DNA from: Strix aluco
Lineage: Eukaryota > Chordata > Aves > Strigiformes > Strigidae
Direction: 5' to 3'
Length of the DNA: 64,000 nt
Assembly (NCBI RefSeq): GCF_031877795.1
Contig: NC_133948.1
Coordinates: 15,144,948-15,208,947 of the forward strand
Numbering within the stretch: the stretch's first letter is position 1; every line of letters starts with the position of its first letter. Below are positions 1 through 64,000 of the stretch, one piece after another. The notes under the pieces are model-generated. The model did not search any database. It was given only the letters and a program-made list of their open reading frames with translations, and was not told the DNA's origin. A program made the translations under genes and the position numbers.

Positions 1-145
1 CGCTGCCTCGGATCGACACCCCGCACATGGCTGCGATTCGCGTGGCTGTGGCCTGGCACAGCCGCTTTCCCGTTCCCCTGGACTGTTGTACTCAGAAGAA
101 ATAACGGTTTTCTCGTTTGTTTTAATAAAAATTCAAAGCACTAAG
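1..145 (+). other. 3' UTR tail of an upstream plus-strand gene (NF2 by synteny)
   Basis: No coding exon is recognisable. The stretch ends in a T-rich segment with an AATAAA hexamer at 124-129, which looks like the end of a plus-strand transcript. In human 22q12.2 the gene immediately upstream of CABP7 and on the same strand is NF2, so this is probably the NF2 3' UTR. That name rests on synteny alone. Confidence 0.4.
124..129 (+). terminator. Polyadenylation signal AATAAA of the upstream gene
   Basis: A canonical AATAAA sits in a T-rich context. Just downstream is a T-run followed by a G-run (about 170-188), resembling the GU-rich downstream element of a cleavage site. Confidence 0.5.
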
Positions 146-486
146 AGGGGGAGCTGGGACTTGTTTGGTCTTTTTTTTTGGGGGGGGGAAAAACCTCATG
201 AAGCCTTTCACTGCTGCAGTTGATGCCGGGGGGAGGTTTTAATTGGAAGCACGGCTGCGGCCCTGGGATCCCTCCGGCAGCTCCCTGCGGGGCCAGGATG
301 GGACCCCCCCTGCCCCCCATCACTCCGGGGGTCCCACTGTCCCCCGTCCCTCAGGGCTCCTCCATCCCCGCTTGCACCAGGGTGCCCTTTCCCCTCCTGG
401 GGTTTGGGGTACCCAGGGGGGGTGTGAGCCCCGTGTTTGCCATCCCTGGGGCTCTGCCCGATGCTGCCTGATCTTGGCCTGCCTGG

Positions 487-496
487 AATAAATAAA
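487..496 (+). terminator. Two overlapping AATAAA hexamers, possible distal poly(A) site
   Basis: AATAAA occurs at 487-492 and again at 491-496, followed by an AT-rich stretch. It could be an alternative distal 3' end of the same upstream transcript. No other evidence supports use. Confidence 0.3.
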
Positions 497-499
497 TGA

Positions 500-2400
500 T
501 ACGCTGCATTGACCTCAATTTTTTAATTAATTATGGATAAAACCCCTTTGGTGACGCAGGGACCCAGCTGAGCTGCCGGCCCCAAGATGGGGCGGCCAGT
601 GGGGCTTCACCAAAACACCGTCTGTGCCGAACGCCCCAGGGCTGGGCAACACCCGACCCTGGGGGGCTGCTCCTGGCCCCCCCGGGACTTGATGCACTCA
701 GTGATGGATGCGCTTGTTTATCTGTTCACCGGCAGCAAAACCCCAGGAGATGAAGCAGAGCTCCTGGTGAGGGCTCATCCTCGGGCGCCGGCGGGTGGGC
801 TGGGGGGGATTTGGGTGGGTTTTCCTCTTTTTTGTTGTTTTAAGCAGGGCTGATGGAAGTGGGATGGTTTTTTTTTTTGGCAAAGGGATGCCGATGGGGG
901 AATGGGGGAGATTTTGGGGCTGCTGGGAGGCAGCAGGCGAGGGAAGCGGAGGGTGACCTGATTTCCCACGCGTGGGGCGGGAGCGCTGCCCGCAGCCACC
1001 GGTGTCAATAATGCAGCTGGTGCGCTGCCTGCGCTGCCTGCGCTGCCTGTGGGGCACAGGCAGAGCCTCCAGCCGGGGGATTCGGCCCTAAAGCGAAGTC
1101 GAAAGGACTTTTCCCAGCCCAGGCCGTGATGCCGGGGCAGCAGCGCAGGGGGGATGCGCTGGGTGCAGCCAGTGCCGGGTCCAGCGCGGGGGGTGTCCTT
1201 GTCCCCTCCAAGGTGGGGGGTCCCGCAGGGGCCGTGCACACCCGCAGCCTCCCGCGCTCCCAGCTTTGCGTGCTCAGGGCCTCACACGCTCACAGCCTCA
1301 CACTTGCAGCCTCACACACCGGCAGCCTCGCAGACGCGCAGCCCCGGCCCTGCAGCGGGCAGCCCGGTGTTGGCTCCCTGCCTGCCCTCCTGCCCTGCAG
1401 GCTGGGCCATTTCTCTGCTTTCAAAGGAAACTTCATTCCGATTTTTTCCTTTTTAGCAAAATTAAATTCATCAGAGCCGAGGTGGTGGCGGAGCGGGTGT
1501 GGGTTGGCTTGGGATGACTTTGCCCAAGGGAAAAAAACTCATCAAACACCATTTCCCAAGTACCTCTCCCAACGCCTTCCTCCTCCATGGATTCCTTGGG
1601 AAGGAAATTGGGGGGATTTTGCTGACCCAAGGCAGCAACTGAGCATTTTGGCAGCAGTTCTCCACGCACTTGAACGCTGGAGGTGGCTTTGAGACTGTCT
1701 TGGGGACAGGCTGGTACCCAGTGCCCGGGTAAAGGCGATTTGTTGCTCACATGAGTGTCCCTGTCCCCAAATCCTCCTCAAATCACATTATTTCACTTTC
1801 AAACCATTAAATATTCTCAAAAAAAAAAAAAAAAAAGAAACACCAAGAAGCTGGGACTGTGAGCAGGACAGCACCTGTGGACATAGGGGTCACCGCTGCC
1901 ACGGGGTGGAGGGGACACAGGGTGGCCAGTGGGTGTCTAGGCCAGGGCCAGGAGCCCTGGGGGGGTGTCAGGGTGCTGGTTCAGTGCCCATCCAAAATGT
2001 GCATGGTGTTGGCTGGCAAAACCTGCCAAGAAAAGGCCTTTGGGGGGGGTCAGTGGGGATGGAGGGGGAAACTGAGGCAGGGATGGTGCTGGCGTGACCA
2101 TCCGGCTCTGGGGGCCGCTGATCAGTTGCTGCCAGCCTTGTCTCACCGTGCCAGAGGCCAGGCAACACCCGAGGCCTCCCCCTCTGTACCTCATGGGCTG
2201 CCACCCCGGCGGCTGCTCCGCACCCCCAGCTGCCCCCCTGCACCCCGGGGTGCTGTCCTGGTGCTGGGTGCCTCGGAGGGCCGAGGGGAGGAGTGGGGAG
2301 CAGGGATCAGCGGGGGTGAGGGGGCCACTGGCACATCCCTGGGCAGGGCTGGGAACGGCTGCGGGGGCCTGGGGTGCTCCTGCACGTGTGGGCTCGTATG
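500..2400. other. Intergenic, GC-rich, no gene seen
   Basis: Open frames here are long only because the DNA is GC-rich, and none resembles a known protein. There is an 18-base A-run at 1819-1836 and a short triplicated TGCGCTGCC-like motif near 1020-1050. No RNA gene or mobile element was recognised. Confidence 0.6.
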
Positions 2401-2403
2401 GGG

Positions 2404-2590
2404 AGCGTGTTTGCACGAGGGAAGGGCCTTTGCACGTAGGACGTGCGCTTGCACAAGGGATTTGCATTTGCACAAGGGGTGTTTTTGCATTAAGGGGGTG
2501 TGGATGCACGAGTGAAGGGCATCTGCAGGCGGGTGTGTGTGCCCAGGGATGTGTATTTGCACAGGGGGGTGAAGCAGGGAGGTGCGCTCG
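2404..2590. repeat. Degenerate minisatellite, TTTGCACAAGGG-like core
   Basis: A motif close to TTTGCACAAGGG recurs roughly every 20-30 bases (TTTGCACGAGGG, TTTGCACGTAGG, CTTGCACAAGGG, TTTGCACAAGGG and others). Copies are diverged and the spacing is irregular, so this is an old tandem array. Confidence 0.7.
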
Positions 2591-3500
2591 TGCACCCCAG
2601 TGATGTCAGGGTGCAGCGGGTGCCCCAACACGCAGGATGGGTGCTAGGAGTTGGCACACGGGTGTTAGCACTGACCCGGCTCTGGCTCACCACTTAATGG
2701 ACACAGACTGGTGGGAATGAGGGGAGCAGCCCATGGGACACCCCATCCCTGCTCTCGGGCACCCCGGGGAGCTCAGAGCACCCGTGGGTGCTCAGCTCCC
2801 ACGTGGTTTGGGTCCAGGTTGCAGGATGCCCACATGAAACGCTGGTCCCTGGGGTCAAAGCCAGCTGGGGTCCTGCTCTCTGGGGACAATGTCTTGGGGA
2901 CGTGGGGGCCTTATTCCTTCCTTGGCCAGTGGTTGCCAGCCCTGCGCCATCCCCACTGGCCACATCCATCCTCATCCGTCACCTCTGGCATGAGCTGATG
3001 GCTGGCACAGCCATCCGTGTCCCTCCACCTTTCCCTCTTCCTGGCCCTTTGTCTTCTGGGGAGAAAAAGGGGGAAGAAAATGAAATTAAGAGGGAGAAGG
3101 AAGGGGAGAGGCAGCCCTGCTGGGGTGGGTGGCACCCAGGGCTGCCCTGGTCCCAGTAGAGACCTGACGAGCTCAGTGCTTCTCCCCCTGCCCTGACACC
3201 TCCCCTGGAGCAGCCAGCAAAGCTGTAATTAAAAGCCTGATGTGTGACTTGTCGGCTTAACTAGGGGCTTAACGGGCCAAGAGGGAGGATTGCCAGCGGG
3301 GAGGGCGCAGCTCCGGAGCGAAACCTCTGCCTGGTACCAGTGGTGCCCACTCAGCCACCGAGGACAAGCACCAGGAAGGGGATAATATATGGATGCTATA
3401 AAATAAAAAGCAGGTTGAGCTTCTCCAGCCACCGTGGTTTCCCTGTGAGAGGAGGATGAATCGCTGGAGGCTGCTCGGGCCGAGCAGGGGGATGTTGGGT

Positions 3501-4046
3501 GATGGGGTGCGGGACCCTGCGGTGGGGTGTGGGACCAGCTGGTGGGATGCAGGACCGTGAGGTGGGGTGCAGGACTGTGTGATGGGGTGCGGGATTGCAC
3601 AGTAGGGTACCAGACCATGTGATGGGGTGTGGGATCGTGTGATGGGTTGTAAGAGCACATGGTGGGGCACAGGACCACGTGGTGGGGCACAGGATCATGC
3701 AGTGGGGTGCCTGACCTTGTGGTGGGGTGCAGGACCCCAGGGGGGATGCAGGGTGCTGTGGTTTGGGGCAGGACCATGCAGCAGGGTGTAGGGCCATACG
3801 GTGGGGCACGGGACCATGCGATGGGGTGCAGGACAGGGTGGTGGGCTGCATGAATGTATGATGGGACTCGGAACAGCACAGCGGCTGCAGGATGACGTAG
3901 TCTGGTGCAGGATGGTGCCGCAGGCTGCAGCACCACATGGTTTGGTGAAGGACCACGCTGTGGGGAGTGGGACCTCGCAGTCTGCTGCAGGACCATGCGG
4001 CAGGACGTGGGACGCAGGGCCAAGTGGTTTGGTGTAGGACCATGCA
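3501..4046. repeat. 20-bp minisatellite, about 27 copies
   Basis: The unit is close to GGTGGGGTGCAGGACCATGT and repeats with a strict 20-base period. Twelve units in a row are in exact register from 3501 to 3740. One base is then lost and the period continues, more diverged, to about 4046. Because 20 is not a multiple of 3, each reading frame cycles through all three phases of the unit. This accounts for the long overlapping open frames on both strands, including a 279-codon minus-strand frame, none of which is a gene. Confidence 0.92.
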
Positions 4047-4322
4047 ACACACCCTCAGGACCAGCCATTGTCCAGGAGAGCTCAGGAGCTGCTGCCCCAA
4101 GAGCTCAAGGGCCGATATCTCTCCGGGCATGGAGGAGAGTGAGCTGGCACTGCTGATGAGCACACGGGTGGCCCTGAGGGGGACATGGCCCCGGGAAGGA
4201 GACGTGGCCTCAGCCAGGATCCCACCAGCCAGGATCCCACCCTTTCACCCTCGCCATTAATTTTCACTCCCCTATTAATCACCTCAGGCAGCATCATCCC
4301 TCCCGGCCTCCCCCTGGCATCC

Positions 4323-4340
4323 GCTGCTGCTGCTGCTGCT
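4323..4340. repeat. (GCT)6 microsatellite
   Basis: Six perfect GCT units in intergenic DNA. Confidence 0.9.
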
Positions 4341-5984
4341 TGGGGAGCACAGGCTGGATCTGGAACGGGAACGCTGGAGTCCTGCTCCCACCCAGACCCT
4401 GTATCACCTGCTGCGGGGACAGTGGGCATGTCACAGCCCTGTGGGGATGCTGCCTACTGCCAGCCTGGGTACCGCCAGCTCCTGGCATTGTGGCACCAGG
4501 TACCACTGGGTCCTGGTATCATCCTGCCAGGCTTCCCAGCGCAGCAGCTCCCAGCACCCTGGAGAGGTGGAGCCCATGTCATAACCTGAGGTTACTGTGC
4601 TGATGTGGCACGGCTGGTTGCTGGTGGCTCCTGGTGAGCATCGCCTGCGTGCCGACAGTGGGATGGGAGCAGAGCCTGGCCCCGGACAGCCGTGTCCTGA
4701 AGGCAAAGCTCGTTGCAAGGAGGGTTGCTGGGGTGGTGCGTACAGAGAGGAAAAAGCCATATGGATGCTGCGAGGGAGACGTGGAAGCCGTTTCTAAACA
4801 GTCTTACTGCTCAGCCAAGGGTTTTGTTTTGGAGTCTGACTTCAGCATTGGCTGTAGTGAAGAAAAGCCCCTCAGAGACCAGCCTGGTACCAGCGCCCAC
4901 CTGTGTCACAGATGCACAGGTGCTGTAATGAGGATTTTGTTGCATTTATTCCCCTTGCTGCCGCTATCACTGAGGATTTGAGCTGAAGGTCAGCCAGGTG
5001 AGGTCAGGGATGGCTTCACCCTCGCACGGTGCCTCTGGGGCCGAGCTCTGCCTTTGCTCCCCTCTTGTGTGCCCCTTTCAAAAAGCTGGATCCCACCCTG
5101 TGCTACTGCACTCCTTCCTGGGCAGGCTTCCCTTCTCATGGATCCTTTTTTATGCTGTTAATGAGTTTAAGAAGGTCCTTGACTGAGGTCTCTGGGAGTT
5201 GTCTACCTGCTCAGTCTTTTGGCAGGAGCAAGTGGAGTCACCACTGCCCTCAGCATCCCGGGCTGCATCCGCTTGGAGGGATAAGAACAGGCTCATTTCA
5301 GTTTTTCACAGTTTTCATAAAGAAAAATTAAGTTGAAGCAGAAGTCTTGCCTCATCCCACAGAGGGGCTATTTCCCCACTTTCCCCAAATTAAATGGGGG
5401 TCTCAAAGCCTTTCCCGTCCTCCTTTCCCTCCTCACCTGCACCAGCTGCCTGGAGCTTTGCCCAGTGTTTCCCCCATCACGGGTGTGATTTACTCTGAAA
5501 TACATCCCCACGACGGAACGGTCACCGGGTAGCAGGTCCCAAACCTCCCCGGTGGGTTATTGCAGTCACCCCCCACCAGGTGCTGGAAGCTGGCAGCCGG
5601 CGTGGCAGCAGGGACAACCTTGCAGCTCAGTACGTTGCAGCCATCCCTCTTCTTCCATCAAGCATTCATTTAAGAAACATTTCACTAAATACCCAGCTGA
5701 CAGCACCGGCCCTGGGAGATTGATGCCTCTGGCGCCTCCGAGGGCTCAGTGCCAGCGGGTGACTTTAAAATGACACAGTGGCCACCCTGGACCACTCATG
5801 TCCCCTCCCTGTGCTCAGCGTGAGTGATGTTACATCCCAAAGGACACTGTGGTGTCACAGCCCCCCAGCATTTTCACACTGCCCAGGGGTGAGTTACCTG
5901 TGGGGTTGTCCTGGGAGATTTGAGGGCACCCAGCCCAGGTTTGCACCATCCCATTCCTGCCAGGTTTCCTCATCCCTGTGAACT

Positions 5985-6245
5985 TTCCTATCCTCATCCC
6001 CATCCCTGTGAGTGATCCTCAACCCTATCCTCATCCCCATCCTCATCCTCATCCCCATTCCCATCCTCATCCCCATCCCTGTGAGGGATCTCCATCCCCA
6101 TCCCCATCCTTATCCCCATCCCTATCCCTGTGAGTGATCCTCAAGCCTATTCTCATCCCCATCCCCATCTCTAAGGGATCCCTATCCCATTCCATCCCCA
6201 CTCCTGTGAGGGGTCCCCATCCCATGCCCATCCCCATTCCATCCC
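5985..6245. repeat. Degenerate CATCCC/CATCCT tract
   Basis: Pyrimidine-rich tandem repeats of the hexamer type CATCCC/CATCCT, interrupted by GTGAGTGATCCTCAA-like and GTGAGGGATCC-like spacers that themselves recur at about 6008, 6080, 6130 and 6208. This suggests a higher-order unit with hexamer expansions inside. The tract is intergenic and strongly strand-asymmetric. Confidence 0.8.
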
Positions 6246-6429
6246 TTCCAGTTCCCTCTCTCCTCCACAAGGACAATGGGAATTTCAACTGGGGGACGTG
6301 GCAGAGACTGAACTTGCAAACACCTGGATAAACGGAGCTGGAAGGATCCGCTCAGCACGGGGAGAGGATCCAGCGCAGGAGCTGGGCAGGGGGACGGCAG
6401 GGAGGGAGAAGGGCAGCTCAGCCCTGCCA

Positions 6430-7600
6430 GGGGAGGCTGAGAAAGCAGGCGCAGTAATAAATGAGGAGGAGAAGATTAAATTAAAGATAAATCAGCACCA
6501 TCTCTGTGCCAGCAAGGCTTTATTCCTTTTAATTTCCCCCCCCCAATCTTCCTGGGTGAAATAAAGACGATGATGTTGGGATGCAAACCCCGGAGCAAGC
6601 GCTCTTGAGAGCAAGAGCCTCACAAAGCTACAAATAAGATGCAAAACACCAGGCCTGGATCGTGCTTCTCCCACCTCATTAGTGGCATCAGCTAATTAGG
6701 GTACCACTCGAGAGTGTCAGGAAGGTGCTGCCGTCACAGGAGGGATGAAGGGATGGGGAGGAGAGGTGACACTGACCTGCTGGCAAGGCTGGCCTGAGCC
6801 CCTAATAAAATAAAGGGAGAATTGTGAAGAGAAACTGCTAATAATGGAGGAATTATGAAGAGGAACATTTGCAGTGTCCCAACAGTATGGGAAACGTGTA
6901 AATCACCTGGCTGTGGCTGGAATTTTAAGCTGAAATCCCTGGGGTTTGGGGATGCCGCTGCCTCCACTCTATCATCTCAGGATTGAGGTCTGAGGAAACC
7001 AATTCAGAGCTTCTCACCCCAAAATAAGTGAGGAAATTGAAGCAGAGGGGCTGCGGGGCAGAGCAGTGGGCGATGGCGCAGACGGTACCGGGGGAAGGTC
7101 CCAGCCTTCATCCCACGAGGAAGAGAGGGAGGGGTGCAGCCCTGCAGGAGAGGGGTCTCCAGCTGAGCTCAGGGAAAACACTGAGCGCGCTCCGCCGGTG
7201 ATCCCTAATGAAGAAAAAACCAAGCTCAACTTCAGATGCAATTAAGCTGTTGTTTAATTCTCAGTTTTCCCCCGTGCCGCCTCGTGCTCACGCCCTCCAT
7301 CCCCAGGGATGAAGCAGCAGGCGCTGGGCTGGACCGGCTGCCTCCCCCATCCACGGGGAAGGATGCTCCGACAGGTCCCTGTTGCTGCTGAGCGCAGAGA
7401 TCTCCTGCGGGGATTTGTGGGGAAAAGCCCAGAAATTTGCGGTGTTATTCCCGCTGGGGTTTGGGTGGTGGGAAATTAATGAGTTTCCACCCCAGGGCCT
7501 CCGGTGGGCAAACAGAGAATTAATTGGGAGGGCAACTTTGTTAACATTAAGGAGCATATTGATCCACTAAGAGAAAAGGAGATTTTCAATTAGGCTTCTG
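6430..7600. promoter_or_regulatory. AT-richer islands within GC-rich intergenic DNA, candidate conserved non-coding elements
   Basis: Several stretches (about 6450-6550, 6690-6710, 6800-6930, 7205-7260, 7450-7590) are rich in TAAT/ATTA cores and lie between the upstream gene and the CABP7 promoter, while the flanks are very GC-rich. In birds such islands are often conserved enhancers. This is inferred from composition only; conservation cannot be seen from one sequence. Confidence 0.3.
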
Positions 7601-8950
7601 TGCCTTTTTGGGCTTTTTTTATCCCCAAAAGTACCTTATATTATCAGCATCGTCTCCCTCAGGGCTGTGCTGTGAGCTCAACCGCAGTATTAGACACTGG
7701 AGACTCCCCATGGGGCGCAGGTCCGTGTGCCCCAGCACCATCCCGAGCCCCAGTGAAGGATGAAGTTTTATCAGAGCTGGAAAAAGCCACCCCTGAGCCG
7801 TGACCATCCCGGGAGGAAGGATCCTGCCCTGGGAGCCGGCACCCCGCAGCAGCGGGGATTTGATCATCCCTGAAATTCCCCAGCTCGGGAACGCGGCCGT
7901 GGTGCTTTTCTGCTGCCGGAGAAAGAAATTTTTCCCAGCTAAAAAATAGCTTAAAGGGGACCCCAGCTGGCTAAAATCAACCGGCGGCTGCTCAGGCAGC
8001 GAGGCCGGGAGGCGGCTGGGGAAGGGCGATGGGTTTTGGGGAGCCCGGTGTGGGGTCCCGGCCGAGGCTCCCACCGGAGTGGGGGGTTTTAGTGCAGGGA
8101 CAGGTTGGAGCTGTCACCTGCCCCCAAATCCCTGGTGGCGTTGGACCGAATGAGGCAACGGTCGAGCCTGAGCACGTGGCCGGGGCAGCTGCGGGGTCCC
8201 AGGGGGGATTTTTGATGAAGGGGTTGGAGCGGCAGGAACCCGATGCTGATATTTTGGGGGTTCTCGTGACAGTCCCAACATGAGAAGCACATCTCGAGCC
8301 TGTCCAGCTGTGCCTCAGTTTCCCCATCTCTCTCGAGCAACCTGGGGGTTCAGGTGAACACCTGAGAGGTGCCAGCCGTCCCCCTTCCTCTCTCCCACCC
8401 CGTTATGGCTCTGGGGACATTTTTCCCCTTGTCCCCAACCCCTTCCCTCCCACCACAGCACCTCCAAAGGCAGCCCCCAGCAGGGAGCCGGGGCTTTGGC
8501 AGCCTCCCCACACCACCATGCCCGGCCAGAGAGGTGCCACCCAGGCACGGGGGACACCGTGACCCCAATCTCCCAACGGGCTGGGGTCTGCCGGGGCCAC
8601 CCCCACTCAGGGAGACACTCCAGGCGAGGCTGATGGTGGCACTTGAGAGGAGAGGGGTCCCAGATCCTGGGCAGCATCCCTGCCCGGGTACCGGGGCGCA
8701 GACGGGTGCCACGGATTATGCAGGGACGTGGCACAGCGGGGACCCACCCCGGCGTGTGAGCCCGACTGTGACAAAGTGAGAAATAAGGTCAAAAATGTGA
8801 TCAGGGCTCAGGGGGAAGCCGGGGGCGACTGGACGCAGGGACGGAGGCTCTCGGCCCTGCTTCGCTCTTCTTCCAAGGCTCATTTTTGCCTCAGTGCGGG
8901 AGCAGGAGGTCTGGCCGTGGTGGCCCTGCCACCCCGCAGCCCCCTGGGGA

Positions 8951-9207
8951 CCTGCGGGTGACACCCACCCTGGCCCAGGGTGCTGTGTGCAGGGACCTGG
9001 GGGTGCTGGTGGCTTGGGGTGCCAAGCACGGGGACCTCGGGGTGACAAGTGCCCGGGCATGGGTGCCACGCGTGGGGACCTTGCGGTGACGGCTGCGCTG
9101 GCGCAGGGTGCTGTGTGCAGGGGCTTGGGGGGGGGTGGTGGCCTGGGGTGCTGTCTGTGAGGACCTCGGGGTGACGACGGCCCGGGCAGGGGGTGCTACA
9201 GGGACCC
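8951..9207. repeat. Degenerate ~40-44-bp minisatellite just upstream of the CABP7 CpG island
   Basis: A unit of the form ACCTCGGGGTGAC … GCCCGGGCA … GGTGCTGTGTGCAGGG recurs about six times, with starts near 8951, 8995, 9034, 9078 and 9161. Copies are diverged but keep the order of sub-motifs. Confidence 0.75.
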
Positions 9208-9640
9208 ACCATCTCTGGCGCTGGCACCGGGGCTGCCGTTCTCCACCAACCGGCACCCCCCGAGCACCCACCCCGGCCGGGTGCTCCGCTCCTCCGCCAG
9301 CCCCCCCCCGGGGCAGGATCGGGCCCGGGACGCTCACGGGTGGCTGTGACACCCTCTTTGCCGCAACTCCCCCCCTCCCCCTTACCCCCCCCTCCAACCC
9401 GGGGGGGAGGCACCACCCCCCCGCCCCCCCCCCGCCCCCAGCCCCATTTGCCAGGCGGGACCGTTCAAAACCCGCCCGGCCCCGCCGCTTCTCCCCGGAT
9501 TCCGCCGCCGCTTCCCCGGGGCCGCGGCCGAGGATGCTCCGTCTGCCGGCGGCGGCGGGGGGGGAGCGTGTGCGCGGCGCCGGGGGCTGAGCCAGCGGCG
9601 GGGAGCCGAGCCCCGGCCCTGCCCGGGACACTTAGCGGGG

Positions 9641-9683
9641 GAGGAAGAAGAGGAGGAGGAGGAGGGAGGAGGAGGAAGAAGAG
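9641..9683 (+). repeat. Polypurine GGA/GAA tract near the CABP7 start
   Basis: An almost uninterrupted run of G and A (GAGGAAGAAGAGGAGG…) about 43 bases long. Such mirror-like purine tracts can form triplex DNA; no function is shown here. Confidence 0.8.
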
Positions 9684-9802
9684 GCCGCCCTCGGCCTCGG
9701 CCCCGCTATGCCGGGCCCCGCCGGGGAGCGTGGCCCGGCGGCAGCGGCCCCCCGGGGGCTGTGAGCGGCCCGGGGCTGGCGGAGGGGGGGCCCCGGAGCG
9801 GC

Positions 9803-9850
9803 ATGGCCAGCCCCGTCCCCCCCGCCGCCGCCGCCGCCGCCGGGATTTAG
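9803..9850 (+). other. Upstream ORF with polyalanine from a (GCC)6 tract
   Basis: An ATG opens a 15-codon frame reading MASPVPP, six alanines, GI, then TAG. The alanines come from a perfect (GCC)6 at 9824-9841. It lies 5' of the CABP7 start, and whether it is in the mRNA depends on the unknown transcription start. If transcribed it could repress CABP7 translation and would carry a potentially length-variable repeat. Confidence 0.4.
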
Positions 9851-10177
9851 CCGGTGCCTGGATGCTCTCGCCTCCCGTTTCCACTTCGGGCGGGCATGTG
9901 CGCGGGGGAACCGGGCCGCCCCCAGCCTCCTCCGGCGCGGACCCCCCCGGCGCCCTGACTCCCCGGTGAGGGGCTCCGCCGCCAGCCCCGTCCCGCCGCC
10001 GGCCCCGGAGGACGGGGAGCGCCCGCCCGCCCTGGCCCCCTCTAGCCGGTGGGTGCCGGGCGGGGGGCGGCGGGCACCGGCAACTTGTTCTTAGCGTACC
10101 CCGGTACCGGCTGGGGAACCCCCCCTTTCCCCCGAGGAGATTTGGGTTTAAACTTTGGCTTTTGGGAAGCCCCGAAG

Positions 10178-11460
10178 ATGCCTTTCCACCCGGTGACGGC
10201 GGCTTTGATGTACCGGGGGATCTACACCATCCCCAACATCCTCGCCGAGCAGCACCCCGTGGAGATCCCCGAGGACGAGCTGGAGGGTGAGCGGGCCGGG
10301 GGGCGGGGGGGGCTGGGGGGGGGGGTGTCATCCCATGTGGGGTGCGGGGGGGTTGGGGTGCGCGGCCCCCCCGCCCCGGCGCCGTGGGGATGTTGAAGGC
10401 GAGCGGGATGCGGATGGATGGATGGATGGATGGGGAGGAGGAGGAGGAGGGGAGGAAGGAAAGCGTGGGAGAGAGCCGGCCAGCGGGGGGGGGGGAGTGT
10501 TGCGGGGCGGGGGGGGGTCCCGGCCCCGGTGTCGCCGTTGTGACAATATGACACAGCAGGGACCGGCGGTGGCGGCGCGGGGCCGGACCCCCCCGGCGTG
10601 GCGGGGCCACCCTCCCCGCTGTCATAATATGACAGTGGCTGGCGGCGCGGGGGGCCCTGGGGGCGGCTGTCACCCGGGTCACCCCACCCAGGTCACGGCG
10701 GCCCCACGCAGCCCCGATGCCACCGGGCTCTGGTCGGGAGGAGCGGCCGCCGGGGCGGGGGGGGGGGTGTCTGCCCACCCGTGCGATGAGCGGCACCGGT
10801 CTCAGCTCGCTAGCGCCAGAATGGCTTTTTCCACCCCAAAAGTTTGCCGGGGCGGCGGGACGGACGCTACCGGTACCCCCCGGCTCGGGGTGTCCCCGGG
10901 GAGCCCCGCTCTGCTGGGGAAAGCAGCACCCATGGCCCCCAGCCCCCCCCCCCCCCGAGCCGGCACTGGCACTGCAAGGGAAACTGAGGCACGGCCCGGG
11001 AGAGGGTGTGGGGGGGTCGGCATCGGGCCTGGGGACTCCCCGTGGGGAAACTGAGGCACGGAGCCCCGAGGCTTGAGGCAGGGGGTGAGGGGCTCCTGCT
11101 CCAAAGCCTGGCCAGGAGCCCCAGGTGGGGGGGGTGACAGGCTCACAGCGGGTGTGCAAGAGTGTGAGTGTGCGTGTGTGCGTGTGTGCGCACAGCCCTG
11201 CAGGCTGTGTGTGCTGATGTGCCCGTTTACAGCCTCACTGCAGGGTTGTGCGTGTGTGCACGCGTGTGTCCACGTACAGCCCCGCTGCATGCGTGTGCTC
11301 GCACGGCTTCATGCACACGCGCTGCAGGGTGTGTGTGTGTGTGTGTGTACACACACCACTGCAGCGCGCGTGTGCACATGTACAGCCCCACTGCAGGGTG
11401 TGTGCGCACACACGGACAGCGCCAGAGCCGGATGGGTTCATACGCACAGCCCTGCTGCAG

Positions 11461-11495
<35 letters not shown>

Positions 11496-14400
11496 ACAAG
11501 TACAGCATCGCTGCAAGGCGGGGTGTGCATGCACAAGCACCTCGCTGCGCTCTGGCTGTGTGTGTGCCCGCGCGGGCGCACGCACGAGTCCGGCATCTGT
11601 GCAAGGGGCGCGTGCGCACGCACAAGTACAGCGGCACGGCACGGGGGTGTGTGTGTGTGTGTGTGAGGTGGTTGTGTGCGTTTAGGGGGACGTCTGTGAC
11701 ACCCAGCCGCCCTCCCGGCCCCGCAGCAGCCCCTCGGGGCTCCGCACTTGGGCTCAGAAGGTGCAGGGGTGCAAACCAGGGCAGGGTGCCACTGGCTCGG
11801 CTGGGGAGGATCGGGGTGCCCCACATGGGGGGGGACACTTGCTGGGACCCCAGTTTGGCCAGTGTTGAGACATGGCCTTGTCGTCCCCCCAACACCCTGA
11901 GCTGGGCGATGGGGAACCACCTTTGTGTGGTCGGGGATGAGCATCTGTAAAGGATGAATTTTGGGGGTGTCTGGACCAGAGCGGGGCTCCCCGGGAGCGC
12001 AGAGGGAACCAGGAGCATCCCCCTGCCCAGACAGGGATGCTGGTCATGGAGAAGCTTCACCCATCAGCCTGGTAGGCCAAAACCCCCCGAAACTCCCCCA
12101 AAACACCTCAGAAGATGTCACCGATGGGCCATCATCCAGGCAGGGATGTCCCCAAGCACTGGGGATCACTAGCACAACCCTATGTGGGTTTTAACCCCCA
12201 AACCCAAAGTTCTGAGCCCCAGTTTCTCCCGGTCGGCTGCTCCAACACGAAGCCCTCCGGCTGCTGGCCGACCCGCGCGGTTCTGCCGCCCGGCACTGGC
12301 AGCTTTGCCGCCTGCAGAAGAAAAGGCACCGACACCCCGGCCCGGCTTCCCGGTGCTCCCGGTACCAACTCGCCCGGTCCCTTCTTTCCCATCAGCCTGG
12401 TTCCAGCTCCACGTGTTGAGGGGCATCAAAAAGGCAGAAATTCCCCCCAAAAGGAGCAAAGTCCCAAGCGTGGCGGGAGGCGGGATGGAGCCGATGGGCA
12501 CCGCGAGGCTTTTGGGTGGGCGATAGCCACGCGGCGTGGCAAGTGCCGTGCCTCAGTTTCCCCACTGTCACCCCGCAGGGATCTTCCCCCACATCTCAGG
12601 GGCTCATTTTGACCCAGAAACCCCAAATCCTCCCATTTTCTCCCCGCTCCATCCCATCTTCCTCTGCAGGGGCGAGGGCTGAACCCCAAGGCGACCCCGG
12701 CAAGAGTTGGTAATTTTTTGGCTGAAGCGTGGCAGAGCTCCAGCACCCACCCTGCAACCCCGGGCTGGGCGCAGAGTCCCCAGGGACAGACGTGGGTGCT
12801 GGCACAGCCGGCACCCAGCACCCTGCCCGTGCCAGCACCCAGGGCGCAGGGATGCTCCCAGCTGGGTGCTGCAGCAGTGGGGGGAGGTGTCTCCCTACCC
12901 ACAACCCCCACCCTGGCGGGGACCCCAAGCTCAGGCATGGCGAAGGAAGGTGGTTTTGGGGCAGGAATCCGGGTTTTTAGCTGCGGAGGGCCGGGCAGTG
13001 GCAAGGGCAGGGTGGGTGCTGCGAGCAGGTGGCCGGAGTTGGAGCAAAGACCTTGGGGTCCGTTGGTGTCCCCCGGAGAGGTCGGACTCTTCTCGGGGAG
13101 GTTGTGGGGTGCACACTGCTGGAGTCACTGTGCGTGTGTGTGCACAGACACCTGCGCTGCCTTGCACACCCCTCCCGGTACCTCCACCTGCACAACTACC
13201 CCCACCCGCCAACACCCAGACCCCAGCACACCCCAGTGCACACCCATCACCCACCCCTCACCACACCCCAGCCCATAACACTCCCCACCAGGACACAGAG
13301 TGTTGCTTGCGGGGGCTCTGGTCCCCACGGGGGGGGCAGCCCCTCCTGCCGTGTCTCAGTTTCCCCTCTGTAAGGGGGACCCTGCTATGGCTGGAGGGAT
13401 GGGTGGTTCATTTGGGACCACCAGCGCTGCCCATGGGGGATCTGTGGGGACGGGGGCTGGGGGGCGGCCGGACTCACCCCCGCTCCCCCCGCAGAGATCC
13501 GCGAAGCCTTCAAGGTGTTCGACCGGGATGGCAACGGCTTCATCTCCAAGCAGGAGCTGGGCACGGCCATGCGCTCCCTGGGCTACATGCCCAACGAGGT
13601 GGAGCTGGAAGTCATCATCCAGCGCCTCGACATGGACGGTAGGACCCCGGCGCCCCGGGACGGGGACCCCCTGCCCCCCGCTTTGCTGAAACACCCAATT
13701 TGCCCCATTTCTACCCCACTGGCTGATGGCTGCTGGACCCGACATGGGATGGGGGATGCAGGAGGGCCTGATCCAGGCTTTGCCTCATGCCCAGAGTCTC
13801 CTGCTCATCATCATCATCATCATCGCCACTGCAGCTTTGTTTAGGAGGATTTAACAATCCTGGAGTGCTTGTGGGCACCTCTCCTGGCCCTGCAAACCTG
13901 CTGGGACCTGGCTGCCGGGGCCAGATCCTGCACCCTGGGGTGGATCCAGCACCCTGGGCCATGCCCTCAGCACCCAACAGGGCAGGCTGGCCATGCATCT
14001 CCAGCACTCGCTGCCACCATCGGCCTGTCCCTGTCGCTCCCGCACTCACCCGGACCTTAAAGAGCTTGTTAATTTATTGGTTTCCTTTTTTTCACCCATT
14101 TAAAAGCCTTTCCGGCAGCACTGCCAAGCTGCTGCTCCCTTCATTACTCATCGTTAGTGCTGACCTGACAGCCCCGCCACCAGCGTCCGCAGCCGCAGGA
14201 TAGGGCCAGCCCGTGGCACCCTGCCCCCGCCCCTTCCCAGCCCCCCCAGGGTCACAGCCACCATGGGGGTCCCCAACAGGCATTGGGGTCCCAGCTGGAA
14301 TTGGGGTTCCAAATGGTGTTTGGGGTCCTGGATGGTGTTGGGGGTCACCAGATGGCACTGAGGGTCCCAGCTGGCACTGGGGACCCCAACCAGTGTTGGG

Positions 14401-16183
14401 CATCCCAGCTGGTGTTGGGGAACCCAAACTTGGTTGGAGGTCCCCACCAAGTGTGGGGGCCCTGGTTGGTTTTGAGGGTTCTGAGCCAGCATTTGGGGGT
14501 CTCCAGATAGTACTGGGGGTTCTCCAGATGGCATTGGGGTCCTGGCTGGCACTGGGGACCCCAGTCAGTGTTGGGCATCTTGGCCAATGTGGGGGGACCC
14601 CTAACTTTGCTGAAGGTCCCCAGCTGGTGTTGGGGTCCCCAACTGGTTTTGGGGGTCCCTGACCAGCCATAAGGTCCTGGTTGGTATTGGGGGTTCCCAG
14701 CCACTTTGGGGGTCCCTGGCTGGTGAAGTCCAAGAGTCCAAGGTCCCGTAATACCGGCTGCTGCCCTGGGCCATCGCGGGTGGATGTTAATGACTCCTGG
14801 GTGGGATAGGGGGACTCTGGGCACTGCCTGAGCCCCCCAAGTGCTGTGCCCAGGAGCAGGGTCCCCCCCAGGCTATCCCAGAGCAGGGTGTCCCCAGGCA
14901 GTGCCAAACCCAGGAGGAGGGTCCCCCAAAAAAATGCTGAGGCTTGGAGCAGGACCCCCTCAGGCTGCGCAGGAGTTGGGGTACATCTGAACATCATCAA
15001 CTCCAGGCAGGGTGTCCCCTCAAGCAGCCCCATGGGGACCCTCCTGGGGGGGGTGTGTGTCACATGTGCCCCCATGCCCGGGCAGGGGGTGACGGCCACC
15101 TCTGTGTCCTGCAGGCGACGGGCAGGTGGACTTTGAGGAGTTTGTGACGTTACTGGGGCCCAAGCTGTCCACCTCGGGCATCCCGGAGAAGTTCCACGGC
15201 ACAGACTTCGACACTGTCTTCTGGAAGGTAGGGACCCCCCCAACCTCCCCCCAGGGGGGCAGCACCCCCGGACCCACACCAAGAGCACCGGGGGACGGCT
15301 TGGGGTCAGGGTCAGGGTCAAGGTTGGGGTTAGGGTTGGGGTTATGGTCAGGGTCAGGGTTGGTATAAGGGTTAGGATTAGAGTTGGAGTCAGGGTTAGG
15401 TTTAGGATGAGGGTTAGGATCAGGTTTAGGGTCAGGGTCAGGGTTGGGGTTAGGGTGAGGGTCAAGCTCAGGCTCAGGCTCCAGGTTAGGGTTAGTGTAA
15501 GCATTAGGGTCAGGGTCAGGGTCAGGTACACTGGCCTGAAGCTTTTCTGTCCCTCCACGGCACGGGGTGGTGGATGGTGCGAGCACCCACCGGGTGCCCC
15601 TCGCAGGCGCAGCCAGCCCCACTCTGCTGGGGGGGTTGGCAGGACACCAGACCCTTCCCTGCCAAGAATGGGGAAAAACACAGCACCCAAGGGTGCCTGG
15701 GGACCCCACATCATCACCGTGCCCCCCTGCCTGTGGGGTCAGCCCCTGCCTGAGCCCCCCTGCCCGCTCCCCGCAGTGCGACATGCAGAAGCTGACGGTG
15801 GACGAGCTGAAGCGGCTGCTGTACGACACCTTCTGCGAGCACCTCTCCATGAAGGACATCGAGAACATCATCATGACGGAGGAGGAGAGCCACATGGGCA
15901 CGGCCGAGGAGTGCCCCGTCGACGTGGAGAGTGAGTGCCAGGCGCCTGGGGATGCCAAACACCCCCCCCTCACAGCCCCAACGCCACGGGGATGGCACCC
16001 GGGGTACAGGGCGGGGTGGGGGGGCGTTGGGGTAACCCCCCGGCTCTCCCCCCAGCCTGCTCCAGCCAGCAGATCCGGCAGACCTGTGTGCGGAAGAGCC
16101 TCATCTGCGCCTTCGCCATCGCCTTCATCATCAGCGTGATGCTCATCGCCGCCAACCAGGTGCTGCGCAGCGGCATGAAGTAG
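10178..16183 (+). CDS. CABP7: Calcium-binding protein 7 (calneuron-2), complete, five coding exons
   Basis: Exons are 10178-10286, 13495-13638, 15115-15227, 15777-15930 and 16056-16183; all introns are GT-AG and the joined frame codes 215 aa, the length of human CABP7. Two canonical EF-hand loops are visible, residues 46-57 (DRDGNGFISKQE) and 82-93 (DMDGDGQVDFEE); the carboxyl-terminal EF-hand pair is degenerate, as known for the family. Residues about 189-210 are hydrophobic and end five residues before the stop, giving a tail anchor. The family is known to sit on trans-Golgi and lysosomal membranes facing the cytosol and to restrain phosphatidylinositol 4-kinase IIIβ at low calcium. The ATG has A at -3; the frame upstream stays open to about 10049 but has no ATG. 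Introns 1-3 hold large tandem repeats, listed separately. It converges with ZMAT5. Confidence 0.97.
10412..10433. repeat. (GGAT)5 microsatellite in CABP7 intron 1
   Basis: Five GGAT units followed by a purine-rich GGAGGA tract. Confidence 0.85.
11155..11680. repeat. TG-rich compound minisatellite in CABP7 intron 1
   Basis: Blocks of (TG)n alternate with a recurring segment close to TACAGCCCCACTGCAGGGTG (near 11230, 11275, 11379, 11446, 11500 and 11630), giving a higher-order unit of about 50-70 bases. Perfect (TG)n runs occur near 11330-11349 and 11465-11493. Alternating purine-pyrimidine runs of this length can adopt Z-DNA. The array explains the Cys/Val-rich open frames seen on both strands. 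Confidence 0.85.
14275..14725. repeat. GGGGTCCC/TGGTGTTGGGG minisatellite in CABP7 intron 2
   Basis: A diverged unit of about 24 bases (GGTGTTGGGGTCCCCAGCTGG-like) repeats about 18 times. The GGGGTCCC and CAGCTGG sub-motifs recur throughout, as do variants ACTGGGGACCCC and ATTGGGGTTCC. It lies between the exons of EF-hand loop 1 and the split EF-hand loop 2. It produces long artefactual frames on both strands. Confidence 0.85.
15302..15526. repeat. Telomere-like hexamer array (TTAGGG/TCAGGG) in CABP7 intron 3
   Basis: The stretch is an array of TTAGGG, TCAGGG, TTGGGG and close variants. At least five exact TTAGGG and many TCAGGG hexamers are present, and the 6-base phase is kept over most of the 225 bases. 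The G-rich strand is the transcribed sense strand of CABP7. The 6-base period makes frames of alternating Val-Arg (plus) and Leu-Thr (minus), which are not genes. Confidence 0.9.
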
Positions 16184-16672
16184 CGGGGCCGCCCCGAGCG
16201 CCTGCCTCCGGCCACCGACGGGGAGCCACACCTGTAGCGAGGAGTATAGAGAGATATATATATCCATATTCAAATCAGACACGCAGAAATCCCCCCCCGG
16301 GAGGGGGGCAAACCTGAGGGGGGAAGACCCGTGCCGGGTCCCCGCTGTCTGGGACGATGCGATCGCATGGCTGTTTGCAGAACATGGGAACTTTGATAAA
16401 GACACACAAACACACACAGAAAAGACCCTCGCCAGAAAAAAAACCCAAACCGTAAGTGCATGTAACGTGCATGGAGCCCCGTGTGCTGCCCCCTCCCTGC
16501 GCCGGGGGGCAGATTGCCCCCGCGGGCATAGGATCCCGTCGGATACACCGATACTAGCGTCTATAGCTCTATATTTATGATAAAAACCAAATCATCCCCT
16601 AAGCAATACACGCGCCTGAGATGGTTTCTAGAGATGGGAGCGTTTGCATGGACTTGCCTGCCAAGGGCTGGA

Positions 16673-16675
<3 letters not shown>

Positions 16676-16707
<32 letters not shown>
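16676..16707. repeat. (CA)16 microsatellite in the CABP7 3' UTR
   Basis: A perfect dinucleotide run within the 3' UTR, about 490 bases after the stop codon and 320 before the poly(A) signal. In RNA, CA repeats can bind hnRNP L; use here is not shown. Confidence 0.95.
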
Positions 16708-16708
<1 letters not shown>

Positions 16709-17026
16709 CCCCCCCTGCCCCCCCGCCCCGGCCCCGTGCCGTGCCTCGGTTTCCCCACCTGCCAGATGGGGGGACGTCGCTGACCTCCCGCTTGATGCAT
16801 CTTGAACCGATCTTCCTGGGAAGAGCCGGAGTGACCCCGAGGCTGGGGACCCCGCTCCGGCCGGGGCCACCTGCCCTGCACACCCCCAAGCCCCCCCCGG
16901 CCTGTATGTAGCACCCACCTGGGCACTGGACTGGGATTTGGGGCCGTTTCTCATTCTTTGGGAGTTGTTTTTGGTTTGGTTGTTTTTTGTTTTTTTTTTC
17001 TTCCTGGTTGGTTGTTTCCGATCTGA

Positions 17027-17032
17027 AATAAA
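17027..17032 (+). terminator. CABP7: Poly(A) signal of CABP7
   Basis: A canonical AATAAA is followed about 20 bases on by a GT-rich stretch (TGCTCTGGGCTGCTGGGG). It ends a 3' UTR of about 870 bases that starts at 16184. No competing AATAAA lies between the stop codon and this site. Confidence 0.85.
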
Positions 17033-17059
17033 ACTGGGATTTCTGAAGTGCTCTGGGCT

Positions 17060-18170
17060 GCTGGGGCTCCTGGCGATGTGGGGGGCACACGGGGGGATGT
17101 GATGGGGCAGGGTGATGGGTGCCAAGGGGGTGTAGGGCCATGGGAGCACCCGTGGGTGCTGCTGAGCTGCTGACAGTGTGTGGATGAGTCCTCCTGGCAA
17201 CAGAGGTGGGCAGTGGCCGGGGGTCCATGGCCCCTCAACATAGACCTGGGGCTGGAGGGGACCCAGCTCATTCCCAGCAGCTCCTGCCAGTGCCAGGGCG
17301 GGGGGTTACACTCCTGTGTACCCTACCCCAGTCTGGCCGTGGATCTTGCCATGGACCCTCTCCTGCCCTTTCCCAGGGGTCGCTGCAAACACAGAGCAGT
17401 TTTATTCCCCCCTCCTCATCTCTGTGCCCTGGTATTTTATGTTGGCAGCTGATGACTGTTTTGAGGCCATTTGCCTTACGAAGTGCCTCAACGGGGAGAA
17501 CACGTGGTGTAAGCCCCTTCCCAAAAGCACTTTCACCTGGATTAATGGCAAATCTGGGGGGAGCCAGGATCTGGCCCATGACAGAGAGGGGCACGGGGGG
17601 GGGGCTCAGAGAGGCTCCAGGGGGGTCACGTCCCTGGGCCAGGCTGGGGATCCTGCCTCAATGCTGTCAGGAAGGGGAGCATGCCTGTTACTCCTGATTT
17701 ACACCACGGTGGGGTCTGGCCCAGGTGTAACCCCCCGGTGCTGATGAAAACACAGCCATGCTCATGCAAACCGCCGTGGCAATCACCTCTGCGTGTGCTC
17801 GGGGGGGCCCACGCCTGCCTAATGGATCGTCCTCCCCAAGCCCCCAAGTGATGCATTTTTAATGGCAAATAGATTAAAATAATAAATAAAAACAGGGGAA
17901 GCTCTCGGTGCTGTGAGTGTATCAGGCAGGGCTGTGGCACTCTACCGTGGGTGGTGCTGGGGGGGTCCCCCCTGTGGGGAACGGGGCTGGAGGGGACCAT
18001 CCCCGGGACGTCAGGGCTGGGGCAACCCCAGCCTTCAGCTCCCCAGAGCCCTGTTTGACCCCCACAGGGGGAAAACACGTTTCCTTGCGCCTGCTCGAGG
18101 TTTCCCACCCTCCAGACGGGCCTCCCCAGCCCTGAGCGGGGGGACACCCCGGTTTTGGGATGCCAGGAGG
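17060..18170. other. Intergenic between CABP7 and ZMAT5 3' ends, no gene seen
   Basis: No frame here resembles a known protein. A short AT-rich segment at about 17845-17895 stands out from the GC-rich surroundings; otherwise nothing was recognised. Confidence 0.6.
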
Positions 18171-18174
18171 AATC

Positions 18175-18620
18175 GGCTGCGTTTTTATTGATTTGGGGTT
18201 TGGGTGTGGGGTGGTTTGTTTTTTTTTTTTTTTGATCTTGTATAATTTATCAAACAAATTGAACTGAACGTCCAAATGAGAAATGAAAATGGGAAGTGCT
18301 GCACGGCAATGAAATCATTTCGGCTGCCTTGCAAATTGGGGGAAGCTCCGCACCCGTAATGAAATTTCATCCATCTCCCCACAGAAAGTTTTGATTTTTT
18401 ATAAACTGGCATTTCCAAAGGAAGACACGTGGCCTCGGAGATGTGTATATATGTATATTTTTAACCAGGTCTATTATAGACGCTGTGAATAAACATAAGG
18501 GGGCCTAAAAGAAAAAGAGGACAATTTAATTTGCTAGAAAATACAATAACATAAAAGAAAAATTAGATAAAAGGAATAATGTGATTCCCCCAAGCTCAGC
18601 TTTTCAAAGCTGCTCAGTTA
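18175..18620. promoter_or_regulatory. AT-rich island, candidate conserved non-coding element
   Basis: About 450 bases of AT-rich, non-repetitive sequence lie abruptly inside GC-rich DNA. It contains a 15-base T-run (18219-18233), several TAAT/ATTA and AATAAA-like words, and no open frame of note. Placement 1-2 kb downstream of CABP7 suits a regulatory element. The call rests on composition only. Confidence 0.35.
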
Positions 18621-21600
18621 ATTTTAACGGGAATTGGGGGGACGGATTTCTTCAGGCAGGTTTGGGGACGGCAGGTCCCGAGTCAGGAGCAGTGGGCTGC
18701 AGGTGGGCAGCACGGGGTCCCGGCCGTGTCCCCCATGCGCCGGCCTCGCGCCGCTCTGCCGCAGCCGGGGACGGCTCGTTGCGGCTGCTGCGAGACAGCG
18801 ATGCTCCTCGCTAATTTAATTAAATGCTCGCTAGGAAGGGAAAAAAAAAAATCTTAGTAGGCGAGCGCTGCGGCGGGACGAGGGAAGGTGCTGGGGAGGT
18901 GCGGGGCTGCCGTGGGTGAGGGGAGGTGGGAGGGAGAAGGACCCTGGGTGGGCGCTGCTGTCGGTCCCCGCCGGACAGAGCAAAACCGCGGAGGTTTGCA
19001 GGGCTGAGCTTGCTGCAGCACTGAGAAGTGTTTTGGGATAGGAAGGGAAGAAGTTGGTGGAGGTTATTTCCCCCTCTGGTGCTGTAAGCAGTGTGGGATG
19101 GTCTCAGCCTCATCCCTGCCCCTGTTCCCTCTCCCCATCCTCATCCCTGTCCCATCTCCATCCTCTCCATCCCCATTCCCATCCTTATTTCCATCCCTGT
19201 CCCTGCCCTGTCCTCATCCCTGTTCCCATCTCCATCCCCATCCCCCTTCCCATCCTGTCCCCGGTCCCATTCCTACGCCCATCCCCATCCCCGTCCCCCC
19301 CCTCTCCCAGCAAGAGCTGCCAGAGGACACTGGGCAGAGCCCAGCAGGGCTACGCCTTGGCAGGGGCCCAGGAGCTGCTCATTTCCCTAAAAGCTTCCCG
19401 ATAAATTACTCCTCCTCTTGCTCTATAAAAGGCACTTTGGCTCGTGCCCTCGCTAACGGGCCGCAGCTCCTCACCACCCACCCTGGGACGCCGGGGACCT
19501 GCCGAGGACGCTGAGCCCCGCGGGGCCGTGCACATCCCCGGCGCATCCTTTGGGAGCCGGGTACCAGCCACCTGTCCCCGGGGGCTGCGTGGGAGCCAGG
19601 GAGGGAGCCGAGAGCCCTGTCCTGCTTCGGCATTTTCCTCCCCACCGCGCAGCTCTCTGCAAACGGCCTTTCTTCCCCAGGTTAGCCCACACCGGCTGTG
19701 TCCCGTCCCTGGCAGTGATACATGCCATCATTACATCTCCTGACACCACGCTGTAAAATACACCCCCATAAAAGCCCGTAATTTACAGGCTCCTACAAGT
19801 ACCTGGGAGTTACACAGCTCCATGAATACACAACACCCTGCGAGCGATGCGATGCTCGGCCTCAATAGCCAGAGATCACGCAAGCTTGTGCAGGAAAACC
19901 CGGTTTTAATTAAACCCCCTCGCCAGCCCCTCTCAGCCTCTCCCGGCCAGGCTGGTGCTTGGCAGGGAACGCTCCCGTTCTCGGCTTTCAGGCTTTATCG
20001 GGAGTTTCTGCGTCACGAGCAGCTCATCTCTTCGGGGGCGAGGAAGAGCGCGGAGGGGCTGTGGCTGTGTTTGTGTTTTACACTGTAATTTTCATTTACA
20101 GTTCAGTTTTGCAGCTCGCCCAGGGAGCTGCCTGGTGCTCCAGCCTGCTTGGCCAGAGATGTGTTTCTCTACCAAAACTAAGCTGGATCTGGGGAGCAGT
20201 TTCGGAGCCGTGAAACTTGTGAGAGTTGGGTAAAGCAACACCTCCGGGACCAGCTGCTGTCCCAGGGATGCTCCAAAACACACCAGGACCGGAGCACATG
20301 GAGCAGGGAGGGGACCTGGGGGCTGATGAAAGCACATCTCCAAACACGGGCGAGGAACTGCAAAGTCTTTTGACCGCTGATCGTGAAGCAGCCGGCACAC
20401 GCCGTCCTCAAAACATCCACGGGAGAGATGGGAGCGGTGGTTCTTGGGTTTGCCTCTGGCGGCGGCTGTGGCCTCGTTAGGAGGGTGCCTGTACGCGTGG
20501 CCTGGCTGCTGCCACCGCTCAGACTTGCAGCGAAGCTGTTTGTCGCCCTTTGAAGTCAGCAGAGCGGCGGGGGCGATGGGCTGAGCCCCCCCCAGCAGCC
20601 CCCAGCTCCCCAGGGCTCTCCCCCGGCGCCGCGCTGGGGGCGCGGGGACGTACATCAAAGCAGGTTGGAGAGAGCAGGCAAAGCTGCTCCTGTGACGGCT
20701 GGGAGCAGAGCCTGGCAGCTCACACCCCCGCTCCGGAGCATCCCACAGCCCTTTTGGGGGTTTTCCCCCCCCCCCCCCATTTGGCCTCGGGCAGCTGTGC
20801 AACCTCTGCATTCAGGGCAGGGGTCCCCTTCCTCCAGGGGACTCTGATTTACCCCCAAATAGGTGCCACGTGGGTGCTCTTGTTTACTCACATGTAAGGG
20901 GAGGTGAGGGTGGGACACGGGGCTGATGCCGCATTCTCTGAGCCCCGGGGCTCCCACTCCACAGACCAGCAAGCACAGGGCTTGGCAGAGCAACCACAGT
21001 CACACCGGAGGGATAAAAACACCCTTTTAGTCTGGCTTAAACCTCAACCAGCCTCTGGCCGAGGGTGATTTCCCCGCTGCAGCAGGGCTGCCACAGCTCC
21101 GCAGCCACGCCGCGGCCACATCCAGTCCCTGCTCGCGGCAAAGCTGCATCCCAGGATGGGCCGTGCTGGGGCTGATGGCTCCCGACGAGCACCTGCCCGC
21201 ACACCCCGAGGCGGGAGCTCTGCCCTGCCCCGGCGTGATCCAGGCGAGATTTGGCCAAAGACAGCTGGCTCCTGCCTGCGCTCTTCACGAATCTGGACCC
21301 ACCGCCTCCCTGCGCGGCCAAACCTGAAATGCGCTGGCAGCGGGCGCAGCCGTCCTGGACAGACCCGCTCTGCCGGGGGGGTGGTTCTGGCCGGGATCCC
21401 CCGCACACTCGGCCGCTCTGCCCTGAAGCCGAGCACCCACCCTCCTTCCGGAGAAAGCCAAGCCAAGGGCCTCGATCATCCCTCACGCTCCCGGTGAGAT
21501 GACCCTGTAACGCTCACCGCGGCAGCCGCGTGGCTGGGCTTGGCCATACCAAAGCTGCGCCCTAAAACCACCCTGACATTCTTCTCCAGGGCAGCCCTTC

Positions 21601-22235
21601 CAGAGCCGCAGAGAGGAGGAGCTGAGGCCGCCAGGCCCACGCCTGGCCCTCGGCTCCCAGCGCGGCCGACACGAGGGTCACGGAGTCACTCCTCACCCCT
21701 TCCCAGCTCCAGCCCCCAGCACAGGGGCTTGGCCAGCCAGATCCCAGGGAGCGACCCACGGAGGGATCTGTCCCGCTGGCACTCACTGCTTACTTAGTTT
21801 CCTGGACAAGGAGAAACCTTGGGATATTTTTTTCTCCTCGCTTCTCACCTTCAGCCTCATGGGAGCAGGAGCAGAGGCCTTACGGGAGCTCCTCAAGCTC
21901 ATTAGGAAGCAGTTTTACACACTGAATTTAACAGAAGCAAACATAAGTCATAAACATTGGAGAAAATAATAAACATCAATTTTAAAAGCCTGGCTACAGC
22001 TTCCTTCCCCGGCCCGGATCAGCCGTGGAGCTGGGCGGAGAGCGGGCAGCGCAGGGCGCAGCACAGACAGCAGCGGTGCGAGGGGCCCGATCCTGCCCCG
22101 GGAAAGGGGGGGGCTGGCCCCTCCAGACACAGCGCGGGGCCGGAGCTCTGCTGAGCACAGATCCCCGCTCCCGGGGCGGGGAGACAACCCACGGGAGGCT
22201 GCCAGGTGAGAAATAACATGACACACGCAGGCTGC
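18620..22235. other. Intergenic, GC-rich, no gene seen
   Basis: Apart from the CCATCC tract at 19108-19306 and a TATA-like word at 19424-19430, nothing was recognised. Open frames are short and compositional. Confidence 0.6.
19108..19306. repeat. Degenerate CATCCC/CCTGTC pyrimidine tract
   Basis: Tandem hexamer-like words (CATCCC, CATCCT, CCTGTC, CCTTCC) on the plus strand, of the same kind as the tract at 5985-6245 but 13 kb away. Confidence 0.8.
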
Positions 22236-22251
22236 AACAGGGGGGAAGGCT

Positions 22252-22257
22252 TTTATT
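22252..22257 (-). terminator. ZMAT5: Poly(A) signal of ZMAT5
   Basis: AATAAA on the minus strand lies about 95 bases after the ZMAT5 stop codon, giving a short 3' UTR ending near 22235. Confidence 0.85.
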
Positions 22258-22351
22258 GATGGAAAGCGTGTATAAATCATTCTGTCCCTTTCTTAGAGCA
22301 GGTGAGGAAGAAGTCCATCTCCAGCACAACCTCTGCGGGGGTCCCTGTGCC

Positions 22352-25300
22352 TCAGCCCCACTGCAGGTTGGGGGGGACCGGCCACCCTCCGGGTGGGGGG
22401 GCCTGCAGGGACGGGGGCAGATCCTGCACTGGTGGCCAGCCTGGCGGGTACTGGAAAGGTGCTGGTTTCTCAGGCAGAGCACTGGGGAGGTGGGGAGATG
22501 GAAGGGGCAGAGGTGAGACGGGGCTGTCTCAGTTTGACAGCAAGGCCCTGCTTAGGGGCTGAGCTACCCTCTGCCCCGCCACTAGCCCCCAAAAGAGGAG
22601 GGGTCCAGAGAGGAGGGTTTTGGTTATCAACAAGCAGGTATATTCACACACCCCCTGCCCAAATCCAACAGCAGACTCCAGTTTGCTAATGAAGCGCACA
22701 CCACTGAAAAATAAAGGGGGGAGCACTAAGGGAAGGGGGTGCAGGCGCAGCCCCCCGACAGCCCCAGGCACAGCTGCTGGCGGGAGAGGCCTCGCACTGG
22801 GAGTACGGCTGGCCCGGTCCCCTCCCACCCCCAGCTGCTCGCGACTCTTCACACAGCTGAGTTTTGAGGAGAACAAACAAAATTAGCAGATGTTTCTTTC
22901 CAAGCAGCCTGAATCCCAAGCCAGCTGTGCACTTCCCCAAGGACAAGGACCCCTCGGAAATGGAGAAACTGCCAAAACGATGGTGTGTTTTCACAGAAGC
23001 ACCCTTCAGCAGAGGGAACAGGCTTCCTCCTCCAACTCACGGCCTGGGAAACACTTTGTCTCCCTCCCTCAAGTTTACTAGTTGAGGCTGCTGCAAACAA
23101 CACACCTGACTGAGGAAGTGCAAAAGCAAGAAGCATCACTCCCTTGTCTCCAGCTGAACAAAGTGTCTGGCCAGGGCAGGTTTAAATTCATGGGAAATGT
23201 ACCTTTTCCATTAATTCCTGAGCGCAGGAAACTCATTTGTTCTTTAGCACAAGCCTTGACAGCAGCCTTCCAGCTTCTCAGGCCTCTACCTCCGACCCTG
23301 ATGAATCTTTTTAATTGTTATGCCAGAAGAAATCTAATCAAACTCCTTTACATAATGCTCCGGGGAAGCAGCACCCTCCTCTCCCTGCAGGGCCCACGAT
23401 GTGGCCAAAAGCCAGCTACAGAAGTTGAGTGCAGTGTTTTCTAGGCAGCTAACACAGAGCAAAGTCATTTGCTCTGATGCATATCCCCTTGGTGGGGATT
23501 CTTCAGAGCCGAGGATGAGACAAGACTGTTAGGACACACCGAGCCCCTCTCGGGCAGGAATATTTTTTTGTTACAGCCAGGCCCTGCCGCTCACGCAGGC
23601 AGGGGAGCCCCCGCAGCAGCGGTACGGTGGGGCGGGGAGCAGGACAAGGCATGCTGCAAGGCGGAACAGCACAGCTATCAACTAATGAGCTGTTCTGTGA
23701 GCAGCAGAACGAATCAATAGGGAGGATGCTGTCTGGGTACTCAATTCCCTGGGGTCTCATAAGATACAAGTGCTATCAAAGGTTTACCTACAGCTGGAGC
23801 ATTCCAAATGGCTGTCCCATGTGGATTCTCCAGTGTCTAGCAAGGGTCAAGAATATTTCCTTTCCAAAGGCATTAATGGGATCCCTCTCCTCTACCCACT
23901 TCCACATTCATGAAACCTGTAGGATCTGGGTATCGCTGAGGCCTCAGCCCCCATTCTGATGGGAATCAGGACAAGGGCTCCAGAGCAGCGATGGCAGCAG
24001 CACATGCTCACGTGCACTGACATGCTCCATCTCCTTTGGAAATCAGGTTAAAAATCGATCACACCCTGGCAGAGCTCCACCGCTAAGAGAACTACACGAA
24101 CTCCATCCAACTCCACCCCAGCTCTCCAGAAAGCAACGGCACGGTGTGACTTTGAAAATACGCATCAAGCGGAGGCTTCCAAATGAAGATCGTCCCTTTG
24201 AGCCCAGTCAGGCTGGGAGAGCGGCTGCACAAACGATGGCTGGGAGGTAGTGTGGCAACTCTCCATCCATGGGGCTAACGTAGGTGACAGTCAGAAATGG
24301 TGCTCAAGTTACCGCCTTTAAGAAGGTGCTACCCTTCAGCAAGGCAGTACCTGGCCACACGGACACTTCTAGTCCAGCGCAGTGTTTTCTTTGCACTGTG
24401 GTGTGCTTGGAGACCGCACAAGGCAGTAGCTCCATCTGTGACTGCCCGCTGGGTATCTTGCTAGGAAGCCCCCGGCAAGTCCGAGACAGAATCTCAGCTA
24501 CGCTCACAGGCTGAGGCTTAGCACAGCAACAGCAACACTCTGGGAGACCACGCTTCCAAGACCTCTTCCATCCCAGCTTGAATCCTTCCTGCTCAGTGCT
24601 GCCAGAGAAGACAGAGATGTAGCTGGGTCTCTAGCATCTCCTTTTGGAGGTGACTGTCCTCGAGAGAACTTTCTCTACTGTTTTGTGCACACTAATGGTC
24701 TTCACTGACATTACCAGCCAGGCAAGGCAGCCCGTGGGCAGGTTATCATTCAAAACCACAAATTCCCCAAAGCACCATTAGACCCTGCCAGAGATTCTGC
24801 CACACTTCAGGGACCTCGAGGACTGCAGGAGAGGAAGCTCCTTGTCCTTAAAAGCATTTTCAGGAGGAACACAGAGTCCCCAGGCATCAGGAGCACAGGG
24901 ACCTGCCTAAAACAGGCCCTCTTCCCTGGCACTGCAAAACAACTCTGGCAGACAGTGCAAAACACACAGTTGCTCAGAGGGGCAATGCTGGGGCCAGAGA
25001 GCACAAGGGGAGAAGAGAAATGATAGGGGCAGGCATCAGCAAGGCCAGATAGAGGGGAGAAGCTTTGAATAGTTGGGGTTTAGTTCCTGTAGTAGATGGT
25101 TTCTGAGCCTGCAGGGACAGGGAGGCTGGGCAGAAAGCAACAACCCTAGAAATCTCAGGTCTTGTGCATCTTTGGAGGCAGCAGGGACCAGGTAGTTTTG
25201 AAGGTCTGGAAATTCCTCTGGGTATAGCACTGGCCATCTTCTGTGAGAGATGATCTACCCCAAGATCAAGGGATTCATGGGCAGGACAAGCAAAATGGGG

Positions 25301-28300
25301 CAAGTGAAGTGTATGGGGGGGTAGGAAGGTTAGGGCTGTCAGTGAGCACAGCTAAGGGCAGCCAAGCTGATGGATGGAGTGAACAGAAAAGCAACAAGCC
25401 CAGACAAGCACCAGAAGGAAGATCCTGCCCAGACCAAACACAGAGAGGACAGGAGCAAATAGAAAAAGAACAAAAGAGATTTGGCACCTTCCCAAATGTC
25501 ATCCAATTAAGCCTGCGGCACAGTCAGGTGAGCAAGGAAACAGCAGGCACCGGCAGGCGCCCGAATCCGAATGAATGCCGCGAGGAGGAGCTAATTCCAC
25601 CCTCTCACTGGCAGGGACCGGCAGAGACGTGCAGACAGGGCAGGCAGCGGATGGGGAAGCTGTCAAAAAGATGAGACCAGGCTCCTGCCACTGAACCCCG
25701 GGCATTAATAACTCAGCGCCGCGGTGGCACTGTCCTTCCAGGCACGTCTGTGCGCGCTGAGGAGAGCACAGGAGCACCCCTCTGCTTGTCTTCCCCGGGG
25801 TAGCAGCCACGGGCAGCGAGGTCTGGCTCGTCCCCTGGGCACGTGGGGAGACACGTGCACTCCCCTCTGATGTGGGCACGCAAGGCCGGATCCATACATG
25901 TGTCTGCAGTGTGTGCCAAGAGCAGTGCTGGCAGGCAGAGTGCGGAACGACAGCTCGGGGGGTCCCATCGAGCTGGGACCTCTGATCACCTGCACCTTCT
26001 CCTATCCCACTCACACCCCTCGTTCTTGTGGGATCCCCGCTCTGCGTCACGGGGGCCAGAAGCAGCAGCCAGCCCTGACGCGGATGCTCCCCGGCCACCG
26101 GTACCTGTTACTCTGAGCCGCGCTCAGTCTCTTTGCTCTCTTCTCCAGCCAGTCCTCAATGGTGCCAGGCGGGACATCTGCTCCCTCCTGCCGCAGCTCC
26201 TTCGATCTCTGCTCCCCTGGTTGAGAGAGAGAAGGCTATCAGACGCTCGCACTGCAGTCCTTTCACTCCATTAAACCCGCTGCTCGTTACCCTGCACAGT
26301 TTCTTATGGTGGAGAGTTTGCAGTTTGCCTGTGGCGGCCCCTCCTCCTCCTCCTCCACTGTCCACCTGCCATCTGATGCGTGGCCTCCTCACTGGTGACA
26401 GCTCCAGCCAGACAGAGCCGGGAACACGAACTAAGCCAGTGAGCACAGTGGCAGTTCAGGCACTTAACTGAGGGGAGTCTGACATCTCCCCCCGGGGTAG
26501 ATCGTCCTCATCCTCGCCTGAAACCGCCTCTGCTGGCCCTGAGCCGTTTCCAAAGATGTGTCCCTCCAACTGCAAGGAGGGACTTTGCCACCCCTGCCCA
26601 GTTAGGTGGGAGTGACAGGGACGTCTGTCCGGATCGATGCAGACTTGGCAGGCCAGGAGAGCCTGAAAGGTTCAGAGTGCACGTACAATCAGGAGAGGGG
26701 ATTTCAGAGATGCTGTCAGGTTTGTTTAAGGCGCACGCTGCGTGATGTATCCCCAGCCCCTGCAGAGACAGGGCGGGAGGCTGTCACCCAGCCCTGCACA
26801 GCCCAGGTGCAAAATCAGAGCAGACCACAGCGGAGGGAGGGGAACAAGCTCCTGCGTTTCCTCATGTGAGTTAGGAACAAGCAAGGCAGCGCCAGTAGGA
26901 AACCTCTGCTGCCTACCAAGAGACAGGGCAGCCTGAGGTCCTTTCAAGCTTTCAACCCCTCTGTCACCCCGGAGGGGTTGTGTGGGGCAGATGCCTGCAG
27001 GCACCCCATCCTGCAGCACTGTCCTCTCTGGGCAGAAGGGCACAGAGCCCGCGGGGCAGCCCAGCACTCACCGGTCCCTCCCAGCTGCCCAGTTATCAGA
27101 GCTCCCTGGTCCCCCCTTGGCGGCAGTGACAAAGCAGGAAGGGATGCTAGCAAGAGAACAGGGTCTAGCACGAGTCCTTGACACGAACAACACAGTCACA
27201 CTCCTCACAGCACGTCAGGCAGAGCGGGCTGAGGAGATGCTCAGAGCTATTAGATCTCCAGCCTAGTGGAAAGTTCCCACCTAACAGAAAAGGGAATGTG
27301 ATACTCTGAAAAACAAACACTGATATTAATAAAACGGAAGCCGAGGCAGCCGTGTGTCATTCCCCTTTGCCCCACTCATCAAACCCTCCGGGGACAAGCG
27401 CTCTGGGGGAACCCTGATCCCATTTAGAGATCAACCCGCCAGCAGTCCCACCCCGCGGCAGCCACCTGCGGCCATGCCCGCCAGGAGCCTGCTCCACACC
27501 CACCCACCATATGTCACATGTTTAAGGAAAATATTATACGTTCCCAGACAGGGTGTGAAATTAATATTGCTTGGGCAGAGTGAAGGATCACTTCATCCTA
27601 GTGGTGGCAACCAATTATTCATCTGCCTGTTGAATATTAATAAGGATGGCAGAAATGTGCTACACAATGAGCAGCCGGAGATGGATAATTTGTCATCCAG
27701 CCTTTTCATCTGCTGTTGCTGGGAGGGGTGACGATGTACTCACTGCCACCACAAAGACAGCCTGCTGGGGTCCTGATGTCGAGGTGCTGCTCTGCAACCC
27801 GGCCATAAGCATACAGTTGGAGACAGGACTGTTCAAGTCTCCCACAGTTGTTCTCAAGGTGCAAAGCCCCAGCACAGCTACTTGGGATCAACCCAACAGC
27901 CTGGCCAGGTGAGGGCACCCGGGAGGCAAGAAGCTCAGTCTGGTGAGCTGGGCGCTGCTCAGACTCAGGATATCTGAATTCAGCTCCCAGGTCAGACTTC
28001 CCTGGCAGCTTTGTCCACAGCCACCTTAATTCCCTTTGTTCCAGGTTTCTGCCTTGGCACATCCCACCTCAGCAATGGGACAAGTGGTGGTCGTGCGAGG
28101 CTTCGATGAGGCAGGAGAAAAAAAAAAAAAAAAAAAAAAAATCACAGAGAGACTTCTCCCACCTTCACCTACCACCAAGATTTCTTTTTCATCCCACTCC
28201 AAGCCCCAACACAGAACAGACAAAAACTGCCAAAGCCTCTCTGTTTAGAGCAGGGAGCCCCGAGGCCACTGCCCTTAAGTGCCACACCAGGAACTCATGC

Positions 28301-31300
28301 AGCCACAACTCCCTGTCTTGTCCAGAAAAGCTGCAGTGGAACAACTCCAGGCTCACACTGGCCTAAATGAGGCCCCAGGTGTCCAGATTAGAAAGGCATC
28401 CAGCTGGCTCCCCACTCACGCAGCTCCACGAGTTACTGCTCCAAATCACTCCAACCCGCAGGCTGAGAAATAAAGCAGCAGGTACGGGCAGCTGTCTGGC
28501 TCTGTCCACCTTGATGCACGCCCATCAAAAAGGCAAATATTTCATCTCACCTTCCTGTAAGTACACATATCCCATTCAGAGACCACCAAAACTACCGTGA
28601 GATTGGAAATACCCCCTGAATGTCAACAGGTATTCCAGGATGTAACTCTGAAACACAATTACCAGCCCTTACTCCTCATGCATGGTCGTGCAGCCAGCCA
28701 GACTGCAGCAGCAAGACAGGTGTGAAGGTGCTTCCCCCCGGCTTCTCACTGGGGTGTTTGCTTCAGAGTCTAATTACAGCCAATTAAAAGAGCATCTGTA
28801 GTCATGAAGTGTCTCTCTAATGATGTCAGAGTGAGAGTCCAGATTTATCTTCTCTCCCCATGCAACTTCTAGCATGAGTTTTCTTCCTGAACGAGACACC
28901 AGCATAGGCGAGATGCAACCACCAGTAAGGAGCAGGTCACCCAGCAAAAAGATTTACATGTAATCCTTCAGCTCCCTCCCTGGGCCGGGAGATGTGGCAG
29001 CCCAAACTCCTCCAGAGCACACGAACAGCAGCAGGCTGTGGTTAGAGATGAGGTTGATGAGGCCCTGCAATATGAGCAGCTTAAGAAGTTACCACCCCGC
29101 AGCCACGAAGTGGGAGCCGACTGTGAGAGCGCTCCTTCTCCTGCTCATGGCTAAGTTAAGCTGGTTGACGACAGCCACCCCCAGCAGGGTCACTCAGATT
29201 CTTTCAATCACATGGATATATTGCAAACACTCAACCAACTGTGCCCTCGCAGCTCTGGCTAGCTGGAGCTCACCAAAGAGGCTGGGTTGTGTCAATACTA
29301 CCAGCAGAAGTGACGCAGATTAGTGGGGAGCCAATAACTTTAAGCAAGAAGATGGCAATTTGACAGTGACTTTTCCTGACATGACTGTACTTAAAATGAC
29401 AGCCTGGAAGTGTCTTGCTGATGAATGATGCAGCAGATGCAGAAGGCTAATGCTTTGATGCGGTAACAGCTGGGAATATGCCTCCCTCCCTGCTGAAGGT
29501 GGAAACTGTTGCTTCTTGATGAGTATATTCTACAGGGTGCAGAAATGCTGAAGCCAAACTAGGACACGCTCTGAGCTGTTACAGAACAGCGAATCGTCCA
29601 GAAATCTTCCTACTTAACCCACAAGACTAACACAAACAACAGGGTGAATTCCCTGCATTAAAAAGGCCAAATGTTAAGAATAATGTAATGTTTCCTTTGA
29701 CTGTAATAAAAATGCGTCATTAGCAAGGGAGCTCACTGACACAGAACTACCAACACCAAACACTTCACAGGGATTCAGGGACAGGTTCAATATTTACATG
29801 ACAAAGAAAGTGCCATCACAGTTTAGCAGTGTTAAAAAGGTCAGAAAAGGCTTTGCTTTAGTTTAGGATGCAAACCCACCCCTTAACGAGGGTCATGCCA
29901 CTTCACTACAGGATTTCTTTGCACCTTTTCCCGAAGCATCTGCCCCTGGACAAGGGGAGACACGGGTTCAACGCAGTCTGGCAGCTCCTCTGCTTCTACG
30001 CCCATGCACCAGGGCTGAGGAACGCGCACTTAAGCAGCACTGTGGACTCACCCAGAGACCATCCACTTTTACCCCACAGAGGCAGAGTGTGGTCCTTTCC
30101 AGCACGGTCACACAAGGCTCTGCACAAGATGGTGAGAGGGCTCTGGAGCTTCCAGCCTCCCAGCTCATCTCAAATCCCCGACCACCCCCGGCTGCAAGTC
30201 TGCCAAAACCTCCCAGACGCTGTGGGTTCAGACAGGAAATCTCTGAGGACACTGACAATTCAGTGCAGGGCAGCCTGATCCCGACCACTGCTCTAACTGG
30301 TACCATATCATCTCAGCGGCTGTGGCGGCGATGCCCCGTAGCACAGAAACACCAGGACTAGGTGCTAATGCCCACAGGGACGTTACTGACGGAGACGCTA
30401 CGAGGGTCACGTCTCCTGCGTGACTAACGCAACCTGCGGTCCAACCTGCCATCACACCAGCTTGGCTTAAACTCTGCCCTAAGCCTCACCATCTGAGACA
30501 CTGATGCCTCAGTAGCCTAAGGAGGGGGTGAAATGTCCCCCCGACACACCGAACAGCAGCTTGGCTTTTGCAGCTGGTCCTTCCATCCAGACTACCATGT
30601 TACAGGCTGTACCTCTCCTCCACCAAGTCCTGCTGAGATCTTCCCTCCATCAAATCCCTCCAAGCTCTCGGTGGGCTCAACTGATCAGATTTAGAGGTCT
30701 GTGTGCTGCTCAGCCTGCTCGCTCGGCTCACACGGGATTTCTGTGGAGCAACACCACTGGAGAGGTGAGCAGGATTTAACTCTACAACCAGGCATTAGTG
30801 TTAGAGCAGCACAGCCAAGGATGAGGCACCCTGCTGTCCCCTGGCCATCGCTCCTTTAAGTCTAATTGTTTAATTAAATGTTTGACTTGGTAATACAAAT
30901 GCAAGGTTTCCAAGTAATCTCCCAGGAATCAGCTCTCTCACTAGCCAATTCTCCACTTACACCTGACCCATTTGACAGAAGTCAATATCCAATAACAAGT
31001 GTAATTGGCAAAGAAACCTGCCCAAGCGCAGAGGAGCTTGCCAGCCTTCCCCTGCAGCTCCGCTCTGCTCCAAAGAGCTCTCACTTCCCCTGCAATAAAC
31101 AGCCTTCAGTGACTGGAAACGCTACAGGTTCCTGCAAATACGCTGGCATCCTGTGCCACCTCTCGGGAGCCCAGCACTTCAACCCCACAGCAGAGAAGGG
31201 TCAGGGGGAGGTTCTGGGCTAGCGGCGGGGAAGAGGAGCATGACTGCCAGCCCGGCACTGCCGCTCTGAGAAGGGCTGGCTGGAGTGCTCCATCTCCCAC

Positions 31301-34300
31301 GCAGCCCGACGAGATGGGTTTTATTGACTGCCAGAGTTGTTCAGCGATTGATTCAGAGTCGCCTTGGGGACTCACAGACTGACTCAGCAACGGCGAGGAC
31401 TGGAATAGCTCTGTAGTGCCTGCCTTCCTCCTGCTCTCCCAGGTCACCAGAGCCCTGCCTCCCCAAATCTGATCCCTCAGAAGGTCAGGAGAGTCTCTAC
31501 CCCACATACACCCCAAATCTCATATGTATGCACACACACGTCCAATACTTAAGCCTGTTTTTGCCAAACTATTGGCAAAACAACAGTTGGCTTCAGCTAG
31601 CAGTGTGGGCACAAGATCTGCTCAGACGTTGGGCTGCATTAGGAAGAGCATTGCCAGCAGGTCGAGGAAGTGACCCTTCCTCTCTGCTCCACGCTGGTGA
31701 GGCCATGGCTGGGTGCTGTGTCCAGTGCTGGGCTCCCCAGTACCACAGAGACAGGGACGTACCGGAGAGAGACCAGCAAAGGCAAGAGACAATGGGCACA
31801 AACCAAAATACAGGAATTTCCATTTAAATATTTTTTTTTAAATACATTTTTTCTGCAAACGTGGTCAAACATTGGAACAGGTTGCCCACAGAGGTTGTAT
31901 CCAGCCTTGGAGATATTCAAAACACAACTAGACGTGATCCTGAGCAGCCTGCTCTAGTCTACCCTGCTTTCAGCAAGGCAGGGCTGGGACTAGACAATCT
32001 CCAGTGGAGACCTCAACCATTCTGTAAGTTCTCACCAACACCTGACTCACATTTTCTCTAATCACCAAAGTAATGAATCCTATGGAGAAAACAGAGCTTC
32101 TACCCCTTGTAGGGCAAGGAGGTGGTACTCCCAGAATGAAAAAGTTCAAAAGTGCTCTTGGAGACTCACAGCAGGGGAGCAGCCGCCATTCATCCCCTGC
32201 CCAAACTTCAGTTCCACCCAAAGCCACGTGAGCAGAGGCCGTTTCTGGATCCAAGACCCCACGTCCTCTCTTCAGGACAACACAACTGACAGCAGGCTAG
32301 CTCTTCCCAAGAGTGGAAGAAGCAGCAGCTCCCTGGTAACAGTAGAAAGCTGGGGGGGTATCAAATCCATAAATTTAAGGGGAAGTGATGTACCAGTGCC
32401 CTCTGCTGCCGACAGTTTTTATTCCCTGACTGAACAGAACCCTGAGGGCTCAGAAAGCCCACTCCCTGTTTCAGATGCTTGCTGCTAAGTAGTAACAGCA
32501 TTGCTCAACTCTAGGTTTGTGTCTGTGCCAGCAGCTCAAGAGCAGAAAGCATATGAAAAACTGCAGCACTTACAGCCACGCTACAGGCTCACACAGCACT
32601 GAGAGGCAGGCGAGAGGGATCCACGCTCGGCTCGCTGCGTACAGGCAGCACGGGACCGCAGGCTATCGCTGCACAACCCCTCACACACCCCTTTGCAGCC
32701 CCACACTCCCTGCAGCAACTCCCCCTCCTCAGAGAGCCCTGGCCATTTTCTTGTTTGAGGACTCACCTTGAACCTGGGCACTCAGCTTCTCCAGGTCCTG
32801 CTCTGTCATGTGGGAAAATCTGCAGTTGGACCCAAAATCACACTGTCCTGGAACAAAAGCCATGGAGCAACACGTGAGCCGCACACACAAGGTCCTCCCT
32901 TATAAATGTGCATGCAAACCCAAGGTCCATTACACCTGCACGCTGAACACACACCCAAGACCTTCAGTCCCTCCAAGACACACATACCCGGGCTCTCCAG
33001 ACCAGCCTTGGGTCAGCTCATGAAGGTGCTGCTGGAGCTCAGGCAGTTATTTCTACCTCAGAAGAACTCACCTGTTTGCAGAAACTTCCGACAAGGTTTC
33101 TTGGTTTGCTCCTCTTGCAGGATAGCGGCAGCATCTGGGGGAGACAAAGGACAAACCAGGGTGAAGATCTCTCACACAGCAATACCCCATCCTATGGTGG
33201 TCCCAAACAGGTCAGTTGCCTAGTGGGAAGCCATTTGACATGACAACCAGGAGCTTAAGCCACAGCCAAATTGACAGTTAACAGTCCCTGTTTGCACCCC
33301 TGGCCTGAGTTTTTCACTGACTTGCAAATATCACCTTCTTTGCTTTCTGCTTCATGCTTTCTGCCCACACCAGGAGGAAGAAAGAAGCATAACACAAAAG
33401 CAATGATGCTGCTGCACTTCTGTGCAGCAGAGAAAGACCAGGCAGACTCACAGAGCTCTCAGAAAAGCTCTGTGCGAGGCCTCACAGAACCCTGTGCTGA
33501 GTCTCCAGTGGACACCACTGAAATGGTCCTTCACCTCCCAGAGACGTCCTCAGGAAAGTGAGCCCCAAAGACACAGCAGCTCCCACAGACTGTGGAAGAA
33601 CTTGCACTGGCTGATGCCAGGCCACGGAGTCTGGAGACAAGAGGAGACAAACCCCCTAATCAGGGATGGCATGAGGAATTTTATCAGAGGAAAATCAAGG
33701 GTTGCAGCCTGGTAAGAAGACAAGTACTAGGTGATCTGCCTCACCATCACTAACCCAGCTAGAACTGTGCTGGGCTGGGGCTGTTGGTCCTCCACACTTG
33801 GCCAGTACAGAGAACCTTTCCAGCTTCCACATGCGGGTAAGCAGACAGCAGAGCCACCCAGAGCTCGCAGGGTATTCCTCACCCAGCTAGCCAGGAGACA
33901 AGCACAGCCCGCAACTTCTGATCCCGAGGAACCAGAAGGAAGCAGAGGAACATACAGGAAATGGTTGCATGATCACTTTAACCCAAACTAAGTCTTTGCT
34001 ACTGCCAAAATACCCACTTCTGCGCTCTTGCTCACACCCTGGACACACATTCCCACCGTATTCATCAGGCTGGCACTAAGACACATGTAACTGCGTGGCG
34101 AGCCAGGTCAGAGCACTGAGCTGGGTGAGAAGAGTCCTGTTAAACAGGCAAAAGACACAGGGCTTTCCTCCCAGCACGTCCTGACACAGCCTCCAGCCCC
34201 AGAATTCCTCCTCTGCCAAAACCTAAATGCACCTAGCCCTCCTCATCCTCCTCTGTTTGCCCCCTTTGCTAAGACAGGTTAGAGCATTCCAGTGCTTTGA

Positions 34301-35024
34301 GCTTCTTCCCCAGCCCTTTCATCCTCCTGTGCTCTCCAGTCAAGCAGTCACATCCTCAGCCTCTCCCACAGCCACCCTCATCACCGACATCTCCGCCCCG
34401 TGCAGAGCACTGCTGCCAGCTTCCTGCCCGTTCACACCACACGCTCCAGCCTGCCCTCCAGCCCGCTTTCTCCACCCCACCCCCCCCATTTCTTGCTCCT
34501 CCCATGTCAGAGATCAACTCTGGTTTGCAGAAGGCACCTAACTCACCTTCAGAAACTGCAACTGACTTTGTTCTCTTGTCTCCCATCTCAGATTTGCTCA
34601 TGATGCCAAGAGAGCTTTATCTTCAACTCCTGGTCTCAGAAACAACCTCCCTATCTCTTCCACCTCATTTCAAGTCCCAGCTGACATCTGCAGTTTCCCC
34701 TTCCCACATCCAGACACATGAGGATTTTGCCTCTGAGACTGCTTGACAGCAACAGTATAAAGTCCACAATTCACTGGCACAGACAATCTGAATATAAATC
34801 ATCAGTGCTGATTTACTTTACCTATCCCCCACCCCACACCTCATCCATCACCTCCCCAGTCCCAGAAAGGGAGGGGCAGACAGTTGGTACTACCCACCTC
34901 GGAATAAGTCGTACCAGACTCTCTTAGCCCTGAGATGCTGCACTCCATTGAGGTGTTTCTTCCTGTTGTGAAGGTTGTCCTGAAAGGACCTGTCACAGTA
35001 GTCGCAGAAGTATCTTTTTCCCAT
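22352..35024 (-). CDS. ZMAT5: Zinc finger matrin-type 5 (U11/U12 snRNP 20-kDa protein), complete
   Basis: Coding exons in order on the minus strand are 35024-34898, 33134-33072, 32847-32767, 26216-26105 and 22481-22352. All introns are GT-AG and the joined frame codes 170 aa, exactly the human length. An amino-terminal U1-C/matrin-type finger has C7, C10, H24 and H30. A CCCH finger follows with C57-x8-C66-x5-C72-x3-H76. The helical segment [13 protein letters not shown] is conserved, and the tail is proline-rich with repeated GWP (…[10 protein letters not shown]…, ending LQWG). The protein is known as a component of the U11/U12 di-snRNP of the minor spliceosome, in the nucleus. A first, non-coding exon probably ends at 39679; the ATG exon would begin at 35031 with only seven 5' UTR bases. 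All ZMAT5 introns look U2-type. Intron 26217-32766 contains a CR1 fragment. Confidence 0.97.
28118..28141. repeat. 24-base A-run in ZMAT5 intron
   Basis: A perfect plus-strand A homopolymer in the intron between the third and fourth coding exons. No retroposed body was recognised next to it, so it is not called a SINE or a processed copy. Confidence 0.9.
31630..32025 (+). mobile_element. CR1 LINE fragment (3' part) with internal deletion
   Basis: The sequence follows the CR1 3' region as I recall it: an ORF2-end segment (GGCTGCATTAGGAAGAGCAT…, CTGGGCTCCCCAGTAC), then GGGCACAAAC, ATTGGAACAGGTTGCCCACAG, GGAGATATTCAAAACACAAC, and an end CTCAACCATTCTGT. About 200 bases of the usual sequence are missing around 31785, between the GAGAGACCAGCAAAGG part and the AGACAATGGGCACA part. 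It is 5'-truncated, as is usual for CR1. It lies antisense in a ZMAT5 intron and is diverged, so it is old. Confidence 0.9.
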
Positions 35025-38000
35025 CTCTCTTCTGGCAGAGCAGCATCAGCGCAGCCTGGGAACCATCAGACAGATCCTCGGCATTCAGCCATGCCTGCCC
35101 TGGGGACGGAGGATCCAAGATTTACAGCGCCTGCTTCCAAAGGAGAACTCAAATCATTTAGGGTTGGCAGATGGAGAAAGAGGGGAGACCCAATAGTACA
35201 TATTCTTGTCCACCAGAGACTGGTAAGGCAGCATCTACTGCAGGTACATGGGAGAAGAGGCTCGGAGCTGCATTTCTTACCTCCGTTACCCAAAGCAACG
35301 ACATCTCTTCTGACAGAATTCTCCTTCCCCGAGCGCGCTGGAGCTCGGATCACACAAAGCAGAGACCCCAGAGAGGCCAACGGCTCCCAGCCACCACCTG
35401 CACCGAGGAAGGTGCAGCAGAAACCATCCAATGTGTAAACAGGAGGAGCTAGAGGTCCGTGCCACAGCCTGGGGCCCAGGACTTTAACCCCAGACTACAG
35501 ACAAACTCCCCAGGCTGCCGTGCAAGAGGAAGGAAATTCCCCTGCATCCGTCTCTACAACATAAGGAAGAAACTCAGCAACTCCTCAAAGATGAAAAAAA
35601 AAGCTGATCTCACCTGTACTGCAGGTGGGAAGCTGCATTACAAACACTAAAGGACATACCATTTTGTTCAGTTCACCCAGCCACCTATTTACTCCTGTAC
35701 ATCATGGACCACTCCCCTCATCCTCGTCCTCCCCAGCCCGTGGCAGCAAGATGTGTCTGCTTCACCGAGTACAGCACTTGCAATAACTAGGATCACAACA
35801 GCCTTACAGCCAGGAGGAGAGAGCCCCCATCTCCACGGCCACTGAAAGCAACCTGGAGATGCCTGGTCCTTCTCCTCCCACAGGGGAGAGGGCCTTATCA
35901 CACATGTACTCGCAGTCCGGAGACTCTGCTGCGGAGCATCGAGAAGGAGCAGGACAGAATTTGGCTGCTCTGATCTGTGCTGGGCCTAGAGCAGCCCAGA
36001 GCCTGGCAGGGCAGGTGGGGTTTGGGATTCAGTGCAGCCCTGTCCCCATCGGCTGTCCTTGCTGGAGGTGCAACAGATACCCTGAAGGAGCTGTAAGTTC
36101 TCTCCTGAGTGATAAAAAGCTACCTGATAAATGCCAAAGATGGATGGACTGGGAGATAAACTCCAAAAGCAATTCTCCAGTTTTTGACACCTTGACAGCC
36201 AAATGCATTAAAAAATGGCACGGAGACCAGCGCAAGAAATAAAGATTTTATAAATAAAACAGGGTCAGAATCAATCACAGCCTCCCTAACAATTCCTCCA
36301 AATCAGTGGGCAGACCAGCAGCAACAGGCAATCCCTCAGAGCCGAGCACGCTGAGCTAAGGCAGTTCTGCCAAGCCCTCCTGCCAGCCATCCATCCTGGC
36401 ACCTCACGAGCAACTGCGCCAAACTCCTCTCCTTTCCCTGCTCCCGAGAACTGCTGCTTCAAAATCAAGTCCCTGGAAATCTCTCAGGCCTCACACCACA
36501 AGTTAAAATGTAGTCTCCTCCATCTGCATTCAATGGAAAGATCTTCTCATTTTTTTTTGAATCAGCTTGCAAAACTCCACACCGAAGGCAAAACATTCAG
36601 AGACTCCAAGTAAACTCGAAATCTCTTTGTTTTAAGGTCCCTTCTTTGTTCTCCAGGTGAAACACCTGGCTGGGAGGTGATGCTGATCAGCCAGCCATCT
36701 CTCTGTGATGCGGCTGCAAACTGCTTCACCTGCAAACACAATCAGACCTGGCTCCTGCTTGGGAGGTAGAACTCAGCTTTGTAGAGCTTGAGGTCTGAAA
36801 TTGTCCTACTCCAGCCCAAGAAACTAAACCCAAATGCTGCTTAATGAACATTAAATTATAATTTTCCCTCACCCTTTAGTAGACCATCTGAGTTTTGCAG
36901 CCAGCCTGGCAGCCAGCTTTGCTGCACTGTGCTGGGGCTGCTGGAATCCAAAGAGAACGCTCCTACCCTCAGCGTCTGGCCCACTGACAGGCTCTGCTGT
37001 GGCTTTTAAGTATTGAAAAATCCCCCTTCCGCATCTAATGCCATAGTCTCCCAAAGTTTCTGGTAACATAAAAGCTCCCTGCTTCAGCTGCTGGCTCCTG
37101 CACTCCATCTCTGCAGAAGCGGCTGCTGTGAACGGGGAAAACAAATGAGATTCTGCAGCGGTCCCACACAAGTTTCCACAGAGCTCAATGGGAATTCTGC
37201 CTGCAGAAGCCCAGCAGCAGCCAGGCTTTGAAATTGTATTTCAAACTTTTCCTTTCATCACCCCGACAGCAATAATTGCAGAAGCTTGTTCCCCCTCCTT
37301 CCCCACAACGAGGGCAGAAAGCTCCTACAGATTTCAGGCAGCCAGACCCCACACCCCAGAGGTGCTGGCTCCCAAATTCTCCCAGCAGTTCCCATAGCAG
37401 GGGATGAACGGAATAAAAAAAGCAATTAGAGGAGCATCAGATTCTCCCAGAGACTGCCCCCTCCAAAGATTACACCGAACACTTATTTCCATCTTTTTAA
37501 GAATTCAATGGATTATCTTGGCTGGATTCTGACAACTCTGCAGTATCAGCAATCCACAGTGCTTTGCGCTGAACTAGTACGTAGGAATAAAAGCTGCTTC
37601 TGAGCAACACTGGCTAACCTATTTCCATTTTCCCAAATGGCTCAAACAGTAAACAAAGAGCATTATTCAGTCGAAAACAGAGATGTTTTCTAATTAAATC
37701 CATCTTAGTCATTATGAAATAAAGTAAATGTAGCTGCTTTATAAAGAACTGCTTCAGCTTGGCCATTTCCTCTTAACGTTTCTAGACCCTAATTTGCAAT
37801 TGAATTCAGGCAAATAGACCCCTGGACCCATAGGCAGCCATAAACGATTTCAGACAGGCTTTGTACCAGCTTAAAAGTCTTTCTGCATAAATCCAAATAC
37901 AAAAAAACCCAGGGCTTTGTCTTGTATCTCGATGCTTAAAAGTATTAACAAAAAAATCCTCCGCCGTAAGCCTCTTGGAGCTTACATTGGCGCAATGTTT

Positions 38001-39379
38001 TATAAGAAATAGCATGTTCTAAGACACCTAGCCAGTGTTTCACTCATCTAGCTGAGGTGCTTGGTAAAACTCCAGGCAAGATCTCATGTGCACCATCCTA
38101 CATTTTTCCTTCTCAAATTGCTGCCAAGACACTCCACCTTGTGCTCTACTAGCTACAGATTTTATTTAGGACTCTCAGGGGGTTCTTTCACTGATTTCCC
38201 CGAGATGTGGACAGAGGCAAGAAGGTGACCCAGAAACAGGCATACGGCAGACTTGTTTTCATCTGGGTGTAACTGCTTTTCTCCACGCTGAACCCTGAGA
38301 ATTGCAGCTGGGCCTTGACCTCAATTTCCTGCTTTCTTACAGCCCAGGCTTGGGGCCATTTCAGCCACTTTGGGTATCCAGACAGATGTGAAGTTAATTA
38401 AATCCAAGTGTCAAGCTTATGACTCTCAGCTGCCAATTTAAATGTGCTCATATCTCTACGGGAACACGCAAAAATACTGGCAGAGTCTGCCAGCACCTTC
38501 ACAATGACAGAGGGACAGATTCTGATTTTCACTACACCTGGCATAAACCTGGAGCTCGATTCAGGATTAACACCAACCTGACGGTTACACACACCCATCC
38601 TAGGGGTAGCGGTCTACCGGCTGTTGGGGAGATTTGTCTTAGAGACAATCCTTAGGGGTTAACTTTGAAAAAATAATAACTGAGCTTTTCAAAGGGCTGG
38701 CCTAAGGGATAACACTACACACCAGGCACAGGAATATGTCAGGTACTCCCAGCCTCTGTACGGGCTTCCAGCACAAGCAGAGGCTTTGTCCTACCCCAGA
38801 AATCCCACAGATCTCCACAGTAGCTGCATGCAGGGAAGCAAACATAAATAAATTAAGAGAAATGACTATGCAGCCAGACCATGTGCTCTGAGTGGCTGAG
38901 ACAAATGAAACAACAGCGAGTGTCACTTGAGGATCTGCTCTGAAATTTAATGTAGATGCTTGTTCAACAAGAATGCTGCTGAGGGATGACTTCAAGATTC
39001 CCCCACCCCCTTGTCTGTCCTCCCTTTCCAACCCCAAATCCACCTCCCCATCACTGCTTGAGTCATCTCGGGGTGCCTTTGCCCTCGCTGAGGTGAAACG
39101 GAAAGAAAAACATGAGAAGGTGACAAGCAGGAACGGGAACGTTTTCACTTCAGTTATGGCACATGGAGCCATGTCAGGCTTTTCTTGAGGTCTCTGGAGC
39201 AGCCGCCTGAGCATCCTCTGGCTTTTCAGAGCCACAGCACCCGCTCGGACTACACTGACAACACTTACTGCCCCCCGCAGCTGGTCCGAACAACGAGAGA
39301 ACACCCAAACACCGAGGGGGTGAGCAGAAGAGGACACGAACGCAAACCCCTCTTTCTTCTCCACTTCACCCCTCGCAGG

Positions 39380-40330
39380 TGACCCTAGCAGGGGGTGTCC
39401 CCTGCCCCCCAGCAAGGCGCCCCACCCTCAGCCGCCCCTCGCGGCTCCACAGCCGGCGCCAGGCCCGTCCGGCGGCCGGGGAGGGCCTCCCCCAACACGC
39501 CCTGGAGCTGGAGCGAAGGGTTTAGCGCAGCGGCCTGCGCCAGCGGGGCTGACTTCACCTCAGAAAAGCAGGAAATAAAGACTCGGCGGAAGCCGCTGAA
39601 GGGAAGGGGACGGCGCTTTGCACCCGCAGCCCGGGCGAAGCCCCTCACACCGCCCCCGCCCCGCCCGGCCGCACTCACCCGCCGCCGCCAGGCCCGGGGC
39701 TGGGCCGCGCGCGCCGCCTACACCCCCCAGGGGGCCCCGCGCGGGCCGCGCAGGCGCAGAGCGCGCGGCAAGATGGCGCTGCTGCGGCAGGCGTACGGCG
39801 CGCTCTTCCGCCGCACCTCCACCTTCGCCCTCACCATCGTCCTGGGCGCCGTCCTCTTCGAGCGCGCCTTCGACCAGGGCGCCGACGCCATCTTCGAGCA
39901 CCTCAACGAGGGGGTAAGGAAGGGGCCGCGCCGCGGGCCCGCCCGGGCGCAGGCCTTGGGCCTTGAAGGTCAGGCCGGCCCCGCCTGGGCACTGCCGCGG
40001 GGCCCCGCGCCTCGGCCTGTCCCCGGCCTCCCGGCGGGCGGTGGGCCCTCCCCCGGCTGAGTTGCGACCTCCCCGAGGAAGCCCCGAGCGCCAAGGCCGC
40101 GGGGGGCCGCAGTCCGGCGCTGCCCCGCCGGTGGAGGCTTTGCCGGTGTCTTGGCAGTTGGGGATTCGGTGTGTTCACGGGTTTCCCCGGCTGCGGAGCC
40201 GCTGGGGACAAGGTGTCGAAGGCAGTGGGGGGATGCAGGGAGGTTAAAATGGATTGAGCTCGCTTTGCGCTCTGTGTTCCTCTGCCGTTCACGATCTGCC
40301 CTTAGAAGAGGAGGGATAACGGCTGGTGAA
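39380..40330. promoter_or_regulatory. CpG-island bidirectional promoter of UQCR10 and ZMAT5
   Basis: CpG-dense DNA surrounds the UQCR10 start codon and the predicted ZMAT5 first exon. An NRF1-like palindrome, CGCGCAGGCGCA, is at 39747-39758 (one mismatch to YGCGCAYGCGCR). A YY1-like AAGATGGCG at 39770-39778 overlaps the UQCR10 ATG. No TATA box is seen. NRF1 and YY1 sites are typical of promoters of nuclear genes for mitochondrial proteins and of divergent promoters, so shared control of both genes is likely but inferred. Confidence 0.75.
39679..39770 (-). other. ZMAT5: Predicted non-coding first exon of ZMAT5
   Basis: On the minus strand a strong donor, GGCG|GTGAGT, with the intron starting at 39678, lies about 95 bases from the UQCR10 ATG. 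A matching acceptor (TGCTCTGCCAG) ends at 35032, seven bases before the ZMAT5 ATG. The 5' boundary is a guess set by the UQCR10 start. Confidence 0.55.
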
Positions 40331-41823
40331 CGAGCAGCCCTGTTGAGACGTGTCCGGGACGCACAGTGCTGCGCGGGGCAGCCGAGCGTTAGACAAGATG
40401 TGTCAAGTCGTCCTTACATCTCCAGGTAGAGCTGCAGTGGGATAAGAATTGCCTGGACACTGGGTCATATAACGGCTCCCTGGACAGGATGAGGTGATGC
40501 AGTGTGTACTGTGAGAAAAGTAAGGAGGTGCTGTTATTTTCATCTTTCACCAAATACAGAAAAACCTTAGTGTGTTGCACATTCCCATCTGCAGCACCGT
40601 GGTCCTCTTCTCTGGCCTGCAGTGCTGATGTGCCTCGGGTCTCTCAGAGCACGCAGGGCAGTTTCCCGGGATAGCCAGGTCACCCGAACAGCTCTGAGGC
40701 TGGAAGGAGCTGCCCTGCGCCTTCCCTGACAGCACCACGTCTGCTCTTTGGCCTCCTGAACCAGGTCATGAAACCAGCTGAAAACTCATACCGCCCAAAG
40801 TGACAGCTTCACCGCCCAGAAGGAACGCCCCAGGGGTTGGGTGAGCTGAGGAAATACAGTGAAGAGCAAGAGCAGGGTCCCTGTCTTCTCCTTTTTAGCA
40901 AAGGTCATTTGTTAAAAGCTAACATGAAATCCCACCTGAACTTCAGCTTTGCACTCAACTCCTTTTTTTAAGCGTAGTATTAATTTTCTGTGTGCTAATG
41001 TCTTCTCAAGCAGGGTTGGAAAATAATCAAGAAAGTTAACTTTTTTTAAAATCTAAAGCATTGCCTACGACAAACAGCAAATCACGATATGTGCCTTGCC
41101 CTTGCGCAGCGCTTCCCTTGATTGGGATTGTGCTGGCAGATTTGGTCCCTCCAGATTTTAGTCTTTTGTGCACCCTGTATCTCTGGGAGCAGAAGTGCCC
41201 TCTCCAGTCAGTGTGGGAAGCCGAGGCAGTGTGACTGGAATGCTCTAATAACCTCTTGCTTGTAGAGTAGGAGAACAGGGATGTCTGCAGCTTCCTCCCT
41301 GTCTAGTCTAGAAGCTCGGGAGCACCCTGTGTGCATTCCCTGACCCCAGACACAGCATTCCGTCTGCCACCTCCTCCACGGGCAGGACGGGTGTGGGGAA
41401 CTGAGGCATGGCTAAGCCCCGAAAGAAGGGTAAGGAAGGTGGAGGGGACAGACAAAGCAGTAGGAGAACAAACTTCCACAGCAGAAAGCCGCCAGAGGGG
41501 CTCGTGACTTCTCAGCTGCTGTCCAGCTGCTCTCCCGAAACCTCTGTGTGGGACTCGCTGTTGCGGAGCAGGAGGTGCAGGGTGACAGGGCCCACACTGT
41601 CCTGTACCCTCGTGGTACTTGTGGATGTGTTTTTGTACAAACTCTTCTTCCCCCGCCTTGCTGTTGCCTGTTACGGACAGAGGTTTCATGATAACTTGCA
41701 CTTTAAAGTGAAACTTTATCCCAGGACCACTGAAAAGCTGGCTAAGATGACTGTTTGGGTTTTTCTTGTTTGTTTTGCATACAGAAACTGTGGAAACACA
41801 TCAAGCACAAGTATGAGAAGTGA
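39773..41823 (+). CDS. UQCR10: Cytochrome b-c1 complex subunit 9 (complex III subunit X), complete
   Basis: Two coding exons, 39773-39913 and 41785-41823, join in phase 0 across a GT-AG intron of 1871 bases to give 59 aa; human UQCR10 is 63 aa. The protein starts MALLRQAYGALFRRTSTF. It has one membrane span at about residues 17-33 (FALTIVLGAVLFERAF region), the conserved FERAFDQGADAIFEHLNEG, and the tail KLWKHIKHKYEK. Relative to human it is three residues shorter before LFRRTS and one shorter at the end. The family is known as a small subunit of ubiquinol-cytochrome c reductase in the mitochondrial inner membrane, near cytochrome c1 and the Rieske protein. The second exon codes only 12 residues. 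It shares a divergent promoter with ZMAT5. Confidence 0.97.
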
Positions 41824-42023
41824 AGATTGAAATGCTCAGCAGTGGGATCCAGCAAAAGACACCGCAGAGAAGGATGCGGCCTCCTGAAACTGGTTGTATC
41901 AAACCAGAAATGGATTCCTCACTGAACAACTCCGAGGCAGGTTATATCAGCCACCTACTGATACGATGTAAACCAAGATGGACTCAAGGAGTTCTGCTGC
42001 TGTACTCAAACTTACTGTATTAA

Positions 42024-42029
42024 AATAAA
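42024..42029 (+). terminator. UQCR10: Poly(A) signal of UQCR10
   Basis: AATAAA lies 200 bases after the stop codon, followed by a T- and GT-rich stretch (CTTCTTGG, TGTCTGGGTGTT). The 3' UTR would end at about 42045-42055. Confidence 0.85.
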
Positions 42030-42093
42030 AACTTCTTGGTCCGTGCCTCATGTCTGGGTGTTCACCTGACTTATCCTTTGGCCTGCTTGTAAT

Positions 42094-42146
42094 TTGGACT
42101 AGATGATCTTCACGGTCTTTTCCAGCCTAGATGATTCTGTGATTCT
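42094..42146 (+). mobile_element. CR1 LINE 3'-end stub
   Basis: The text TTGGACTAGATGATCTTC…GGTCTTTTCCAGCCTAG, followed by ATGATTCTGTGATTCTT, matches the extreme CR1 3' end and its ATTCTGTG-type terminal repeat. Only about 50 bases remain, so it is a severely 5'-truncated copy. It lies about 45 bases downstream of the UQCR10 3' end. Confidence 0.88.
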
Positions 42147-42149
42147 TAC

Positions 42150-44385
42150 CCAGGAGAAGGTGAATGTTTCAGTATGGCCCTCCGCTGTAGGAGCTGTGGT
42201 CTGCTGACACTACCCGTGGCTTCTGCCTGGGGAGATCTTTTAAGAGAGGGCTAAGGAGCTGTCTGCTTTCTTCTAGTCTTGTTCAAAGACAAGGGACTTC
42301 AAATCATTTACATCTTTGATGCAGGATTGGGCCAGTTCCTGGCCTGTTATCCTCTCGCAGCTGCCAGCCCTGCCTTACCCAGGGAGAGCTGCCTCGCCCC
42401 TGAACTACTGCAGGCGTGTGCTGGGGTGGTGGGTAACTCTTAGCCTCTATTGAAATGGGATGCAGATCTCTTTCTTAGCTCTTTCTGTGTCTTCTGGCTC
42501 TTCAAACGGCTTGAGGGACAGAACTGTCTTGCCAGGCTTCTGTAGTCGCTACAGCCTCCCTCCTCTGCTCAGAGGGGAGAGGAATGGCTTGGTTCTGCAG
42601 CTCCAGCAGCACACTGTCAGTAACTCTCTCCTCAGCGATTTCACCGAAGAGTCCACCCCCCCTTCTCTGTGGCCATTTCAAACATCCTCACGGGGAAGGG
42701 CAATTCAGGTAGTGTTTGGGGTAATGATTCAGTTAATCACTCTGGGCTCTCAGGCAGCTGTAGGAAGATCTGGCTGAGTGACTCCTGCTCTTCCCACTAT
42801 ACCAGCCCAGAAGCCACGCCTTTCCCTCCTCACTATATTTTCACTAGTAAGGAGGAATTTTAGCGATGGATGAGGCAGAGCAAATTAGAGCCTGCACTAA
42901 TGAAAGCAGCTTTATAGAGTTTGCAAATAGGTGTCAGGAGTAAAGCTTACTCTAAGAACACAAAGAGGACTTTAAAAATCATTGTGCTGGTGTTTTTTTG
43001 AGCAAAACACAACTACAGCTTTCACAGTCCCAGCTGTGCTTTTATAGAGATGCTTAAGAGGAATGGTTTAAGCTTTCTTGGGATAATCTTGTACAGTATA
43101 AGACTGCCTGCTTTACTACCAGCTCTGCAGTGCTGATGATAGCTTCACGCTATGCTGAGCAGGTGATAGAGATTTGCAGCTGCTTAGAAGCAAAACTAAA
43201 GATGAATGCAGTATTAGGAAGGGGGAGACAGCATTGTAGCAGACTGGCAGAGAGTAAATGAAGCTATTAGTCCTGAGAACAGTAGCGATAGAAGAGTAGA
43301 GAGGTGGTTATCCCAGCACGTGATTTGCCTTGACAGTGGATTTGGGGAAGTTGGTAAATTCCACTCCCTTTTCCCTAGGCTGTGTCATTAGGGGGTTTAG
43401 GCAGTACTGATATGCAAAGAAAAATCTTGGCCTCAGAGCACTCAAGACTTCATCTTATTTGCATAACGGTGACAGCCATTTCTACACTTTCTGAAAACAG
43501 CCCCAGCACAATGGTGTTTGGCAGCAGCGCTAATCATACAGCCCCCTAGTCCCCGCCCTCTGCGTAAAACTAGGCAGCAACCTACGTGCCTACAGAGCTT
43601 ATTAGCGAAGTGCTCCTTCTGCAGCGTTCCCAAGTAGCTGGAACAGTAGCTCTACCACTACATAACCCGCTGCTCATTTGCTCAGCACGTGGATGACAAC
43701 CACAGGCACCTTTGCAGTATGAGGAAAAAACACAGAGTGTGGTGGTGGGGACATGGCACTCGGAGCAGATTAACCAAGCAAAGCCTAATTGTTTACCTGA
43801 AGTTCATCTCCATGATGGGGACAGCACTCCAAAAATGTGCTAATGCTCCCTGACAACAGTGACTGCAACAGTTTTATCACCAGCTGCTGGCAGATACTCC
43901 AGGCTCACCTACGCCAGGGCATTTAAGCACCTTACTAACAGGTTACAAAGTCAACTCAGTACTTTGTGTGTCTCCCTGCCTAGGGAACAACTGCACAACA
44001 AAAGACAGCCCTCAGGAGAAGTCCTTTCAGCAACTACAAACTGCTGTTTACTATTAGCTCCCAGCCTTCCCAACAGCAAACATGATGATCAGGGCAGTTC
44101 TGCTTCACAGAGTGTGACAAGTGGTTATTGAGGAGGCAGCCCCCCAGGGACTCTGACCCTGCTGCCTTCAACTCTGATTTCCATATTATTGTCATCTTGA
44201 TCCTGATTTTCAAGTGTCTTTAGTCTCAGTGGCTGTGGCTAGATCTCATTACACTAAACCAACACAAAACAGCAACTGAATTTCACTGCCTGCAGATACA
44301 GCACATTAAAAGGTTTGTTGAGATTCCTCCAAGTTCAAGATCAATATGGTTTGTAAAAGCCTAAAACACCAACTAAAAGATTTAA
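42150..44385. other. Intergenic between UQCR10 and ASCC2 3' ends, no gene seen
   Basis: The DNA is moderately AT-rich and non-repetitive. Short open frames are not conserved in character. No RNA gene or recognisable mobile element was found. Confidence 0.6.
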
Positions 44386-44449
44386 ATCATTTATTTGCAC
44401 GTTCTGTTTTCACACGCCTCACTCAAGGGACAGAAATTTATGATAAGGT

Positions 44450-44455
44450 TTTATT
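44450..44455 (-). terminator. ASCC2: Poly(A) signal of ASCC2
   Basis: AATAAA on the minus strand lies about 510 bases past the stop codon. A second minus-strand AATAAA at 44390-44395 could give a slightly longer 3' UTR. Which is used cannot be decided from sequence. Confidence 0.65.
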
Positions 44456-44966
44456 TGCCCGAACTCCTGTGTCTGTTGGCAACGGAAACAGCCTGAGTGT
44501 TTTCCTTCAACCTTCAGGTTGGACTTCAGGATAAGGCATTTCAGTGGAGCAGAAAGCTGTGAGGGCTGTTCCAGGGAAGCCTTGATCTCAGAGCTGCCCG
44601 CTGCGGGGCCTGGAAGCCCGCTTGATTTGCAGAGAGGGCGCAAGGAGCCACTATGAAAATAAAATTCTCAGAATTATAAATAGTACAAAAGGAAAGAACC
44701 AGCTGGCGCAGCCTGTCCGAGGCATGGCGGCGCAGCCCGCTGTCACCCACGCCGTCACCCACACTGTCTCTACGAACTGAGGAGCAGTCAGGGTCTGCCT
44801 GGAGGGGCGTTCGCCCTCCCCCAGGGCCTGCAATTCCGCAGGAGCCGAGGCGCCAGGTATTGAACAGCCAGTCCCCTGAGCAAAGGGAGTGCCGAGGGAA
44901 CGGAGCGCAGCTGCCTCCTCCGAAGCAGAGGACTGGGGATGATGCAACGCCTGCGTGAAGAGTCTT

Positions 44967-47900
44967 TCAGGAAGGAATCATGCCTTTATTCCGCTTTCTG
45001 TCAGCCATGACTCGCCGATTATGGTTAGCTCTTGTGCTTTTGTTTGCTTCCTTCTTCCTTCGTTCCTGCACTGTTTCCCGGTTCTGCCCGTGGCCCTTCA
45101 CATTCCCAACAACAGCAGAGCTGTCGTGCTTGTGCCTGGGGTACACAGAAAAAGGACATCACAACAAGCACACTGCATGTTTGGGGGGCAAAATACACCG
45201 ATCCTGCGAAACAAGTGGGTGTGAGGAGTTCAGCTGTCAGGCCTTGAGCCTTGGCTCTGCAGGGCTTCTGCAATAGCTGAGTATCAGCATTAGCCACACA
45301 ATGACTGCATCCTTCTACACATTGAGTCTGGCAGCTAAAACCAGCTATTAAACTGTCCTGAAATCCCTGTGGGAGCTGTTCAAGCTCTGGGAAGCTGTGC
45401 TCTCCAAGATCCTATCTTACACAGGGTTCTGCTGCTTATGATAAAGGGACAAGCCCACCCATTTGATGGGATAGAACAACCAGCAGTGAAGTAAAAGCTG
45501 GGTGAGGAAGTTACCACCACTGTGGTAGTGACCCTGATATACAGGAATGTTAAGGAACAGGTATACCCTCAACAATTCCAGTCAGCAGCAAAACACCTGC
45601 TAACTGCAGAGCCATGGTTTCACCCCGCAGAGGGAGATGCTTACTTACCCCTTCCTCGCGAGGTAGGCCAGCCGCCTGGCTTCAGCTCTCTCCCGCAGCA
45701 CAGCTGGGTCCTGCACAAAATGGTCCTGCCATGGGAAGGAACGAAAGAGGTCAGTAAACTCATCAGCATCGTGCAAAAGGCTAGAGCAGGAGGTGATCCT
45801 GTTGGACCATGGAACAGAGTCATTGTTCATTATCTCTTCCAGATGAGCCAGCAGCGTTTGGTGTCAGTGACTTCAAACACAAAACCTGGCAGAAAACCTG
45901 AGACTTCTTCCCACATCCTACCTCTGCCAGCAACACCATCAACATCACTATTTTCAGTATATCCATGACAACAGAGCATTAGTGACCCTCAAAGTGTTCT
46001 GCTGGCATCATCTGCCTATGGAATAAAAGAGATTAAACCTCTCCATGGAGTAAGTGTCATTGCTCCAGTATGGTTAGCCTGGGAAGCAGCGGATGGCTGT
46101 ACTCAGGGGACATTTCACAGTCCAGCAGACCGCAGAAGTAGCCACTCTGAAAAGCAGCTCACTCTCCACACTGCTGTTAAAAGATTCACTCTCTGAAAGA
46201 GGAAATCTGCTCCATATCGCTCTGCAAGTGAAGCAGATAAGACATATGGTAAATCTTAACGCAGCTCCAACCACAAACTGAATGTCACCTTTGTTCTTTC
46301 CTTTTCAGCTTCCTCCTCCTCCTCCTCTTCATCCTCTTCCTCTTCTTCCTGTCCTTCCTCCTGTCCTTTAGGTCTCAAGACCTGGGGAATTGTGAACGGC
46401 CTGAGAATTAAGACACAAACCAGTCAGCAATGAAGACAGTACAGCCACAAACATTTCACTGAACAGCATATCCTTTTCGGTTTGCATCATGTCTTTCAAA
46501 AGTGAGAATCTACAAATTTCATGGACTTGTTTCTGAAAAAAGAAAAAAAAGAGACCTAATAGCTAATGACACATTTACTATGGGCAATTAATGAATACAT
46601 GTTCTTCACTGGGGAATGTTCACTATGAAGTTGTTACTGAAAATAATAATAGTTAAAAAAAGGAGCAGGTCAGGAAAAACCTGAAACCTCACAAGGAATT
46701 TCTCCAAGGAAGCAACTGCTTCCTCTGGTAGAAGAGGATCCAGGCACAGCCCCAAGGCATTAGTAAGGAGCATACTTTGCTAGGCTTGAGCTCACCAGTC
46801 AGGGAGCATCTACTGTACAAAGACAAACCCTCAGACCTCGAGCTCAAACTCAAGACAGAAACATTAATGTTCTGAAAAGTGCTGTGCTCTAAATCCTCCA
46901 TGACTGGTCAGTGGTTATCCATGGAGCCCCAATTTCATTGCTGTGCCCCAGTTTCATACAAGGGGAAATACTTGGAGAAATCCATCAAGCTTTATGAATC
47001 ACCCTGAACACACAGAGCAGCAAAGGGCCTGGGGGGTTGGAGGCAGAATTTACCACATGCCTGTAGCTCTTCTTTAATATATACAGGTGTGTGTGTGTGC
47101 TTAAATTCTGTTGGAATTCAGATCCACCATTCCACTGCCAAAGAAATAAATGTTAAAGCAGAAAAGCCTTTGTTACTTCAAACCTATAGATCTAGCTTTT
47201 AGCAGTAACATCCACTAATTGTTCCTACTGCCTCTCTAGGAGCAGTGAGCACTGAGCACCTGAAAAAGGGGAAAAGATGCAAGTGCCACACTGTTACAGG
47301 CAAACGCAAAAAGGATTTAAATTGAAGCCTCACCATGCTTTAGGAGGAAAAAAAAAAATAAAGGAAAACGGACAAAGGAACCCCAAAGATGCATTTTGGT
47401 TTGAGGTTAGAAATGGTGGCATCTTCATAATACATCAGAATTCAAAAGGCCACTTTCAGAAATGTTAAACCAGCTTTTAAAACATGTTTTCTATCTCCAA
47501 CTCTTATTTCTAAAATATTCTACAACCCCCAGCCCAAACTAACCCTTTGCTTCCTAAAAGTTAATTGTCTCCAGCTGTCAGTCATCGTGCAGAGAGCTGT
47601 GCAGTCCATCAAGGACTGAATTCCAGGCATGGGCGCTCTGAGATGTCAGAGGGGGTTGGCAAGGAGAAGTAGTCCGTCTCTACAATTTTCCAAATTTTGA
47701 AGTTTTCCTTTGCTAACCCGCCATTTTACATTGCCCAGCTACACTCAATCCTGATTAGTCAAGATAGTCCATTTTCCCCTGCTGCAGGATAGTTTTCTGT
47801 AAGCAGAAGCACTGCTGAGTGCAGGTTCCAACACAATGGCAAATTCCTCTCTTAGATTTGTTAATTAGTTGACACAAGGGCTGTCCTGCAGACACAGAAA

Positions 47901-50900
47901 GTGGAAGCCTGAGAAGGGCCTGGGTGCATCCCATGGCAACACTCCCTACCAACAGGAGAACAGAGACCCAAATATTAGAGACCCAACGTTACAGAGAAAG
48001 CAGCAGAAAAAGGGGTGGTTTGAAGCATGCACGTCCTCATTGAGAAACAGAGCCAAAACCCAGTGTTGAACAGGTCTGTGCGAGCCAGACAATTCTAGGT
48101 GGTGATTCCCACCAACCTCCCATTCCCTGGCGCCACAGCACCTACCTCCTACTGATCAGCTCATCATCTGAGTCAGCATCGTTTGCCCCCACTTGGTTTC
48201 CATCGTAAGTGTCGTCGTACTCGTCCTCATAGTCCTCTCTGTAGAGCTGAGCCTCCCCTTGCTGCACAGGGATCTCCTCCACAATCACACTGTACTGGCT
48301 GTAGCGCTCCTTCTGCTCAGCAACCAGGCGTTTGTCATTCAGCAAACTCCTGGTCGTGTCCTTCTCCCTCCTGCACTCCACAGCACGGGAACAGAGGGGC
48401 AGACACAGAAAGGCAGTGTAAAGATCTTCTACAGAAGTTACTTTTTTTTTTTTCTCAAAGTGGAAGGTGAAGCAACAGAAGTCTCATCTCAAACTCCACA
48501 AGCACTACTTAAGCCTACCTATTTCCCCTCTGATTTATAACAGGGCTGTTTGTCTGGCTACTAAAACCGTCTACTCCTGGCTTGGAACAAAGTCATTTTT
48601 AAACAGAAGCCCAGCAAGATTACACAGCAGATAAGAACAGGAATTGGAGACTGCCACTGTCATCTGAGACAGAAAGGAAGCTTTTACAGGAGGCCAAATG
48701 CAATTATACTCAAGCTGAAATTTGGCCAATATCCAAACAACACAAGAAGTCCCATGAATCTTGAATGGCAAGCTGCTAGGGCTAAGACTCCAGTCTCCAA
48801 GACAGCTCTGCAAGGCCCAGAGTGCCCTCTAACACCATGCTGCAGTATCGTCTCACTGCGGTAGCACGCACAGCTGCAAATCACGGGCCAGAGCTGCATT
48901 AGAGTAACTGCTGCACAGACACGTATGTTCCTGTAGTCAAGAACCTCAGCTTAGAAATGCGAGATGCAAAAGAGGAATGTAGATGGGAAGAGCCAAAAAT
49001 TTACCAGTGCAGCAAGTAAGGATTAGAATAAGCACAACTAACAATGAAAAGAACAAAACAGAGGTTGAATCAATCGCTAGTCTACTATCTCAAAGCACTG
49101 CACGTACAATTTTTTTTTAAGAAATTTAGGAGGCAAGTAAATTACAGTCATTTTAAAGAAGGGAAGACCAAGAAACAGAATTTTGCCAGAGGTATTAAAA
49201 AACAGCCACCGACATGCTGTGTCTCAAGCTGCACAAGCATAAACTCTTTGAAGTCCCATTTTTCAGACCAGCCAAGTACATCCTTACAGCAAAGCAACAA
49301 GGGATTCCACCGTCAAGTAGTCACAGGACAATTTGCAGCCCTCAAAGTCTAGGAGGAACATGCATCAGTGGTCTATTTGGCATCTGGATATTATCAGAGA
49401 AAGAACCCATCCAAGGCAGACTGTCAGCGACTCAAGAATGGATAGGCTTACGTGACATACTAGCAAGCACTGGGGAAGTGATCTAAGCAGCCTGATTTTC
49501 ATTAAGAATCTCAAAGCAAAGTAACACTGCAGATAGATGTGGTTCCCCTCTCTTCCATGACTCACTCTGTTACATACCTGCATTTAGCTGCAAAATGCCC
49601 TACAAGGCATGGGGTTAGTTCACACATACCTAGGCTGGGATAACATCTTCTGGTGGTATTCAGCATGAGACTGCACTAAGTATTAGATAATTGTTTCCTG
49701 TTGAGCTGGTCTGATGACTGCAGAAGAGCTGCAATGAAGTGTTTCAGACACCAATTCCAGGAAAAACAGTGGAATAACTCCTCTAGTCCCGTGGGGTTCA
49801 GGACACGCTCTGACTTCAAGAGACAGATTCACCTAGCAATTATGGCTGGACAGGCACAGACAAGCGTGATCACTTTTCAGGATCAGCAGAGAATCACTTA
49901 TATGCTAGTACGTTCATTTCCTCATGCTTCTGTCCCTCCTCACCCTGGTGTGGCTTTCTCTTTCACATTAACAGTCCCTGCCCCAAACTGCTTCCACTTA
50001 TCCGCACAGCAGCTAGCGCAATGGGACCCGACCTGATCTGGCCCTTGAAGCACTAGTGTAACATCATGCTTAGGCAGCAGCAGCACTATAAACACAAGCA
50101 GAATTTGATGAGCAAAAGATTTTAAGAAGGAGAAAAAAAAAAAGTTTAAAAAAATACTGATACAATTTGAAAGCAAAGCAGATCTCAAACTAACTAGGAG
50201 AACCCTGTTACCCCGACGCTTGGGTAAAGCATCAAGCTTCTTGCTTGTAGAACAAGGACTACTGAGGAAGTTGCACTTTGAGTGATGAAAGGACACTCTT
50301 CTATTCATGGAGTTGTGAATGTTAAATCCTAGAGAGCAAGGTACTATAGCTTATCCTTTGACTTAGGTATGGTCAACTTTGGGCATAGGGTGTACATTGC
50401 AGATCACAGCCAGTCACCTCCAGGTTTTAAAAACCACTCAAAACATAACTAACATGTCTGGAGTCCTGCAGAAAGAGTGTTCTCAGCATAAGAACTGTTT
50501 TGAAATGAAGACATAGCCTGAGGGAGGCCAAGAGACACCAGGAACAGCAGCAGTAAGAGGATAATCCCAAGAGGTCACGTAACAGTTACAGCAGAAGAGC
50601 TGACAACTGTCCCAAGGAGTGGTGTTACCACTGGAGAGGAGACAGAGGCTCCCTGGCAGCAGCCAGAGGACAATGCCACGGGAGCAGGGTCCCGCAGCCC
50701 AACTCAGGGATGACTTAAAAGCTTTCAAAGCTCTCCAAGTGATCTGCAGAGAGAGCTCCGAGCAGGGTTATTCCATACACTGGATGCACTGTGCTGCTCT
50801 CGGGCTTTGTTACCCACATGGGCAAGACTTTGGGGAGATGGGAAATAACCAAGCACACCTGGGCACAATGTCCTGCTGACAAGGTGCCTGCCTGCACTCT

Positions 50901-53900
50901 GAGCAAGGCAACACGATGAGGACAGAGATCGTGTCTATGAATTCTTAGCTATGGACACTTCAAAAGTCATTGCCTTGGCCAGAGAGAAATTATTTTCTTG
51001 CCTAGCCAAGCCAGTATAAACACTATAGCAAAGCTGCCGAGAAGCTGTTTGTCTGGACTTCAGGACAAAAGTGGTTTTCTCCTGAGAGTTTGATACAGCT
51101 TTGCATCCAAAACCTTAACTGGGAGTTCCCAGCGTCACGTGGCTCAGTCTCCAGCCAGACTTTTATTTACATTCTGTGTAAATACGTACAGATATAAAGA
51201 TCACACTTGGCTGGTTAGAGAAAGAGTTTAAAAAGAATCTGAAACAAGTCAACCATATTATAAAGATACAGTTGACACCAGTGGGAGCCAGTAGGGCAAT
51301 GCCCTAACCGAAATTCGCACGGAGCGTGGCACAGCACAGCATGCCAAACTAGGCAGAAGGCAAAGGAAAAGCCTTTCTGCAGGAAGCCTACAGCAGCACG
51401 AACAACAAAAGTAGTCTGAGCCACTGAGTGTCTTCAGGTTTTGAAGTAGATAGATGTTGAAGCTTCACCTGGATCTAAACCAAATCATTATTTATTCTCA
51501 GTTCTGAGTCACGACCCCAGGCTCATAGAGACGGTTACTTTTCAAGGTTTGTTGTTCAGTACAGGTTTAACATTAAGACCAAGAAGCGAGTGCCTGACAT
51601 TACAAATGAGCTTGGCAGAGCAATCTCTAGCAGCATACAGAGGAAAGCCAATTAGGAAAAACACTAACTGAAACCAAACCCCTAATAATATTTCATTTTA
51701 CCTTCTCAGAGAAACAGAAGAAACAGGTGGGAAACGTTTCTGATAAGCCTTACCCCCTGCCAACAAATTCCTGCGGGAGGTTTGTACGAGAAATGAATTT
51801 GCAGGTTTGCAGATATTTATTGCTCCTGACAGACAGGGTTAATTAAGGGTGCATGATACTCACCGCTTGCCTTTTTGTATCCGAGAAACATCCACTGAAT
51901 CCCTACTGAAAACATCAAACTCATCATTCTGGAAAACATTATAGCGAGAAGTGACTAGAGGAGTAGGGTCTGGCTTCAGCTGTCTGTTAAAAAAAAAAAA
52001 AAAAGAAGAAAAAAGAGAGAATAAAAGCAAGGGTGAACTAAGGAAGACCAAGTCCTCTCCTTCCTAAGACCTTGATTTATTCTTTGCCAGTCTCAAAGTC
52101 ATCCAGAGCACGCCAAGATCCTCTTCGTGGTGCTGGCTGACTGGGTCACGGATTCCAATCCCTTCATTTCATATAGAACGTGCACAACCACTACATGGCA
52201 CTGGTCTAAGATAAAAGGCACAGTGTTCAAAGCTTATCTTTGTGGGGAAACTAAAGCAACTTACAGAAATCAAAAAGAAAATTCTTCTGTTCATTTAAGA
52301 ATAAAACTGTACAGCAGCATGGAATATTCAACAGACTGCCTGGTCTCAAAACAGTGACTCAGTAAAGCCAAACACTAAGTATGATGAATTACACGCTGGA
52401 AAAAATTCCAATAATTTGCCGTTGTTGATTTCTGGATATTTATCTCCCTATGGTTCCTTCTTAATTCTTTCTCAGGGTTCCAGGTTTATGTTTGTTCAAC
52501 TTACAAGTCAAAAGACCATTATTTCTACATTCATTTTGTTGGTGCTGTTCGCTCAGCTGGGCATCTGAAAATGCTGCTGTGCTCACTTCTAAAACCAGCA
52601 GTGATCAAAATTCTACATTTGCTATTGAACTGACAGTTTTGTTTCAAGATGCAAAAGGCAGGAAAAAAAATCCAACTCCATCTTCTGTAACTGCTGGCTG
52701 TGCAGAAAAAACCCCAGCCCTTCCAAAAGCCCACCCCACGTGATTTGTGCCAAAGTCAGCAGATCTGACTGTGAAAGCATGAAGATTGTTGCAAAACTAA
52801 GATTTTTTACATCATTTTTCTGATAAAGATGCATTCCTTTTTTAATGCAACAATGAGACAGTCTGCTCATTCCTCCATGAAATGTGAACAAACAGCACAT
52901 TCACATCCTGACACTCAGTCAGAAACTGCTGTTGCAGCATAAACACACGCTAGCAGCTGCAGACAAACTAAAACAACTCAATTCCACTGCCAGCTATAAA
53001 CTCTACGTCCCATGTACAACCCAGAGAAGCAAGCAAAAGCCTGGCAGGTTTGTCAAAGGGTAGATAAAAATGGATCTGAATTGCTGTTTCCAATCTCTTT
53101 CTGCTTTAACTTCAACAGCAAAACAGTAGCCTGTCAAATACCGGATTTGACCTTGCATGTTGAATTTCAGCTGAATTAGTTGCTTTGAAGATGGCCTTTC
53201 CTGCAGGACAGCTGGGATTTTAACACCTATGACCCTGTTCTCTGCAGCAAAATAACTTTTGAAGGCAACACATTCTATTGCCTGGCCCAGGCTAAGCCAG
53301 TGTCCCCATGATGGAATTTTAATGGTCCTTATTTGAGCATTTAATGTACAAGTATTTTTGTCCCCATCACAAAACACAACCCAGCACCTGCTCTACTGAA
53401 ATGCTGAGCAGTGAACATTCCAGTTCTCTGCAGGGACACAACCAGGGCAGAAAGCGAGTGGCAGATGGCAATGAGAAGCTCTCGCTGCAGCTATCCACCC
53501 CAAGAAAACACACATGCAACTTCTTAGAGCTCTACAAGCATCTAACCTTCAGTAAGACTGATGTTAAATGATAACCCACAAACAAAAGGCATCAAAGCCG
53601 TGCCAGAAGTTGTCCCACACCTTTGCATTGTTCGATCCAGCTTATCCAAGTATGGCACCAGCTTATCTTCTAGAATGTTGTTGATCACTTGCTCCGCATT
53701 GTAACTGTACTCTTCCAGGCAGGCCAGGATGAAGCCCTCACCAAGGTCTGGCAGCAAGTCTTTCACTTGAGAGATCAGAGAGTCCAGCTCCACCCCTGAC
53801 ACCTTGGCAATGGGCGCAGCAGCTGCACCAGCACACTACATGTACCAAAGAGAATTGGTGGCGTTACTGGAAAGAGACAGCAGCTGAGGGAAGGCACGTT

Positions 53901-56900
53901 AACAAAAGGGAAAGCAGCAGTCTGGGTCATCAGAATTTAAACACAAAGAAGTCAAAGACTGAAGTCAAAAGAAGAGAAATCAGCTAAGTTTTTTATACTA
54001 CACAAGGCCTATGACACAGACTTGGGCATACAACTACTTTTGTCTGTCCCCGAGACAGCAAGGATACTCTGGAAAATCCTCTCCTCAAGTAACATATGAG
54101 CTGTGCATTTAAAAAATACCCACATGAACTACAGTGATGAAGCACAGTATTTGAATAAGCCACAGCAACAGGAATCCCAGGCAAATGGGACTTAGAAGCA
54201 ATTTGCTCAAAGATAAAACCAGGATTCAGTTGTAGCTTTGTTTTTCATTTCACAAGGCACATGGGCTGCACTGAAGTCTAGCAAAGGTAAGAAATGAGAC
54301 TAAATCTCATGTAATCCCCAGAACCAAGCAAACCAATCCTCTCTGCACAGACGAATGAAGGACTGAAAGAGCAGAGCCCAGCTCTACTCACCTCATCCTC
54401 TGATGCATATGCAGCCCCGAGCTCTTCCATGTCCTCAGCAGTGCTCTCTGCTATTGCTGATGCTCCATTAGATGCTGCTGGTGGTGTTGGATCTTTAACG
54501 ACTTGTGCTTTTTTCCTGTCTACCCCTTCCCACGCACTTTCCACTGCTTGGAGGATATAGGCTGTCCTGGTCTCATCTCTAAGAGGACAGCATTAAGGAC
54601 ATTTCTAGATGCACATATTCAGACCTTGCCTTGAGGTAACTATGCTATTTGCAGCGACGCCCAAGACTGTGACTACATCAACATTCTCCCCGTGACCCCT
54701 TTTTTTCTTTTCAGAGAAAACTTTCCATCACCCATTGCCAGTCATGCAGCTTAACCAGAGGCAGCAACAGTGGAAATGCCACAGGCGTGAAGGAATCTCA
54801 GAGCAGCCAGGTCTGCAAAGCCCCAAGGTGACAGCAAAGGATACAGTGTGGAGGATGCTTGCTGAAGCAGACTGACATCATCCTCAACAGGAAACAGCTC
54901 ATCATAGTCACGGAGAAATCTGAAAACGCAGAAGCAAATTTAATCAGTCGAACTTAATAAATTACCAGCAGACCTGTCACACACTACCATCCCTGCCATG
55001 CCACTTCGACTTCCTCACTGCTCACGGAGGAAGACATATAACCTCTCATGCAATACTGGATTCCAGCGTGTGTTGCCATGTCTGATTTTGCTCCCATTAT
55101 ACTGCAGCAACACTTCTCCCCAAGCCATCAGAGCCAGTTGCAACACTCCTCATGATGTTAAGACCTGTAACCCAGTGCTGCATTACAGAGAAAATATGGT
55201 TTATGGTTTGAACATGATCAGAATGACAGCACTGTCAGGAGGACAAGATCAAATTCCCAGTTCTGCCACTTACTTTGCATCCTCAGCATTAGCACTTAAT
55301 ATCTTTCTGGTCTGGTCACCCCACTTGAAAAGCACAGATCAGTAATAATAGTCTAACTTGTCAAGGTAGCTAATAGCTAAATTGCTATCCTCCACTTTGA
55401 AAGCCTGGATTAAAGAGAGTGAAGAATAACATTCTCCAGCGTCATGCAATATCCTCCTCACCTTTACAGTAAAGTCTACACTGCAGTCTGAAATCCTCTT
55501 GCAGCAGTTCTCCCAACTAGTTAGAATGATTTCTAACTCCCAAATGCATCATAATGCCTCATAATAATGTCTCGGGCAGTTCTATTGTAAAGAATGGAAG
55601 AGGAAGGCAAGCTGACCCTCCCTTGGGCCTGTTTTCAGCCAGACTCACCTCCTTTCCTGAAGCACCGAAGTGAAGATCTGTAGAAATTCCTCAATAAAAG
55701 GCTGAATATTCTCACAGCTGCAGAAAACAATGGCACAACAGTGAAACACGCAGTGGTAAGCCTACCACATTGCACAATCTCCCCATTCTGTCTCACTAGC
55801 CAAACTAGTCCCATTTATACATCAAAGGAAAATCCCATTTGAAAATAGATTTCAGACCACTTTTTGGCTTTCACAGGAGCAAAGGGTCAAATGGAAACAA
55901 GTTTCTTTTATGGCTTCAGCAAACATTTCAGCCAGCTAGATCTAAAGCTGTATCACAGTATTACAAAACTTGAGACAGACTTTACAAATCACAGTTTGAT
56001 GCCTCAGACTTGCAACAAGCAGAAAAGGGTGTGTAACGCTCTTGTAATTGTGTTCTTATTATACGCCTTGCGATTATACCAGTGAATGTCCCAGAAAGTA
56101 TGTGCTCACCTATGTAAGAACACATGCCAAGCAAACTCCTATTGCAACCTTTCTGTTATAAAGCCTAAACCTCCTATTGCTGCTGATGCATCAAGCCTCA
56201 CAGCAAGCCAGAATGCTCTCTGCAGTAGATCAGCGTTAAGAAAAACGTATTTCTCTAGACGCCAGACACATTTTCACAGTAGCCCTAGCTCTTGTCAAAC
56301 TGGCAATGAGTTTCTGGAGCTGTCCTTTCCTACCTCTGAAGTACATATAGTCCTTAATACTGTGGAATCTGAACACGTTACACTCTTTGGTTCATTTATA
56401 CTTTCAATATTCCGGTGGGTACCAAAAGGCAATACTCAGGTAAGCGAGGGTAAGGCAAGACCGCTACTGCTCCTTTACAGCCTGGATTTACAGCACAGAC
56501 AGATTGGGTGGTAAGAGCTCAGGTCTCAGAGGAAGTCAAGGAAGCAAATCCAGGGGTCTCATAAGAAATTCCACCAACAGACCCTCCTCATCTTCTCGGA
56601 CAACTCTACTGATATCAAACCAGGGAAAATATTCAAGCAGAACAAGAGCTGCAGAGACCAGTAATCTAGAAAACCTGTAACGAGTACAGGCAAAGAGAGA
56701 CCAGCCCAAGGGAGCACTGGCCTTGCAATCAAGATCCAGGTTCTTGGCTCTGTCCCCGATATGCAGCACGATTTTGGGTCATTTCAGTTCATTTCTCTAT
56801 TTTAAAATAAGGATGGCTATACTTGCCTTCCTTTTGAGATTACTCATAGATCTGTCAGTTAACCATTTTCACAACAGCAAGGGGGGAAGAACTAGGTCAA

Positions 56901-59900
56901 GGCACCACTATCTAGACTTTAAATGACTGTTTTCAGTGATCTATAACACTGCATCACTTTTATCATGGCATCTCAGTCAAGGTGTCTACACACACCATTA
57001 GAATTTGCATCTTTGTCATAAACTGAGTTTAGAAAGCTCGTTGGACCACAGCATTATCCCACTCTAGTGGGGTCAACACACAGCTCACCTCACCAATTCT
57101 AAATCATACAGCTTCATCTGGAACATTCCTGCTTTGATCGGAGCCAAAGTCTTTGGCTACAACCCCAAAACAAATAACAGTATCTGTTCATTTTTTCCAG
57201 TAAATCTGAAAACGAGGAAACAATCTCCCCCACAACGGCAATCAAATAACTGGCTAGTACCACAGAGCCCAAGTGCCAATACCTGCTTTCTAAGATGGGC
57301 TGCAGACAGACTTGGTTTATTAGGATGTGAAAAGCTTCTATCATCTTCTTTCTGGAATGCGAAATTCTCCTCCACAAATCAGCAAAAACACTTCAGAGAG
57401 AGTAAAAGACACTGTTGGTGTCAGCATAAGAAATCTGAATCTTCAACACACCTTCACTCCAGAGTTAACACTCTAGAGGAGGAATTTCATTAGCAGAATC
57501 ACTTCTTTGCTGTAAAGACCAGAGATTAGAGCCATTTCACAGTAATTAAGGAAAATCCATGCTCTAAACAAAGTTGGTCTCAATCACCAATTGTCCTGAC
57601 AGCTAGACACATGATATCTCAACTGTACCAGGACAGTCTGTGCCTTAAAATGAGACCAATCTATACGTGGAGATATCACTCATGTTTTCACAGTGTTACA
57701 ATTTGAATGCATCTCCCATCAAATTTCTTCTTAGACAGCAGTGAAAGAAATCATTAGTCACCCTACTGCCCAGGAAAATTTAGAATTAGAAAAGCCATCT
57801 CTTAAAGAGTTCTTTGAAGCAGCATAAAAAAAGACTGAAAGACTCCGCAGAGGTGGGTAAAGCACCATGAAGTGAATTTTTAACTAAGCCCTGGGAGAGC
57901 CTTACTGAAAAGGCAAGCCTTTGAAGACATTTTCACCTGTTATCCTCATAACGCCTCTTCTTAATTGCAGATTCCAGCTCAGCAACTGCCAATTCATAAA
58001 ACGAAGCCAATCTGTAGAAAGAGGCAACAAACCAGTAACTGTCGACTGACGTTTCAAAAATCATTTGGTAAAAAGACAAATCAAACGGTTAACGTCGTTA
58101 AATTCTTCTCACTAGCAGTACTCATTAGCATTACCCCATTTTTGTTATTTGTTCCCTGAAACACAAGCAAGCAAATGTGCACTAAAGAGCAGCACTCTAA
58201 GGAAACCATCAAGGTATCTTTGAAGATGTAGGCAAAGAAACGCATTTGAAAAGCGCCACGCTACCCAAGGGAAGAACAACCTGCCCACCTGAGAAACACC
58301 CCAAACACAAATCTGTAGTCTGCTAAGAGCTGATGTGCTTGAGTCCATCCTGAAAAAGCCCCTCCCGCTCCAATATCCTTATGGGCCTATCTTGCTGTAT
58401 GTTAAAAAGGGGGTATGAAACAGGGTATGATTTCCAATAAAGTCCTACCGGTCTTGATATTCAGATCTGCTCTAGGTGGGCATTTAGATGAAGGGATCCA
58501 ACATGCAGAAAGCCTGAGAGAATTTTCAATAGGATGGGGCAGGGAGGCAACAAAGAAAGTCAGTTTGCTCTAGTTTCACATTTTCCGTGCCAGGCAGCCC
58601 ACGCAGACCCTTTCCATCAGGGATGGAGCACCAAGAGATGCTGAGAAACACCCTCATAGAGTAACAGCCAGTACTGCTTCATCAGTAGCTAGATGTTACA
58701 AATAAGGGTTTACAGGACTTTGCACAAAAGCCAAGCTGAACTGATGAGCGGGGGCTCCATTAGGAACATTATGTCCATGTCTCATATTAAGAGCCAAATA
58801 TGTTAAATGAGTATTCTTGAGGCAAATGTAGCAGAAGCTGGTTGATACTTTTAGTCAGGGGGATAAATTAGCAAGTGCCAGCAGACTGATTCAGACTCAG
58901 AGGTTCCAAAAAGATGACACGTAAATCAGTTTTCCCTCCCCACACTCCAAAGACCCAGCCATTAGTCCATATTGAGAAGTAATGAAAAGGTTGCTGTTGT
59001 CCCACTGCACAGAGATCAAGACTATTTTAGCACATCTCTGACATCAACAGCAGAATTAAAAGCAAAAGGCTTTCCTCCTCTGAGTAACCAAGCATGTAAG
59101 CAGTGCTGCTTGCCAATCCAAACAGCCACCAGCAGTCCACCAATCTGCTCTTCTTTCAATAACCAACTCAACAACATCCAAAGAGGACAGAAACCTGCAC
59201 ACCCCAGAGCGGCATTACTCAACCTGTGGTCCTTAAACCACTGGCAGCTGTAAGACTTCAGAGGTCTGCAACACGATTGGAAACAAAAGCAAGAGACAAA
59301 TGTGTGTTCGTTCACACTAACAAGCAAACAAAACAGGGGAAATAAGGACAATAAATTAACACTCCACTTGGTCCTAAACAAAGGCTGCTATGGCAAGACT
59401 CTACAAGATGATCTGGGGGCTTAAAACACCTGGAGCACGCCGGGTAAGTGCCACTTGAGGACTCGCAGCCTCTGTGGGAACACACTCTGCTGCCTGGTGT
59501 TTGAGCCCATCCTGACTCATCACCACCATGATCCAGAGTTAGACAGGGAGTTAGCTGTCAGCCCAGCTGTGACAGCGCTGGCTTGTCATCCTCTCCCAGA
59601 CACTCAGCTTTTGCCAAACCTCAATAATATTCTCTAGCATAAAACTTGGGCATAATATCAAACAAAAATGTTTATTTTCAGACCTTGATGGACTATCACT
59701 CTGAAACACTTTCTACTTCCCTTGCTTTGGGTCCTACAGCAGGAAGCTCCTTATGTCCACAACTCTTCTGCTCATCCCTCTCCACCCTTTCCAAAGCACA
59801 CCAAGTACTGTTTAGCTGGGTTTTGAAATCGTCACGGCTGCTGGCTCTAGGATCACTCATACATAATGATGAGGGTGAACATACAACAGACAAACTCTAG

Positions 59901-62900
59901 ACATCCCTATATTAATTTTTTATTATTCTATATTCCTGTCAGCGTGAACCTAGCATCCTCTAGTTGCATTAAATCTATCTATGCTTTTAACAATGAAGGG
60001 ACTTGGACAGGACACAGCAGCACATTCAGTATTTTTACTTTGCCAAGACAAGCTCTGTCTGCAGTCCAAGATGTACCTGTAACAAAACTCATGTTTTTGG
60101 AAGGTCTGGCAAGCCAACGGGAAGACATCAAGAAATGCCCAGAGTGTCGTGCAAGTGTCACATAAGTACAGCACAATATCCTTCAGCTCCTGAGAGAGAA
60201 AGAGCAATTACTGAGAGAAAAGCCAGACAAGTTTTCCTAGGAACACATTTCCTAGGAACACATTTCCTAGTCACTAACAGGGACACATCATGTTCAGACC
60301 AAGTCTTTTTCCTGACTGCACAAAGAGACTGATACCAATTATAAACACATGTTACTGGGTCTAGAGGCAGACACAACACCTCTACTAAAATTTCTATCCT
60401 TTAAAGAGCTATAATGCAATTCCAGCTGCTCACTCTCATTAAAGATTCTGTGAAATTATGAGAATCCTCATCATATCCTGTTTTGGACAGTGGTTTTGTC
60501 CTCAATATATATTCCACATAGAGTATTCTTCCCCATCGAGCTGGAAGCACTGCATAGCAGTAATACAGGAATTAGAGGGAGGATTTCTGTGGTCTGCTTC
60601 AGTGCAAGATGCACTTTCAGGGTGGCTGTAACTCCTGCCACACACAAATTGTATGACTAAGATTTTGTAGATGACCATGCTCACTGACATGGGGCCTGTC
60701 TTTATACAGCACCCAGCACAAAAAAATCCCTCTTGATTATCTAGAGTACACTGTTGTTAAACAAACATTTCTGAAGAAAAAAAGTCAACTCTGATCTCAC
60801 TGTCAGGGTTACATGGAGACTTCTGCTGGATACTCCATTACATTACTTATAAGCTGTTTAAGCAAAAAAGATGCCAAGTTTAAAAAGAACCCACAATACG
60901 TGGATATGGCTGAAATGCACACGAGCAAAGCAACCAGCTCACGGTGGAAAGGCTTTATCATAAGTCATACGACAGTGAGACAATGACAAGGAACCACATG
61001 CTGTATGAGCCACAGGTACCTGGGATGAGAATGACCCTCTGGTCTTACTGCTCCATTGGCCATTTAGCCTGCAGGACTACAAACAGTAAAGTGCAAGAAG
61101 CAGTGGTTCTACCTGGAGGGGCATGTTCCCCGGGGTCACACTGACTTTTTCTTCCAATTTCTGGGGCTCAGCAGAGGCTCCTTCACACTGCAAACCACAC
61201 TTATGCAAAATATTGTTGAACACCTAAACCAAGAGAACAGAACAGTGTTAAAACAGATGGGAGAAAGCAGTGGGACATGTTTTATCATGTCAGCAATCAC
61301 TGTTATGATGACATATGCAATGTGGGACTATTTCCATAGATCACGGAGCTGTGTAAGATGAAAGCTGCAACAGACTCTTGCAGGCTACAGCTGGAAGGGC
61401 CACGCTGCGCTTCTGAAACACCATGCAACTTGCAAGTCATGTAAGTGGAGCTGCATATGCTTGTGGGGCTGAGACAGGGATTGCAGCTAATCCAAAGCCT
61501 TAGCTATGTGAGAAAAATCAGCCAGCAAGGCCAATGCTGGGAGGCCATGTGGGATCCCTATTTGCAAAGGAGTACTGGGGCAGCTGGGAAGTTAACACCA
61601 CCTCCTGCTTATGAGCTAGTCCCCAAGCCTTCCTGCCCTCTCCCCTGAGTTAGCAGGACAGATTTTGTGGCTCTTGTTTAGGAACAAAGAACGTGGGTAG
61701 AAGCTGACAGAATTAGGTTCCGGATTGCTAACAACCTTTGGTGTAGGACCGCCTTAAAAGCAACTCCTCCGCATTTGGACCTTGAGAGATCTGTCAAACC
61801 CTCCTCCCAGAGGTAGGTGAATAGGTGGCTAAAGGTACTGAAGTTGCATACTTGAGATTAATGTTACTATTCTACAGGGCATGAAAGCTCCTAAACCTGC
61901 ACAGGTATCGACTCCTTTCAGTGACAGTGTAAGCACATAAATAGTTTTATGGACCAGTAATGACACGTCTTTGTTTGAGTTGTTATATCCATACACTTGA
62001 GACACGCTGGCATCACCCTGCAATGCTTACCAAAACACAGTAAAGAAATCAGTGTTCTGCAGAGAAACTGCCCTGACGTGGTACATCACAAAAAGCAAAT
62101 GGAATCTCTGCTCTCCTCCCCAGTAATTCATTTGAAGGTTTGGTCTTGCATCCTAGAATATTTTTTAAACGTGATACCACCTCTGAGATTTACCTCTAAG
62201 AGTTTCTTAACACACGGGAAAAAAAGAATGTGGGCTTCCAAGAAGTGAAGTGACATTATAGGTGCCTTGGGGTAAATGGTAAAATGGGTTTGCTTACTTT
62301 CGTGCATAGGTGAGCTTTTTGAGGACACAAACATGACGTAAACATGATGTTTTCAGGGTACAAAGATGTCAAGGCACCTTGATTTCCCCTTCATGTTAAA
62401 TGTGAATCCTGCTTACCGAGTCTGGGGAATATAAAAGCTGCTTATAAAAATGAAAGCTTAGACATGGAGAGGTGCTAAATACCTTTTATATGGCAACAAT
62501 GCATCCCTTCCAACAGATTTTCATTTACTCCTGAGAACCTGCAGTGTTAACGCTAACCCACTCTACTACATCAAGTCTTCGCTACCTCTCACGGTCTCTA
62601 TTTTGTTGTTTTAAGTTTCAATGCTCCCCCTGCTTGGGGGAGGGGATACAAAGAATACTTTTGGAACCACCTAATGAAAATTCCTTGAGATTAACTGCAG
62701 AGAAGGCCAGAAGCTGAAGGAAGGTAATAGGAAATCACTTCTAGATAAATGTTCAAAACCTGCTGACACACATTAGCGTGAACTAGAGAAAGTAAGCAAT
62801 AGCAAATAGATTCTCCTTGCCTATGACCACATCTGCTCCCTTCCACCCTCTAAGCCATGCCACATTTCCAGATGAAATCCGAGCCCTGGGCCAAGCAGGA

Positions 62901-62977
62901 AAGCAGTACCTGGAGGACAGTGGGCAGAGTTTCGTCTAGGTCACTGAAGTAACTTGGTTGCTGAGTGAAGATATTTT
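44967..62977 (-). CDS. ASCC2: Activating signal cointegrator 1 complex subunit 2, carboxyl-terminal 14 coding exons (5' part outside window)
   Basis: Exons on the minus strand are 62977-62910, 61223-61113, 60189-60077, 58011-57937, 57390-57283, 55717-55649, 54919-54845, 54578-54392, 53835-53621, 51983-51864, 48370-48146, 46400-46289, 45725-45649 and 45135-44967. They join in frame to 573 aa plus stop, matching human ASCC2 from about residue 186 to its end (GMIPS). The CUE domain is in exon 53835-53621 (partial-protein residues about 283-325), with the LLPDLGEGF and VINNILE motifs. A Glu-rich run (about 473-485) and a basic tail (QERRKKEANKSTRANHNRR) follow. ASCC2 is known to bind K63-linked ubiquitin through CUE and to act with ASCC3 and TRIP4 in alkylation-damage repair and in splitting collided ribosomes. 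The acceptor of exon 53835-53621 (ATGTAG) is weak. Intron 54844-54579 is U12-type. The amino-terminal exons should lie beyond 64000. Confidence 0.97.
51989..52004 (-). repeat. Pure T16 tract (minus strand) before an ASCC2 acceptor
   Basis: On the minus strand sixteen T residues run straight into AACAG, the acceptor of exon 51983-51864, making an unusually pure polypyrimidine tract. Homopolymers of this length tend to vary between individuals. Confidence 0.85.
54579..54844 (-). other. ASCC2: U12-type (minor-class) intron of ASCC2, 266 bases, phase 2
   Basis: The donor on the minus strand reads CT|GTATCCTTT (54844-54836), an exact match to the U12-type 5' splice site /RTATCCTTT. A branch-site match, TCCTTAAT, lies at 54599-54592 (consensus TCCTTRAY). 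The presumed branch A at 54593 is 14 bases from the terminal AG (54580-54579), inside the short distance window typical for this class. The intron termini are GT-AG. The other introns checked in the window have ordinary U2-type donors. Confidence 0.9.
60233..60270. repeat. 15-bp tandem repeat, 2.5 copies, in ASCC2 intron
   Basis: The unit TTTCCTAGGAACACA occurs twice perfectly and is followed by a partial third copy, 44 bases upstream of the acceptor (gene sense) of exon 60189-60077. The perfect identity suggests a recent duplication. Confidence 0.95.
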
Positions 62978-64000
62978 CTGAGAAGAGAGGGGGAAGGAGA
63001 CCATTTGCCATTAGTTCAGGCATTCATGCCAGCAAGTAAGTCTGCACCAGAAGATGTACTTGTATTATTACTGACACCCCCACCCCCTGCAGATAGAGCT
63101 AATAACCATTTAGGACATGGGCACGGGCTCACTTCTATAAAGCTGGCCCATCAACTCTTTAGTGCAACTGGAGAACTGGTAATGAGAATATGCTCATCAG
63201 AGCAGAGCAAACGAGATGTTAGATCATTCATGCCCCAGAGGCTGAATCAATGAATAATGCAAATACTATCGCTAAACATTCCTAGTTCCTTTATTTGACA
63301 ACTGGAGTTGACTTTTAATTACTGATAACAGCTCAGCATACACTGGAAAATGTTCTGCAGAATATTTCTTAAAGGTAATGAGGCTTTAGTAATACCTGCT
63401 ATTATATTACTAGGACTTCATTATCTTTACAAAATACTTCACTGAGTAACGGCATACCATAAATCCTCACCAAGTAAGCACAGAGGCTGCCTATTTTCCT
63501 GTGAATTACTCTTCCAACAACGAAAATTAACAGAGTTCTCCAGCAAGAGCAAAGGTAAGAGTTACAAGACGACGTTTCTGAAAAATTTATACCCTGAGAA
63601 CAACCTAAAGTTTATCAAGTTATGAATTACACACCAGAACTGCTCATGCCATTACTGTCACAACATAATGCAAATAATCAGGTGAGCAAATCACTGGTCA
63701 CCTGCGTGCAGCATTACTGTGTTGCACTCCAGAGCATATGTATAATTCAAATGAGGTTTCATACACTCAGGTCTTCTCTGGAATATTTTAAGATCCAGAT
63801 AATCTAAGCTTCACATCTGAAAGAGAACTATCAATCTTGTCATGCCTTCTTTCCACCTCTGAGGCTTGACAGATGAATTTAGAGTGGAAGTTACTGAAAA
63901 AAGGATAAAGCGATTAAAAAATGCAAAGGTTTATCTAAGATTTTCTGGTCTGGAAATTTGGCTGCGTCACATGATCTCTAATGCTTCTCATGTTAGTCAA

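Follow-up and report, generated by a model that had tools for sequence, protein, structure and literature searches.

Minor introns have long been recognized as a class, with hundreds of known members in vertebrates. The U12-type 5' splice site has the consensus RTATCCTTT, and the branch site, which lies near the 3' end of the intron, has the consensus TCCTTRAY or, in its 9-base form, TTCCTTAAC. The optimal branch-to-AG spacing in these introns is 11-13 nt (PMC3584512), and 94% of the human minor introns are conserved in chicken (as cited by PMC10639083). When U6atac or U4atac was knocked down in rat cardiomyocytes, minor introns were retained, with mostly unchanged total mRNA levels for the tested minor-intron genes; the Scn5a and Cacna1c transcripts that kept their introns were not targets of nonsense-mediated decay, and the amounts of the Scn5a and Cacna1c channel proteins fell (PMC8767276). 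The activity of the minor spliceosome is also tied to gene output through the USSE feedback element of the U11-48K and U11/U12-65K genes (PMC3584512).

The 64,000-nucleotide stretch of Strix aluco DNA analyzed here (the window) includes most of the coding exons of ASCC2, and one intron of this gene is, with high confidence, an ordinary, well-formed U12-type intron that would be removed by the minor spliceosome; with the same high confidence, the nearness of ZMAT5, the gene for U11/U12-20K, is a matter of chance, without a regulatory role. ASCC2 extends over positions 44967..62977 on the minus strand, with 14 coding exons in the window and the 5' exons past the window end. When joined, the exons between 62977 and the stop codon at 44967 encode 573 residues counted from the first full codon. 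Human ASCC2 (6yxq_B, E 1.7e-126) aligns through its chain residues 186-429 with residues 1-244, without gaps, and a further ASCC2 entry (2di0_A, E 5.2e-24) is matched by residues 279-342, in support of the identity given to the gene by the first-pass annotation. One ASCC2 locus was found in the genome, where a 159-residue piece of ASCC2 matches here only; a spliced retrocopy, sought genome-wide with a 159-residue query as proof of the junction, was not found, the only matches being three exons of the ASCC2 locus itself. The 88-residue exon pair had no relative in single scans of viral_contigs and genome_contigs, collections that contain no other vertebrate genomes.

The U12-type intron, of the GT-AG subtype, occupies positions 54579..54844 of the minus strand (266 nt, phase 2), between an exon at 54845..54919 that ends in ...QQASSTL and an exon at 54392..54578 that begins with DETRTAYILQAV... 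(both minus strand). Across this junction the two exons continue each other on human ASCC2, with no residue skipped, and the frame is restored. On the minus strand, the intron starts with GTATCCTTT and ends with TCCTTAATGCTGTCCTCTTAG; the donor side at 54844 reads CACACT/GTATCCTTTGCTG and the acceptor side at 54579 reads GTCCTTAATGCTGTCCTCTTAG/AGATGAG, with the slash at the splice junction. The 5' splice site motif matches at 54836..54844, and the branch site TCCTTAAT is located at 54592..54599, where the branch A precedes the exon by 14 nt, that is, 1 nt above the optimum (PMC3584512). The intron splits the Leu codon (CT/A) of SSTL/DETR and hence is in phase 2, as are 8 of the 12 other ASCC2 introns; phase bias is statistical and represents weak evidence for the U12 class. 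The coordinates proposed in the first-pass annotation are exact, and the donor, the branch site, the 14-base spacing and the in-frame exons that it described are all confirmed. Two further AGs on the minus strand, at 54577 and 54572, follow the 3' splice site by 2 and 7 bases and are reachable from the same branch site; either one, if used, would shift the ASCC2 frame, so that errors at the 3' site could arise from them.

The likeness of this intron to GT-AG U12-type introns in general extends to the GTATCCTTT donor, the TCCTTAAY branch, the short branch-to-AG distance, phase 2 and the presence of flanking U2-like introns in the same gene. The difference is confined to the branch site, which has G first and T last compared with the 9-base TTCCTTAAC, and is no departure of importance. 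Given the extent of human-chicken conservation (PMC10639083), the ASCC2 minor intron may well be among those already catalogued. No statement in the main texts of the literature searched links ASCC2 with a minor intron, and the passages covered from PMC10112910, PMC10019834, PMC7062854, PMC13208669 and PMC4560434 do not mention one.

The comparison set consists of the 17 introns modelled in the window, 13 from ASCC2 and 4 from ZMAT5, and only 1 of the 17 is U12-like. This intron has 0/9 donor mismatches to GTATCCTTT, compared with 4 to 7 in the 16 others, and 0/7 branch mismatches to TCCTTAA, compared with 2 to 4; taken together with the borders set by homology, these counts give good sequence support to the U12-type class assigned at first pass. 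The matrices for the U12 donor, the branch site and the U2 donor are approximations. With these approximate matrices, this donor has a log-ratio of +18.1, compared with a range of -16.8 to -40.6 for the 12 other ASCC2 introns, and it ranks first among the 6,442 GT dinucleotides of the two strands. The branch score alone, with the same approximate matrices, is not rare, being reached at 16 of the 9,587 AGs, a set that includes the intron's own AG and the two AGs further downstream that share its branch site.

The abundance of branch-like motifs is one of the observations that could favor removal of the intron by the major spliceosome, with the U12-like motifs being a chance match. The other is that, across the whole genome, the motif pair by itself shows no enrichment and stays at or below the control level, with 11 occurrences, including the ASCC2 intron, at gaps of 221-251 (the spacing of this intron) compared with 27 in the backwards control, and 12 compared with 17 at gaps of 100-130. 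This explanation is nevertheless most unlikely, because the boundary set by homology has a U2 donor score of only -0.5, the lowest of the 13 ASCC2 introns, the 12 others having scores of 4.8 to 11.2 (approximate matrix). The bases at -1 and +4 (both T) and at +5 (C) account for the very poor U2 donor, and the best other U2-like donors nearby, namely, 54537 (score 5.7), which sits inside the downstream exon, and 54876 and 54624 (4.2), are off the L/D junction. The case for the U12 class derives from the exact coincidence of the donor and the branch site with exon borders that are set by protein homology; the window has a single strict combination of donor, branch and AG within 1 kb, and such a combination was found in 2 of 200 dinucleotide shuffles. 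Two further properties do not separate the U12-type intron from its neighbors. The pyrimidine fraction in the last 20 nt is 0.70, within the range of 0.50-0.80 for the other 12 ASCC2 introns, so that a missing polypyrimidine tract is not a distinguishing feature here. The predicted duplex of the branch region with the U12 RNA of the same genome (-6.5) was rejected as a discriminator because 2 of the 12 other introns have lower values (-7.6 and -7.5) and 1 has an equal value, so that the intron is not singled out among the 13.

The genomic neighborhood bears on the second alternative, that the linkage of ZMAT5 and ASCC2 is functional and reflects a co-regulated cluster of a minor-spliceosome gene and its target gene. 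ZMAT5 (22352..35024, minus strand) has 5 coding exons, and its 170-aa product aligns over its full length to 8r7n_E (E 1.4e-88), so that the identification of ZMAT5 at first pass stands, as does the statement that the two lie within 20 kb, given that 19,555 bases separate the low end of the intron from the ZMAT5 start codon. The description of the genes as next-door neighbors is inaccurate: the order in the window is ZMAT5, UQCR10, ASCC2, with 9.9 kb between the end of ASCC2 (44967) and the start of ZMAT5 and the first coding exon of UQCR10 at 39773..39913 on the plus strand (47 codons searched), and with UQCR10 in between, ZMAT5 and ASCC2 are linked but not adjacent. The short distance and the order of the three genes, which is the same on human chromosome 22, could point to co-regulation. 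However, UQCR10 is a respiratory-chain gene on the other strand, conserved gene neighborhoods are common in amniotes, and all four ZMAT5 introns are U2-like, so that nothing was seen that would tie ZMAT5 to ASCC2. A functional cluster is accordingly considered extremely improbable, and the view of the first-pass annotation that the proximity is probably due to chance is shared here.

With the ASCC2 intron regarded as U12-type, recognition of its donor and branch site by U11/U12 would be followed by removal of the 266-nt intron by the minor spliceosome. Should this fail, the ASCC2 transcript would keep the intron, and the frame would stop after 30 intron codons, at 54751..54753 on the minus strand, ahead of the CUE domain. 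This stop precedes six further ASCC2 introns as well as the CUE exon (53621..53835, minus strand; Pfam), which is the second exon downstream of the U12-type intron. By the usual rule, a stop ahead of further introns marks the message for nonsense-mediated decay. Less full-length ASCC2 would then be expected, whether the transcript stays in the nucleus, decays or gives rise to a truncated product; given that the retained Scn5a and Cacna1c transcripts in the rat cardiomyocytes were not decay targets (PMC8767276), nuclear retention or truncated ASCC2 appears as likely as decay. The likeness to the minor introns of Scn5a and Cacna1c is that retention under an impaired minor spliceosome is expected to lower the protein level, and the difference is that this was shown by experiment for the channels (PMC8767276) and is deduced for ASCC2. 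From the class of the intron and the retention in rat cardiomyocytes, it is a fair inference that the ASCC2 output depends on the minor spliceosome. If it does follow minor-spliceosome activity, one intron could account for part of the damage-response and ribosome-quality phenotypes seen in minor spliceosome diseases; otherwise, the ASCC2 intron is one more among the hundreds in vertebrates.

Knockdown or knockout of ASCC2 leads to a partial stall-readthrough phenotype, which could still be rescued by ASCC2 whose CUE domain was ubiquitin-blind, in contrast to earlier work cited in the same source, which had found the CUE interaction to be important (PMC7447978). Knockdown of ASCC2 also destabilizes ASCC1, and the recruitment of ASCC2 to DNA damage sites is reported to require the same CUE residues (PMC7447978). 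After alkylation, ASCC2 forms foci, and the CUE domain recruits it to the ubiquitin chains that RNF113A makes on the spliceosomal protein BRR2 (PMC7062854). The first-pass annotation had suggested that loss of ZMAT5 could lower ASCC2 and impair the responses to both ribosome collision and alkylation damage. Because the loss of ASCC2 gives only a partial readthrough defect (PMC7447978), any ribosome-collision phenotype may be modest, and the impairment of the collision response is probably weaker than that annotation implied; the need for the CUE domain at damage sites (PMC7447978, PMC7062854) makes alkylation damage a better target for the prediction than collided ribosomes.

A further scenario would have retention yield a CUE-less ASCC2 that keeps the 6yxq-matched part up to the junction, such that minor-spliceosome stress would blunt the alkylation response via its own sensor, in a splicing-to-repair feedback loop; we consider this very unlikely. 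The resemblance to the USSE genes is that minor-spliceosome activity would be tied to gene output, and the differences are that ASCC2 is not listed with the minor-spliceosome proteins in the portion of the table that was covered and that its intron is a plain U12-type one (PMC3584512).

The same genome (1.41 Gb in 202 contigs, searched for snRNA genes) encodes U12, U4atac and U6atac, which, with ZMAT5, represent parts of the minor spliceosome. The U12 gene has one match (147 bits), the U4atac gene also has one (84 bits), and U6atac has three, the best at 132 bits and the others at 40 and 34. The U6atac locus holds TCCTTT, and the complement of this motif, AAAGGA, would, judged by eye only, pair with the ASCC2 donor.

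A second U12-donor-like motif, GTATCCTTG (score 14.5), is located at 54067-54059 on the minus strand, inside the next ASCC2 intron; as this host intron has a clearly U2-type donor of its own and lacks a good branch site ahead of its acceptor, and 10 of 500 letter shuffles were at least as similar to the real donor region as GTATCCTTG is, the motif was rejected as a second U12 donor and is probably a chance decoy. The last ASCC2 intron (45648-45136) contains, at 45534 on the minus strand, a perfect TTCCTTAAC branch motif followed by an AG, which is isolated and probably due to chance, the placed donor and acceptor of that intron being U2-like. Past the window end, four ASCC2 donors, unscored, are U2-type by eye (CTG/GTGAGC, CAG/GTAATA, AAG/GTAAAT and TTG/GTTAGT); the exon ending in ...QKMI, with its donor at 64870 (a window coordinate, beyond the end), apparently has GTTAGT, with an unusual T at +3. 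The search against Rfam at gathering thresholds gave no match within the window. An EF-hand exon near 13.5 kb fits CABP7, and about 2 kb from this exon, at 15303-15526, lies a degenerate, telomere-like GGGTTA array, possibly an interstitial telomeric repeat.
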